This document shows, piece by piece, positions 1 through 58,723 of a stretch of DNA of 58,723 nt. Source of the stretch: Xanthomonas bonasiae (GTDB taxonomy: Bacteria > Pseudomonadota > Gammaproteobacteria > Xanthomonadales > Xanthomonadaceae); contig NZ_JAFIWB010000031.1 in assembly GCF_017163705.1 (NCBI RefSeq), forward strand, positions 1-58,723, written 5' to 3'. Below the pieces are notes generated by a model that ran no database searches, was not told where the DNA came from, and saw only the letters and a program-made list of their open reading frames with translations. Every line of letters begins with the position of its first letter. The stretch's first letter is position 1. The translations under genes and the position numbers were made by a program.

Positions 1-441
1 CGATTGGAGCCTCCCTTACAGGAAGCGAAGAAAGCCAGCCTGAGTGCACTGTAGGAGGGGCTTCAGCCCCGACAGTTTGCTGGCGGGGTCGACCGGTTTG
101 CCGGCTCGTTTGTCGCGGCTGAAGCCGCTCCTACAAAAGCGCGCAGCAGCGGGCTGGACGCAGTGTGGGAAGGACTTCAATCCCGACAGCTGACGAAGCC
201 ACCTATCTCACTGCCGCATTGTCGCGATTGGAGCCTCCCTTACAGGAAGCGAAGAAAGCCAGCCTGAGTGCACTGTAGGAGGGGCTTCAGCCCCGACAGT
301 TCGCTCGCGGGCCGACCGGTTTGCCGGCTCGTTTGTCGCGGCTGAAGCCGCTCCTACAAAAGCGCGCAGCAGCGGGTTGGGCTGCTGTCGGCGCGCACCA
401 GCGCGGCGCTGACGCAGTGTGGGAGGGACTTCAGTCCCGAC
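1..441. repeat. Direct repeat block built from REP-like palindromes
   Basis: A block of about 155 bases at 1-155 recurs at 225-379, offset by 224 bases and nearly identical. Each copy holds a palindrome pair: one with the core GGGGCTTCAGCCCC (51-75 and 275-299) and one with GCGGCTGAAGCCGC (111-135 and 334-358). Each is followed by a related GGGAGGGACTTCAGTCCC-type unit (163-190 and 417-441). The first copy starts at the window edge, so the array may extend further left. No gene is visible in this stretch. The units look like Xanthomonas-type REP elements, which are probably transcribed as hairpins. Confidence 0.85.
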
Positions 442-525
442 GCAGGAAACCGGACCGTTCGCCGCACGCCGCTTCTTGCATCGGCTAGGAACCCGTCGAT
501 CCACGAGCCGACCCGCGACGCGCAT

Positions 526-2112
526 TCAGGGCGTCGCGTCCTGCAGGCGGTAGTCGGTACTCGCGCGCTGCTCGCCGCGCCAGCGGTCGAAGGCGCGCAC
601 CTCGATGCGGTGCGCGCCGGCGGCCAGGTCGGTCGGCAGGGTGCCGCGCCACAGATGCTGCGACGGGACGGCTTCCGGCGAGCGATCGTAGCCGCGCAGC
701 GCCTCGGCTGCATCGTCGCGCGCGTTCTCGGCGAGCAGGTCCGGATCCGGCCGCTGCACGCGGACCATCGGCTTCCATGCGCCCTCGTCGATGCGATATT
801 CCACGCGGCTGTCGTCCTCGCCCATGAACACGTTCGCGTACACCCCGAAGTCCGGATAGGCCTTGCGGCGCAGCAACTTGGGCGCGTGCAACTGCAGCTG
901 TGGGTCGCCGGCCGCGCGCGCGGCGTGATAGGCCAGCGCATAGTCGCCGCCCCGCTTCACGTCCAGGACCGCATAACCGTTCGGGGTGCCGTCGGCCATC
1001 GTCGTCGCGGGGATGCCGTCGGCATCCTTGACGCCGGACCAGTACGCGCCGCAGGCCGCGCCGACATTGTATTCGTGCAAGGGCTGCGCGCCGTGCCAGC
1101 CGTCGTCGGCGCCGTGGTAATAGTGGCGCTGGGTGTGGGTATGGCCGCTGAGCACCAGCACGTGCGGAAACGCCTGCAGCAAGCCGAACAGGCGCGCGCG
1201 GTCGGCATGGCGGAAGGTCTCCCTGCCCGGCGCGGCGTCGAACAGCGGGATGTGCATGCCCAGCACCAGCAGCCGGTCTTTGGGCAGCGTCGCCAGGTAC
1301 GCCTGCAGGAATGCGAACTGGTCCTCGCGCAGGCCGCCAATGTAGTCGGGCTGCTGCTTCGGCCGATAGACCACGTCGTCGAGGAACACGAAGCTGGCGC
1401 CGCCCTCCTCCACCGCGTAGGTGTCCGGGCCATAGATCGCGCGCCAGCTGGACAGCGAGCCGGCATCGTCGGCGGCATCGAAATTCAGATCGTGGTTGCC
1501 GGGCACATGGAACCACGGCACGCCGAGCTTGGCGGTTTCGGCGTTCAGCGCCGGATACAGCGCCAGGTTGTCGCTGACCACGTCGCCCAGGGTGGTGCCC
1601 AGGCGCGCGTGGGTCTTGCCCACCAGCGGCGCGACGATGTCGCGCGCGTAGTAGCCGACATCGGTCGCCGAGGCGGTCTGGGTATCGGTGAACACCAGCA
1701 CCTCGGTGCTGGCCGCCGGCGCTTGCGCGCGCAGCGCGAAATCCCAGCCGCTGGTGGCGCCGCTGGTGGGCGCGATGCCCGGATACTTGAGCTTGGGCGA
1801 TCCCGCCGGTGCATAGTGCCGCCAGTAGTCCGGCAAGCCGTTGCCGGCGCTGGCGAAGGCGTAGCCGTCGGGCTTGATCACGAACACCGTGCGCCCCGGC
1901 TCCACCGCGAGGCTGTAGCGGCCCTGCGCATCGGTGCGCACGATGTGCACGCCGTCGGACACCTGCACGCCGGCGATGCCGCGCTCGCCGTTGCCGCGGC
2001 CCGCGTGGCCGTCGCGCTCCTGGTAGACGCTGCCGCTGATCGTCGCCGGTTGCGCCAGCGCCGGAAGCGCGGCAGTCAACAGGCAGGTGAGCATTACGAC
2101 GCGCAGCGACAT
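526..2112 (-). CDS. Secreted calcineurin-like metallophosphoesterase (MPE1)
   Basis: 528-residue protein from ATG at 2112. That start is chosen because it gives a clean signal peptide (MSLRVVMLTCLLTAALPALA, cleavage after about residue 21); a longer in-frame ORF upstream has no such features. Residues about 22-115 match the N-terminal beta-sandwich of MetallophosN-type proteins. The phosphoesterase core follows, with DTQ at 143-145, GD at 176-177, GNHD at 205-208, GMH at 285-287 and SGHTHT at 322-327; a C-terminal domain lies beyond about 400. The first metal motif is DTQ rather than the usual DxH. It probably hydrolyses phosphoesters in the periplasm; the substrate is unknown. The upstream neighbour is the wreck of a second copy (MPE2). 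Confidence 0.85.
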   Translation of the reverse strand: MSLRVVMLTCLLTAALPALAQPATISGSVYQERDGHAGRGNGERGIAGVQVSDGVHIVRTDAQGRYSLAVEPGRTVFVIKPDGYAFASAGNGLPDYWRHYAPAGSPKLKYPGIAPTSGATSGWDFALRAQAPAASTEVLVFTDTQTASATDVGYYARDIVAPLVGKTHARLGTTLGDVVSDNLALYPALNAETAKLGVPWFHVPGNHDLNFDAADDAGSLSSWRAIYGPDTYAVEEGGASFVFLDDVVYRPKQQPDYIGGLREDQFAFLQAYLATLPKDRLLVLGMHIPLFDAAPGRETFRHADRARLFGLLQAFPHVLVLSGHTHTQRHYYHGADDGWHGAQPLHEYNVGAACGAYWSGVKDADGIPATTMADGTPNGYAVLDVKRGGDYALAYHAARAAGDPQLQLHAPKLLRRKAYPDFGVYANVFMGEDDSRVEYRIDEGAWKPMVRVQRPDPDLLAENARDDAAEALRGYDRSPEAVPSQHLWRGTLPTDLAAGAHRIEVRAFDRWRGEQRASTDYRLQDATP

Positions 2113-2467
2113 GGCATGGACCCGGGAAAGCGTAAGAAGTCGCGATTGTAGCCATCCCTCACGGCACTGCGGCGACGCGGCCGCGTCAGCCGGCGCGCCG
2201 GTGTGCAGAGCGCACGCCACTGGCCGGCGGCTTCGCGGATTGAGTCGATGCCGGCCACCACGCACCGATTGAGAGGCTTCGGCCGCGACAGCGCGCTTGT
2301 GAAGCCGGCCAGTTCGCCGGCTGGCTCGTCGCGCGTCGCGGCGGAAGCCGCTCCTACAAAGGCGCGCAGCAGCGGACCGGGTGCAGTGTGGGAGGGACTT
2401 CAGTCCCGCCGCAGGAAGGCAAACGTTCGCCGCTCGCCAAGCCAGAAACCCATCGCATCAATCCGCG
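2113..2467. repeat. Intergenic region with REP-like units upstream of MPE1
   Basis: This stretch has no convincing gene. It carries REP-like palindromes at about 2270-2292, 2335-2358 (GCGGCGGAAGCCGCTCC) and 2386-2412 (GGGAGGGACTTCAGTCCC). The order and spacing of the last two, including the shared GCGCGCAGCAGCGG linker, match the block downstream of MPE1 at 334-441. The repeat module was therefore duplicated together with the metallophosphoesterase gene. Confidence 0.75.
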
Positions 2468-2600
2468 GCGCTCGCGGTGTCGCATCCCGCAGTCCATATC
2501 CGCTGCTCGCGCGCTGCTCGCGACGCCAAGGGCCGAAGGCGCGCACACCCGATGCGGTGTGCACCGGCGCCCAGCGCGGCCGGCGAACCCGGCCGCGCGC
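2468..2600 (-). pseudogene. 3' remnant of a second metallophosphoesterase gene (MPE2)
   Basis: On the minus strand this DNA aligns with the last 30 or so codons of MPE1. GAHRI is followed, after a one-base frameshift, by VRAFGPWRREQRASSGYGLR and DATP at 2475-2486, against VRAFDRWRGEQRASTDYRLQ and DATP in MPE1. The stop after DATP is lost. Similarity fades at about 2590-2600, where unrelated DNA leading into the island begins. The matching 5' end of the same broken gene lies 10 kb away at 12843-13095 in the same orientation. Confidence 0.8.
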
Positions 2601-2671
2601 AACTTTGGCAGGCCCGAATCCCTGCCGACCTGCGATTTCGCGGGCGACTGACGCGCTTCGGGCCGAAACCG

Positions 2672-3517
2672 TCAGGCATGTCCCCAGGCGTCAGGCCATG
2701 GCCTGCCCGCCGCCACCGGAAAACCGGCGTTGAGCTCCCGCGCGCGCTGGCGCAGGCGCAGGCGCAGCGCGTCGGGGATCGCGACTCCCCCCTTGCCGGC
2801 GTGCAACCGGGAAGCGTCGGGATTCATTTTGCGGCGAAGATGCTCCGGCAGGTCGCGCAGTTGCTTCATCGCCATCGTCCGCACCGCCTCGCGCGCTTGC
2901 CGGGAGTCGAAGCTCACCGCAGCGTCCCGGTCGATCCCCAGCCAGCCGCAGAGGTCGCGGAAACCGGCGTCCGGTGCCGCGTACATGTCCTCGAACGTCA
3001 TCAACCGCAACCGCTGTTCCGGGAAGAACTGGCGCCAGCGCGACAGCGGCCCGGTCACGTCCAGCAGGTTGAGGTAGTGCAGTCCGAACGGGAAATACGT
3101 GGTCGCGAAACGCGCCTCGCCGGTGCGGAAGATCGCCGCCTCGGGGTCCGCGTCGCCTTCGTTGCCCGTGCGCAGATACAGCTCGTACAGGCTGACCAGC
3201 ATGTCCGCCGGATTTCGCAACAGCAGCACGATGCGCGCATCGGGATGCGCCTTCGCGATCAACGCCGGCGCCTCGTGGCTGTAGAAGTACCAGACCGAGG
3301 CCTCGGCGCGATAGCGCTGATCGCCGGCAACGGCGAACAGCCGCTGGTAATCCGCAGGATCGGAAACGGTATGCGGTTGAGCGGGCAGATCCGCGGCGTA
3401 GAAATGCGGTTCCTTCAGCACGGACGCGTAGACATCGGGATGCTGCTTCAGCGCGGCGAACAGCGACGTGGTGCCGCATCGCGGCGCGCCGATGACGAAG
3501 AGATTCGGCGCCTTCAC
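2672..3517 (-). CDS. PAPS-dependent sulfotransferase (Sulfotransfer_1 type)
   Basis: 281 residues from GTG at 3517, which overlaps the preceding stop codon as GTGA; a second GTG lies one codon upstream. The start of the chain carries the 5'-phosphosulfate-binding loop (GAPRCGTTS, residues 10-18). KEPHFY follows at 35-40, and the 3'-phosphate site is represented by R101 and S109 in LLLRNPADMLVSLYELY. These are the marks of heparan/alcohol-type sulfotransferases that move sulfate from PAPS to a hydroxyl or amine. Full-length for the family. It is the last gene of the overlapping pathway operon, so it probably acts late, as a tailoring enzyme. The acceptor is unknown. Confidence 0.85.
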   Translation of the reverse strand: MKAPNLFVIGAPRCGTTSLFAALKQHPDVYASVLKEPHFYAADLPAQPHTVSDPADYQRLFAVAGDQRYRAEASVWYFYSHEAPALIAKAHPDARIVLLLRNPADMLVSLYELYLRTGNEGDADPEAAIFRTGEARFATTYFPFGLHYLNLLDVTGPLSRWRQFFPEQRLRLMTFEDMYAAPDAGFRDLCGWLGIDRDAAVSFDSRQAREAVRTMAMKQLRDLPEHLRRKMNPDASRLHAGKGGVAIPDALRLRLRQRARELNAGFPVAAGRPWPDAWGHA

Positions 3518-4218
3518 CACGGAAAAATCGCCTTGTCCTTGTAGAACTTTCCGGTCTCGCCGCCGCCATCGGCCAGCCACAGGATGGTCTCGGCCCCCTC
3601 CTCCGGCGAACGCGGCGCGGCGATGCCGCCGAGCTTGGTCCTGACCCACCCCGGGGTCATGCAGTTGACGCGGATGCCGCTGTCGGCAAGCTCGATCGCC
3701 AGCGCCTGGGTCAGCACGTTCAATGCCGACTTCGAGCTTCGGTACGCCAGGTTGTTGCCTTCGATCTTGGTGGAGCTGCCATGGCCGCTGGACACATTGA
3801 TGATCTGCGCCTGCGCACGCTCGCGCATCAAGGGCAGGACGAGCTGGATCAGGCGCCACGGGCCGAAGAAATTGACGTCGAACGTCGCCCGCGCCTGCGC
3901 CTGGGCTTCCGTGCTGGGCTTGTCGCGCACGCCGACGGAGACACCGGCGTTGTTGACGAGCAGGTCGATATGCCCGTGGGCCTGGGCGACGACGTCGATC
4001 GCCGCCGCCATCGAAGCTTCCGAACAGACGTCCAGTTGGATCGGCGTCACGTTGGTCAGCTGGCGACGCTCGACCGCCAACGCGCCGTCGGCCAGATTCC
4101 GGCAGCCCATGTACACATGCACGCCGCGCTGGGCGAGGCCTTCGCATGCGGCGAGGCCGATGCCCCGATTGCCGCCGCTGATGAGGGCGACGCGATCGCC
4201 GGCTGTCGTTTCGGTCAT
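3514..4218 (-). CDS. Short-chain dehydrogenase/reductase
   Basis: 234 residues from ATG at 4218, overlapping the previous gene's stop as ATGA. Classical SDR features are visible: glycine-rich SGGNRGIG at 14-21, NNAG at 89-92, catalytic Ser in NVSS at 141-144 and YRSSK with Tyr159 and Lys163. The residues after the second beta strand, MGCRNL, suggest NADP(H) preference. The protein is closest in style to carbonyl-reductase-like SDRs. It lies between two sulfotransferase genes in one translation-coupled operon, so it probably reduces or oxidises a carbonyl or hydroxyl on the pathway intermediate before or between sulfations. The substrate cannot be read from sequence. Confidence 0.87.
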   Translation of the reverse strand: MTETTAGDRVALISGGNRGIGLAACEGLAQRGVHVYMGCRNLADGALAVERRQLTNVTPIQLDVCSEASMAAAIDVVAQAHGHIDLLVNNAGVSVGVRDKPSTEAQAQARATFDVNFFGPWRLIQLVLPLMRERAQAQIINVSSGHGSSTKIEGNNLAYRSSKSALNVLTQALAIELADSGIRVNCMTPGWVRTKLGGIAAPRSPEEGAETILWLADGGGETGKFYKDKAIFPW

Positions 4219-4970
4219 GCTGCATCCATCCGGTATTCCGGAAAGCGGTTGAACAGGAAGGCTTCCCTGCGCACGACGAAATCGCGCAGGTTGTCGTCGA
4301 AGTAGTCGCGCGCGTGCGGGCGCGCCCGCGCTTCGTGGGCCTCGTCCGGCATGACCCGGCCGTGCTCGCGGACGGTTTTCGACAGCGACGCATCCGCGCC
4401 ATGGCGCTCGAGATAGTCGGCGAGGTCGTCGTTGAGCGTCTCGGTCCGCAGGAACTCGACCGGATACTCGAACGCCTGCAGGTGTCCCCGATCGAGGTCT
4501 TGCTCGCCGATGCCGGCGAATGCGCTCTTCGGGTCCTTGCAGAAGAAGCGGATGAACTGCTCCGTGTGCCAACCGAGCGCCCGCTCCGCCGGCAGCTTCG
4601 GAGTGTCGTATCCGCTGGCTACGCCGCGATGCACGTTGACGAAGAAGCGATTGGCGATCGCGACGAACGCGTCGAAACCGACCTGGGGATACTCGGGAAA
4701 GTCCCGCTGGATCAGCGCCGGATCGCAGTATTCCTGCGGATGCGTCTTCCACCAGCCGTAGTGGTACTGGGACACGTAGCGGTCGAAGGGCGAGCGCATG
4801 ACCGAGAGGATGGGCTTGCCTCGGTCGGCGTCCGGGATCTCGTCGCAGGTGGCGTGTTTCCGCCCGGTTTCCACGGCCTGCGCGCCATACACGCGCCGCA
4901 GCATCTGGGTGATGAACGTTCCGCCCGTCTTGGGCATGTGGATGAAAACGAAATCCGGCGTTATCAGCAT
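4215..4970 (-). CDS. Sulfotransferase of the Sulfotransfer_2 type
   Basis: 251 residues from ATG at 4970, five bases after the radical SAM stop. The sequence opens with IHMPKTGGTFI (10-20), the PAPS loop typical of carbohydrate/chondroitin-type sulfotransferases. RSPFDRYVS at 59-67 is the 3'-phosphate-binding segment. It differs clearly from the other sulfotransferase of the cluster, which has the PRCGTTS and KEPHF signatures, so the two are not a recent duplication. The rest is rich in charged and aromatic residues with no signal peptide, consistent with a cytoplasmic enzyme. Two sulfotransferase families in one operon suggest two sulfation sites or two acceptors. Confidence 0.82.
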   Translation of the reverse strand: MLITPDFVFIHMPKTGGTFITQMLRRVYGAQAVETGRKHATCDEIPDADRGKPILSVMRSPFDRYVSQYHYGWWKTHPQEYCDPALIQRDFPEYPQVGFDAFVAIANRFFVNVHRGVASGYDTPKLPAERALGWHTEQFIRFFCKDPKSAFAGIGEQDLDRGHLQAFEYPVEFLRTETLNDDLADYLERHGADASLSKTVREHGRVMPDEAHEARARPHARDYFDDNLRDFVVRREAFLFNRFPEYRMDAA

Positions 4971-4975
4971 CGTGG

Positions 4976-6325
4976 TCAGGCCTTGAGCGGCCTCGCGTTG
5001 CCGGTGAGCCGACGCCTCAACGCCGCGCCGAGATAACGGCCGCAATAGTCGCCGTAGATGACGCCCTCGTCGGTGAGGCGCAGTCGCTGGTCCTTGAGGG
5101 TGACCAGGCCTTGACGCTGGAGGTGCGCGAGATCCTCGGCGAGCATCATGTCCAGGTGCACGCCGTGCCTGTTCTGGTAGTCGTCGAGATCGATCGAGGT
5201 CGTCTTCAGCCCCATCACCAGGTCGCGCAGCATATGGTCGGCGCTGCTGATCTCCAGCACCCGCTGGGTCGGGATCAGTCCGCTCTCGACGCGTTCCAAA
5301 TATGCGTCGATCTCGGTGATGTTCTGCCTGCTGCGGCCGCCGACGGTTCCGAACGCCGACGCGCCGAAGCCATACATGTCTTCGCCGCGCCAACGGCTGA
5401 TGATGTGATGCTGCGGATACTTCCCTTCGCGGGTAAAGGTGAAGTACGTGGACGGCAGGTAGCCGGCCTCGCGCAGGCGCGAAAGACCCCAGCGCGCGAA
5501 CGCCATCTCCTGATCCGGCCCGGGCAGCGAGAGCGTGCCTTGCCGGACGTCGTTCATGTAGTGCGCGTTGGAGTACAGCTCCATCTTGTACACGGTGACC
5601 GCATGCACCCCGAGGGAGACGGCACGATTGATCGAGTGCTGCCAGCTCTGCATCGTCTCGCCTTCGAGCCCGGACAGCAGGTCCACGTTGACCACTGCTC
5701 CGGTGCTCAGCGCGCGCTCGATCGCGCGCGAATTCTTTTCGTCGGTATCGTGGCGGCCGGTCAAGGCGACGACGCGGTCGTCGAAGGACTGGATGCCGAA
5801 GCTGATCCGGTTGACGCCGAGGTCCGCCAGGCCGTCGATCATGCGGTTGTTCAGCGTGATCGGCTCGATCTCGAAAACGAACTCCGGCGCGTCCAGCACG
5901 AAGCATTCCTCGATCTTGCGCTTGATCCGCCGCAGCTGCTCGGGCTGGATCACGCTGGGCGTGCCGCCGCCGAAATAGATCGACTTCACGCGCCGTCCGC
6001 GCAACCTGTGCGCGTCGGCGACCAGCTCGATCTCGCGGCACAAGGCGTCGACGTAGCGCTCGCGGACCGCGTGCGAAGACTCGGACAGGATCTCGATCTT
6101 GAAGAAGCAGTAGCGGCAGCGCTGCAGGCAGAACGGAATATGGAAGTACAGATGCAGCGGCTTTTCGGACAGCAGATCGGCGTCGCCGGCCGACTTCCAG
6201 TAACGCTGGGGCGGCCACGCCACCACGAAGCCGTCGCGGTTCGGCGCTTCGTTGCGATAGTCCGGCGGCGCTTCGATCGGCGGCGCGCCCGCGTCGCCGA
6301 CCAGCGCGATCGTGAGGTTCGTCAT
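4976..6325 (-). CDS. HemN-like radical SAM enzyme
   Basis: 449 residues; its ATG at 6325 shares one base with the ACP stop (TAATG). The radical SAM cluster motif CxxxCxxC is at Cys66, Cys70 and Cys73, within HIPFCLQRCRYCFF. GGGTP follows at 119-123, and later motifs typical of the HemN/HemW family include SRWRGEDMYGFGASAFG. The C-terminal HemN-type domain is present. Members of this family include the anaerobic coproporphyrinogen oxidase, the haem chaperone HemW, and class C methyltransferases and cyclopropanases of natural-product pathways. Its place directly after the ACP gene argues for a tailoring role on a carrier-bound or released aromatic intermediate rather than haem synthesis. The reaction is unknown. 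Confidence 0.88.
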   Translation of the reverse strand: MTNLTIALVGDAGAPPIEAPPDYRNEAPNRDGFVVAWPPQRYWKSAGDADLLSEKPLHLYFHIPFCLQRCRYCFFKIEILSESSHAVRERYVDALCREIELVADAHRLRGRRVKSIYFGGGTPSVIQPEQLRRIKRKIEECFVLDAPEFVFEIEPITLNNRMIDGLADLGVNRISFGIQSFDDRVVALTGRHDTDEKNSRAIERALSTGAVVNVDLLSGLEGETMQSWQHSINRAVSLGVHAVTVYKMELYSNAHYMNDVRQGTLSLPGPDQEMAFARWGLSRLREAGYLPSTYFTFTREGKYPQHHIISRWRGEDMYGFGASAFGTVGGRSRQNITEIDAYLERVESGLIPTQRVLEISSADHMLRDLVMGLKTTSIDLDDYQNRHGVHLDMMLAEDLAHLQRQGLVTLKDQRLRLTDEGVIYGDYCGRYLGAALRRRLTGNARPLKA

Positions 6326-6606
6326 TACGCGCTGGCCTCGTCCGCATGCTCGGGCAGGCGCTTCAGCACCAGCGCCGCCACGCTATCGAGCGACTTGAAC
6401 GTGCCCGAATCCAGATCTTCGTCCAGGATGCGGATCGGGAAGCGGCGCTCGAGATGGTCGATGAACTCGGCCATGCTGATGGAATCCAGCGCGAGTCCGT
6501 CTTCCAGGAAAGAAGCCCCGTCCTGGATCTGCTCGTAGCGCACATTGAGATCCAGGTCCTCGGCGATGAGGCGCTTCAAGGTGTCGACGATCTGAGACTT
6601 ATCCAT
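6325..6606 (-). CDS. Acyl carrier protein
   Basis: 93-residue acidic helical protein. The phosphopantetheine attachment serine is Ser42 in LDSISMAEF, within the usual D-S-[IL] context at the start of helix II. The length and the downstream FKSLDSVAALV segment fit free-standing ACPs. Its start overlaps the end of the adenylating enzyme gene by eight bases, and its stop overlaps the radical SAM start, so these three products are translationally coupled. It probably carries the acyl or aryl group activated by the ligase. No phosphopantetheinyl transferase is in the window, so one elsewhere in the genome must activate it. Confidence 0.92.
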   Translation of the reverse strand: MDKSQIVDTLKRLIAEDLDLNVRYEQIQDGASFLEDGLALDSISMAEFIDHLERRFPIRILDEDLDSGTFKSLDSVAALVLKRLPEHADEASA

Positions 6607-7948
6607 GGCGATACTCCTTGATGATGGTCTTCCTGTCGGGTTTTCCGCTACCCAGGCAAGGCAGGTCCGACACGAGCGTGTAGTGGTCCGGCCGGGCGAA
6701 GGCCGGCAGGGTCATCGATGCGTGGCGCTTGAGGGCGTCGATGGTCAAGGCCGAGGTCGAGGGCTTGATCACGGCGGCGATGGCCTTGCCGGCCGTGGTC
6801 TCGTCTTCGAGCACGATCGCCACGGCCTGGTCGACATCCGGCCAGCCCATGATGGCGCCCTCGAGATCGGCCAGGATCAGCAGCCTGCCCGCGCGGTTCA
6901 GGCTGAGATCGGCCCGGCCGCGTATCGCGAAACCGCCGCTGTCGTCGAAGGTCGCGATGTCGCGCGTGTCCCACTCGGCGGGCAACGCCGACAGCGTTCC
7001 CTGGTGGGCGATATGCGTCGCGGCATGCGGATGGCTCACGATGAGAGTGCCTTGCGCGGCGTCCGCGTCCGCGAGGCATGCGCGCACGCCTTCGAGCGGA
7101 CGCAGCGCCTTGGGTGCGTTGGGCTCGGAGATCGCCACCACGCCGAGCTCGGAACTTCCGTAGAGGTCGAAGACGCGGTTGAACACCCGTTGCGCCTGCG
7201 CGTGCAGCGAGGGCGGCGTGCCGTCGCCGGCGAGCACGAGGCCGCGGCAACTGGCGACCGCATCGTTCTTGCGCTGCAGCAGCATGCGCAACAAGTGCGG
7301 CGTGGAAAAGACCCAGGTCGGCTGGGCGGCCCGCAGCGCATCGTTGAAGCCGAGCAGATTGGCCTTGGCCAGCAAGTGGATCTGCGCGCCGGCCAGCAAC
7401 GCCGGAATCAATGCCGCGCCGAGGCCGTACATATGGTGCAGGGGAACGGTGATCAGCACCCGGTCGTGCGCGCCGAGTTCGAGCCGGCGCAGGACCATGG
7501 CGCCGGTCGCGAGCAGATCGTCGTACGCATGCCAGATCACCTTCGGCGTGCCCACAGTACCCGAGGACAGCACCGCCACCCCGTCCGGCCATTGCCCATA
7601 CCCGGCGGGCGGTGGCGCGATCTCCAGAGGCGAGGCCGCTGCCTCGTTCCCGGCCGCAGCGCCGATATGCGCGTCGCACAGGGCCGGTGGCGTGGCGTCG
7701 CCCGCGCAGAGCAGCAGCGGATGCCCGTCGACGATGGCCGTCAGCTGCAGCGACAGCATGCCGAGATCGCCGATTCCCAGCAGCGCGACCCGCCTGTGCA
7801 TGCGGTAGGCCTGCCATCGCTCGCGCCCTGTGTCCAGGAGCTGTTTCAGCGTCGCGCTTTCGCCATTGAGATGCACCACGCTGCCGCTGGCGGCAAGCGC
7901 GTCGCGCCAGCCCTGCGCGCGGAACGGAGCGAGGGCCGCTGCGTTCAT
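6599..7948 (-). CDS. Acyl/aryl-adenylating enzyme (ANL superfamily)
   Basis: 449 residues from ATG at 7948, overlapping the upstream stop as ATGA. ANL core motifs are recognisable: SSGTVGTPK at 128-136 (A3), YGSSE at 263-267 (A5), TRDIATFDDSGGFAIRGRAD (A7/A8) and GSGKPDRK near the end, with the A10 lysine at about 436. The N-terminal part is short for a CoA ligase. The start Met is supported by the overlap rather than by a strong ribosome site. Given the adjacent ACP, it most likely adenylates a carboxylic acid and loads it onto the ACP thiol. 4-Hydroxybenzoate from the preceding gene product is the obvious candidate, as an inference. Confidence 0.87.
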   Translation of the reverse strand: MNAAALAPFRAQGWRDALAASGSVVHLNGESATLKQLLDTGRERWQAYRMHRRVALLGIGDLGMLSLQLTAIVDGHPLLLCAGDATPPALCDAHIGAAAGNEAAASPLEIAPPPAGYGQWPDGVAVLSSGTVGTPKVIWHAYDDLLATGAMVLRRLELGAHDRVLITVPLHHMYGLGAALIPALLAGAQIHLLAKANLLGFNDALRAAQPTWVFSTPHLLRMLLQRKNDAVASCRGLVLAGDGTPPSLHAQAQRVFNRVFDLYGSSELGVVAISEPNAPKALRPLEGVRACLADADAAQGTLIVSHPHAATHIAHQGTLSALPAEWDTRDIATFDDSGGFAIRGRADLSLNRAGRLLILADLEGAIMGWPDVDQAVAIVLEDETTAGKAIAAVIKPSTSALTIDALKRHASMTLPAFARPDHYTLVSDLPCLGSGKPDRKTIIKEYRHG

Positions 7949-8496
7949 CGCGCGCGCTCCAGGGATTCGTTGTTGAGAATTTCGCTCACTTCGACGCAGT
8001 GGGCGCCATTGAGCCGCATCGCGTAGCGTCGCGATATCGCCCAGGTCGATTCCGTCCGCAGACTGCGCGGCGCTGGCACGCGCAGGGTTTCCAGGTCGGT
8101 CTTTTCGAGCAGACCGCGGTCGTGCGGATCGAACAGCTTGCCGATGCCCACGCTGCCGTCGAGAAGCTTTTGCCGCTGCTCCGCGTCGATGCAGGCCAGT
8201 TGGATCGACGATTCGGCGACCAGGAGGATGTTGCCCGGGTCGCGCACGTACAGCCGGGAACGACGGCGCAGGACCTCGCTGCCGTCGGCTTGCGCCTCGA
8301 TGCATTGACCCAGGACTTCAACCTCTACGGGCAATCCGGCGACAGCCTCCAGAAAGAAGGTGGTCGAACCCTGCAAGGCCAGATAGTCGCTGAGCCGCTG
8401 CGAAGGCATGGCTTCGGCCCAGAGGCTCCCGGCATACGGCTCCGCGGAGGTCGTGTCCGGAGAAGCAGTCCAGGAAGCCAACAGGTGCGAGGTCAT
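7945..8496 (-). CDS. UbiC-like chorismate pyruvate-lyase (putative 4-hydroxybenzoate synthase)
   Basis: 183 residues from ATG at 8496, chosen over a longer in-frame start because of an AAGGA ribosome site about ten bases upstream. Features in UbiC/Rv2949c order: SDYLALQGSTTFFLE, a central RRSRLYVRDPGNILLVAESS strand pair, LLDGSVGIGKLF (the PLG..LF element) and a final ISRRYAMRLNG...VSEI strand. This fold converts chorismate to 4-hydroxybenzoate and pyruvate. As first gene of the overlapping operon it would supply the aromatic building block. UTRA domains share this fold but normally follow a DNA-binding domain, which is absent here. Identification rests on motif order, so it is moderate. Confidence 0.68.
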   Translation of the reverse strand: MTSHLLASWTASPDTTSAEPYAGSLWAEAMPSQRLSDYLALQGSTTFFLEAVAGLPVEVEVLGQCIEAQADGSEVLRRRSRLYVRDPGNILLVAESSIQLACIDAEQRQKLLDGSVGIGKLFDPHDRGLLEKTDLETLRVPAPRSLRTESTWAISRRYAMRLNGAHCVEVSEILNNESLERAR

Positions 8497-8547
8497 GCGC
8501 GTTCGTCCTTGAAAGAATCCCGCAGGCAGCAGACACACGGCTGTCAG

Positions 8548-8570
8548 ATGCACAACGCATCATTGTGCAT
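8548..8570. promoter_or_regulatory. Inverted repeat, candidate operator of the pathway operon
   Basis: Perfect 8-7-8 inverted repeat ATGCACAA-N7-TTGTGCAT at 8548-8555 and 8563-8570, centred about 63 bases before the UbiC-like start codon. It lies in a visibly AT-richer gap between two genes of the island. Size and symmetry suit a dimeric transcription factor; it could instead be an RNA hairpin in the leader. No regulator gene is present in the island. Confidence 0.55.
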
Positions 8571-8597
8571 TTCCTTATGCTCCGGGGGCATTTGCCG

Positions 8598-8603
8598 AGT
8601 ATA
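8598..8603 (-). promoter_or_regulatory. Candidate -10 element for the UbiC-to-sulfotransferase operon
   Basis: TATACT read on the minus strand, about 100 bases before the UbiC-like start codon. A poor -35 (TACATT) lies 18 bases further upstream. If used, transcription would start near 8591 and the inverted repeat at 8548-8570 would fall just downstream of the start site, a position suited to repression. Based on sequence similarity to sigma-70 sites only. Confidence 0.35.
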
Positions 8604-8669
8604 TTCAGAAGACGCAGCGGAAATGTAGACAAGCGACGGCTTCGCCCGCCGGATATCCGCGCATCGACA

Positions 8670-9950
8670 TCACCGCGTTCGCGGCGCGAGCACCGTTTCG
8701 ATCGGAGCCGAAAACACCCACGCGGTCTCGCGGCAGGGTTGGTTGTTGGGATCGCAACCGCCGACGTACAGCGTTCCTGGTTCGAAGGGAGACGCAGCGA
8801 AGCTGCGAGCGGCGAAAAGCGCTGCCGGCGGTTCCAGGTCCGCCGTTTCGATCCGTCCGAGCGTATGCCGCCGCCCTCCCGGATCGCGGATCAGATACCA
8901 GGCATCCCGCACCCACCCATCCGTCGGATGGATGTCGACCCGCGTGCTGTAACTGGCGCCGACGCCGGCCAGCAACAGCGCCTGTCCGGTACCGGGATCG
9001 ACCACGGGCGTGAAGTCGTCGTAGGCCACCACGCCGAACGCCGGGCGTTTTCCCCAGTGCATGCCCAGGAAGTCGAGCACGTCCAGTTCCAGGGTCTCGC
9101 GGAAATCGTCGCGCGGGTCGATCCGCACTATCCGGCAACGGTCCCCTTCCAGTGCCGCCAGCAGCACCTGGCCCGATCCCGAGGGATGGGCAACGGCGGT
9201 GAGTCCCCGGTATCCGCAACTGGGGAAAATCAGCGGGTCCGCGATGGTGTGGACCTTCTCCCATCGCGGCGCGGGGCCGTCGATGCGTCGATACAGGTGC
9301 GGCCGGATGCTGACGTACAGGTGGCCATCGCATTGGGTGAAGGCCATCGGACGGCGCCGATAGCCGGACAACTCGGCATGTTCGTCCCAGCGGATCTTGC
9401 CCGGCGCGTCCGGGTCGTAGCTGCCGCTGAAAATGCCGAGCGGCAACGTCCCGGCAAAGACGCGCTCCTGCCCGGTCACGGTGTCGCGATGGACGAAGAA
9501 GCTGCGGGTACTGGTCAGGCCGGAGCCGACGCCCAGGCGCGTGCGCGCCCACGTCCCGGCTTCGTCGTCGAAGCAATCGACATACACCGCGCCCTGGCTG
9601 TTCGAGGGACCGGCGAGCAGCAGCGAGACCGGGGCATCGAGCGTGCGGCCGCGCCCGTCCTCGGTGAACGCCACCGATTTCAGCAACACCCGCCAATAGT
9701 CGCGATCGTATTCGTGGGCCTGCCGCCACTCGCCGTCCGCCCGGTCCAGCACGGCGATCTGCGCGCCGACCGGCGGATCGCCCGGCAGATACCGGTTGTG
9801 GGTGTAGGACAGCGAAGAAAACAGCCGCCCGCGATGCGGCACCAGGTGCAGCACTTCGGTGCCGCTGAGCAGTCGACCACCGCCGTCGCGCATCCCGGCC
9901 TGAAAGACGCGGCGGAAAGGCGCCGGCGGCGTGGCGATCGGTGCATCCAT
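8670..9950 (-). CDS. Uncharacterised propeller-like protein of the island
   Basis: 426 residues from ATG at 9950, nine bases after the CCA-like gene. I do not recognise the family. Short strand-rich blocks repeat with patterns such as LFSSLSYTHNRYLPG, QGAVYVDCFDD, GHLYVSIRPHLYRR, GQVLLAALEGDRCRI and GTLYVGGCDPNNQP, resembling the blades of a beta-propeller with aromatic and glycine turns. No signal peptide or membrane segment is visible. Two Cys-rich spots occur, FPSCGY in the second half and GGCDPNNQPCRE near the end. By position it could be a binding or lyase-like partner of the pathway. Function is unassigned. Confidence 0.75.
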   Translation of the reverse strand: MDAPIATPPAPFRRVFQAGMRDGGGRLLSGTEVLHLVPHRGRLFSSLSYTHNRYLPGDPPVGAQIAVLDRADGEWRQAHEYDRDYWRVLLKSVAFTEDGRGRTLDAPVSLLLAGPSNSQGAVYVDCFDDEAGTWARTRLGVGSGLTSTRSFFVHRDTVTGQERVFAGTLPLGIFSGSYDPDAPGKIRWDEHAELSGYRRRPMAFTQCDGHLYVSIRPHLYRRIDGPAPRWEKVHTIADPLIFPSCGYRGLTAVAHPSGSGQVLLAALEGDRCRIVRIDPRDDFRETLELDVLDFLGMHWGKRPAFGVVAYDDFTPVVDPGTGQALLLAGVGASYSTRVDIHPTDGWVRDAWYLIRDPGGRRHTLGRIETADLEPPAALFAARSFAASPFEPGTLYVGGCDPNNQPCRETAWVFSAPIETVLAPRTR

Positions 9951-9959
9951 GCGAGCCTC

Positions 9960-10769
9960 TCAGGCGAAGAAGGAATCCAGCGTGTCGATCGAGGCCGGCT
10001 GGCGGGCGTGCGCATAGAGCGCGCGCTTGAACGCCTCCTGCTGGTCGCTCTCCACACGCAGATGCTCGGGAGTCCATCGCCGGATGCGCGTGCCCATGCC
10101 CTGGATGTCGCGATCGGCGTGACTGTCCAGATAGGCGAGCACGTTGCTCGTGGCCGAGTAGCCGCGGCTGAGGAATTGGGCGATGCGGAAGGTCATCCGG
10201 TAACTGGCTTCCAGCACGCGGGGATGGGCGATGAGTCTGAGCGATTTCTCGTGCAGATCGCCGACGCCGCAGCCCAGGGGATCGAGCAGGACCCGCTCGG
10301 CGCAGTCGTAGTAGAACGCATTGACCGAGAAGTCGCGCATGAGCGCGTCCTCGGCCAGATCGGCGCGCGCGACGAAACGCGTGTTCCACATGTCGCCGTT
10401 CTGGATGTCCTTCCAACTGCGCAGGATATTGATGTCTACCGCGCCCGAAGCGGCGTCGCCCCAACGCAGGACGCCGAAACGGTCGTTGCGCATGCGCAGC
10501 GCAGCGGCGTCGGTACCGGGATAGGCGTCGCACAGCAGGCGGTGCGTTTCGTCCAGGCCGCAGTCCAGCGCCAGATCGATGTCCTTGGCCGGCCGGCCTG
10601 CGAGCCAATCCCTCGGCGTGCCTCCGATGATGAAGACGCGCTTGCCCGCGCGTCGGAACACCTCGATGAGGTCGCGCACGCGCACGTCGCATCGGTCGTC
10701 CCGATACACCTGCTGTTCCAGAGCGGCTTCCACTCGCTCGGGTGCGAGCGATGCATCGATGATCTTCAT
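9960..10769 (-). CDS. Short CCA-adding/poly(A) polymerase-like nucleotidyltransferase
   Basis: 269 residues from ATG at 10769; an alternative ATG at 10802 would add 11 residues. Class II nucleotidyltransferase signatures are intact: GGTPRDWL at 49-56, metal-binding DID at 63-65, the third carboxylate D112 in VDINI, and RDFSVNAF at 145-152. The neck region with ASYRMTFRIAQF follows. The chain ends soon after and lacks the body, tail or HD domains, so it is much shorter than bacterial Cca or PcnB (usually over 400 residues). All catalytic residues appear present, so it is probably active. A role in tRNA CCA repair is unlikely; nucleotidyl transfer to a small molecule or RNA is possible. Confidence 0.8.
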   Translation of the reverse strand: MKIIDASLAPERVEAALEQQVYRDDRCDVRVRDLIEVFRRAGKRVFIIGGTPRDWLAGRPAKDIDLALDCGLDETHRLLCDAYPGTDAAALRMRNDRFGVLRWGDAASGAVDINILRSWKDIQNGDMWNTRFVARADLAEDALMRDFSVNAFYYDCAERVLLDPLGCGVGDLHEKSLRLIAHPRVLEASYRMTFRIAQFLSRGYSATSNVLAYLDSHADRDIQGMGTRIRRWTPEHLRVESDQQEAFKRALYAHARQPASIDTLDSFFA

Positions 10770-10837
10770 GTCGCGAGATACCTGATCCTGGTGGCCGATC
10801 ATCGCCGCTGCGTCCCGCGCACGCTTCCCCACGATGC

Positions 10838-11611
10838 TCAGGACCTGATGCCGACGCCTCTGCCGAGCAGCGTCAGCGCGAAGGCGGCCAAGCCTATAAT
10901 GAACAACAGCATCACCACAAGCGAAGTGCCGATGCCCGCGGTGTCCATGCCCAGTACGCCATAACGGAACGCGCTGATCATGTGCATGAGCGGATTGAGC
11001 CGCGAAATGCTCTGCCAGGGTTCGCCCAACAGGCCGACCGGATAGAACACGCCGCCGAGATAGGAGAGCGGCGTCAGGACATAGGTCGATACGTGCCCGG
11101 TGTCGTAGAAGTTCTTCGCGTATATGGCGACGATGATGCCGACCAGGGAAAAGATCGTGGCGGCCAGTAGTGCCGACAGGAAGACGATAGAGGGGTGCGC
11201 GATGCGCAGCGAGGTCAGCGACAACGCGACCAGCAACACCAGGCCGCCGACCAGGAAACCGCGCACCACCGCGCAGGTCACATAGCCCAGCAGGATCGTC
11301 CAATCGCGCATCGGCGATACCAGCAGTTCTTCTATCGCGCGGTTGAAGCGCATGAAATAGAACGCGCTGGAAGCGTTGGCGTAGCTATTGGTGATGATGC
11401 ACATCATCACCAGGCCGGGAGCGATGAATTGCACATAGCTGAACCCGTCGAAGGTGCCGATGCGACTTCCGATCAGCTTGCCGAAGATCGCGAAGTACAG
11501 AACCATCATCGCCAGGGGCGGAACCAAGGTCTGCACCCACATGCGGAACATGTGCGCGACCTCGCGCCGGACCAGGCAACGCAGGGCGATCAAACTATGC
11601 GAAGCGTTCAT
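10838..11611 (-). CDS. ABC-2 type transporter permease
   Basis: 257 residues with about six membrane segments: near residues 25-45, 60-80, 105-130, 140-165, 172-190 and 228-250. ISYLGGVFYP-like and LNPLMHMISAFRY elements typical of YadH/NodJ permeases are present (SYLGGVFYPVGLL, SRLNPLMHMISAFRYG). Such permeases act as dimers with a cytoplasmic ATPase to export lipids, glycans or small molecules. No ABC ATPase gene is found in the island, so it either borrows one encoded elsewhere or its partner was lost. In context it may export the product made by the neighbouring enzymes. Confidence 0.85.
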   Translation of the reverse strand: MNASHSLIALRCLVRREVAHMFRMWVQTLVPPLAMMVLYFAIFGKLIGSRIGTFDGFSYVQFIAPGLVMMCIITNSYANASSAFYFMRFNRAIEELLVSPMRDWTILLGYVTCAVVRGFLVGGLVLLVALSLTSLRIAHPSIVFLSALLAATIFSLVGIIVAIYAKNFYDTGHVSTYVLTPLSYLGGVFYPVGLLGEPWQSISRLNPLMHMISAFRYGVLGMDTAGIGTSLVVMLLFIIGLAAFALTLLGRGVGIRS

Positions 11612-11671
11612 GCCGCACCGGGTTGCGTCTGAAAGCGGAGAGCGTGCGTCGCGACGGCGGTTGCGGGCATG

Positions 11672-12361
11672 TCAGTTGCGCATGCGCCACGCGTTGGCGC
11701 GCGCGGTGATCCGCACGACGAGGACTTTCTTGAACACGCTGTATTCCATCCAGGTCTGACCGGGCACCGCCGCCAGCGCCTGCTTGAGGTCCAGGTAGCC
11801 CTGCCGCTCCTCCGGGAAGGCGCGCAGGAAGTCGCGGAAATTCAGGATGTCGGCGAATCGAGGATTGTCGGCGGCACAGGTGTGCACGACGAACGAGCGG
11901 CCGCCGTCCTGCCCGATGCGCCAATGCCACGAGAACCCCGCATCGATCGGGCTTTCGCCATACGCCTGATAGCCGAGCCCGGCCAATATCCGGGACTGGC
12001 GCTCGGCCGGAAGCGATGCGCCGGTCGCCACGGCGATATCCAGGATGTTCTTGCTCGGCAGGCCGGCAATGGACGTGCTTCCGATATGTTCGATGCCGAC
12101 CACGTCCTCGCCGACCAATGCCTCCAGCAGCCGGCCTCGCTCGTCCTCGAATGCCTGCGGCCAGCCCGCGTCGTACCGGCTCTGCATGTCCAGCTCCAGC
12201 GCCGGCGGGCGCACGCGCGAGTAGCGGCGCACGAGGTGTTCGACGGTCTCCGCGCCCAGCTCACCGGGGAGCACTTGCTCCTTGAGCCGCCTGATGACGC
12301 GCGCCAGCTGGAGGGCGCCGCCGGTCTCTCTCGGCTGGGCACTCACGACGGCACGCGGCAT
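11672..12361 (-). CDS. GrpB-family nucleotidyltransferase-like protein
   Basis: 229 residues from ATG at 12361; the open frame extends to 12493 but the extra residues look non-coding. The GrpB/UPF0157 signature IEHIGSTSIAGLPSKNILDI is clear. It is preceded by YDAGWPQAFEDERGRLL and followed by GFSWHWRI and a NFRDFLRAFPEER segment. GrpB proteins have a polymerase-beta-like nucleotidyltransferase fold. An extra N-terminal stretch of about 60 residues (QLARVIRRLKEQVLPGELG) is unusual, since most members begin near the YDxxWP motif. It is the first gene of the island in transcription order. Biochemical role unknown. Confidence 0.78.
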   Translation of the reverse strand: MPRAVVSAQPRETGGALQLARVIRRLKEQVLPGELGAETVEHLVRRYSRVRPPALELDMQSRYDAGWPQAFEDERGRLLEALVGEDVVGIEHIGSTSIAGLPSKNILDIAVATGASLPAERQSRILAGLGYQAYGESPIDAGFSWHWRIGQDGGRSFVVHTCAADNPRFADILNFRDFLRAFPEERQGYLDLKQALAAVPGQTWMEYSVFKKVLVVRITARANAWRMRN

Positions 12362-12842
12362 CGCCCGCGCGTTGTCATAGCGTCGCCGATGATCAGGAAA
12401 CCCAGATACGGTCGCCGGTTGCAGCCGGAAGCGGCGATCTCGGTGTGCAGGGACCTGCGGGAACACCGACGCACCAACCGCCTGTTCAACCACGCGTGAC
12501 TCTCGACGCCCCCCTGCCGATCCCCGACTAGAGCATTCGGCTGGCGCTCAAGCCCGTGGGTGGCACGGCTCCAAGGAACATGGCGGTTCCATTGGAGACA
12601 TGGGATACGCGCTTTCGGTGTCCGGCCGAGGTCGGCGTACCGCTCAGGAAGCGCATCGCCCGGATCGGCGGCGGTTGCATCCAGCTTACCTGCCATTGCA
12701 TCTCCATTGCATGTGAGTTGATCGGCGCAAGCGCTGTGCGTGGCCCAAGCATCCCGGCACTGCGGCATTCCGCGCCCAGCATCGCCGGCAGGCGGATGCT
12801 TATGGATCGCCATGGTCGTTGTCAAGCGACATCAGGCCGGCG
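12362..12842. other. Gene-poor right end of the island
   Basis: About 480 bases between the GrpB-like start and the MPE2 remnant. Open frames occur on both strands, including a 160-codon one on the minus strand, but none shows domain motifs, a good ribosome site or composition like a gene. No integrase, transposase or clear terminal repeat was seen here. The promoter of the GrpB-first operon should lie in this stretch. Confidence 0.5.
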
Positions 12843-13095
12843 GCGCAGCCGTCGGACTCGATCATCAACACCGCGTACCCCTGCTCCACCGTGAGGCCAT
12901 AGCGGCGCTGCGCATCGGTCCGCACGATGTGCACGCCGTCGACACCTGCACGCCGGCGATGCCGCACCCACCGGTGCCGCGGCACGCGTGGCCGTCGCGC
13001 TCCCGGTAGACGCTGCCGCCGATCGTCGCCAGCTGCGCCAGCGAGGATGCCGCGACAGTCGGCAGGCAGGTGAGCACTGCGGCGCGCGGCGACGT
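12843..13095 (-). pseudogene. 5' remnant of the second metallophosphoesterase gene (MPE2)
   Basis: On the minus strand this region matches the first 80 or so codons of MPE1 base for base over long runs. RAAVLTCLPTVAASSLAQ corresponds to the signal peptide, ISGSVYQERDGHAGRG of MPE1 to IGGSVYRERDGHACRG, and GVHIVRTDAQ is shared. The ancestral start codon reads ACG (13093-13095), and one G is missing at about 12939-12942, shifting the frame. Similarity stops at about 12843, at the codons for PDGYA of MPE1. With the 3' remnant at 2468-2600 it forms one gene interrupted by the island; the middle 400 or so codons are gone. Confidence 0.88.
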
Positions 13096-13172
13096 GCGTG
13101 GAGTCCTGCGATCGAAACAGGCCGCGATGGCAGCCACCGTCGCGGCACGACGCTGGCTGCCGCCGCGCCAGC

Positions 13173-13796
13173 CTACTTGTGCCGGGCTTCCAGCACCGCG
13201 ACCGCGTCGGCCAGCGCCAGGCCGCGTGCGCGCAGCAGCACGGTCAGGTGATACAGCAGGTCGGCCGATTCGCCGAGCAACGCTTCATCGTCCTGCGCCA
13301 CGCCGGCCAATGCGGTCTCCACGCCTTCCTCGCCGACCTTCTGCGCGATGCGCCGCGTGCCCTTCTCGAACAATTGCGTGGTGTAGCTGCCCAGCGGACG
13401 CTCGCGTTCGCGTTGCGCGACCAGGCGGTCGAGCGCGCCCAGGAACTGGCCCGGCGCCTGCGGGAAGCAGCTCGTGCGGCCGAGGTGGCAGGTCGGGCCG
13501 TGCGGATGCGCCAGCACCAGCAACGTGTCGCGGTCGCAATCGGTCTCGATCGACACCAGGTCCAAGGTGTTGCCCGAGCTTTCGCCCTTGGTCCACAGGC
13601 GCTGCTTGCTGCGGCTGTAGAAGGTGACCTTGCCGCTGGCGCGGGTCGCCGCCAGCGCGTCGGCATTCATGTAGCCGAGCATCAGCACGCGCAGCGTGGC
13701 CGCGTCCTGCACCACCACCGGCAGCAGGCCATCGCCCTTGCTCCAGTCCAGTTCCGCATCCGCAGTCGCGGCGGCGGCTTCGTGCTCATGCGCCAT
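13173..13796 (-). CDS. hisI: Phosphoribosyl-AMP cyclohydrolase / phosphoribosyl-ATP pyrophosphatase
   Basis: 207-residue bifunctional HisIE. The N-terminal cyclohydrolase half (about 15-115) has [40 protein letters not shown] and [13 protein letters not shown], with the metal and zinc ligands. The C-terminal pyrophosphohydrolase half (about 118-207) has [29 protein letters not shown] and ADLLYHL. It catalyses steps two and three of histidine synthesis. Last gene of the his operon, overlapping hisF by 11 bases. A fused HisIE is usual in gammaproteobacteria. Confidence 0.97.
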
Positions 13797-14562
13797 CGCG
13801 CACCTCGATCTGTCGTTGGCGCAGGAAGCGCTTGAGGTCGGGAATCGGAATCGCGCCGCTGTGGAACACGCTGGCGGCCAGGGCGCCGTCCACGTCGGCC
13901 TGCTCGAATACGTCGGCGAAGTGCTGCAGTTCGCCGGCGCCGCCGGAGGCGACCAGCGGCACCTTGCACAGCGAGCGCACCTCGAACAGCTGGGCGATGT
14001 CGTAGCCGCGGCGTACGCCGTCGTTGTCCATGCAGTTCAGCACGATCTCGCCGGCGCCCAGCTGCTGCGCCTCCACCACCCAATCCACGGTGCGCACGGG
14101 CAGCGCCTGGGTCTTGCTGGGATCGCCGGTGAAGCGGCGCACGCGCCATTCACCGTCGTCCTCGCGGATCGAATCGATGCCGACCACCACGCATTGCACG
14201 CCGAACGCCTCGGCCAGTTCGGCGATCAGCGCCGGCCGTTCCAGCGCCGGCGAATTGATCGAGATCTTGTCGGCGCCGGCATGCAGCACCGCACGTGCGG
14301 TGGCCACGTCGCGGATGCCGCCGGCCACGCAGAACGGGATGTCGATCAGCCGTGCCACCCGCTCGACCCAGGCGTAGTCGACCGAGCGCCCTTCCGGGCT
14401 GGCGCCGATGTCGTAGAACACCAGTTCGTCGGCGCCCTGGTCGCGGTAGCGCAAGGCCAGTTCGACGATATCGCCCATGTCGATGTGGTCGCGGAACTTG
14501 ACGCCCTTGACCACGCGGCCGTCGCGCACGTCCAGGCACGGGATGATGCGCCGGCTCAGCAT
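13786..14562 (-). CDS. hisF: Imidazole glycerol phosphate synthase, cyclase subunit HisF
   Basis: 258-residue TIM barrel beginning [20 protein letters not shown], with catalytic Asp11 (in CLD) and Asp at KFR..D positions, [34 protein letters not shown] and VASGGAG phosphate-binding loops. It uses ammonia from HisH to convert PRFAR to IGP and AICAR. Its start overlaps hisA by seven bases, and its end overlaps hisIE. Length is the usual 255-260. Confidence 0.97.
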
Positions 14563-15290
14563 GCCAGCGCCTCGTCCAGGCGCAGCCGGCCTTCCAGCAG
14601 CGACTTGCCGAGCACCGCGCCGGCGCAGCCGACCTCGCGCGCGGCGCGCACGTCGGCGGCGTCGCGGATACCGCCGGAGGCCTGCACGTGCACGCCCGGC
14701 GCGATCCGGCGCAGGTAGGCGTACAGCTCCAGGTTCGGCCCGGACAGCATGCCGTCGCGGGCGATGTCGGTGCACAGCAGGTGTTTCAGCCCGGCCGCAG
14801 CGTACTCGACCGCCAACGCTTCCAGGGTCAGCGAGGAGGTCTCGGTCCAGCCCAGCACCGGCAACCGCCATATCCCCTGCGCGTCCTGGCGCGTGTCCAG
14901 CGCCACGGTGATGCGCTCGGCGCCGAACTCGGCCAGCCATTCCAGCACCGACTCGCGGTCGCGTACCGCCAACGAACCGATCACCACGCGCGCGGCGCCG
15001 GCATCGAGAATGCGTTGCACGTCGGCGCGCGAGCGCACCCCGCCGCCGGTCTGCACCTGCAGTCCGGTCTGCGCGCGGATCTGGCTCAGCAGCGGCGCCA
15101 GGGTGTAGCCACCGGCGCGCGCCGCGTCCAGGTCCACCAGGTGCATCCAGCCTGCGCCGGCGTCGGCGAAGGCCTGCGCGCGCGGCAGCGGATCGTCGCC
15201 GTAGTGGGTTTCGCGGGCGTAGTCGCCCTGCACCAGCCGCACCACGCGGCCGTCGCGGATGTCCAGCGCGGGATAGACGATGAAGCTCAT
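14556..15290 (-). CDS. hisA: ProFAR isomerase HisA
   Basis: 244-residue TIM barrel, homologous to HisF. It begins [19 protein letters not shown] with the catalytic Asp (ALD) and has [26 protein letters not shown], the second catalytic Asp in [11 protein letters not shown], and VQASGGI. It converts the linear ProFAR aminal to the ketose PRFAR. ATG at 15290 overlaps the hisH stop as ATGA, so the two are translationally coupled. Confidence 0.97.
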
Positions 15291-15889
15291 GGGAAATCGG
15301 TCTCGAGGAAGTTGCGCAGGATGCGCGCGCCGGTGCTCGCCGAGCGCTCGGGGTGGAACTGCGCGCCGCAGCGGCGGCCGCGTTGCACCACCGCGGTGAA
15401 CAGGCCGCCATGGTCGCAGGCGGCGACGGTGTCGGCAGTCACCGGTGCGGCGTAGCCATGCACGAAATAGGCGGTGGCGGTGTCCGGCAGGCCGTCCAGC
15501 AGCGGCGACGGACGCATCGGCAGCAGCCGGTTCCAGCCCATGTGCGGGATGCGGATGCCCAGCGCCGGCGGCATGTGCCGGACCACGCCGGTCAGCAGGC
15601 CCAGGCAATCGACATCGCCTTCCTCGGAATGCTCGAACAGCAGCTGCATGCCCAGGCAGATGCCGATCAGCGGCACCTCGAGCGCACGCAGCGGCTCGAT
15701 CAGCCCTTGCTCGCGCAACCGCGCCATCGCGTGCGGCGCGGCGCCGACGCCGGGCAGGATCACCCGGTCGGCGCCCTGCAGCCCGGCGGCGTCGCGCACC
15801 AGTCTGGCTTCCACGCCCAGGCGTTCGAGCGCGTAACGCACCGACCCGAGGTTGGCGCCGCCGGCATCGATCAGGGCGACATCGGTCAT
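15287..15889 (-). CDS. hisH: Imidazole glycerol phosphate synthase, glutaminase subunit HisH
   Basis: 200 residues from ATG at 15889. A class I glutamine amidotransferase: oxyanion strand VILPGVGA, nucleophile Cys in [10 protein letters not shown], and His-Glu in GAQFHPERS. It produces ammonia for HisF. An in-frame upstream extension to 15952 is ignored because [17 protein letters not shown] is the family's canonical start. A 28-base gap separates it from hisB upstream. Confidence 0.97.
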
Positions 15890-15917
15890 CGCAGCGTCCC
15901 TGAAGCACCTGCGCGCA

Positions 15918-16991
15918 TCACAGCACGCCCTTGGTCGAAGGCAGCGCCGCACCCTCGCGGCGCACGGCCTGGCGCAGGGCGCGCGCCAGCGCCTTGAAGC
16001 AGGCCTCGACCTTGTGGTGGTCGTTGTCGCCGTGCACGCGCAGGTGCAGGTTCAGGCCAGCGGCATCGCACAGCGAACGGAAGAAGTGCGGCACCAGTTC
16101 GGTCGGCATGTCGCCGACGCGCTCGCGCCTGAACTCGCCTTCGAACACGAAGTACGGGCGGCCGCTGAAATCCAGCGCGGCGCTGGCCAGGGTCTCGTCC
16201 ATCGGCAGGGTGAAGCCGTAGCGGCCGATGCCGCGCTTGTCGCCCAGCGCCTGGCGCAAGGCCTGGCCCAGCGCCAGGCCGGTGTCCTCGATGGTGTGGT
16301 GCTCGTCGATATGCAGGTCGCCCTCGGCGCGCACGTCCAGCGCGAAGCCGCCGTGCTTGCCGATCTGCTCGAGCATGTGGTCGAAGAACGGCAGGCCGGT
16401 GGCGCAATGCGGGTCGCGCGCCAGGTCCAGGTCGATCTCGACCGCAATCCGGGTTTCCTTGGTGTCGCGCTGCACCCTGGCGCGGCGCGGCGCATCGGCC
16501 AGTTCGTGGGCGATGCCGGCCCAGTCCCAGTCGCCGCCGAACTGTTCGGTCTTCAGCTGGAAACCGCGGATGCGCAGGTTGTCGGCGAACTGGATGTCGG
16601 TGAGGCGGTCGCCGACCATCGCCGAACGCGCCCAGTCGATGCTGCGGTCCTGCAGGTACGGCAGCATCAGGCCGATGCCGGGCTTGCGCGTGGGCGCGTT
16701 GTCGGCCGGCCAGCTGCGGTCGACCAGCACCTCGCGGAAGGCGATGCCCTGGCTGGCGAAGATCTGCAGCATCAGGTCGTTGGGACCGTCGAACGCGGCC
16801 TGCGGATAGGCCTCGCTGCCCAGGCCGTCCTGGTTGGTGACGATGACGAACTGGTAGCCGGCATCGCGCAATTTCAACATCGCCGGGATCACGCCCTGCA
16901 CGAAGCGCAGCTTCTCGTAGGCATCGATCTGGAAGTCGGCCGGCTCCTCGATCAGGGTGCCGTCGCGGTCGACGAACAGGATCGGGGTCAT
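15918..16991 (-). CDS. hisB: Histidinol-phosphatase / imidazoleglycerol-phosphate dehydratase HisB
   Basis: 357-residue bifunctional enzyme. The N-terminal HAD phosphatase (about 1-165) has [15 protein letters not shown] and VGDRLTD. The C-terminal dehydratase (about 168-357) has [29 protein letters not shown] and [14 protein letters not shown], containing the manganese-binding histidine clusters. It catalyses steps seven and nine of the pathway. ATG at 16991 overlaps the hisC stop (ATGA). The fused form is typical of enteric bacteria and xanthomonads. Confidence 0.97.
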
Positions 16992-18097
16992 GCCGCCGCC
17001 CTCCCCGCCTGCAGCGCGCCGAGCACGCGCTGGTTCTGCTCCGCGGTACCGAGGGTGATGCGCAGCGCATCGCCCAGGGTCGGCGCGGCACGCTGGTCGC
17101 GCACCACCACGCCGGCGCCGAGCAAGGCGCCGAACGCGGCCTCGGCATCGTCGAAGCGCAGCAGCAGGAAGTTGCCCTGCGACGGATACACGCGGCGCAC
17201 GCCGGGCAGCGCGGCCAGTGCGGTGGACATGCGCTCGCGCTCGCGGCGGATCTCGGCCACGCGTGCCGCGGTCTGGCGCAACGGCTCGGCCTGTAGCGCA
17301 GCCAGCGCCAGCTGCGTGCATGGCGCCGGAATCGGATACGGCGCCTGGCAGCGGCGCAGCACCGCGATCAGCGCCGGATCGGCGATCACGCAGCCGATCC
17401 GCGCCGCAGCCAGCGCATGCGCCTTGGACAATGTGCGCAGCACCGCCAGATTGGCGTGACGCGCCAGCAGCGTGGTCGCAGACGGCACATCGGAGAATTC
17501 GCCGTAGGCCTCGTCGACCACCAGCAAGGCGCGCCCGTGCAGGCGCTCGGCGGCGCGTTCGATCTCGGCCAGCGGGATCGCCGCACCGCTGGGATTGCCC
17601 GGCGAGCACAGGAACACCAGCTTGGCCATCTGGCTCAGTGCCGCATCGACCACCGCATCGACGTCGGTCACCAGTCCGGCCACGTCCTCGCGCAACGGCA
17701 CTTCGACGATGCGCGCGTTCTGCAGGCGCGCGCAGACCGCATACATGCCGAACACCGGCGGGGTGATCACGATCGCGTCGCGGCCCGGCTCGCACAGCGC
17801 GCGCAGCAGCAGGTCGATGGCCTCGTCGCTGCCGCGGCCGAGCAGCAACTGCTCCGGCGCGCAGGCGTACAGCGATGCCAAGGCCGCACGCAACGCTGGC
17901 GGCTGCGGATCCGGATAGCGGCGGTTGCCGGCGTCGCGGTCGGCCGGGTTGGCCCAGGCCGATTCGTTGGCGTTGAGCCAGACCTCGCCGTGCAGCGCGC
18001 TGCTGCGCGCCGAGGAGTAGCCTGCGAAGTCGCGCAGGTCCTGGCGGACCAGCGCCAGCATCGATCCCGGCATCTGCACTCCGTTCTGCGCGCTCAT
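16988..18097 (-). CDS. hisC: Histidinol-phosphate aminotransferase HisC
   Basis: 369 residues from ATG at 18097 (ATGA overlap with hisD). PLP-dependent fold-type I enzyme: [55 protein letters not shown], and the Schiff-base lysine in [14 protein letters not shown]. It transaminates imidazole-acetol phosphate with glutamate. The first 15 residues before LALVRQDLR are poorly conserved-looking, but the overlap supports this start. Confidence 0.97.
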
Positions 18098-19389
18098 GCC
18101 GCCTTCTCCATGCGCAGCGCCACCGCGTTGGCGTGCGCGTCCAGGCCCTCGGCGCGTGCCATGGTCACCGCACAGGCGCCGATCGCGGCGATGCCGGCAC
18201 GGCTGGCGCTCTGCACGCTGACGAAGTTCTGGAAGCTGGCGACGCTGACCCCGCTGTAGGCGCGCGCCGCGCCGTTGGTCGGCAGCACGTGGTTGGTGCC
18301 GCTGCAATAGTCGCCCAGCGCTTCGGGTGTGTAGTCGCCGAGGAACACCGAGCCGGCCGCCTCGACCCGCTCCAGCCAGCCGCGCGGCTCGCGCAGCGCC
18401 AGAATCAGGTGTTCGGGCGCATAGCGGTTGCTGATCGCGAAGGCATCCTCGAGCGTGCCGACCTGGATCAGCCGCGACGCGGCCAGCGCCTGGCGCGCGA
18501 TCGCCGCACGCGGCAGCGTCGCCAGCTGGCGCTCGATCTCGTCCTCGACCGCATCGATCAGCTCGGCGCTGTCGGACAGCAGCAGCACCTGCGAATCCGG
18601 GCCATGCTCGGCCTGCGACAGCAGGTCGGCGGCGACGAACACGGCATCGGCGCCGACATCGGCGATCACCAGCACCTCGGACGGGCCGGCCGGCATGTCG
18701 ATCGCCGCCGCACCGGCCTGCGCCACCTGCTGCTTGGCCTCCGTGACGTAGCCGTTGCCCGGTCCGAACAGCTTGTCGCACGACGGCACCGACTCGGTGC
18801 CGAAGCCCATCGCCGCGATCGCCTGCGCGCCGCCGAGCTTGAACACGCGGTCCACGCCGGTCAGCCTTGCGGCGACCAGCACCGCCGGATCGGCCGAACC
18901 GTCGGCGCGCGGCGGCGTGCACAGCACCACCTCGCGGCAGCCGGCCAGCGCCGCCGGCACGCACAGCATCAGCGCGGTGGACGGCAACGGCGCGCTGCCG
19001 GCCGGCACGTACAGGCCGACCCGGCCGATCGGCCGCACCACCCGCTCGCAGACCACACCCGGCGCGGTTTCCACCGCATAGGGCTGGGTCATGCCGGCGC
19101 GGTGGAAGGTCTCGATCCGTGCCGCGGCCTGCGCCATCGCCTCGCGCAGCACCGCCGGCACCGCGGCTTCGGCAGCGGCGAACTCGTCGGCACCGACTTC
19201 GAAACGCTGCAGCACCACGCCGTCGAAACGCGCGGTGATCTCGCGCAGGGCGGCGTCGCCGCGGCTGCGTACGTCGTCCAGCAGTTGCGCCACCGCGGCG
19301 CGGGTCTGCGCGGCGACGGTCTGCGCCGGCCGGGTCAGGGCCTGCGTGCGCGCCTGCGCGTCGAGCGAATTCCAGTCCAGTCGGTTCAT
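18094..19389 (-). CDS. hisD: Histidinol dehydrogenase HisD
   Basis: 431 residues from ATG at 19389, overlapping hisG as ATGA. Zinc-dependent NAD dehydrogenase for the last two steps to histidine. Visible motifs include [55 protein letters not shown] and [10 protein letters not shown], with catalytic Glu-His in YAPEHL and NHVLPT near the C-terminus. Full length. Confidence 0.97.
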
Positions 19390-20300
19390 GCCAGCGAACG
19401 CTCCACCGTCAACACCATCAGCCCCTGCGCGCCGGCGCGCTCCAGTTCCTCCATGCGCTGCCAGGTGATCGCGCCGTGGCACATGGTCTGCAAGTGCAGC
19501 GGGCCGTCGGCGTCGCCGGGCAGTTGCACCAGCGGATCGGCATCGGGCAGCAACCGGGTCAGTTCGGCGACGTGGTCGCGCGAGGCGCGGAACATCAGCA
19601 GCTTGCTGTCGCGCAGCTTGAGCACACCGTCGAGCCGGCGCAGCAGCATCGCCGCCAGCCCGGCGCGGGCGTCGCCCGGTTCGCGCACCGGCCCGGCCAG
19701 CACCGCCTCGCTTTCCAGCAACGTCTCCACCGGCTTGAGCTGGTTGGCGGCCAGGGTCGCGCCGCTGGAGACCAGATCGCAGATCAGGTCGGCGGTGCCC
19801 AGGCGTGGCGCGATCTCCACCGAGCCGGACAGCTCCACTACCTGCGCGTCGAGGCCGCGCGCTTCCAGCCAGTCGGCCAGCACCGCCGGATAGCTGGTGG
19901 CGATGCGCTTGCCCTGCAGTTGTTCCGAACCGGTCCACTCCCAGCTGTCGGGCACCGCCAGCATCAGCCGGCACTGGCCGAAGTTCAGCCCGCGCAACGC
20001 GCGGTAGGCCTCCGGCAGGCCGTTGCGGCGGCGCTCGCCGGCCTGCTCTTCCAGCTCGTTGCGGCCGACGATGCCGAAATCGCAGACGCCGTCGGCGATC
20101 AGCCCGGGGATGTCGTCGTCGCGCACCAGCAACAGGTCCACCGGCAGCGACTCGCCGTAGCAGAACAACTTGTCGCGGCTCTCGCGCCAGCTCAGCCCGC
20201 AGGCGGCCAGCACCGCCCGCGCCGGCTCGGCCAGGCGGCCACTCTTCTGGATCGCGATACGCAGCCGGTCACGCGCCGGCGCTGCCAGGGAAGCACTCAT
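19386..20300 (-). CDS. hisG: ATP phosphoribosyltransferase, long form HisG
   Basis: 304 residues. Long-form HisG: catalytic domain (about 12-225) with [39 protein letters not shown] and the PRPP loop [14 protein letters not shown], followed by an ACT-like C-terminal domain (about 230-304) for histidine feedback inhibition. It catalyses the committed step. ATG at 20300 follows the TrpR-like gene by nine bases. Confidence 0.97.
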
Positions 20301-20309
20301 CAGGACATC

Positions 20310-20636
20310 TCAATGGGAATCGGAGGGGCGCGCCGCTTGCCGGCGCAGCGCCGCGGCATAGCCGCCGGCGCCGTATTCCAGGGTCCGCGCGACGCGGCCG
20401 ATGGTGGTCACGCTGACCTGGGTCAGCTCGTGGATCTCGCGGTACGGCACGCCCTTGAGCAGCAGCGGCACCACCCGCCAGCGATCGGACATCGCCTCCA
20501 GCTCGGCCGGCGTGCACAGGTCCTGCAGGAACGCGGCGACCTCCTGCGGCTTGCTCAGGTGGGCCAGGGCGCGCGAAAGCGCCTTGAACGAGGTGTCGCT
20601 GTCGCGATCGGGTTGCGTGGCGGGTCGTTGTTTCAT
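20310..20636 (-). CDS. TrpR/YerC-family regulator, likely his operon repressor (HisR)
   Basis: 108 residues. The YerC/YecD branch of the TrpR family is recognised by DLCTPAELEAMSDRWRVVPLL, GVPYREIHELTQVSVTTIGRVAR with a helix-turn-helix at about 62-83, and an L.YGAGGY tail. It is the first gene of the his operon, and a 24-base palindrome lies between it and the promoter region. In related bacteria regulators of this family control histidine genes (knowledge of the family); autoregulation with histidine as corepressor is inferred here. Confidence 0.85.
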   Translation of the reverse strand: MKQRPATQPDRDSDTSFKALSRALAHLSKPQEVAAFLQDLCTPAELEAMSDRWRVVPLLLKGVPYREIHELTQVSVTTIGRVARTLEYGAGGYAAALRRQAARPSDSH

Positions 20637-20642
20637 TGCGAT

Positions 20643-20666
20643 AATGTAATAGCGTGTTAGTACATT
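20643..20666. promoter_or_regulatory. Palindromic candidate operator of the his operon
   Basis: A 24-base imperfect palindrome with AATGTA/TACATT ends (20643-20648 and 20661-20666) and 18 of 24 positions symmetrical. It starts seven bases upstream of the regulator's ATG, in an AT-rich island within GC-rich DNA. Size and placement fit a TrpR-type dimer site that would block transcription initiation. Confidence 0.6.
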
Positions 20667-21050
20667 AACGCGATTGGACAGGCCGGGTCAAGCCGCGGCG
20701 CGCGGGCGTTCTGCGGTTGTTGTGTTCGGCCCTTGATCGGCGCAAGGGCGCCATGCGATCTGTCGCGGCTGAAGCCGCTCCTACAACGCACGCACACCGC
20801 TTCCTGCAGGAGCGGCTTCAGCCGCGACAGGCGCTCGCAGCGATCGCATCGGCCAAGGGTGCACGCACCGCTTAGGTCGCCGCCACGGGAACGCCTGGTT
20901 GCAACAGCGAACGCGCCTTGCGCTCGCCGTTGCGTGAGCGGCTTCAGTGGCGGCAGGCTCTGGTCATCCGCGTCGCGACTGAAGTCGCTCCCACAAGGGA
21001 CATGCGGCGCGCCCGTCCAGGCTGCGCCATCCCCGGCCCTGCCGGCCCGC
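20667..21050. repeat. Intergenic region with REP-like inverted pair
   Basis: Between the his regulator and hisS. It holds a face-to-face pair of REP-like units, TGTCGCGGCTGAAGCCGCTC at 20761 onward and its complement ending in GGCTTCAGCCGCGACA at 20804-20830, able to form a long hairpin, plus a third unit (GCGACTGAAGTCGCTCCCAC) at 20969-20993. No gene is supported. Both flanking operons are on the minus strand, so the pair sits just downstream of hisS, where it could stop transcription or protect a 3' end. Confidence 0.75.
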
Positions 21051-22454
21051 TCAGGGCATGACCTTGGCCTGCTCCAGCTCGACCAGCAGGGTGCTGGCGA
21101 GTTCGTCGCGGGCGACGTCGAACTGCTGCTCGCGCACCAGGTCCTTGACCGCGACCACGCCACGCGCCAGTTCGTCGTCGCCGGCCAGCACCACGAAGCG
21201 GATGCCGGCGCGCGCGGCGTACTGGAACTGCTTGCCGACCTTCTTCGGCTCCATCTGCACTTCGGTATTGATCCCGCCCGCGCGCAGGCGACGGGCGATG
21301 TCCAGCGCGTCGTCCAGCTTGGCCTCGTCCATCAGCGCCACCATCGCCTGCACGCTGCTGGAGGCGATGCCGTCGATCAGCCCGGCCTCGCGCAGCTGCC
21401 AGAACAGGCGGGTCAGGCCGATGGAGATGCCCACGCCCGGCAGCCTGGACTTGCTGTAGTGGCTGGCCAGGTCCTCGTAGCGCCCGCCCGAGCAGATCGA
21501 GCCGATCTGCGGATAGTCGGTCAGCAGGGTCTCGTAGACGGTGCCGGTGTAGTAGTCCAGGCCGCGGGCGATGGAGAAGTTCAGGCAGTACGCGGTTTCC
21601 GGCACGCCCAGCGCCTTGACCAGGGCCAGCACTTCGCGCAGCTCGGCCACGCCTTCGCGCAGCGTCGCGCTCGATGCGGCCGCCGCGGCCAGCGCATCCA
21701 GCCGCGCCAGCGCGTCGTCGTGGCCGCTGGAGCGCACCGCGACGAAGGCCAGGATCTGCTCGACCTGCTCGGCCGGGATCGCGAAGCCTTCGCCGGCCAG
21801 CGTCTCGCGCACGTAGTCGGCGCCGCGCTTGTCCAGCTTGTCGACCTCGCGCAGCACCGCCAGCTGGCGCTCGCCCTCGGCCACGCCCAGGCTCTCGAAG
21901 AAGCCGCGCATCAGCTTGCGGTTGTTCAACTGCACCGCGAACGCGCCGATGCCCAGTTCGGCGAACACCGCGTGGATCACCGCCAGCACTTCGGCGTCGT
22001 AGCGGATGCTCAGCGCATCCTTGCCGATCACGTCGATGTCGCATTGGTAGAACTCGCGGAAACGGCCGCGCTGGGCGCGCTCGCCGCGGTACACGCGCTG
22101 CATCTGGTAGCGGCGGAACGGGAAGCTCAGCTCGTGTTCGTGCTCGGCCACGTAGCGCGCCAGCGGCACGGTCAGGTCGAAGCGCAGCGCCAGCTCCGGC
22201 AAGCCGCCCTCGCCGCCGGCGTCGGCCGCAGCGTTGGCCAGCGCGCCGGTGGACTGCACGAAGTACACCTGGCGCTCGGTCTCCCCGCCGGACTTGGTCA
22301 GCAGCACGTCGGACAGTTCGAACACCGGCGTCTCCACCGGCAGGAACCCGAACCGCTCGTAGTTGCGGCGTATGACGTCCAGCATGCGCTGGAACGCGAT
22401 CTGCTCGCGCGGCAGCAATTCCATGATGCCGGGCGGCGTACGGGGCTTGATCAC
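21051..22454 (-). CDS. hisS: Histidyl-tRNA synthetase
   Basis: 467 residues from GTG at 22454, chosen because AGGAG lies ten bases upstream and because the protein then begins [15 protein letters not shown]. The frame stays open upstream, but those residues are not family-like. Class II synthetase motifs: [19 protein letters not shown], motif 2 [29 protein letters not shown], histidine A motif [14 protein letters not shown] and motif 3 region [14 protein letters not shown]. The anticodon-binding domain (about 370-467) ends the chain. It charges tRNA-His. Divergent from the FNR-type gene, and separate from the his operon. Confidence 0.96.
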
Positions 22455-22564
22455 GTGCAAAACTCCTGCGATTCGGGGGCGAGCGGACGCCAATTCTAGC
22501 CGCACCGACTGCTGGCGGCCGCATCGTCGTATCATTCTCCGGTGCCGACGCCGCTGCCACGCCC

Positions 22565-23320
22565 ATGACCAGGCCTCCTTCCGGATTCGCCCTGCCCTAT
22601 GCCGAGCCCGCCGCGGCACGGGATCCGCGTGCGCACGAATGCCTGCATTGCGCGGTGCGGCACCTGGCGATCTGTTCGGCGCTGGCCTGCGACGAGGTGC
22701 AGGCGCTGGAACGGGCGACCACCTCGCACGCCTACGCCGCCGGCGCCACCGTGGCCCGCACCGGCGAAGCGCGGCAGGCGGTCTATACCGTCACCGCCGG
22801 CGCCCTGCGCCTGGTGCGCACGCTGGCCGACGGCCGCCGCCAGGTGGCCGGCTTCGTGTTGCCGGGCGACTACGTCGGGCTCAGCGAATCGGCCAAGCAC
22901 CGCCACGACATCGAAGCCATCGCCGACAGCCGCGTGTGCCGGGTCCCGGTGGCGCAGATGCAGCAGCTGCGCAGCCAGTTCCCGCAGCTGGAACGCAAGC
23001 TGCTGCAACGCGCCTGCCTGGAACTGGACGCCGCGCAGGACGCGGCGCTGGCACTGGCGCGGCTGCAGCCGTCCGAGAAGCTGGCCGACTTCCTGCTCAA
23101 ACTGGCCGCACGCGCGGCGCGCCAGGGCGACTCGGGCAACAAGGTGACCCTGCCGATGGGCCGCGGCGACATCGCCGACCATCTGGGCCTGACCATGGAA
23201 ACGGTGAGCCGCACCTTCACCAAGCTGCGCCAGCAAGGCCTGATCGCGCTGCCGCAGCTGCACGTGGTCGAGATCCGTGACTTCGCCGCCTTGCACCGGC
23301 TGGCGTCCGACGAGGACTGA
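22565..23320 (+). CDS. fnr: FNR-type transcription regulator with a cysteine cluster
   Basis: 251 residues. The N-terminus has Cys26, Cys29 and Cys37 ([13 protein letters not shown]) and a distant Cys125 (DSRVCRV), the arrangement that binds an oxygen-labile [4Fe-4S] cluster in FNR/FnrL proteins. A cyclic-nucleotide-binding-like beta roll spans about 45-130, then a dimer helix, then a helix-turn-helix with [10 protein letters not shown]. The E-x-x-S-R pattern is the FNR recognition helix that reads TTGAT half-sites. It probably controls the switch to low oxygen. No TTGAT-N4-ATCAA site is evident in the 110-base gap to hisS. C-terminal part is full length. Confidence 0.88.
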
Positions 23321-23664
23321 GCAGGGCGACGGCGGCGTTTTTTTCGCCAGCCCCTGTCTACACCTTGCACCACCGGGGCCGCACCGACTTATCCACAGGT
23401 TTCCAGGGCAACGCTCCACATCCGCTGTGGACAACCCGCCGTGCCCGCCCGCGAACGCTTTGGGCTGCCGACGCAGATTGCGCCTTGGTGGACAACCCGA
23501 GCGAGCCGACGCCTCCGGATCGGCGCGAACGCCGCCCGGCGACGTCTCCGTGAATGCTTCAGACCCGAGCCATGCCTTGCCACGCGCGCGGGCATAGACT
23601 TGCGCCGCGATACACCTGCGGCGGCGCCGCGGTGCCGGAGGGGGGAACCAACGGGAGGGCAACC
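23321..23664. promoter_or_regulatory. Intergenic region with DnaA-box-like sites
   Basis: No gene fits here. It contains a perfect DnaA box TTATCCACA at 23389-23397, a second box TTGTCCACA on the other strand at 23426-23434 and a weaker TTGTCCACC at 23487-23495. The middle box is part of a perfect inverted repeat TCCACA-N5-TGTGGA at 23415-23431. Three such sites in 107 bases, away from any replication gene, suggest a DnaA-titrating or DnaA-regulated locus rather than an origin; no AT-rich unwinding region is seen. Confidence 0.5.
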
Positions 23665-23985
23665 ATGTTCGTCGCCATCGATGTGCCGCAAGACCCCCGC
23701 GCCTGCGTGATGCTGGATCGCGAAAGAGAACTGGACTTCTGGAAGGCGCATTTCGCCCAGGCTCCGTTCCATCAGCCCGGGCATGCGTTCACCGACTACG
23801 AGCCGGCGCTGAAACTGGCCTACGACGCCTACCTGAAGTACCACGGCCAGCGCTTCGAGGACGTCGCCCCGCAGCTGCGCGACGTGTTCCTGCGCGACCA
23901 TCCCCGCTCGCGGCTGGACTGGCTGCAGGTGCGCAGCGTGGTGCAGGCCGCCTGGTTGCGGCTGCAGCCGCAGGATCAGGACTGA
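23665..23985 (+). CDS. Small conserved-looking hypothetical protein
   Basis: 106 residues from ATG at 23665, with a strong GGGAGGG ribosome site nine bases upstream that decides this start over a longer frame. The sequence is soluble and rich in aromatic and charged residues: ERELDFWKAHFAQAPF, HAFTDYEPALKLAYDAYLKYHG, LRDVFLRDHPRSRLDW. No signal peptide or membrane segment, and no family recognised. It may be expressed from the DnaA-box-bearing region upstream. The good ribosome site and codon use make it a probable real gene. Confidence 0.72.
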   Translation: MFVAIDVPQDPRACVMLDRERELDFWKAHFAQAPFHQPGHAFTDYEPALKLAYDAYLKYHGQRFEDVAPQLRDVFLRDHPRSRLDWLQVRSVVQAAWLRLQPQDQD

Positions 23986-24088
23986 GCTGCGCCCCGGACC
24001 GCGCGCCACGGTGCGCGCGGGACGCAGGCGGCGGCGCGGCGGCCCGGACAGCGGCGCCGCCGCCGGGTCAGGCGGCGGCAGATCTCAC

Positions 24089-25390
24089 TCAGCCGGCCAA
24101 CAGGCGCGCGCGCAGCGCCGCGTAGTCCGGCGCGATCGGCTCGGCGTGCGCCGGTCGCTGCAACAAGGCCGCCAACGCCGGCGGCACCGGCACCGGCTGA
24201 CCGATCAGCGGCTCGACCACCGCCTCGAACTTGGCCGGATGCGCGGTCGCCGCCACCGCCCAATCGCCGGCATCGGCCTCCGCGCCCTCGGCGCGGATCT
24301 GCTGCAACACGTGCAACGCCGTCGCGGTATGCGGGCAATGCACCTCGCCGTAGCGGCGGAAGCGCTCGCCGATCAGCTGGCGGATCTGCGCATCGTCCAC
24401 CGAATAGGACTGGAACTGGGCGCGCAGCGCGGCATCGTCGCCGCGGTACAGCCAGCGCAGGCGCTCGAAATTGCTCGGCGCGCCGACGTCCATGGCATTG
24501 GCCACGGTGGCCACGCTGGGCTGCGGCGCGTAGTCGGCGCCGGCAAAGTAGTCCGGCAGCACGTGGTTGGCGTTGGTCGCCAGCACGATGCGCCCCAGCG
24601 GCACGCCCAGTCCGCGCGCCAGGATCGCAGCCAGCGCATTGCCGAGGTTGCCGGTCGGCACCACCAGGTTCAGCGGCTGCGCGCGCCCGGCGTAATGCAC
24701 CAGCGCGCTATGCGCGTAATAGCTCATCTGCGGCAGCAAGCGGCCCAGGCTGATGCTGTTGGCCGAACTCAGCGGCGCCTGCGCCTGCAGTTCGACATCG
24801 TTCAAGGCCTGCTTGACCAGCGCCTGGCAGTCGTCGAACGAGCCGGCCACGCGCAGCGCCTGGATGTTGTCGCCGAAGCAGCCCAGCTGGTGCGCCTGCC
24901 GCGGCGACACGCGCCCGTCCGGATACAGCACCACCACGCGCAGGCCGGGCTGGCGATGGAAGGCGGCGGCCACTGCCGCACCGGTGTCGCCGGAGGTGGC
25001 GACCAGGATGGTCAGCGGCGTGGCGGCATCGCGGCGCAGCCGGGCCAGGCAGGCGGCGAGGAAGCGCGCGCCGAAGTCCTTGAACGCGGCGGTCGGCCCA
25101 TGGAACAGCTCCAGCGCGTGGTCGCCGGGCGTGGCCAGCGGCTGCAGCGGCGCATCGAAATCGAAGGCTTCGGCGCAGATCGCCGGCAGCTCGGCGGCGA
25201 GCGCGTCACCGTCGAAGAACGGGGCCAGCAGGGTCGCCGCGGTCTCGGCCAGGCTGGCGCCGGCCTGCAGCTCGCGCACCGGCGGCATGCGCTCGGGCAC
25301 GTACAGCCCGCCATCGGGCGCCAGGCCGGCGGCGATGGCCTGGCTGAGGCTGGCGGCGGGCGCGGCATTACGGGTGGAAATGAAGTTCAT
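24089..25390 (-). CDS. thrC: Threonine synthase
   Basis: 433 residues. PLP enzyme of the long form: MNFISTRNAAPA start, GPTAAFKDFGARFLA with the PLP lysine (about residue 107), ATSGDTGAAVAAAF phosphate-binding loop, PTGNLGNALAAILA and VATNANHVL. It converts O-phosphohomoserine to threonine. Third gene of the thr group in transcription order, but separated from thrB by a 744-base spacer packed with inverted repeats. Confidence 0.96.
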   Translation of the reverse strand: MNFISTRNAAPAASLSQAIAAGLAPDGGLYVPERMPPVRELQAGASLAETAATLLAPFFDGDALAAELPAICAEAFDFDAPLQPLATPGDHALELFHGPTAAFKDFGARFLAACLARLRRDAATPLTILVATSGDTGAAVAAAFHRQPGLRVVVLYPDGRVSPRQAHQLGCFGDNIQALRVAGSFDDCQALVKQALNDVELQAQAPLSSANSISLGRLLPQMSYYAHSALVHYAGRAQPLNLVVPTGNLGNALAAILARGLGVPLGRIVLATNANHVLPDYFAGADYAPQPSVATVANAMDVGAPSNFERLRWLYRGDDAALRAQFQSYSVDDAQIRQLIGERFRRYGEVHCPHTATALHVLQQIRAEGAEADAGDWAVAATAHPAKFEAVVEPLIGQPVPVPPALAALLQRPAHAEPIAPDYAALRARLLAG

Positions 25391-25439
25391 GGTGGTTCCA
25401 TCGGCAGGGGGAATTCGATCGCACTGTCATCCGTGACTG

Positions 25440-26125
25440 TGGCACTGCTTGGTTGCTGCTCTTGTCGTTGCTCTTGTTGTTGCTCTGCCCTTGCTTCGGC
25501 TGTTGCTTTTTTTGCTTTTCGATCTCCCGTGAGGCGCGGCAAGCAGGATGGGTACAACCCCCGCAGGGGGCGACGCGCAGGATGCGCGTCGTTTTCGGCA
25601 GGCACATGGATGTGCCTTCCGAAAATTCCCATCCTGCTTGCGGACCCGCGCGTAGCGCGGGCGCGCCGCCCGGGTGTGCTTTCTTTTGGTTACTTTTCTT
25701 TGCACAAGCAAAGAAAAGTGACCCGCGCCAGCGGAAGCTTTGCTCCTGCTCCTGCTCCTGCTCCTGCTCTTGCTCCTGCTCTTGCTTTGAATCTTCAAAC
25801 CAAAGCAAAAGCAGAGGCAAAGGCAAAGGCTTTCGCCTTGCGGCGAGTCACTTTTCTTTGCTCGCGCAAAGAAAAGTAACCAAAAGAAAGCGCGCCCTGC
25901 CGAGCGCCCTCCGCGCTGCGCGCTCCGGGTCCGCGTCCATGACGGGGATTCGCGGAAGGGGCATCCTGCCCCTGCCGCGAACGGCGCACATCCATGTGCG
26001 CCGCCCCTTCGGGGTTTTTCCCCGCCATGGCCGCCGCTTCGGAAGGGAACCCGGTACGGCAACAGCAAAAGCAACAGCAAAAACAACCCCGAAAGCAACA
26101 ACAACAGCAACAGCAACAGCTCGGC
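25440..26125. repeat. 690-bp structured repeat block between thrB and thrC
   Basis: A perfect 24-base inverted repeat (25679-25702 and 25867-25890, CTTTCTTTTGGTTACTTTTC at its start) encloses a run of GCTCCT/GCTCTT hexamers at 25742-25789. Each 24-base arm also belongs to its own hairpin (CTTTTCTTTG/CAAAGAAAAG at 25693-25718 and 25851-25876). Outside these are a 13-base inverted repeat CAAGCAGGATGGG (25540-25552 with 25628-25640) and palindromes such as GGCGCACAT-CC-ATGTGCGCC (25983-26002). The outer edges are mirrored tracts of TTGCTCTTG and CAACAGCAA type. Small open frames inside appear to be by-products of the repeats. Confidence 0.85.
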
Positions 26126-26134
26126 TACGCGCCG

Positions 26135-27103
26135 CTACAGCAATCGGGCGCCCGGACACTGCAGCGGCGATACCCAATGCTGGCTGTCGAAGCCGGCCGC
26201 CGCGAACGCCGCCTGCACCGCCGGCGCAGCCGCCTCCGCCGCCGCGCGCGTCGCGAACCAGGCGAACACGCTGGGGCCGGCGCCGGAAATGCTCGCGCCC
26301 ATCGCGCCCGCCGCCAGCGCCGCTTCCTTGGCCGCATCGAAACCGACGATGAGCGGCGCACGCCGCGGCTCGATCAGCACGTCGCGCAAGCCGACGCGTA
26401 CCAACTGCTCGTCGCCCGCGTAGCACCCCGCCAGCACCAGCGCCAGATTCGAACTCTGCGCCACGAACTCGCCGAGCCGGTAGTCGCCGGCCAGCGCCTC
26501 GCGCGCGCGGCGCGTCTCCAGCACCGCGTCCGGATGCACCAGCAGGCTGTGCCAGGCCGCCGGCACCGGCACCGGCACCATCCGCTGCAGCGTGGACAGC
26601 ACCAGCCCGCCCAGGAACATCGGGCCGAGGTTGTCGCCGTGGCGGCTGCCGCTGGCCACCGCCTCGCCCTCCAGCGAATACGGATAAAGCTGCTCGCGCG
26701 ACAACGGCGCGTCCAGCAACGCATTGGCCGCCACCAGCGCCGCCACGCACGACGCCGCCGAACCGCCCATGCCGGAACTGAGCGGAATGCCCTTGTCGAT
26801 CTCCAGTTCGAAGCCGAACGGCAGCGCCAGCGCCTCGCGCAGCGCGATCAGCGCCGCGCCGGCGGTGTTGCGCGCGGCCTCCAGCGGCAACGCCACCGTG
26901 GTGCCGCGGCTCGCGGCGATGCGCACCAGCGGCGCGTCGATGCGGCGCACGGTCACCGTATCGCCGACGCCCTCCACCGCATAGCCAAGCAGGTCGAAGC
27001 CCACCGCCACGTTGGCCACCGAGGCCGGCGCGAACGCGCGCGCCTCGCGCGGCAAGGCGCGGGCGGCGGCGTGCGGCGCCAGCGAGGTCTGCACCTGGCT
27101 CAC
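26135..27103 (-). CDS. thrB: Homoserine kinase
   Basis: 322 residues from GTG at 27103, overlapping the thrA stop as GTGA. GHMP kinase with [16 protein letters not shown] near the N-terminus, the ATP-binding [17 protein letters not shown] loop (about 108-124) and [12 protein letters not shown] at the C-terminus. It phosphorylates homoserine. The coupled start shows that thrA and thrB are co-translated. Confidence 0.96.
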
Positions 27104-29607
27104 AGCCGCGCGCCCTCGCCCGCCGCCACCCGTAGCAGGTCGGCGAACACGCCCGCGGCGGTGACTTCCGGACCGGCGCCGGGGCCCTGCACCACCAGCG
27201 GATTGTCGCAATAGCGGCGAGTGGTGAACTGCACCACGTTGTCGGTCAGGCGCAGGTTGGCGAAGGCATGCTCGGCCGATAATTCCACCAGGCCGACGCT
27301 GGGCGCGCGGTCCGGCGCCAGCTGCGCCACGTAGCGCAGCACGCAGCCGCGCGCCCTGGCCGCCTGCAGGCGCTGCGCGAACGCCGCATCCACTTCGTGC
27401 AGCCGCGCCATGAAATCCTCCACGCTGGCCTGGCGCAGCGCTTCCGGCACCAGGCTCTCCACCGCCACATCCTCCAGGCTCAGCTCGCGCCCGGCCTCGC
27501 GCGCCAGGATCACCAGCTTGCGCGCCACGTCGGTGCCGGACAGGTCGTCGCGCGGATCCGGCTCGGTATAGCCCATGCCCCGCGCATCGGTGACCAGTTG
27601 CGAGAACGGCACGCTGCCGTCGTACTTGTTGAACAGCCAGGCCAGGGTGCCGGAGAAGATGCCCTCGATCGCGGTCACTTCGTCCCCGGTATCGACCAGA
27701 TCGCGCAGCGTGGTGATCACCGGCAGGCCGGCGCCGACCGTGGCCTCGTAGCGGAAGCGCGCACCGCTGCTCTCGGCGGCGGCACGGATCGCATGGAAGC
27801 GCGCCAGCGGCCCGGCGCCGGCCTGCTTGTTCGGGGTGACCACATGGATGCCGGCGGCGAGCCAGTCGGCGTAGCGGTCGGCGACATTGGCGCTGCCGCT
27901 GCAATCGATGATGACCGCATGCGGCAGGTGCGCCGACAGCAGGTGCGCGGTGAACGCGTCCAGGTCGGTGGGCTGCTGGCCGCTGGCGAAGGCCTGCCGC
28001 CAGTCGCCGCCGATCGCGCGCGGTTCCAGGCGCATCGCGCTGCGCGAGGCGATCGCACGCAGGCGCAGGTCGAGGTTGGCCTTGGCCAGCAACTGCGGCT
28101 GCGCCACGCGCAGCTGGTCGAGCAGCGCCGCGCCGACGTTGCCCGGGCCGATCACCCCGACCGAGAAGGTCTGCGGCGACAGCCAGAACCCGGCGTGCGC
28201 GGCGCGCAGCGCCTTGGTCGCGTGCGCGCTGTCGATCGCCACCGAGATGTTGCGTTCCGACGAGCCCTGCGCGATCGCCAGGATGTTGACCTGGGCGCGG
28301 CCCAGCGATTCGAACAGGCGCGCGGCTACGCCCGGCTGCCCGGCCATGCCGTCGCCGACCGCGGCCAGCACGCTGATGCCGGTGGTCAGCTGCACCCGCT
28401 GCACCTGGCCGACCACCAGCTCGTGCGCGAACGCCGACAGCAACGCGTCGCGCGCGCGCTCGCATTCGTTCTGCCGCACCACGCAGCAGATCGAATGCTC
28501 CGAGGAGCCCTGCGAGATCATCACCACCGACACCCGCGCGTTGCGCAGCGCGGCGAACACGCGCTCGGCGGTGCCGGGCACGCCGATCAGGCCGGTGCCC
28601 TCCAGGTTCAGCACCGCCAGGTCCGGACTCAGCGTCAGGCCCTTGATCGGGCCGCTGCTGGCGCTGCTGGCGGTGATGCGGGTGCCCGGATGTTCGGGCT
28701 GGAAAGTGTTGCGGATGATGATCGGCAGGCCGCGCTCGATCGCCGGCGACATGGTCTGCGGATGCACCACCTTGGCGCCGAAATAGGCCAGCTCGCAGGC
28801 CTCGTCGTAGCTCAGCGTTTCCAGCTGCACCGCTTCGGGCACCACCCGCGGGTCGGCCGACAGCACGCCGTCCACGTCGGTCCAGATATGCAGTTCGTCG
28901 GCATCGAACAGGGCGGCGAAGATCGCGCCGGAGTAGTCGCTGCCGTTGCGGCCCAGCGTGGTGATGCGGCCGGCGCGGTCGCGGGCGACGAAGCCGGTGA
29001 CCACGACGCGCTGCTGCGGATGCTGCGCGCGCCACGTCGACAGGCGCGCCGCGCTGGCCTCCCAATCCACGTCCACGCCCAGTTCGCCGCGATCCACCAC
29101 CAGCACCTCGCGCGCGTCCAGCACCGCGCAATCCTCGCCCAGCGCGCGCAGATGCTCGCCGAGCAATTGCGCCGAATACACCTCGCCCAGGCCCTGCACC
29201 CGGTCCAGCACCTCGCGCGGCAGTTCGCCGATCACCGCCAGCGCGCCGAGGATCTCGGCGAGATGGTCGAAGCGCGCATCCAGCCATTCCACCGTGACGC
29301 CGGCATGCTCGCCGAGCAGCGACACCGCCGCGGCGCGGTGCCGCGCGCGGGTCTCGTGCCAGCGTTCGCGCCAGTCGCTGTTCTCGCTGGCGGCCAGTTC
29401 GGCCAGCCCGATCAGCGCATCGGTCACCCCCTTCATCGCCGAGACCACGGTGATCTGCAGGGTTTCCGGGCGCGCCAGCAGCAACTGCGCGACATGGCGA
29501 TAGCGTTCGGCGTCGGCCACCGAGGTGCCGCCGAACTTGTGGACGACGGTGCGCGCGGCGAGCGCGGGGTCTGCGGCGGGAGCGGAAGCGACGGCGGGGG
29601 ACGGCAT
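27100..29607 (-). CDS. thrA: Aspartate kinase / homoserine dehydrogenase I
   Basis: 835-residue bifunctional enzyme from ATG at 29607. The aspartate kinase part (about 20-300) has [43 protein letters not shown] and [12 protein letters not shown]. Two ACT regulatory segments follow (about 320-480, [14 protein letters not shown] and [15 protein letters not shown]). The homoserine dehydrogenase part (about 485-835) has [40 protein letters not shown] and the [12 protein letters not shown] segment. It catalyses two steps toward threonine and is probably feedback-inhibited by threonine. The leader RNA upstream suggests attenuation as well. Confidence 0.97.
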
Positions 29608-29625
29608 GGGAGACCTCGGAGTGGA

Positions 29626-29682
29626 GGCCCCGCTCGCATCAGGCCGACGGGTTCCCCCGCATCCTGATCCGGGTGCGGGGCC
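29626..29682 (-). promoter_or_regulatory. Candidate thr attenuator with two exclusive hairpins
   Basis: Between the leader peptide and thrA, the segment read on the minus strand as GGCCCCGC(A) (29682-29674) can pair with TGCGGGG (29661-29655) in a 7-bp stem or with GCGGGGCC (29633-29626) in an 8-bp perfect stem. The two share the same strand and so exclude each other, as in amino-acid attenuators. A clear U-tract after either hairpin is missing, so control may act on translation of thrA or through Rho. Confidence 0.55.
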
Positions 29683-29696
29683 GTGGGTTTCGACAG

Positions 29697-29831
29697 TTAC
29701 GCGAAAACGACGGGCCGCACCGGGCGAATGGTGTGGGTGGTAATACCGGTGGTAATGCCCGCGCAGCACGCGGCCGGACGCCGAAGCGCGGGCGGCACGA
29801 AGCTGGTGACGAGGGCGAGAACGTGGGGCAT
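29697..29831 (-). CDS. thrL: Threonine/isoleucine-rich thr leader peptide
   Basis: 44-codon frame from ATG at 29831 to TAA at 29697, ending 89 bases before thrA. Its second half reads AGITTGITTHTIRPV, with six Thr and three Ile codons in a run of ten, the hallmark of thr-operon leader peptides (E. coli ThrL has TTITTTITITT). Ribosome stalling at these codons would choose between the two hairpins downstream. There is no strong ribosome site before this ATG; a GTG at 29798 is another possible start. The Thr/Ile run and its position are the real evidence. Confidence 0.65.
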   Translation of the reverse strand: MPHVLALVTSFVPPALRRPAACCAGITTGITTHTIRPVRPVVFA

Positions 29832-30037
29832 GGGCGCAAGAGGACATCATGCGCCGGGGTGCTGTCAAGCGTTGTGTGCCGCAAGGCAGCATGCGCGTCG
29901 CACCCGGATGGATCCGTTGCAAAAGTTACTATCCGACGCCGTGGCGGCAGAAGTTTCGCCAGCGGCACTGCGGCAAGCGCTTACCGGCGCGGTAGCCGAG
30001 CCAAGTGGTCAGACTTGCCACGCCGCCAGGTCGATCG

Positions 30038-30160
30038 TCACGGCTTCGCCGACTGGCGCAACCATTCCACGATCTTGTCCACCATCCTGGACAGTTCGGA
30101 CGCGATCAGCGCGACTACGGTCAGGAGCATCATGCCGAGCGCAGCGAAGACGGGATTCAT
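30038..30160 (-). CDS. Possible 40-residue membrane microprotein
   Basis: ATG at 30160 opens a 40-codon frame with one hydrophobic helix (FAALGMMLLTVVALIASEL) followed by an amphipathic basic/acid tail (SRMVDKIVEWLRQSAKP). The layout is common for small single-pass proteins. The frame is open far upstream and no clear ribosome site is seen, so it may be spurious. Confidence 0.3.
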   Translation of the reverse strand: MNPVFAALGMMLLTVVALIASELSRMVDKIVEWLRQSAKP

Positions 30161-30315
30161 GCGCCGCACTGTAGAAAACCGTTTGTGCGGGCTCATGTTC
30201 GGAACGACAAAAACGGCGTGCGGTTGCGTTGTGTTCAGTGGCGTGGCTATGCCCTTCGACCGCGCGGTTCCGGTAGCGGACAATGGACCGCAAGGCACCC
30301 GAGGTCGGAGATCGC

Positions 30316-30350
30316 GCAAGGCGCGCGGATTCTTCGTCCGCGCGCCTTGC
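30316..30350 (-). terminator. Strong hairpin downstream of the lipoprotein gene
   Basis: Perfect 14-bp stem GCAAGGCGCGCGGA (30316-30329) with its complement at 30337-30350 and a TTCTTCG loop, starting eight bases after the lipoprotein stop codon. No T run follows on the minus strand, so it is either a non-canonical terminator or an mRNA-stabilising 3' hairpin. Confidence 0.6.
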
Positions 30351-30357
30351 ACCTTCG

Positions 30358-30672
30358 TCAATGCTGCTGATTGTCCGCCGGCGGCTGTTGCTGTTGCTGC
30401 GGATCGCTGGTGGGCGATTGCGGATCGGTGGTGGGCGTGGTGGGCGTCACCGGAGGGGGCGTCTGGCTCGGATCGGTACCGGTCGCGGTGCCGGTGGCGT
30501 CGCCGCTGGTACCGGTGGCCGGTGCGCTGTTGCCGCCCGCCGGGCTACCGTCGGCCGCCGCTGGCGGCGTCGAGGCGTTCTGGTCCTGCGCGTTCTTGTC
30601 GCCATCGCGATGGCAAGCGGCCAAGGCCGCCAGCATCGAACCGATCAACACAAGCTTCAAGGCTCTATTCAT
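30358..30672 (-). CDS. Small low-complexity lipoprotein
   Basis: 104 residues from ATG at 30672 with an AGGAG ribosome site nine bases upstream. A lipoprotein signal peptide ends in LAALAAC, so Cys20 would be lipidated. The mature part is disordered: an HRDGDKNAQDQN start, then Ala/Gly/Thr-rich stretches and Pro/Thr/Gln repeats ending in QQQQQPPADNQQH. There is no folded domain. It probably extends from the outer membrane as a flexible linker or surface tail. Function unknown; similar Pro/Gln-rich small lipoproteins are common in xanthomonads. Confidence 0.82.
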   Translation of the reverse strand: MNRALKLVLIGSMLAALAACHRDGDKNAQDQNASTPPAAADGSPAGGNSAPATGTSGDATGTATGTDPSQTPPPVTPTTPTTDPQSPTSDPQQQQQPPADNQQH

Positions 30673-31089
30673 TGGGTTACTCCTGCTTCGCATTCGCGGG
30701 TGGGTTAACACGGCCGCCTTCGACGGTCGGAACGAGGTGGAGCCCGCCATCCGGGATGTGGACACGCAGCCAGACCGCATGACGATGCGGCGCTGCGGCC
30801 GATTCAGGCGGCCGCAAGCTGCAACAGGGCAAACCCGTCGTCGCACATCCAGCCATGCAGGAGCCGGCACCGCGTCGGCATCCGCTCCTGCATTGGCGGA
30901 CGTGGTGCAGGTTACGGAGCGAGGCGCTCAGCCGGCGTCGACGAGGGGTGTAGACGGTGTTAGGCCAGGACGGCGCAGCATGGGCGGCAGCGGCGTGACG
31001 GCCGTTGCCATGTCGCAGCATCGAAGGCAGTGCCTGCATGCACTACCGGCATCGGCGATTCGCCGCGCTTGCCCACATGCCCACTGCGG
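30673..31089. other. Intergenic region upstream of the lipoprotein gene
   Basis: No gene is supported in these 417 bases. One inverted repeat is visible, ATGCAGGAGC at 30855-30864 with GCTCCTGCAT at 30884-30893 around a 19-base loop, possibly a diverged REP-like unit. The lipoprotein promoter should be in this stretch. Confidence 0.5.
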
Positions 31090-31166
31090 TGGTGACCCCG
31101 GCGCGATTCGAACGCACGACCTGTCCCTTAGGAGGGGACCGCTCTATCCAGCTGAGCTACGGGGCC
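31090..31166 (-). tRNA. tRNA-Arg (anticodon CCU)
   Basis: Reading the minus strand gives a complete cloverleaf: acceptor GGCCCCG/CGGGGTC, D-arm with AGCTCAGCTGGATAGAGC, anticodon stem GTCCC/GGGAC with loop CTCCTAA (anticodon CCT), T-arm with GTTCGAATC, discriminator A and an encoded CCA end (31090-31092). It decodes AGG. tRNA-Arg genes are frequent integration sites, but both neighbours here look like ordinary chromosome. Confidence 0.96.
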
Positions 31167-31330
31167 TTGGCCGGGCGCATTGTCGCACGATCGCCGCGCT
31201 TGCCAAGCCCGCCGCGGCGCGCGGCGGATGCGGCCGGGCCCGCCCGGTCTGCTAAAATTGCGGGCTAATCGCGTCCCGCGTCCCCCGCCTGCGGTCGCCT
31301 TCCCTGTCGCAACGAACCCCAGGAGATTCC

Positions 31331-32863
31331 ATGTCCGCTGACCTGCTCAAGGCGCTCGGCCTGACCGCGTCCAATTCCGGCACCTATCTCGGCAACGGCG
31401 AGTGGTCCACGGCCACCGGCGCCGGCGTGCTGCAACCGCTGAATCCTTCCAGCAACGAAGTCATCGCCGAAGTGCAGGCGACCACCGCGCAGGACTACGA
31501 GACCGTGGTGGCCCGCGCGCAGGCCGCGTTCAAGGTGTGGCGCACCACGCCGGCGCCGCGCCGCGGCGAGGCGGTGCGGCTCTGCGGCGATGCGCTGCGC
31601 AGGCACAAGGACGCGCTGGGGTCGCTGGTCGCGCTGGAAATGGGCAAGAGCAAGCCCGAAGGCGACGGCGAAGTGCAGGAGATGATCGACATCGCCGATT
31701 TCGCGGTCGGCCAGAGCCGCATGCTGTACGGCTACACGCTGCACTCCGAGCGCCCCGGCCACCGCATGTACGAGCAGTACCAGCCGCTGGGCCTGGTCGG
31801 CATCATCAGCGCGTTCAACTTCCCGGTCGCGGTGTGGGCGTGGAACGCCTTCCTGGCCGCGATCTGCGGCGACATCTGCCTGTGGAAGCCGTCCAACAAG
31901 ACCCCGCTGACCGCGATCGCATCGATGAAGATCTGCAACGACGCGCTGCGCGATGCCGGCTTCCCGGACATCTTCTTCCTGATCAACGACGCCGGCACCG
32001 AACTGGCCGAAACCCTGGTCGAAGACAAGCGCATCGCGCTGATCAGCTTCACCGGCTCGACCCAGGTCGGGCGCAACGTCGCCGAGAAGTGCGCGCGGCG
32101 CCTGGGCCGCTGCCTGCTGGAGCTGGGCGGCAACAACGCGATCATCCTCGACGAGAGCGCCGACCTGAAGCTGGCGATCCCCGGCATCGTGTTCGGCGCG
32201 GTCGGCACCGCCGGCCAGCGCTGCACCACCACGCGCCGGCTGATCGTGCACGCATCGATCTACGACACCGTGCTGGCGACGCTGCTCAAGGCCTACAAGC
32301 AGGTCGAAGGCAAGATCGGCGATCCCACCGACCCGGCCAACCTGATGGGGCCGCTGAACAGCCGCGGCGCGGTCGAGCAGTTCCTGGCATCGATCGAGAA
32401 GGCCAAGGCCGCCGGCGGCACCGTCGAGACCGGCGGCACCGCGCTGGACCGCCCCGGCAACTTCGTGCTGCCGGCGATCGTCACCGGCCTGCACAACGGC
32501 GACGACGTGGTGCAGCACGAGACCTTCGCGCCGATCCTGTACGTGATGAAGTACAGCAGCCTGGACGAGGCCATCGACATGCAGAACGGCGTGCCGCAGG
32601 GCCTGTCCTCGTCGATCTTCACCCAGAACCTGAAGGCGGCGGAGAAGTTCCTGTCGGCGGCCGGCAGCGACTGCGGCATCGCCAACGTCAACATCGGCAC
32701 CTCCGGTGCGGAGATCGGCGGCGCGTTCGGCGGCGAGAAGGACACCGGCGGCGGTCGCGAATCCGGCTCGGACGCGTGGAAGGTGTACATGCGCCGGCAG
32801 ACCAACACGATCAACTACTCCGACTCGCTGCCGCTGGCGCAGGGCATCAAGTTCGACCTGTAA
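31331..32863 (+). CDS. amaB: ALDH7-type aldehyde dehydrogenase (alpha-aminoadipate semialdehyde dehydrogenase)
   Basis: 510 residues with AGGAG seven bases before ATG. NAD-dependent aldehyde dehydrogenase: [34 protein letters not shown], the general base in LLELGGNNA, and the catalytic Cys in [12 protein letters not shown]. The ending with [18 protein letters not shown] and [11 protein letters not shown] is typical of ALDH7/antiquitin proteins, which oxidise L-2-aminoadipate 6-semialdehyde in lysine catabolism. Substrate is inferred from subfamily features. The next gene starts three bases after the stop. Confidence 0.88.
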
Positions 32864-32866
32864 GCG

Positions 32867-33607
32867 ATGCGCATCGCCGCCCTGTCCGACATCCACGGCA
32901 ACCTGCCCGCGCTGGAGGCGGTGCTTGCGGATATCGGGCGGCGCGGCGTGGAGCGGATCGTCAACCTCGGCGATATCGTCTCCGGTCCGCTGTGGCCGCG
33001 CGAGACCGCCGAGCGGCTCATGCCGCTGGCGCTGCCCACGGTCCGCGGCAACCACGAGCGCCAGCTATGCGAGCTGGCGCCCGCGGCGATGGGCGCCAGC
33101 GATGCCTACGCGCATGCGCAGCTGACGCCGGCGCAGCGGCGCTGGCTGGACGAACTGCCGCCGACCCTGTCCCTGCCGCAGGCGCTGCTGTGCCACGGCA
33201 CCCCGCACGACGACCTGTGCTGGCTGCTGGACGACCTGGCTGCACCGCACCTGCTGCCTGCCAGCGCGCAACGCGTGCGCGAACGGCTCGGCGATACGCC
33301 GCCGGCGCCGCTGGTGCTGTGCGGGCACAGCCATGTGCCGCGCACGCTGCGCCTGGACGACGGGCGGCTGCTGTGCAATCCGGGCAGCATCGGGCTGCCC
33401 GCCTACGCCGAGGCGCATCCGCAGCCGTACCGGGTGGAAACCGGCACGCCGCAGGCGCGCTACGCGATCCTGCAATGCGCGCAGGGCCGCTGGGACGCGC
33501 AACTGCTGGCGGTCGACTACGACCACGCCAGCGCCGCGCTGCAGGCCGAACGCAACGGCCAGCCGGAGTGGGCGTACGCGTTGCGCCACGGCCGCACGCG
33601 CCGATGA
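32867..33607 (+). CDS. YfcE/ApaH-like metallophosphoesterase
   Basis: 246 residues, beginning MRIAALSDIHGNLPALEAVL. The dimetal site is visible in full: DIH at 8-10, GD in NLGDIVSG, GNHE in VRGNHERQL, H in LLCHGTPHD and GHSH in LVLCGHSHVP. LLCNPGSIGLP and a C-terminal ARYAILQ segment complete the Metallophos_2 fold. This is a cytoplasmic phosphodiesterase with unknown substrate, unrelated in domain layout to the secreted MPE1. It probably shares a transcript with the dehydrogenase gene just upstream. Confidence 0.88.
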   Translation: MRIAALSDIHGNLPALEAVLADIGRRGVERIVNLGDIVSGPLWPRETAERLMPLALPTVRGNHERQLCELAPAAMGASDAYAHAQLTPAQRRWLDELPPTLSLPQALLCHGTPHDDLCWLLDDLAAPHLLPASAQRVRERLGDTPPAPLVLCGHSHVPRTLRLDDGRLLCNPGSIGLPAYAEAHPQPYRVETGTPQARYAILQCAQGRWDAQLLAVDYDHASAALQAERNGQPEWAYALRHGRTRR

Positions 33608-33692
33608 ACGGCGCACGGCAGGCGCGCTTCTGGGATAATTCGGGCACCGTGCATGCGAGCGAACCCGCTGCCCCCTTCACGAGGATCCGCAC

Positions 33693-33974
33693 ATGAGTGC
33701 CGTACGCGAAACCAATTCCCTCGCCGTGGTCAGCCTGGTCGCCGGCATCCTCGGCTGGACCCTGATGCCGGTGCTCGGCAGCCTCGGCGCGATCATCACC
33801 GGGCACCTGGCGCGCGCCGAGATCCGCCGCCAGCCGCAACGCTTCCAGGGCGACGGACTGGCGGTCGGCGGGCTGATCCTGGGCTGGGCCGCGGTGATCG
33901 TCGCGATCCTGTCGGTGCTGGCGTTCGTGCTGTTCTTCGGCGGGCTGGCCTGGTTCGCCAGCACCCAGGCCTGA
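33693..33974 (+). CDS. DUF4190-domain membrane protein
   Basis: 93 residues with two membrane segments (about 11-40 and 58-88). The pattern SLAVVSLVAGILGWTLMPVLG, then GHLARAEIRR, then GDGLAVGGLILGW is the DUF4190 signature: two helices joined by a G-H-x-A-x-x-x-I loop. These are small inner-membrane proteins of unknown function. GAGGATCC lies upstream as a ribosome site. Confidence 0.82.
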   Translation: MSAVRETNSLAVVSLVAGILGWTLMPVLGSLGAIITGHLARAEIRRQPQRFQGDGLAVGGLILGWAAVIVAILSVLAFVLFFGGLAWFASTQA

Positions 33975-33978
33975 GCCG

Positions 33979-34746
33979 ATGGACGCCTCCGCTCCGCGCG
34001 AACGCTTCAGCGACCGCGTCGCCGACTACATCCGCTACCGCCCCGACTATCCGCCCGCGCTGCTGGACTGGGTGCACGGGGAACTCGCCGTGGCACGCGA
34101 TGCGCAGGTCGCCGACATCGGCGCCGGCACCGGCATTTCCACCCGCATGTTCCTGCTGGCCGGGCATCCGACGCTGGCGGTGGAGCCGAACGCGGCGATG
34201 CGCGCCGCCGCCGAGACCCTGCTGCGCGACCTCCCCGGCTTCGCCGCGGTCGACGGCAGCGCCGAGGCCACCACCCTCCCCGCCGCCAGCGTCGACCTGA
34301 TCAGCGCCGCGCAAGCCTTCCACTGGTTCGATCTGGAAGCGGTACGCCGCGAATGGGCGCGCGTGCTGCGCCCCGGCGGACTGGCGCTGGTGTACTGGAA
34401 CTCGCGACTGCTCGACGGCACGCCGTTCCTGCAGGACTATGAGCAGTTGCTGCTCGACTACGGCACCGACTACAGCACGGTGGCCGAGCGCTACCACGAC
34501 GATGCGACGATGCAGGGCTGGTTCGGCGCCGGGCTGCGCGGCACCGCCCAGTTCCCGAACGTGCAGAAGCTGGACTACGACGGCCTGCGCGGGCGCCTGC
34601 TGTCCTCCTCCTATGCGCCGCTGGCCGGGCATCCGCGCCACGCGCCGATGCTGGCCGCGCTGCGCGTGCTGTTCGATCGCCACCAGGTGGATGGCCTGGT
34701 CGATGTCCACTACCGTACCCGTGCCTTCGCCGGCACGTTGAACTGA
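33979..34746 (+). CDS. SAM-dependent methyltransferase (type 11)
   Basis: 255 residues, starting four bases after the DUF4190 gene. Class I methyltransferase: motif [17 protein letters not shown] (about 44-59), the acidic residue after strand 2 in [34 protein letters not shown] and [14 protein letters not shown]. Closest in style to the bacterial proteins related to yeast Tmt1/Crg1. Substrate unknown. In a same-strand run with pyrD and murB. Confidence 0.85.
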
Positions 34747-34755
34747 GCTGTGCCC

Positions 34756-35811
34756 ATGTATTCCCTCGCCCGCCCGTTCCTGTTCGCCTTCGACGCCGAG
34801 CGCGCCCACGCGCTGGGCCTGCGCGCGATCGAGATGGCCTACCGCACCGGCACCAATCCGCTGCTGGCCAGGGCGATCGCGCCGATGCCCACGCGCGCGT
34901 TCGGCCTGGAGTTTCCCAACCCGGTCGGGCTGGCTGCAGGCCTGGACAAGAACGGCGAGCACATCGACGCGCTGCTCGCGCTGGGCTTCGGCTTCGTCGA
35001 GATCGGCACCATCACCCCGCGCCCGCAGCAGGGCAATCCGAAGCCGCGCATGTTCCGGCTGCCACGCGAGCAGGCGGTGATCAACCGCATGGGCTTCAAC
35101 AACCTCGGCGTGGACGCGCTGGTGCGCAACGTCGAACGCGCGCGCCGCCGCCATGGCCTGCTCGGCATCAACATCGGCAAGAACAAGGACACCCCGAACG
35201 AGGACGCCGCGTCGGATTACCTGCATTGCCTGGAAAAGGTCTACCCGCTGGCCGACTACGTGACCGTCAACATCTCCTCGCCGAACACCGCCGGCCTGCG
35301 CGAGCTGCAGGAGGAACAGGCGCTGCGGCAGCTGGTGTCGCAGCTGCGCGAGGCGCAGGAAGCGCTGGCCGCGCGCCACGGCAAGCGCGTGCCGATGCTG
35401 GTCAAGGTCGCGCCGGATCTGAGCGACAGCGATATCGACGCGGCGGCGCGGGTGCTGTCGGACCTGCAAGTGGACGGCGTCATCGCCACCAACACCACCG
35501 TCGCCCGTCCCGGCCTGGAGCGCAACGCGCTGGGCGCCGAGGCCGGCGGCCTGTCCGGCGCGCCGCTGCTGGGCCAGTCCACGCTGGTGCTGCGCCGGCT
35601 GCGCGCGCGCCTGCCCGAGGCGATCCCGCTAATCGGGGTCGGCGGCATCCTGTCCGGCGCCGATGCGGTGGCGAAGATGGCCGCCGGCGCGGCGCTGGTG
35701 CAGTGCTACAGCGGGCTGGTGTTCCGCGGCCCGGAGCTGATCGGCGAATGCGTCGAGGCGATGCGCCGGCGCCGCGAAGCGCCCAGCCGCGGCGCGGTCG
35801 CCGCGCTATGA
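34756..35811 (+). CDS. pyrD: Dihydroorotate dehydrogenase (quinone), class 2
   Basis: 351 residues from ATG at 34756; a GTG two codons earlier is also in frame. The N-terminal membrane-associated helices ([18 protein letters not shown]) mark the class 2, quinone-linked enzyme. FMN-binding [48 protein letters not shown] and VATNTTV-like segments follow, and GVGGILSG binds phosphate. It oxidises dihydroorotate in pyrimidine synthesis. Its stop overlaps the murB start (ATGA). Confidence 0.96.
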
Positions 35812-36848
35812 GCAACGCCTGGTCGCTGACCGCGAATGCGCCGCTGCAGGCGCTGAATACCTTCCATGTCGCCGCGCAGGCGCCGTGGCTGCTGCAGATC
35901 TTCGCCCCCGACGCGCTGCCCGAGGCGCTGCTGGCGCCGCAGCTGGCCGGTGCGGCGCTGCTGCCGCTGGGCGGCGGCAGCAACATGCTGTTCGCCGGCG
36001 ACGCGCCCGGCGTGGTGCTGGCCTTCGCCAACCGCAGCATCGACACGCTCGAACACCGCGCCGACTACGCCATCGTCCGCGCCGGCGCCGGCGTGGGCTG
36101 GCACGAACTGGTGATGTGGTCGCTGGCGCAGGGCCTGTCGGGCCTGGAGAACCTGGCGCTGATCCCGGGCACGGTCGGCGCCGCGCCGATCCAGAACATC
36201 GGCGCCTACGGCGCGCAGGTCGGCGAGTTCGTGCATGTGGTCGAGGCCTACGACCGCGCCGACGCGCGCTTCGTGCGGCTGGATGCGGCCGCCTGCGAGT
36301 TCGGCTACCGCGACAGCCTGTTCAAGCGCCAGCCCGACCGCTACCTGATCGCCGCGGTGGAATTCAACCTGCCGCGGCTGCATGCGCTGCGCCTGGACTA
36401 CGCCGGCATCGGCGAGGAACTGGAGGCGCTCGGCATCGCCATGCCCGGCGCGCCCGACGTGGCGCAGGCGGTGATCAATATCCGCCGCCGCAAGCTGCCC
36501 GACCCGGAGGTGCTCGGCAACGCCGGCAGCTTCTTCAAGAATCCGCTGCTGCCGGCCGAACAGGCGCAGGCGCTGCAGCACGCGTACCCGGCGCTGCCGG
36601 TGTTCCCCGGCGACGGCGAGGACCAGCGCAAGCTGTCGGCGGCGTGGCTGATCGAGGCCTGCGGCTGGAAAGGCCACCGCGACGGCGATGCCGGCGTGTC
36701 CGCCGCGCACGCGCTGGTGCTGGTCAACCACGGCCAGGCCAGCGGCGCCGAGCTGCTGGCGCTGGCGCGGCACATCTCCGCCTCGGTGCTGGAGCGCTTC
36801 GGCGTGATCCTGGAGCCGGAACCGCGCATCGTCGGCGCACACTGGTGA
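35808..36848 (+). CDS. murB: UDP-N-acetylenolpyruvoylglucosamine reductase
   Basis: 346 residues. FAD-dependent type I Mur[74 protein letters not shown] with the catalytic Ser, and a C-terminal Glu in LEPEPRIVG. It makes UDP-MurNAc for peptidoglycan. It is translation-coupled to pyrD upstream and to the transporter gene downstream (GTGA). Confidence 0.96.
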
Positions 36849-37750
36849 AGCAGCCGGTGTCGCTGCGCGCGGCCGCGCTGATGCTGGCCAGCACGCTGTC
36901 GTTCGGACTGATGGTGATTGCGATCCGGCTGGCCTCCGCGCACCTGTCCACGGTGGAGATCGCGTTCTTCCGCAACCTGTTCGGCTTGCTGTTCCTGCTG
37001 CCGATGCTGCTGCGGCCGGGGCAGTCGCTGCCGCGCACCGCGCAGTTGCCGCGCTACCTGCTGCGCACCGCGATCGGCCTGGTGTCGATGCTGGCCGGCT
37101 TCTGGGCGATCGGCCACCTGCCGCTGTCGCAGGCGATCGCGCTGTCCTACTCCACGCCGCTGTTCGTGACCCTGGCCGCGGCGTTCTGGCTGGGCGAGAA
37201 CGTGCGCCTGCGGCGCTGGATGGCGGTGCTGTGCGGCTTCGCCGGCGTGCTGATCATCCTGCGCCCGGGCGCGGCCACGTTCAGCGCCGGCACCCTGATC
37301 GCGCTGCTGGCGGCGGTGATGGGCGCACTGGTGGCGATCCAGATCAAGCAGCTGGCACGGGTCGATTCGGCCAACACCGTGGTGTTCTACACCTATGCGT
37401 TCTGGGTGCCGATGTCGCTGCTGCCCGCCCTGTTCGCCTGGACCTGGCCGCAGGGCATCGACTGGCTGTGGCTGCTCGCCACCGGCCTGTTCGGCACGCT
37501 CGGGCAACTGCTGTGGACGCGCGCGCTGCGCATCGGCGAAGTCTCGGCGCTGACCCCGATCAGCTTCGTGCAGCTGCCGTTCGTGGCCGTGTTCGGCTGG
37601 TGGCTGTTCGGCGAAGCGCCGGATCGCTGGACCGTGCTCGGCGCGCTGATCATCCTCGGCGCCAATGCCTACATCGCTCACCGCGAGGCGTTGCTGGCGC
37701 GGCGCGCCGCCAGCGCCGCGGCCACCGCGGCGGCCAAGCCTGGCGAATGA
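36845..37750 (+). CDS. EamA-family (DMT) transporter
   Basis: 301 residues from GTG at 36845, overlapping the murB stop. Ten membrane helices in two EamA repeats, the first with [20 protein letters not shown] and [13 protein letters not shown], the second with [21 protein letters not shown] and [16 protein letters not shown]. Members export amino acids, nucleotides or other metabolites. The substrate cannot be told from sequence; the placement after murB may only reflect operon growth. Confidence 0.88.
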
Positions 37751-37862
37751 GCGCGCCTGTCCGGCCGTGCCGGCGCCAGGCGCGCGGGCCGCGCACGAAC
37801 CGGCGACAGTGCGCGATCATCGCTGCCCGCACCCGGCGAACGGGCGACACGTGGAGAACGGC

Positions 37863-38552
37863 ATGAAGACCATCGGCCTGATCGGCGGCATGAGCTGGGA
37901 ATCCACCGTGCCCTACTACCGGCACATCAACGAAACGATCCGCGCGCAGCTGGGCGGGCTGCATTCGGCCAGGCTGCTGCTGTACAGCGTGGACTTCCAC
38001 GAGATCGAGCAACTGCAGCAGGCCGGCGACTGGGACGCGGCTGGCGAAGCGATGGCCGTGGCCGCGCGCGCGTTGCAGGCCGGCGGCGCCGATTTCCTGG
38101 TGCTGTGCACGAACACCATGCACCGCGTCGCCGACGCGATCGCCGCGGCGGTGCCGCTGCCCCTGCTGCATATCGCCGATGCCACCGCCGACGCGGTGCA
38201 GGCTGCCGGCATGACCCGGATCGGGCTGCTCGGCACCCGCTTCACCATGGAGCAGGACTTCTACCGTGCTCGGCTGCAGCGGCGCGGCTTGCAGGTGCTG
38301 GTACCGGACCTGCCAGGGCGCGAGGACGTCCACCGCATCATCTACGACGAACTGTGCCAGGGCGTGATCCGCGACGCCTCGCGGCGGCGCTACCGCCAGG
38401 TCATCGCGGCGCTGCAGGCGCAGGGCGCCGAGGCGGTGATCCTGGGCTGCACCGAGATCTCGCTGCTGATCGGCGCCGGCGACGCCATGCTGCCGCTGTT
38501 CGATACCACCGCACTGCATGCGCACGCGGCGGCCTTGCATAGCCTGGCCTAG
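37863..38552 (+). CDS. Aspartate/glutamate racemase family protein
   Basis: 229 residues with GGAG nine bases before the ATG. MKTIGLIGGMSWESTVPYY is the family's start. The two catalytic cysteines are in VLCTNTMH and ILGCTEIS, so a cofactor-independent two-base racemisation is likely. Related enzymes (YgeA type) act on aspartate, glutamate or other amino acids. It follows the murB-transporter group and could supply D-amino acids for the wall, but a catabolic role is equally possible. Confidence 0.88.
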   Translation: MKTIGLIGGMSWESTVPYYRHINETIRAQLGGLHSARLLLYSVDFHEIEQLQQAGDWDAAGEAMAVAARALQAGGADFLVLCTNTMHRVADAIAAAVPLPLLHIADATADAVQAAGMTRIGLLGTRFTMEQDFYRARLQRRGLQVLVPDLPGREDVHRIIYDELCQGVIRDASRRRYRQVIAALQAQGAEAVILGCTEISLLIGAGDAMLPLFDTTALHAHAAALHSLA

Positions 38553-38666
38553 CCACGGCAGCGCACAAACCTTGCCGGCACGGATCGGTTACGCGCGCGG
38601 CCCAGGGGGCGGCGATACGCTCCGGCAAACTTCATAATGGGCGCACGCCCGATTGCAAAGAACATC

Positions 38667-39758
38667 ATGCGCCTGCTTCGCCTGCTCGCCCTCGCCACGC
38701 TCGCCCTGCTGCTGTGCCCGGCGCTGCCGGCCTTGGCCATCGCGATTCCCGAGTACACGCCGAATGTCGTCGATCCGGCCGGCACGTTGAGCGACGCGCA
38801 GCGGCAGCAGGTCAACGACGCGCTGCACCAGATCCGCGAGGAACAGAACATCTGGGGCGCGGTCTATGTCGTGCCCTCGCTCGACGGCGAGGACATCGAG
38901 CAGGTGGCCGACGCGGCGTTCCAGAAGTGGCAGCTGGGCAGCAAGGGCGCCAACAACGGCCTGCTGCTGGTGCTGGCGCTGCAGGACCGGCGCTCGCGCT
39001 TCGAGGTCGGCTACGGACTGGAAGGCGTGCTGCCCGATGCGGTCGCCCGGCGCGCACTGGACGATCATCTGGCGCCGAAGATGCGCCAGGGCGACACCGC
39101 GGGCGCCATCGTCGATGCATTCGGCTTCATGGCGCGCGTGGCCGCCCAGGACCCGGAGAGCCTGGCGGAACTGTCGCGCGCGTCGTCTGCCGCCGAGCAG
39201 GATGAACGGGCGGACTGGAAACGTGGCGTCGCTGCCTGGGCCGGCCTGCTTGCGCTGATCTGGCTGCTGCCGCCACTGCTGGCGCGCCGGCAGCAACGCC
39301 TGCGCGCGCGCCTGCTGCGGCGCCATCCGGAACTGGCCGACGCGCCGGAAGAGATCGCCAGCTCCAAGCGCAAGCGCGCATCGTCGGGGGCGTTCATCAA
39401 GCTGTTCCTGACCATCAACCCGGGCGTATTCGTGCTGGTGCTGTCGAGCCTGTTCTGGCTGGCGTTCTGGCTGTGGATCGCCGCCGAAGTGCTGACGCTG
39501 TGCTTGATGCTCGCACTGTCGGGCCGCCGCTACCGCTCGCCGGACCGGTACCGCGCCTTTCTGCAGGAGCAGGAGCGCATGCGCAAGGCGCTGATCCGCA
39601 AAGGGCATGTCGTCGAGACCGCGGCCGGCACCTACGCCTATACCTCGGCGTACTACGCCAGCGAAGCGGCCTCGTCGAGCTCGTCGTCCTCGTCCAGCGA
39701 TTCCTCGTCGTCCGGCGGCGGCAGCTCGGGCGGCGGCGGCGCCAGTTCGAGCTGGTAG
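38667..39758 (+). CDS. TPM-domain membrane protein (YgcG-like)
   Basis: 363 residues from ATG at 38667, chosen because MRLLRLLALATLALLLCPAL is a clean signal peptide; an in-frame ATG at 38637 exists. The TPM domain (about 27-160) has YTPNVVDPAGTLSDAQ, VYVVPSLDGEDIE, KGANNGLLLVLALQDRRSR and VGYGLEGVLPDA. Two later membrane helices (about 190-210 and 255-285) flank a basic cytoplasmic loop. The C-terminus is a Ser/Gly tail ending in GGGGASSSW, as in YgcG proteins. Likely a membrane-anchored protein facing the periplasm, of unknown function; TPM proteins are tied to membrane protein quality control. Confidence 0.85.
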   Translation: MRLLRLLALATLALLLCPALPALAIAIPEYTPNVVDPAGTLSDAQRQQVNDALHQIREEQNIWGAVYVVPSLDGEDIEQVADAAFQKWQLGSKGANNGLLLVLALQDRRSRFEVGYGLEGVLPDAVARRALDDHLAPKMRQGDTAGAIVDAFGFMARVAAQDPESLAELSRASSAAEQDERADWKRGVAAWAGLLALIWLLPPLLARRQQRLRARLLRRHPELADAPEEIASSKRKRASSGAFIKLFLTINPGVFVLVLSSLFWLAFWLWIAAEVLTLCLMLALSGRRYRSPDRYRAFLQEQERMRKALIRKGHVVETAAGTYAYTSAYYASEAASSSSSSSSSDSSSSGGGSSGGGGASSSW

Positions 39759-40016
39759 CCGCCCCGCGCAGCAAACTCCAGCGCTTGGACCTTGCGGCCG
39801 CGACCGACACAGGTCGCAGGCCGGCAGTGGCCACTGCGCAAGACATCCTCGATCACGGTACGGTGGCGAGCGAGCATCATGCGCAACCTTGCGTTCAAGT
39901 CCGCCAACTGTTCGTAGAGGGTCGTGACCGCCGATTTTCCAGGCGCAGCCAATGCCAAGCGAAAAAAGCGCCATCGCCCAGAGGATGGCAGCACTGGCGC
40001 ACACGACATGGCGCAT
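39759..40016 (-). pseudogene. Possible frameshifted small membrane protein gene
   Basis: ATG at 40016 has an AGGA ribosome site nine bases upstream and opens a hydrophobic segment (VCASAAILWAMALFSLGIGC) followed by WKIGGHDPL. After that the frame loses protein-like character, while the next frame continues LYEQLADLNARLRMMLARHR and TVIEDVLRS, a good coiled-coil-like helix. Joining the two at about 39920 by a one-base shift would give a single-pass protein with a cytoplasmic helix. Its tail would overlap the TPM gene on the other strand. Evidence is modest. Confidence 0.3.
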
Positions 40017-40369
40017 CAGCAGTTTCCTGTGCAGATTGAACCGACGTTGCGCGAGCAAGTGGCGCGACCACCATACCCGACGTCATGATGGTCTTCAGGC
40101 AGCGGAACTCCTGGCGCGCCCCACCGAGGTGGCACCTAATTTCCCGGTCGCTATCACTGTCGATCCTGAGTTCGGGCATAACGGCAGCGTCCTCTGCAAG
40201 CCAGTGGCACTCCGTCGATAGCGAGCGCCTCGGCAAACCATCAGCGCCAAACGGCACAGCTACATCATGGCGAGGCATGTGCCAAACAGGTGCACCTTGG
40301 GCTTCAAGGACGTGGTTTCGGCCGTGGCACGACGAACTTCAGAACCCGAACGAATGGCTGTCGATCGGA
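40017..40369. other. Intergenic region downstream of the HscC operon
   Basis: About 350 bases with mixed composition and many short open frames on both strands. None shows a family motif or a convincing ribosome site. It lies between the end of the J-like gene and the possible small gene upstream of the TPM gene's end. No repeat or terminator with a clear T run was found. Confidence 0.45.
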
Positions 40370-41947
40370 TCAGGCCACCGCCCTCTTTCTGGTTTTCCAC
40401 TGCGAGATCAGATCGCTAAGCCAGGCGATTGCAGAAAAACCGAGCGTGACCTGTGGGTAGACGATCAAGATGCCCACCCCCAAGAAGGCAACCTTGAGAA
40501 TAAGAAATCCAGCCCACGCCCAGCCCCAACCCCATTGCAATTGAGGCCGGTATCCGGCGCGGCGCATCCATCGTGCAACCGCGATCACCAACAGTGGCAG
40601 GGCGATCGCCGCGGCAACCGAGGACTTGTCCGCTGCAATGAATGCACTGGCGGCCACGGCAAGGATCGGGATGAAAAAGCGCTGCAACAGCGGGCGCCTG
40701 ACGCAAGGATCGGTTTCGTGTCTGGACTGCCAACGCAGCAGCGAAGCAAAGCAATCCCAGGCAAGCCAGCCACCGAAGATGATTGCGGCACCATAGCAGC
40801 CAACCTTCAGCATCGGGGATATACCGGGTGCCGGATTTCGATCAACCATCGCCAACAAGAGACACAGAAGCAGGAAAACTGCTGCCGCGATTAGGCTGCG
40901 GGCCACCCCGACCATGAAGGCAACTGGATTGAACCTATGCCGATCGCTGACCAAGTACCATGCGCCGACACGTTCCCGATGCAACGGCGGCGGTGGCTGG
41001 CTACCGTCCGGCACGTAGCCGATCAGTTCAAGCAGCCGCCGCACGCGGGCGGGTCGGCCTGGCCAGAGCATTGCCGCGAACACTGCGCCGTCAGACATCG
41101 TCGGGCCAAGCAAGGCCAGTAGCTTGCGCACATACGGAACCGACGCATCGGGATCGCCGCGCCGCCGCAGTGCGTCGCTCAGCTCTCCATATCCGGACGG
41201 TTGCAGCAACCAACGCTTGTGCATCCGTGCGCAGGCGTGCTGCACGAAATAGGGATCGGGTGCGTCCAGTGCCTGCTCCCAATCGAAGAAATCGGCCAGC
41301 ACCTTGTAGTGGTAGATGCTAAGTGCTTCCTCGTGTTCGAGCAGATGTCTCTGCAGGCGGGCACCGATCTGCGGTTTGCTGTCCAGCGACCACAGCTCCG
41401 GTTGCGCAAGCAGCCATGCTCGCAGCGCTTCCGGTTCAAGTCGCTGCGTCTGATGCAGGATGCGCAGCTGCAGCTGCGCCATGTCGACGGACGGCGTATC
41501 CGTAGTGGCAGGCGCGATCGATGGCGCGGTAACGGGACGCCTGCCCGGTGGCGCTTGGGAAGCGTCGGGCGCTTCTGAAGCTTCGGCCCCCCCAGGGGAG
41601 TCAGGCGCTTCGGAAACATCCGGAGGCTGGAAGGCGCCGGCAGCGGGCTGGACGGGAGCAGGCCCGGTTTCCAGCGCAACGGGAGTCCGCGCGAATGCAG
41701 CTCCAGCCTGCACCTGCGGTGCATCACCGCTGTCCTCCACGCCCTCGGCGGCCGGTTCGGCCGCCCGACGCATGGCGGCAAGTTGCCGCGCCCAGCCAAG
41801 CGCCGCCTGATAGGTCTCGTGGAGTTGCTGGAAGCCGGTCGGATCGTCATCCGGGCGGGTCACCTTTAGGCGCGCCGCGTAGGCCCGCTTGATGGCGCGC
41901 TCGTCGGCGTCCTCCTCCAAGCCAAATGCCGCCAATGCCCAGCTCAT
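40370..41947 (-). CDS. Membrane J-like protein downstream of hscC
   Basis: 525 residues from ATG at 41947 (ATGA overlap with hscC). Residues 1-50 form a divergent J domain, MSWALAAFGLEEDADERAIK, then AYAARLKVT and RPDDDP, where the invariant HPD is Arg31-Pro32-Asp33. A long Pro/Ala/Glu-rich linker (about 60-155) leads to a helical region (160-330). Several membrane helices follow (about 335-360, 370-395, 425-470, 485-515). The architecture resembles E. coli DjlB/DjlC, membrane J proteins that partner HscC. The related protein upstream of hscC shares the start and the RPDDDP element. Confidence 0.82.
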   Translation of the reverse strand: MSWALAAFGLEEDADERAIKRAYAARLKVTRPDDDPTGFQQLHETYQAALGWARQLAAMRRAAEPAAEGVEDSGDAPQVQAGAAFARTPVALETGPAPVQPAAGAFQPPDVSEAPDSPGGAEASEAPDASQAPPGRRPVTAPSIAPATTDTPSVDMAQLQLRILHQTQRLEPEALRAWLLAQPELWSLDSKPQIGARLQRHLLEHEEALSIYHYKVLADFFDWEQALDAPDPYFVQHACARMHKRWLLQPSGYGELSDALRRRGDPDASVPYVRKLLALLGPTMSDGAVFAAMLWPGRPARVRRLLELIGYVPDGSQPPPPLHRERVGAWYLVSDRHRFNPVAFMVGVARSLIAAAVFLLLCLLLAMVDRNPAPGISPMLKVGCYGAAIIFGGWLAWDCFASLLRWQSRHETDPCVRRPLLQRFFIPILAVAASAFIAADKSSVAAAIALPLLVIAVARWMRRAGYRPQLQWGWGWAWAGFLILKVAFLGVGILIVYPQVTLGFSAIAWLSDLISQWKTRKRAVA

Positions 41948-43635
41948 GCGCGCGCTTCCAGCTCGTCCAGTGCCTGGGCAAGTTCCTGGCGGTGACGTTC
42001 GATCCGGGCAGTGTCCTGGCTTTCGAGTATCTCGCGGAACTGGTCGAGCCAACGCTGCAACATCTGCCGTTCGTCGATGTATTCCTCATAGACGCGCTCG
42101 ATGCGTGCCAGCATTGCCAGGTTCTGCTGCTGGTCGCGCGGGTGGACCTTCAGCTCGGCCAGGGCCAGCAAGCGCCTGGCGATTTCGTCGCGATCGAGCA
42201 AGCCGGGATTCTGTTCGAGGATCAATTCGTGCCGCTTGCCGGTCGCTTCCTCGATCACCTCGACCTGCAATAATCCGTCCACGTCATAGGTGAATCGGGT
42301 CAGCACGCTCTGCTCGTTGCGCGGGCGCTTGGAATCCAGCGCCACCCGTACTTCGCCCAGCTTAATGTTGCGCTCGACCATGGGGTTCTCGCCCTGGTAG
42401 ACGTCGATGACCACTTCGGTCTGCCGGTCATGGGTGGGATAGAAGGTGTCTTCGCGACTGACCGGCACCACGCTGTTGCGCGGGATGATCGGATGGAAGT
42501 AGCCGTTGCGTACTTGTCCGTCGCCGCCGCGGCGCGACACCTGCGTTCCCAGCGTATAAGGACAAACGTCGGTCAGCACGACCTCGCGCAGGCTCTCGTC
42601 GCGGCTCTTCAGACCAGCTGCCACCAACGCCCCCAGGGCGATCGCATGGTCGGGATTGACGTGACGCAGCGGCAAGCGGCCGAGCATGCGCGTGGCCAAG
42701 CGGCTGATCATCGGCATACGTACCGCGCCGCCGACCAGCACGATGTCGTCCAGCTCTGACGGCCGCAACTTGGCATCGCGCAGCGCACGTTCGATCGGTA
42801 ACCGCATGCGCTGCAACAAGGGCTCGGCCAGCTGCGCAAAACGCGACTCGTCAATCTCCCAGCTGTACGCCTGCCCGGCGATGCTCAGGCTCAGTGCGGC
42901 CTGCGCCTGCGTGCTCAGCTCGCGCTTGAGTTGCTCGACCCGTCGCCGCAATTGGGCACTATCGCTGGGCGCGAGCTTGGCAGGATCGAGCCGATGCTCG
43001 GTACAAAAACCTTCCACCAGCACCTGCAGGAAGTCTTCGCCGCCGAGGAAGTTGTCGCCCGCGCTGGCATGCACTTCGACCACGCCGTCGAACATTTCCA
43101 ACAAGGACACGTCGAAAGTGCCGCCACCGAGATCGAGCACCAGCACGCGGCCTTCTCCTCCGCGTTCCTGCAGCCCGTAGGCCAGCGCGGCGGCGGTCGG
43201 CTCGTTGATCAACCGTTCAACGCGGATGCCGGCCAGTTCGCCGGCCACCCGAGTGGCCTTGCGTTGCGCGTCGGAGAAATACGCCGGCACGCTGATAACC
43301 GCTTCCTCGACCTTTTCGCCCAGCGCGGCTTCGGCATCGGCGATCAGGGAGCGCAGGATCAGCGCCGACAGCTCTTCCGGACGGAAGCTGCGCTGTCCCA
43401 ACTTGGTCTCGCGCGGACTCCCCATCCAACGTTTGAACGCGGCCACGCTGTGACCCGGATGGGTCACCAGCCGATCGCGGGCGGGCTGGCCGACCAGCAG
43501 GCTGCCATCGTCATCGACGCTGACCACCGACGGTGTCAACAGGCCTCCGTGCGGATTGGCGAACAGGCGCCCACCATCGGCATCATGGATGCCGATCAGC
43601 GAGTGGGTGGTGCCGAGGTCGATACCTACAATCAT
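41944..43635 (-). CDS. hscC: HscC-type Hsp70 chaperone
   Basis: 563 residues, shorter than DnaK (about 640). ATPase domain: MIVGIDLGTTHSLIGI, SVPAYFSDAQRKAT, INEPTAAALAYG, VLDLGGGTFDVSLLE and LVGGAVRMPMI. The substrate domain follows, with VCPYTLGTQV, IPRNSVVPVSREDTF and YQGENPMVERNIKLGE. A shortened helical lid ends in LAQALDELEARA; there is no DnaK-type EEVKD tail. HscC in E. coli is a specialised Hsp70 served by J proteins DjlB and DjlC. Here it is placed between two J-like genes, 36 bases after one and overlapping the other, so the three are probably one machine. Confidence 0.92.
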   Translation of the reverse strand: MIVGIDLGTTHSLIGIHDADGGRLFANPHGGLLTPSVVSVDDDGSLLVGQPARDRLVTHPGHSVAAFKRWMGSPRETKLGQRSFRPEELSALILRSLIADAEAALGEKVEEAVISVPAYFSDAQRKATRVAGELAGIRVERLINEPTAAALAYGLQERGGEGRVLVLDLGGGTFDVSLLEMFDGVVEVHASAGDNFLGGEDFLQVLVEGFCTEHRLDPAKLAPSDSAQLRRRVEQLKRELSTQAQAALSLSIAGQAYSWEIDESRFAQLAEPLLQRMRLPIERALRDAKLRPSELDDIVLVGGAVRMPMISRLATRMLGRLPLRHVNPDHAIALGALVAAGLKSRDESLREVVLTDVCPYTLGTQVSRRGGDGQVRNGYFHPIIPRNSVVPVSREDTFYPTHDRQTEVVIDVYQGENPMVERNIKLGEVRVALDSKRPRNEQSVLTRFTYDVDGLLQVEVIEEATGKRHELILEQNPGLLDRDEIARRLLALAELKVHPRDQQQNLAMLARIERVYEEYIDERQMLQRWLDQFREILESQDTARIERHRQELAQALDELEARA

Positions 43636-43671
43636 GAGCGGGTCCTTGTGTCCCTATCCGTTGTGAAAATT

Positions 43672-45351
43672 CTAGGCGTGCCTTTGCAGGGCGCGATGTT
43701 GCGTGTCCTGGATCAACGAGATCGCCCAGAACAGCAACGCAACCACGGTGCCGGGCCAGGCGCCCGCCTGTATTGCGATGACCAGGGGTACGCTTAGCCC
43801 CCCTACTACGCCGAGCCCAGGGATGATCGCCTTTCGCGATTCCGTATCCATGCGACCGGCCATGCGATATGCCGAGATGTAGGCGAGCGCGGACCCGACG
43901 GCCACTCCCAATCCGCCGCTACGCATCCCGACTAGGATGGCGATACTGGCTGCCGGCAGCGCCCAGCAATGCGCGAGACGCTTGCCGAGGCTCGAAAGCG
44001 TGGTGCATGCCTGCCAGCGGGCGACCACCTGGACCAGCACCAAGGCGATCCAGATCGCCAGTCCGGTTGCGAGCGCGCCGACGATCCACGCGGTGTCCGC
44101 AGCACCGGCAAACGGGAGCATCAAGGTCGCGCCAACGGCGATCAGGGCGGCGACCGCCAGCCCACGCGCCAGGTCGACGGCCACTTGCCAGCCATGCGGG
44201 CGGCGCCGATCGCCAAGCTGCCTCCAGAAGCGCACGTGGCGCGGCTGCAGCGATGCGGGCAAGCCGTCGGGGGACCATTGATCGACGATGCCGCAGAAGC
44301 GGTACATCCACATCGGACGCGCCGGCAGCAAGGCGGACAGGAAGCAACCCCACCGGGATGGCGGTCCCATCAAGCAGGCCCTCAACCACGCGGCCCGGTG
44401 CGGCGTCATCTTTGGCCAGTGCGCCGCTTCGAGCTCGTAGGCCAGCACAGCGGCATCGCCGTCAGGCGCCAGCGCGGCGAGCCGCCGCCGACTGCGCTCC
44501 TGCGTCCGCGCCGTTCTTTGGGCGTCGTGCAACCACGCGCGATCGTCGCGGTCGTGGTCCTGCTGACTCCAGCGGAACGCCGACGAGAGCGCGTCAATGG
44601 TCTGCAACTGTAGCGAGGCCTTTCCTTCGCGTAGTGCGCGCAAGACGCGCGCACCGATCGCCGTACGGTCGTCGTCGGAAAGACGGTTGACCCGTTGCGA
44701 CAACCAGTGCGCCAGCAAGTCCGGCGACCGCCCAAGCGCAATCGCCAGCACGCGACCGCTCCAGAGCGCCTGCCTAAATTCGCTGTCTTGTTCGTCGCAG
44801 AAACAGGCAATCAACGCGTCCAACGCCGCATCCGACATGGTGACGCCCTCGCCTGCGGCTTGCGTGGCGATAGCCTGCTGGATGCGCGGGCGCAGCCCCA
44901 GGGACCACAGCTCCGGCAGGGCGCGCAACCAGGGGCCGAAATCAGCTGCCGGCATGGCATGTGCCGCAGCGAGGATGCGTTCGGCCCGATCCTGCACATA
45001 GCCATCGTGCTGCCATTGCGCCAGTTCGGCCTCCAGCACCGGGTCGTGCACCAGATCGGCCAGCGAGCGGCGCTGCCTGGCCGGCGCTTCCCCGGCGGGC
45101 GAAGCCACCGCGGTCTGCGGCGCCAGCGACGACACCTCGACCTGCATGTCCTCGATCGTCGCTCTCGCCTGATGTGGCCACGTCGCCGCTTCCGTCCAGG
45201 CCAATGCCGCTTGATAGGTCTCGTACAACTGCTGGAACGCGACCGGGTCGTCATCGGGCCGGGTGGTCTTCAGACGTAGCGCGTAGGCGCGCTTGATCGC
45301 GCGCGCATCCGCATCTGCCGACAGTCCCAACGCCTCGGCGGCCCAGCTCAT
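43672..45351 (-). CDS. Membrane J-like protein upstream of hscC
   Basis: 559 residues from ATG at 45351, chosen because MSWAAEALGLSADADARAIK aligns with the start of the downstream paralogue. The J-like domain again carries RPDDDP (Arg31-Pro32-Asp33) in place of HPD, followed by FQQLYETYQAALAW. A long, mostly helical middle region (about 90-390) includes LPELWSLGLRPRI, matched by QPELWSLDSKPQI in the paralogue. About four membrane segments (405-430, 435-460, 480-500, 515-545) end the chain. First gene of the operon. Shared motifs show the two J-like genes are old duplicates. Confidence 0.82.
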   Translation of the reverse strand: MSWAAEALGLSADADARAIKRAYALRLKTTRPDDDPVAFQQLYETYQAALAWTEAATWPHQARATIEDMQVEVSSLAPQTAVASPAGEAPARQRRSLADLVHDPVLEAELAQWQHDGYVQDRAERILAAAHAMPAADFGPWLRALPELWSLGLRPRIQQAIATQAAGEGVTMSDAALDALIACFCDEQDSEFRQALWSGRVLAIALGRSPDLLAHWLSQRVNRLSDDDRTAIGARVLRALREGKASLQLQTIDALSSAFRWSQQDHDRDDRAWLHDAQRTARTQERSRRRLAALAPDGDAAVLAYELEAAHWPKMTPHRAAWLRACLMGPPSRWGCFLSALLPARPMWMYRFCGIVDQWSPDGLPASLQPRHVRFWRQLGDRRRPHGWQVAVDLARGLAVAALIAVGATLMLPFAGAADTAWIVGALATGLAIWIALVLVQVVARWQACTTLSSLGKRLAHCWALPAASIAILVGMRSGGLGVAVGSALAYISAYRMAGRMDTESRKAIIPGLGVVGGLSVPLVIAIQAGAWPGTVVALLFWAISLIQDTQHRALQRHA

Positions 45352-45500
45352 CGACGAGGCCCCGCCGCCGCATTGCTGCGCCGTTTGAAGTCCATCCCCT
45401 GCCTGCTCATAGCTCTGCAAGATCGGGTTATCGGCTGCCGCCGCCAGGACTTGAGCGCTCGGCGCTACGCCGCGCTATCCCACATTTTTGGGCAATCCCG

Positions 45501-46211
45501 CTAAGACGCGACGCGCCGGCGGCGCCAGCGCGGACGCCGTTCGCCGCGGAACATCAGCAGGTACAGCCCGAGCACCCAGACCAGCGCCGCGCACCAGCCA
45601 CCGAGGATGTCGGAGGGGTAATGCACGCCCAGGTAGATGCGCGACACGCCGACCAGCAACGCGAACGTGCTGGCCAGCAGCAGCACTGGCCAGCGCCAGC
45701 GGGTGCGCCAGGCCAGCGCGATCAGCACCGCGGCCAGGGTCATCGAGCCCATCGCGTGGCCGCTGGGGAAACTGAAGGTGTGCTCCGGCGCGATCGACTC
45801 CCACAGGCTGGGCCGGTCGCGCTGGAAGAACTGCTTGGCGCTCATGTTCAACAGCGCCGAACCGACGAACGAGAACGCGGCGAACATGGCCTCGCGCCAG
45901 CGCCGCAGGCCCAGCAACAGCAGCACGATCAGCGTGTCCAGCGGGATCACCCCGTACTGGTAGCCGGCCTCGGTGACCACGCTGAAGAACCGGTCCCAGC
46001 CCGGCGAGGCCAGCGCGCGCATGCTCCACAGCAGCGGCTCGTCGAAATAGAAGTTCTCCAGTTCGTGGACCTCGTCGGCCAGCGCCACGAACACGCCCAT
46101 CGGCAGCAGCACGCCGGCGAACAGCAGGCCGATGCGCCAGGCGTTGCGGCGCAACCAGTGGCGCACGCCGGCGGCGCGCTCGGCCGGGTTCTCACCCGGC
46201 GCGGCGGACAT
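45501..46211 (-). CDS. PAP2-family membrane phosphatase
   Basis: 236 residues with about six membrane helices. The three phosphatase motifs are [16 protein letters not shown] and [12 protein letters not shown]. Such enzymes dephosphorylate undecaprenyl pyrophosphate or phosphatidic/lipid phosphates at the membrane. The start at 46211 overlaps the end of ispG by 20 bases. Coupling to an isoprenoid gene suggests, but does not prove, a polyprenyl-phosphate substrate. Confidence 0.9.
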
Positions 46212-47457
46212 ACTTGGTTTCGACGTAGTCGTCGATCAGCGCGACGAACTCGTGGGCGATGTTCTCGCCGCGCAGGGTGACGGTCTTTTCGCCGTCGACG
46301 AACACCGGCGCCGACGGCGCCTCGCCGGTCCCCGGCAGCGAGATGCCGATGTTGGCGTGGCGCGATTCGCCCGGTCCGTTGACCACGCAGCCCATCACCG
46401 CCAGGGTCATGTTCTCGGCGCCGGGATGGCTCACCTTCCACTCCGGCATCTTCGCGCGGACGTGGTTCTGCACCACCTTGGCCAGTTCCTGGAAGAACTC
46501 GGAGGTGGTGCGGCCGCAGCCCGGGCAGGCGGTGACCAGCGGGGTGAAGGCGCGCTGGCCGGTGGTCTGCAGCAGTTCCTGGGCGACGATCACCTCCTGC
46601 GTGCGCGACTGCCCCGGCTCGGGGGTCAGCGAGATGCGGATGGTGTCGCCGATGCCTTCCTGCATCAGCACCGCCAGCGCCGCGCTGGAGGCGACGATGC
46701 CCTTGCTGCCGATGCCGGCCTCGGTCAGGCCCAGGTGCAGCGCGAAATCCGAGCGCTGCGCCAGGTCGCGGTACACCGCGATCAGTTCCTGCACGCCGCT
46801 GACCTTGCAGCTGAGCACGATGCGGTCGCGGCCCAGGCCCAGTTCCACCGCGCGTTCGGCCGAATCCAGCGCCGAGCGGATCAGCGCCTCGCGCAGCACG
46901 CGGCCGGCGTCCCACGGCGTCTCGCGGCGCGAATTCTCGTCCATCAGCTGCGCCGCCAGGGCCTGGTCCAGCGAGCCCCAGTTGGCGCCGATGCGCACCG
47001 GCTTGTCGTACTTCAGCGCGAACTCGATCAGCTGCGCGAACTGGGTGTCCTTCTTCTTGCCGAAACCGACGTTGCCGGGGTTGATGCGGTACTTGGCCAG
47101 CATCTCGGCGCACGCCGGTTCGGCGGCCAGCAGCTGGTGCCCGTTGTAGTGGAAGTCGCCGATCAGCGGCACCTCGATGCCCATCATCCGCAGCTTGTCG
47201 ACGATGCGCGGGATCGCCGCGGCCGATTCGGCGTTGTTGACGGTCAGCCGCACCAGTTCCGAGCCGGCGCGCCACAACTCGGCCACCTGCTTGACCGAGG
47301 AGGCCACGTCGGCGGTGTCGGTGTTGGTCATCGACTGCACCACGATCGGCTTGCCGCCGCCCACGACGACGCCTCCGACGCGGACCGGCTGGGTGGAACG
47401 GCGCGCCCAGGGCGCGGCGTCGCTGGGGGGGGTGGGTCGGCTGACGGCGTCGTACAT
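46192..47457 (-). CDS. ispG: (E)-4-hydroxy-3-methylbut-2-enyl-diphosphate synthase
   Basis: 421 residues. The MEP-pathway iron-sulfur enzyme has a TIM barrel ([48 protein letters not shown]) and a C-terminal [4Fe-4S] domain with [12 protein letters not shown] and [18 protein letters not shown]. It forms HMBPP from MEcPP. The length fits the gammaproteobacterial form. Divergent from the RegB-like kinase gene, about 100 bases away. Confidence 0.96.
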
Positions 47458-47561
47458 GCGCGCATTTTAGCGTGAGCGGGCGGCCGCGCCCCACCCCGGC
47501 GCCGGGGACTGCGACGGTTTGTCGCAGACAGCCGTGCGCGCCAGCGCATACGATGCGCGCC

Positions 47562-48785
47562 ATGACCTCCACCGATGCCTCGTTCCTGCGCACCCTGTGC
47601 AGCCTGCGCTGGCTGGCCACCGCCGGGCAGGCGGCGACGATCCTGGTCGCGACCTGGGCGATGCGGCTGCCGCTGCCGCAGCTGCCGCTGTGGTCCGGCG
47701 TGGCCGCGTTGACCCTGTTCAACCTGTATGCGCAGCTGCGCCTGCGCCATGCCGACACCGCCGCGCCGGCCACCGCGTTCGGCCACATCCTGGTCGATGT
47801 GACCGTACTGACCTGGATGGTCGGCTGGAGCGGCGGCATCGGCAACGCCTTCGGCTCGCTGTTCCTGGTGCTGATCGCGTTGGCCGCGCTGGCGCTGCCG
47901 CTGCGCTGGGCGCTGGCGGTGGCGGCGGCCTGCGTGGCCGGCTACGCGGTCAGCGCGCTGTTCGGCCTGCCGCTGCCGCGCGGCCCGCACCAGGCCTTGG
48001 ACCTGCAGCGCTGGGGCATGGCCGCCAACTTCCTGCTGTCCACCATCGTGGTGCTGGTGTTCTCCACCCGCCTGGCGCTGTCGCTGCGCGAACGCGAGCG
48101 CGAGCTGGCGCTGCTGCGCGAGCGCTTCACCCGCAACGAAGGCATCGTCGCCCTGGCCACCCACGCCGCCTCGGTCGCGCATGAGCTGAATACGCCGCTG
48201 GCGACGATGACCCTGCTCACCGACGACATCGTCGAGCAGATCGAGCAGCCGGAACTGCGCGAGGACCTGGAAACCCTGCGCGAACTGCTGGTGCAGTGCC
48301 GCGAACGGGTGCTGGCGCTGGCCGCACCGGCGCAGCGCGCCGGCGGCGGCACGGTGTCGCTCGCGCACGTGCTGCACCAGTGGCAACTGGTGCGCCCGAC
48401 CGTGCAACTGCGGCGCAACGACGACGCGCCGCTGCAGCTGCGCCTGGAGAGCGCGATCGGCCACCTGCTGCAGGTGCTGCTGAACAACGCCGCCGATGCC
48501 GGCGAACGCGCCGGCCATCCGCAGGTGGACCTCAGCGTGCGGGTCACCGGCAGCGAACTGGTCGGCGAGGTCCGCGACTACGGCGGCGGCTTCGACGCCA
48601 ACCAAGTCGCGCTGCCGGCCACCCTGTTCCGCAGCGGCAAGCCCGACAGCATGGGCGTGGGCCTGGCGCTGTCGCATGCCACCATCGAACGCCTGGGCGG
48701 CGAACTGTGGACCCAGCCGGCGCCGGACCACGGCGCACGGGTCGGTTTCCGCCTGCCGCTGCTCGCCCTGGAGACGCCCGCATGA
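47562..48785 (+). CDS. regB: RegB/PrrB-type redox sensor histidine kinase
   Basis: 407 residues from ATG at 47562 (another ATG three codons upstream). Six membrane helices span about 10-170. The loop SGGIGNAF at 90-97 matches the quinone-sensing GGxxNPF loop of RegB. The H box is SVAHELNTPLATM with His207. A cysteine in LLVQCRERVL (Cys246) sits where RegB has its redox-active Cys. ATPase boxes follow: NNAADAGERAG, VRDYGGGFDA and GVGLALSHATIERLGG. It probably senses quinone or cysteine redox state and phosphorylates the adjacent regulator. Its stop overlaps the next start (ATGA). Confidence 0.88.
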   Translation: MTSTDASFLRTLCSLRWLATAGQAATILVATWAMRLPLPQLPLWSGVAALTLFNLYAQLRLRHADTAAPATAFGHILVDVTVLTWMVGWSGGIGNAFGSLFLVLIALAALALPLRWALAVAAACVAGYAVSALFGLPLPRGPHQALDLQRWGMAANFLLSTIVVLVFSTRLALSLRERERELALLRERFTRNEGIVALATHAASVAHELNTPLATMTLLTDDIVEQIEQPELREDLETLRELLVQCRERVLALAAPAQRAGGGTVSLAHVLHQWQLVRPTVQLRRNDDAPLQLRLESAIGHLLQVLLNNAADAGERAGHPQVDLSVRVTGSELVGEVRDYGGGFDANQVALPATLFRSGKPDSMGVGLALSHATIERLGGELWTQPAPDHGARVGFRLPLLALETPA

Positions 48786-49348
48786 GCAACGACGCCCCGC
48801 TGGGCCTGCTGGTCGACGACGACCCGCTGTACCTGCGCACCCTGCAACGCACCCTCGCCCGCCGCGGGCTGGAGACGCTGACCGCCGACAGCGGCGCCGC
48901 GGCGCTGGCCCTGGCCACGGCGACGCCGCCGGACTACGCGCTGATCGACCTCAAGCTGGGCGACGAATCCGGCCTGGCGCTGATCCAGCCGCTGCGCGCG
49001 ATCCGCGCCGACATGCGCATCCTGCTGGTCACCGGCTACGCCAGCATCGCCACCGCGGTGGAGGCGATCAAGCTCGGCGCCGACGATTACCTGCCCAAGC
49101 CGGCCACGGTGCAGATGATCCTGCGCGCGTTGAGCCTGGAGGCGGACAGCGCCGAGGACGACGACGCACTCGAACTGCCGGACGCGATGACCCCGCTGAG
49201 CCGGCTGCAGTGGGAGCACATCCAGCAGGCCATGCACGAGACCGGCGGCAACGTTTCGGCGGCCGCGCGCCTGCTCGGCATGCACCGCCGCTCGCTGCAG
49301 CGCAAACTGGCCAAGCGCCCCAGCCCGCAACGCGAGCCGCCGCGCTGA
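48782..49348 (+). CDS. regA: RegA/PrrA-type response regulator
   Basis: 188 residues. Receiver domain with acidic pair VDDDP, phospho-acceptor Asp56 in LIDLKLGD, Thr84 in LVTGYAS and Lys106 in YLPKPA. A short linker leads to a Fis-type helix-turn-helix: NVSAAARLLGMHRRSLQRKL, close to the near-invariant RegA recognition segment. The pair is translation-coupled with the kinase. In other proteobacteria it controls respiration, redox enzymes and virulence. Confidence 0.9.
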   Translation: MSNDAPLGLLVDDDPLYLRTLQRTLARRGLETLTADSGAAALALATATPPDYALIDLKLGDESGLALIQPLRAIRADMRILLVTGYASIATAVEAIKLGADDYLPKPATVQMILRALSLEADSAEDDDALELPDAMTPLSRLQWEHIQQAMHETGGNVSAAARLLGMHRRSLQRKLAKRPSPQREPPR

Positions 49349-49475
49349 GCGCGGTGCGGTCGCGCATGGCGTCGCCGTCTACCGTCGTACACACCGGCTT
49401 CACTTTCCCAACCCGCGGCTGTTCGCCGTCCGCGCGCCGACTCAAGTCGCCCACGCAGGCGCCGTTAAATCCTGC

Positions 49476-51272
49476 ATGCGCCCTTCTTCTCATCCGCTGC
49501 CGCCCGACGAATCGACGAGGCTGGCGACCCTGCGCCAGCTGTGCCTGCTCGATACCCCGGCCGACCGCGTCTTCGACCTGATCACCCAGCTGGCCTCGCG
49601 CACCCTGCGCACCCCGATCGCGCTGGTCTCGCTGATCGACGAGCAGCGCCAGTGGTTCAAGTCCCGGGTCGGCCTGGACGCGCCGCAGACGCCGCGCAGC
49701 CAGGCCTTCTGCGCGCATGCGATCCACAGCCCCGAGCTGCTGGTGGTGGCCGACGCGCGGCAGGATCCGCGCTTCCGCGACAACCCGCTGGTCACCGGGC
49801 CGCCGTTCATCCGCTTCTACGCCGGCGCGCCGCTGATGCTGGCCGACGGCACCGGCCTGGGCACGCTGTGCGTGATCGACAGCGAACCGCGCAGCGAGTT
49901 CGACGCCGACGCGCGGCGTACCCTGCAGGAGCTGCGCGACCTGCTGCTGCTGCGGATCGAGACCCTGCGCAACACCGGCTACGTCGATGCGCTGACCGGC
50001 CTGCCCAACCGCAGCCGCTTCAACGAAGACCTGACCATGTGGCTGTCGCTGCAGAGCGCGGACCAGCACGACACCGGCGTGGCGATCGACGTCTGCGGCA
50101 CCGAGTACTTCCGCGACATGGTCAAGGCCCTGGGCTGGGAATACGCCGAGGGCTACCTGCTGGCCGCGCGCGACCGCCTGCTGCAAGCCCTGGACGGGTT
50201 GCCGGCCTACCGCATCGACACCACCAGCTTCGCCTTCGTGGTGAAGGGCAACGACCCGGCACAGCTGGCGCAACGCTGCGAACGCGTGTGCGGCGCCTTC
50301 GCCGAGGCGATCGAGCACCAGGGCATTCCGCATGCCGCGACCCCGTCGCTCGGCGCGGTGAGCCTGGACGGCGTGCTGAGCGCCAACCACACGCTGCGCT
50401 CGCTGACCACCGCGGTGGACATGGCACGCCAGCGCGGCCTGCCGTGGAGCCTGTACGAGCGCAGCCACGACGCCAGCCAGCGCAATGCGTTCCGGATCCT
50501 GGCCGCGCTGCCGGAAGCGCTGAGCGCGCGCGAGCAACTGAGCCTGCACTACCAGCCGCGGGTCAGCCTGCGCAGCGGCGACTGCGTCGGCGTGGAAGCG
50601 CTGCTGCGCTGGGAGCATCCGTTGCTCGGCACGGTCGCGCCCAACGACTTCATCCCGCTGGCGGAGAAGACCGCGCTGATGAGCCGGGTCACCGCCTGGG
50701 TGTTGCGGGCCGGCATCGCGCAGGCGGCGCTGTGGCAGCAGCAGGGCCATCGCTTCAGCGTCTCGCTGAACGTGTCGGCGGTGGACCTGGAACAGGCCGA
50801 CTTCATCGCCACGCTGCGCGAGCTGCTGACGCGGCACGCGCTGGAACCGGGCCGCATCGAGATCGAGTTCACCGAAAGCGCGATGATCCGGCATCCTGAG
50901 CGCGTGGCCGAACAGCTGCAGGAAATCAGCGCGCTGGGGGTGAAGATCGCCATCGACGACTTCGGCAGCGGCTACAGCAACCTCAGCTACCTCAAGCGCA
51001 TCCCCGCCAACGCGCTGAAGATCGACCAGTCGTTCATCCGCTCGCTGCCGGGCAGCCGCAAGGACTGCATGATCGTGCCGTCGATGATCCGGCTCGGCCA
51101 CGATTTCGGCCAGCAGGTGGTGGCCGAAGGCATCGAGACCGAGCAGATCTACGACATGCTGCGCGAATGGGGCTGCGACGAGGGCCAGGGCTACTGGATC
51201 GCGCGGCCGATGCCGGCGGCGGCGCTGGAGGCCTGGCTGGCCACGCCATGGCGCGACCAGGCACACGGTTGA
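49476..51272 (+). CDS. GAF-GGDEF(degenerate)-EAL cyclic-di-GMP protein
   Basis: 598 residues. An N-terminal GAF domain (about 15-165) is followed by a GGDEF-like domain (about 170-325) with DALTGLPNRSRF, but the active-site loop reads RIDTTSFAF in place of GGDEF, so it should not make c-di-GMP. The EAL domain (about 335-595) keeps the catalytic residues: EALLRW, SLNVSAVDL, EIEFTES, IDDFGSGYSN, LKIDQSF and VAEGIETE. It is probably an active phosphodiesterase controlled by the GAF ligand. No membrane segments. Confidence 0.9.
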   Translation: MRPSSHPLPPDESTRLATLRQLCLLDTPADRVFDLITQLASRTLRTPIALVSLIDEQRQWFKSRVGLDAPQTPRSQAFCAHAIHSPELLVVADARQDPRFRDNPLVTGPPFIRFYAGAPLMLADGTGLGTLCVIDSEPRSEFDADARRTLQELRDLLLLRIETLRNTGYVDALTGLPNRSRFNEDLTMWLSLQSADQHDTGVAIDVCGTEYFRDMVKALGWEYAEGYLLAARDRLLQALDGLPAYRIDTTSFAFVVKGNDPAQLAQRCERVCGAFAEAIEHQGIPHAATPSLGAVSLDGVLSANHTLRSLTTAVDMARQRGLPWSLYERSHDASQRNAFRILAALPEALSAREQLSLHYQPRVSLRSGDCVGVEALLRWEHPLLGTVAPNDFIPLAEKTALMSRVTAWVLRAGIAQAALWQQQGHRFSVSLNVSAVDLEQADFIATLRELLTRHALEPGRIEIEFTESAMIRHPERVAEQLQEISALGVKIAIDDFGSGYSNLSYLKRIPANALKIDQSFIRSLPGSRKDCMIVPSMIRLGHDFGQQVVAEGIETEQIYDMLREWGCDEGQGYWIARPMPAAALEAWLATPWRDQAHG

Positions 51273-51323
51273 ACGCGCCGCCTGCGCACCCCTGAGGTTA
51301 CGGCGGCGGCGCTCAGGCGTCGC

Positions 51324-52886
51324 TCACCAGAACACCGTGTACAGCGCGATCAGGATCGCGACCACGCCGACCGCCCCGATCTTGAAGCCGAGCGTGGTGG
51401 CATAGCCGACGTCGTCGGTGCGGATCAGGTCGCGCGCCTGCGTGGCCGCGGTCGCCAGCGACACCACCACCGCCAGCACCAGCGCCGCCACGAACACCAC
51501 GCCGATGCGGTCCATGAACGGCAGTTCCGGCCAGGCGAACTTGAGCGCGAACGACAGCACCACCGACCCGATCGCCGCGGTCAGCGCGCCGGCTTCGTTG
51601 GCGCGCTTCCAGAACAGCCCGAGCATGAAGATCACCACCACGCCCGGGGTGAAGAAGCCGGTGAATTCCTGGATGAACTGGAAGCCCTGGTCGAAGTTGC
51701 CGAGCAACGGCCGCGCGGTGAGGATGCCGACCAGCACCGACGTCACCGCCGCGATGCGGCCCACCCGCACCAGTTGCTTCTGTTCGGTGCGCGGGCGGAA
51801 CTTGGCGTAGAAGTCCAGGGTGAAGATCGTCGCCACCGAATTGATCTTCGACGCCAGCGAGGCCACGATCGCCGCCACCAGCGCGGCGAACACCAGGCCC
51901 AGGATGCCGCTGGGCAGCAGTTGCATCATGGTCGGATAGGCCTGGTCGGGCTTGGCCAGGTCCGGCGCCAGCACCACCGCGGCGATGCCCGGCACCACGA
52001 TCACCAACGGCATCAGCAGCTTCAGGAACGCGGCGAACACGATGCCCTTCTGCGCCTCGCCGATGTCCTTGGCGGCCAGCGCGCGCTGGATGATGTACTG
52101 GTTGAAGCCCCAGTAGCTGATGTTCATCACCCACAGCCCGCCCAGCAGCACGCTCAGGCCCGGCAGGTCCTTGTAGAACGGGTTGTCCTTGCTCAGGATC
52201 ATGTGGAAGTGCTCCGGGTGCGCGTTCCACAGGTGCTTGAACCCGGCCAGCACGCCGGCACCGTCGCCGATGCGCGACAGGGTCAGCCCGGCCACCAGCA
52301 ATCCGCCCAACACCAGCAGGGTGACCTGCACGATATCGGTCAGCGCCACCGCCTTGAGCCCGCCGTACAGCTGGTAGACCAGCGCGAACACGCCGATCAG
52401 GGCCAGCGCCAGGGTCTGGTCCATGCCGGTGACCTGACTCACCGCGATCGAACCCAGCCACAGGATCGAGGTCAGGTTGACGAACACGTACAGCAGCAGC
52501 CAGAACACGGCCATCAACGTGCGGATCCACTTGCCGTAGCGCTGCTCCAGGAACTGCGGCATGGTGTAGATGCCGTTGCGCAGGAAGATCGGCAGGAAGA
52601 ACTTGCCGACGATCAGCAGGGTCAGCGCCGCCATCCATTCGTAGGACGCGATCGCCAGGCCGATTGCATAGCCGGAACCGGCCATGCCGATGATCTGCTC
52701 GGCGGAGATGTTGGCCGCGATCAGCGACGCGCCGATCGCCCACCACGGCAGGGTCTTGCCGGCCAGGAAGTAGTCCTCGGCGCTCTTGCTGTGCCCGGCC
52801 TTTTCCCGCGACACCCACTGCGCGAGCACGAAGATGCCGGTCAGGTAGACCAATACGATCGCAATATCCAACGTCGCCAGACCCAC
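51324..52886 (-). CDS. Sodium/solute symporter (SGLT type)
   Basis: 520 residues from GTG at 52886, chosen because GGGAGAAG lies four bases upstream. About 14 membrane helices. SSS family features include SAEDYFLAGKTLPWWAIGAS, ISAEQIIGMAGSGYAIGLAI, YQLYGGLKAVALTDIVQ, GLWVMNISYWGFNQYIIQRAL, and ASLASKINSVATIFTLDFY in the sodium-site helix. The subfamily resembles vSGLT-like sugar transporters. Placed next to a secreted GH3 glycosidase, it could import the released monosaccharide with sodium. Confidence 0.9.
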   Translation of the reverse strand: MGLATLDIAIVLVYLTGIFVLAQWVSREKAGHSKSAEDYFLAGKTLPWWAIGASLIAANISAEQIIGMAGSGYAIGLAIASYEWMAALTLLIVGKFFLPIFLRNGIYTMPQFLEQRYGKWIRTLMAVFWLLLYVFVNLTSILWLGSIAVSQVTGMDQTLALALIGVFALVYQLYGGLKAVALTDIVQVTLLVLGGLLVAGLTLSRIGDGAGVLAGFKHLWNAHPEHFHMILSKDNPFYKDLPGLSVLLGGLWVMNISYWGFNQYIIQRALAAKDIGEAQKGIVFAAFLKLLMPLVIVVPGIAAVVLAPDLAKPDQAYPTMMQLLPSGILGLVFAALVAAIVASLASKINSVATIFTLDFYAKFRPRTEQKQLVRVGRIAAVTSVLVGILTARPLLGNFDQGFQFIQEFTGFFTPGVVVIFMLGLFWKRANEAGALTAAIGSVVLSFALKFAWPELPFMDRIGVVFVAALVLAVVVSLATAATQARDLIRTDDVGYATTLGFKIGAVGVVAILIALYTVFW

Positions 52887-53231
52887 TGCACTTCTCCCAC
52901 GGGCCGCGGCCCTTTCGCCTGTGTATCGATGCACCCATCCGCACAGGACGGGCGTTGTCTTTGAATGGCCTAGCGCGACCGCGAGCGGCCGCTGCCGCCG
53001 TGCCGTCGCGCATCGGCCGTCGCGCGAATCGTTTGTCGCGGCGCGTCCTGTCGCCCGATGCCGCTGCTGCGACCGCTGCCGCAGCGACCACGCAGCAGGC
53101 GGTTCGGGCAGCGGCTGGCGCTATCCGCCTGCGCCGCAGCCCTGGCATTGCCCGCTGCGCCGCTTGCGTCCGTATCGGTCGCAGGCGACGCCATCCGGCG
53201 ATGGCGCCGCTGCATCCTGGTCAGGCGCGCA
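52887..53231. other. Intergenic region between the GH3 and symporter genes
   Basis: 345 GC-rich bases between the end of the glycosidase gene and the symporter start. No gene, terminator with a T run or clear repeat is visible. The symporter promoter is expected near its ribosome site at about 52890, but no good -10/-35 pair stands out. Confidence 0.4.
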
Positions 53232-55820
<2,589 letters not shown>

Positions 55821-56360
55821 GGTCTTCCCTCCCAGGAACGGCGAACGCGCGACACACGACGGCCGCGCTCCCTCCCGAGACGCGCGACCGGCGCCTACGC
55901 TTCATTACTCGCCCCGACCCTGTCAACCACGCCGCGAGGTATGCCTTGCCCCGCTACGGATATTGGATTGCGCTATAGCGATGGAATACCGGCAAGGCCG
56001 GCCCGCCGCGTGATCGCAGCATCGCCAGCCGCCGCCATGGTCGCGCCGGCAAATACGCTTGTTGCGCCGCAACACTGCCGTGCCGGAGAACTGCGCAACT
56101 CTGCGGCGGCGATGGCGCCCTCTGTGGACGGTCTGCAGCGTCACGCGACGCAGCGTTTTTAGCGCCGATCCAGTCGGACGATTGCAGCGCCCATCTCCGC
56201 TCGTCGCGACTGAAGTCGCTCCCACAGACTTTTCTCCGCTATCGCGCGGCAGGTCAACCGACAAGCAAGGTGCGTGAGCCCGCTGCGGTTTCTCGAGCGG
56301 GCAGTCGACGCCTGCCGTGCAGGACGAGTCCGCTCACGGATACCGAAAGCGTGGCGCGCG
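55821..56360. other. Intergenic region with one REP-like unit
   Basis: No gene is supported between the GH3 start and the pgi terminator. One REP-like unit GCGACTGAAGTCGCTCCCAC lies at 56206-56230. The GH3 promoter should be near 55850-55920; the stretch TTCATTACTCGCCCC there is AT-richer than its surroundings but not a clear promoter. Confidence 0.55.
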
Positions 56361-56391
56361 GCAAAAACGAACGGGGCCCGAAGGCCCCGTT
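56361..56391 (-). terminator. Intrinsic terminator of the panD-pgi operon
   Basis: Perfect 9-bp stem AACGGGGCC/GGCCCCGTT (56370-56378 and 56383-56391) with a TTCG loop on the minus strand, followed by TCGTTTTTGC. It begins 23 bases after the pgi stop. All features of a Rho-independent terminator are present. Confidence 0.88.
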
Positions 56392-56413
56392 GCAGGACAC
56401 CCGAAAGCGCGCC

Positions 56414-57928
56414 TCAGCCGCGCAAGCGCGCCAGCACCGCGCGCGTCACCGGGTCGGCGACCTCGGTGGTTTCGCCCTGCAGCGCCGGCAGCAGCTGGCT
56501 GGCCAGTTGCTTGCCCAGCTCCACACCGAACTGATCGAAGGCGTTGATGCCCCAGATCACCGACTGCACGTAGACGCTGTGCTCGTACATCGCGATCAGC
56601 GCGCCCAGCGCCTGCGGGGTCAGCGCATCGAGCAGGATCAGCGTGCTCGGGCGGCCGCCGGGGTAGTCGCGGTGCGGGTCGTCGCTGCCCTGCCCGTTCG
56701 CCAGCGCCTCGGTCTGCGCCAGCAGGTTGGCCAGCAACGCCTGGTGGTTGACCGTGTAGGGATCGTCGTTGTGGATGCAGCCGATGAAATCGGCCGGCAC
56801 GATGCTGGTGCCCTGGTGCAGCGCCTGGAAGAAACTGTGCTGCACGTCGGTGCCGGCGCCGCCCCACCATACCGGCACGGTATCGGCCTGCACCGGGCTG
56901 CCGTCCAGCCGCACGCGCTTGCCCAGGCTCTCCATCACCAGTTGCTGCAGGTAGGCCGGCAACAGCGCCAGGCGCTGGTCGTAGGTCATCACCGCCTGCG
57001 TGGCGTAGCCGAGCACGTTGCGGTTCCACAGCGTGGTCAGCGCATGCAGCACCGCCACGTTGCGCTGCAGCGGCGCGTTCAGCGCGTGCTCGTCGAATTG
57101 CGCGGCGCCGGCCAGCAGCTGCTCGAAGCCGTCGGCGCCGATCGCCAGCGCGATCGGGAAGCCCACCGCCGACCACAGCGAATAGCGCCCGCCGACCCAG
57201 TCCCACATCGGCAGCACGCGGCCGGCGGCGATGTCGAAGGCCTTGGCGGCGCGCTCGGGATTGGCGCTGACCGCATACAGGCGCTCGCTGCCGCCGAGCC
57301 AATCGCGCAGGATCTGGCCGTTGAGCAGGGTTTCCTGGGTGCCGAAGGTCTTGGAGATCAGCACGCCGGCGGTGCGCGCCGGATCCAGCGTGGCCAGCGT
57401 GCGCTGCATCGCCGCGCCGTCGACGTTGGAGACGAAATGCACGCGGAAACGCGCGCCTTCGACCGGACGCAGCGCGTCGGCGACCAGGCGCGGGCCCAGG
57501 TCGGAACCACCGATGCCGACGCTGACGATGTCGGTGACCTCGGTCTGCGCCAGCGCGTCGATCAGCGCGCGCATGCGCTGCTGCACCTCGCGTGCGCTGG
57601 CGTTCGCTTCGGCCGCGACCGGCGCGCCGCTGAGCTCGCCGCGCAGCGCGGTATGCAGTGCGGCACGGCCTTCGGTGACGTTGACCGTCTCGCCGCGGAA
57701 CAGGCGCTGAAACGCGCCGGCCACGTCGTGCTCGGCGGCCAGCGCGAGCAGCGCGTCGAGCGCGGCGCGGTCGTATTTCTGCCGCGCGAAGTTGAAGTAC
57801 AACGGTCCGACCTGCACCGCCAGGTCTTCGACCCGGCCGGGCTCGGCGGCCAGCAATTCGGGAAGGCGCGCCCCGCGCAAACGCTGGGCGTGGGAGTGCA
57901 GTGCGTCGAAACCGTTGGACTGTGTCAT
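56414..57928 (-). CDS. pgi: Glucose-6-phosphate isomerase
   Basis: 504 residues from ATG at 57928, overlapping the panD stop (ATGA). SIS-fold isomerase: [57 protein letters not shown] and [16 protein letters not shown]-like segment ([16 protein letters not shown]) with catalytic residues. It interconverts glucose 6-phosphate and fructose 6-phosphate. Co-transcription with panD is unusual functionally but appears tight here. Confidence 0.96.
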
Positions 57929-58305
57929 GCGGCCTGCTTCGGGATGCTGTGGTTGGTATGGGTGATCTTGTTGGCGCCGTCCACGTAGACCAGGGTCGGC
58001 TGGAAGCGCGCGGCTTCCTCTTCGCTCATGCCGGCGAAGGCGGCGATGATGATCAGGTCGCCGACCTGCACGTGGCGCGCGGCGCCGCCGTTGAGCGAGA
58101 CGATGCCGCTGCCTTCGTCGGCGCGGATCGCGTAGGTGCTGAAGCGTGCGCCGTTGGTGACGTCCCAGATATGCACCTGCTCGAACTCGCGGATGCCGGT
58201 GGCGTCCAGCAGCAGCCCGTCGATGGCGATCGACCCTTCGTAGTTGAGCTCCGAATGGGTGACGGTGGCGCGGTGGATCTTGGTCTTCAACAGGCTCAGT
58301 TGCAT
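57925..58305 (-). CDS. panD: Aspartate 1-decarboxylase precursor
   Basis: 126 residues from ATG at 58305. [20 protein letters not shown] is the family's start, followed by NYEGSIAID, where Gly24-Ser25 is the self-cleavage site that yields the pyruvoyl group on the alpha chain. Catalytic Tyr58/Lys9-type residues lie in KIHRA and the [11 protein letters not shown] region is conserved. It makes beta-alanine for pantothenate. The open frame reaches 58374 but the extension is not family-like. Confidence 0.96.
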
Positions 58306-58535
58306 GCTTGCGGTACTGCGGTGGGGAAAGACGTGCAGTTTAGCAGCCGAGGGGTTAAGCGGCAGTGGCAGCAAGGCTTGGCGGCAGGTGCGTGGCGTTG
58401 TCCGCTGCGCGTCCCGGCATGCCCAGCGCAGGACATGATTTGGCTGCCTGACGCGGCAATGCGCGATGCGAGCGACGCCAACCGCGGCCGGTCGCGCGGC
58501 GGATCCCGCGGTTGCGGATCGCGTCGCGAAGCATC
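58306..58535. other. Region upstream of panD
   Basis: About 230 bases with no supported gene. The panD promoter must be here or within the repeats that follow; no clear sigma-70 pair was recognised. Minor open frames do not carry motifs. Confidence 0.4.
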
Positions 58536-58723
58536 AGGCCTGACGGCTTCGGACAGCGTCGGGGCTGAAGCCCCTCCCACAATGCACCCAGCCGGCTCGC
58601 CGCAATTCCCTGCAGGAGCGGCTTCAGCCGCGACGAACGAAGCGGCAGGCCTGACGGCTTCGGACACAGTCGGGGCTGAAGCCCCTCCTACAGTGCACCC
58701 GACCGACTCGCCGCAAGCCCCTG
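58536..58723. repeat. Tandem direct repeat with REP-like palindromes
   Basis: A 77-base unit beginning AGGCCTGACGGCTTCGGACA (58536-58612) recurs at 58647-58723 with a 111-base period. Each copy contains a GGGGCTGAAGCCCC palindrome; between them lies GCAGGAGCGGCTTCAGCCGC (58612-58635) in the opposite orientation. This is the same repeat family as at the start of the window. The second copy reaches the window edge, so the array may continue. Confidence 0.8.

Follow-up and report, generated by a model that had tools for sequence, protein, structure and literature searches.

A conserved gene cluster in Xanthomonas bonasiae with a predicted carrier-protein route from chorismate to a small, possibly sulfated product

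Within the window (the whole stretch of 58,723 nucleotides analysed here, contig NZ_JAFIWB010000031.1 of Xanthomonas bonasiae), seven open reading frames lie on the minus strand from 8496 to 2672, at the coordinates given by an earlier sequence-only reading. In order, they encode a chorismate-lyase-fold protein of 183 aa, placed here in the Rv2949c/DUF98 branch (7945..8496); an ANL adenylating enzyme, the proposed aryl-AMP ligase that would load the ACP (6599..7948; PF00501 and PF13193 above cut-off); the ACP itself, a free-standing carrier protein (6325..6606; PF00550, 27.1 bits against a cut-off of 20.8); a HemN-family radical SAM enzyme, proposed to be a class C (two-SAM) C1 transferase (4976..6325; PF04055, PF06969); a divergent sulfotransferase-like protein, ST1 (4215..4970); a short-chain dehydrogenase/reductase, SDR (3514..4218; PF00106, 150.5 bits); and a sulfotransferase, ST2 (2672..3517; PF13469, 58.7 against 27 bits; PF00685, 51.4 against 22 bits), for which either of two adjacent GTG codons, at 3517 or 3520, could serve as the start, the former being chosen. 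Pfam cut-offs were passed by the ANL enzyme, the ACP, the radical SAM enzyme with its HemN_C domain, the SDR and ST2. Four of the six junctions overlap by 1–4 nt and the ANL/ACP junction by 8 nt, while a 5 nt gap separates the radical SAM and ST1 genes, in keeping with the earlier description of ends that overlap or nearly touch. As had also been stated, no ketosynthase or condensation domain was detected by Pfam, here in the ten cluster proteins scanned, and an aryl polyene, PKS or NRPS cluster was rejected because the cluster proteins have no such domains. The seven core proteins contain no thioesterase or hydrolase domain according to Pfam, and no comparable cluster was found in the literature searched.

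The seven genes are better regarded as a core, since four further genes lie directly upstream in six of eight loci. Nearest to the core is a gene for a 426-aa protein (8670..9950, minus strand, as are the other three), which had no Pfam or NCBIfam match at E ≤ 1 but is inherited together with the core in six loci and in the same three of 20 genus genomes. It is followed by a nucleotidyltransferase-like protein of the poly(A) polymerase head type (9960..10769; PF01743, 57.4 against 23 bits), an ABC-2 permease of the PRK15066 family that is a candidate part of an exporter (10838..11611; NF011648, 319 against 225 bits; PF01061, 119.9 against 26.9 bits), and a GrpB-like protein (11672..12361, start approximate; PF04229, 106.5 against 25.5 bits), which opens the conserved block and precedes the permease in six loci. 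We take the GrpB family to belong among the nucleotidyltransferase-type proteins. The order of the seven-gene unit first described is therefore conserved, but the unit inherited in this family comprises eleven genes.

An identical seven-gene order was found in seven loci, namely the X. bonasiae window, L006, L029, L008, L012, L013 and L010 (the last counted although its contig stops within ST2), and L015, from a gammaproteobacterial MAG, is a partial occurrence; together these suggest that the grouping is more than chance. The order is kept in Lysobacter and in a Lysobacterales MAG and partly in the gammaproteobacterial MAG, with 36–70% identity at the loci from another family of the same taxonomic order. 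Comparison of ten cluster genes with L029 (grpB left out) gave dN/dS values of 0.11–0.23, indicating purifying selection. The lyase and ST1 are present in the same three of 20 genus genomes, and scattered homologues were rejected on this ground; both the co-occurrence predicted from the sequence and the conserved order in other strains, proposed as a check, were thus recovered.

The lyase profile matched eight of 369 class genomes, its own included; among the other seven, G446, from an order represented by two genomes, carries the lyase-ANL-ACP-radical SAM quartet, the single occurrence of the quartet on its own. For five of the remaining six (G468, G745, G411, G470 and G627, leaving G511), tblastn detected neither ANL, ACP nor the cluster radical SAM enzyme near the lyase match, though the contigs of G468 and G470 stop shortly past it. 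At the phylum level there were 25 matches in 398 genomes, again including its own, and tblastn detected no module neighbours at the 24 other loci within flanks of about 1.5 kb; none was seen among the ORFs of a longer stretch of G816, read by eye with some frames doubtful. The ST1 profile matched 11 of 312 class genomes, the ten other than its own being weak (best E 1.9e-8), and a narrow contig scan with only two peptide patterns returned five loci from 21 stretches.

The X. bonasiae lyase has no Pfam or NCBIfam match at E ≤ 1, both PF01947 and PF04345 having failed. For PF01947 (“Rv2949c-like chorismate pyruvate-lyase,” cut-off 22 bits), the L010 ortholog scored 27.0 bits, above the cut-off, and those of L012 (an N-terminally cut query), L008 and L025 scored 18.3, 16.3 and 12.6 bits, below it. 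The predicted model of the protein has the chorismate lyase fold, matching 2nwi and UbiC, with 20% identity to the latter over the structural alignment. Arg78, Gly119 and Glu172 are invariant in all eight orthologs and align with the conserved Arg, Gly and Glu of UbiC-type lyases, residues that we take to have roles in those enzymes. The protein had been called UbiC-like; its fold and aligned residues agree with this, but it stands nearer to the Rv2949c/DUF98 branch than to UbiC. An ordinary ubiquinone UbiC was rejected, as PF04345 has no match in this protein or elsewhere in the genome and the lyase occurs in just three of the 20 genus genomes.

The ANL alignment contains the stretches SSGTxGxPK, YGSSELG, GRADxSxNRAG and a C-terminal GKPDR, presumably adenylating-enzyme motifs, and Ser42, the phosphopantetheine site of the ACP, sits in a DSIS motif that is invariant in an alignment of four. 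The ANL profile matches many acyl, aryl and amino-acid ligases. Among NCBIfam models the ACP scores best against AmcB of cispentacin (47.7 bits, below the cut-off of 80), and AmcH, the 2-oxoglutaryl-ACP ligase that partners AmcB, is also among the NCBIfam matches of the ANL enzyme; judged by these similarities, the acid activated could possibly be non-aromatic. That the lyase-fold protein is instead a ligand-binding or chaperone protein and the ANL enzyme activates another acid appears to us quite improbable.

Compared with the Rv2949c-FadD22 system, in which FadD22 contains a carrier domain, the cluster has no polyketide synthase, a separate ACP, and an additional radical SAM enzyme, SDR and sulfotransferases. 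The likeness lies in the pairing of a PF01947-family lyase with a p-hydroxybenzoyl-AMP ligase, as PMC7205293 describes it for the starter of mycobacterial phenolic glycolipid.

For the radical SAM enzyme, just two relatives are found in the PDB at E ≤ 0.001, HemN (1olt, E 1.3e-37) and the class C methylase NocN (9p2u, E 2.2e-24). It falls below the cut-offs of all NCBIfam models listed: the best-scoring one is the methyltransferase ChuW/HutW (202.9 bits, cut-off 400), the cut-off most nearly reached is that of the haem chaperone HemW (TIGR00539, 180.4 against 205.4 bits), and HemN coproporphyrinogen oxidase lies further off (TIGR00538, 165.8 against 324.95 bits). ChuW/HutW has the same domain pair, but the cluster enzyme reaches only about half of its cut-off and the seven-gene set has no haem-related gene. 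Tyr34, Cys40/44/47, Tyr96, Arg153, Arg171 and Asp196 of NocN, the SAM I and SAM II residues named for its structure in PMC13266988, correspond to Tyr60, Cys66/70/73, Tyr117, Arg173, Arg191 and Asp215; all eight (CX3CX2C and the two-SAM ligands) are kept in nine of nine module proteins. The alignment to NocN stops at residue 228, and NocN Arg230 and the catalytic Tyr276 lie outside it. As HemN has seven of the eight residues, they denote a two-SAM site rather than methylation. Where the cluster enzyme has Tyr117, the counterpart of the NocN SAM II contact Tyr96, HemN has a histidine (His109) and the two other HemN-family proteins of the genome have His or Phe.

An adenylating enzyme, a free-standing carrier protein and a HemN-family two-SAM radical enzyme also make up the NosI-NosJ-NosN/NocN systems described in PMC5585349 and PMC13266988, and this nosiheptide-type side-ring set is present in the cluster. 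There, NosN acts on a carrier-bound aromatic acid, and 3-methyl-2-indolic acid from NosL is placed on the thiopeptide; the cluster has a chorismate-lyase-type gene instead and, unlike nosiheptide and nocathiacin, an SDR and sulfotransferases downstream. A NosK-like hydrolase domain was absent by Pfam from the ten proteins scanned, two of which (the lyase and the 426-aa protein) have no family match at all.

It could be argued that the enzyme moves no carbon and that, before the SDR and the sulfotransferases act, it oxidises the carrier-bound acid in the manner of HemN (by dehydrogenation or decarboxylation) or rearranges it through some other radical reaction. The seven shared residues and the stronger PDB match to HemN speak for this, but the fourth cysteine of HemN (Cys71) is Phe or Tyr in nine of nine module proteins, His109 of HemN is replaced by Tyr as in NocN, the highest-scoring NCBIfam model describes a methyltransferase, and the carrier-protein precedent as presented in PMC5585349 is a C1 transferase; we consider it rather unlikely. 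The enzyme had been described as HemN-like, which holds for the family, but it is better read as a two-SAM enzyme of the NosN/HutW kind. A spare HemN was rejected on the TIGR00538 score, the replaced fourth cysteine, the Tyr at His109 and a separate gene with CX3CX2CGC on contig C11. Contig C83 carries, by our reading, a separate HemW-like gene.

Of the two sulfotransferases originally proposed, ST2 passes the Pfam cut-offs and matches sulfotransferase 3rnl in the PDB (E 4.1e-33), but ST1 remains below them (PF03567, 17.7 against 22 bits; PF00685, 14.6 against 22) and has a weak PDB match to heparan sulfate 6-O-sulfotransferase (E 0.11). As the key positions of its HMPKTGGTF and RSPxxRYxSQ motifs are invariant in eight of eight loci, ST1 may still act as a sulfotransferase, a weakly supported assignment.

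The SDR and the sulfotransferases look like tailoring enzymes, because the lyase-ANL-ACP-radical SAM quartet can occur without them. This was seen in one locus, L025, from another taxonomic order, where the quartet is flanked by two hydrolase-like genes, a carbamoyltransferase and an NRPS that has two adenylation domains and a single condensation domain; ST1, SDR and ST2 were not found there by tblastn. These neighbours, the seven genes without a release enzyme, and the upstream ABC permease with two nucleotidyltransferase-type genes would suit a modified aryl-ACP that serves as starter or cap for a larger peptide, sugar or lipid scaffold assembled elsewhere, with the conjugate as the substrate of the sulfotransferases. 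The lack of ketosynthase and condensation domains in the cluster proteins and of ST1, SDR and ST2 at L025 weighs against it, and we rate it as possible but not probable.

The gene content, order and conservation observed here, with the lyase fold and the retained catalytic and ligand residues, are consistent with a small-molecule route on one carrier protein, which we hold to be evenly balanced between right and wrong; its reactions, their order, the regiochemistry, the release and the product are inferred. The lyase would remove pyruvate from chorismate to give 4-hydroxybenzoate, which the ANL enzyme would adenylate and move onto the ACP phosphopantetheine. The radical SAM enzyme, with two SAM, would add a SAM-derived methylene radical to the hydroxybenzoyl ring while the ACP holds it as a thioester, leaving the ring methylated or hydroxymethylated. 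The SDR could then oxidise or reduce either this added group or the carbonyl once it is released, ST2 and perhaps ST1 would place sulfate on the phenol, on the newly formed hydroxyl or on both to yield a presumably sulfated product, and the upstream permease might export it. A bolder proposal, which we regard as a long shot, is that the radical SAM enzyme is the first member of a branch adding one carbon to a carrier-bound hydroxybenzoyl ring, and that one sulfotransferase then makes the new benzylic hydroxyl a leaving group, so that sulfation serves activation, by way of an electrophile of the quinone-methide type or a transfer onto a second molecule, and not decoration. Overall, the assembly line and co-occurrence of the sequence-only reading stand, but the lyase branch, the radical SAM type and the unit size needed revision and its ST1 is weakly supported.

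If the proposed route is true, carrier-tethered two-SAM radical chemistry, with its precedent in the thiopeptide indolyl route, reaches chorismate-derived benzoate units. Since a record titled Lysobacter enzymogenes ATCC 29487 contains the cluster and this strain is available from a culture collection, a direct search for the product is feasible. Genome-mining rules built on megasynthase domains may miss the cluster because it has no such domain, and it hints at a new small natural product.

The seven genes of the cluster (lyase, ANL, ACP, radical SAM, ST1, SDR and ST2) form a head-to-tail series on the minus strand (8496–2672). The sequence-only reading had described ends that overlap or nearly touch, and this was borne out: five of the six junctions are overlaps of 1–8 nt, and only radical SAM and ST1 are separated, by 5 nt. 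This spacing, as read from the sequence, points to translational coupling of the seven genes. The lyase start lies ~170 nt from the next gene upstream. The ANL ligase, the ACP, the radical SAM protein (with HemN_C), the SDR and ST2 scored above their Pfam cut-offs. Of the two sulfotransferases proposed, ST2 was therefore supported, whereas ST1 stayed below the cut-off and is only a putative sulfotransferase. No Pfam match at E ≤ 1 was found for the lyase; the ACP and ANL resemble AmcB and AmcH, both under the NCBIfam cut-off. No release enzyme for a carrier-bound product was found among the seven genes.

The lyase gene was detected in 3 of 20 genomes of the genus, 3 of 198 of the family and 3 of 250 of the order, the own genome being counted each time. 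A chorismate-lyase-like gene (PF01947) was also seen at locus L031 (5004–5582), near ORFs read as trpC and trpD. The comparison comprised five lyase-match loci outside the own genome and the loci from a GTDB contig scan (five, two of them letter-for-letter identical to stretches of G061 and G294; L008 equals L011, and L010 equals L014). The seven-gene order is kept in seven loci: the window, L006, L029, L008, L012 (Lysobacter enzymogenes ATCC 29487), L013 (Lysobacter sp. yr284) and L010 (a Lysobacterales MAG, in which the contig end cuts ST2). In L015, a Gammaproteobacteria MAG, a partial ANL through a partial SDR are present before the contig ends. In L010, the lyase retains no more than 36% identity to its window counterpart, and the radical SAM enzyme 70%. 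Between the window and L029, dN/dS was 0.11–0.23 at dS of 0.21–0.26 in the ten genes compared (grpB left out).

Directly upstream of the seven, six of the eight loci carry four more genes in a fixed order: grpB-like, ABC-2 permease, poly(A)-polymerase-head and an unannotated gene for a 426-aa protein; the block is absent from L010, and L015 is uninformative on it. Of the 20 genus genomes, the same three carry the 426-aa gene, the lyase and ST1. Since the four genes recur in order and the 426-aa gene tracks the lyase and ST1, the inherited unit in this family is eleven genes, within which the seven originally delimited do recur in order. The permease (10838–11611) scores above the PRK15066 cut-off; no adjoining ATPase gene was seen in the ORF lists of the window and L012.

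Histidine biosynthesis genes, by ORF reading, lie just upstream of the cluster (region 9960–13796). Downstream there is an intact metallophosphoesterase gene (526–2265), flanked by repeats of 46–87 nt, 69–98% alike, with GCGGCTGAAGCCGCTCCTAC-type stretches (1–448 and 2309–2417). A fragment of ~336 bp, 82% identical to the 5′ part of this gene, is located just upstream of the cluster (12842–13173). L029 likewise has an upstream fragment; L006 has the downstream gene, and a clear match to the upstream fragment was not found there. Possibly, the cluster arrived next to a gene end that had been duplicated. Third-position GC is 0.78–0.89 in five listed cluster ORFs, under the 0.89–0.95 of many ORFs read as housekeeping (two at 41944–45351 are exceptions), and horizontal gain of the cluster would fit this.

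The lyase, ANL, ACP and radical SAM genes also occur together at L025, a locus from another order (radical SAM identity 38%), where ST1, SDR and ST2 were not found. Because this one locus carries the quartet without those three, it tentatively points to the quartet as the functional core and to SDR, ST1 and ST2 as tailoring. The L025 quartet is neighbored by an NRPS with two adenylation domains, a carbamoyltransferase with both Pfam domains, a PEP-mobile-domain protein, a 350-aa protein without family, two genes resembling exosortase-associated hydrolases (under cut-off) and one weakly flippase-like gene; L025:108–16332 may represent a second, different pathway using the same module.

The radical SAM enzyme had been called HemN-like. 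In a profile of four orthologs, HemN (E 1.3e-37) and NocN (E 2.2e-24) were the only PDB matches at E ≤ 0.001, so HemN is indeed the strongest; however, the position of HemN Cys71 is Phe or Tyr in the cluster proteins, and Tyr117 is as in NocN. The eight mappable residues among those named as holding SAM I and SAM II in NocN (PMC13266988) are all kept in the window enzyme, and likewise in nine of nine module proteins. As HemN shares seven of the eight, these residues show a two-SAM site rather than methylation specifically. The eighth, Tyr117, is the counterpart of NocN Tyr96, a SAM II contact (PMC13266988); HemN has His109 there, and the two other HemN-family proteins of the own genome have His and Phe. 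The highest NCBIfam score was obtained with the ChuW/HutW methyltransferase model and came to roughly half of that model's cut-off; the model nearest its cut-off was HemW (180.4 of 205.4 bits). One residue and one sub-threshold score (ChuW/HutW) thus lend modest support to a class C (NosN/NocN-type) assignment.

For the front end of the cluster (lyase and ANL), the closest precedent is Rv2949c with FadD22, by which p-hydroxybenzoate is made and then activated (PMC7205293). The closest working precedent for ANL, ACP and radical SAM is NosI-NosJ-NosN, in which an adenylating enzyme attaches an aromatic acid to a free-standing carrier protein, after which a class C radical SAM enzyme adds a carbon to the carrier-bound ring (PMC5585349). 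Joining the logic of the two systems, we propose by analogy that the lyase would convert chorismate to 4-hydroxybenzoate, which the ANL would activate and load on the ACP; the radical SAM enzyme would then add one carbon to the ACP-bound hydroxybenzoyl ring, and the SDR and sulfotransferase(s) would finish the carbon-extended unit. A hydroxymethylated 4-hydroxybenzoyl unit would offer two hydroxyls, suiting two sulfotransferases.

In the open-licence PMC literature, a scope that leaves out most subscription papers and all preprints, nothing relevant was found on combinations of these functions. For L. enzymogenes CX03 and CX06, the reported clusters belong to the NRPS, lanthipeptide, arylpolyene, RiPP-like and redox-cofactor types, and the main text of that paper mentions neither a sulfotransferase nor a radical SAM enzyme (PMC9410377). 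Overall, the enzyme families are already known and their combination is new; the substrate of the radical SAM enzyme is possibly new as well.
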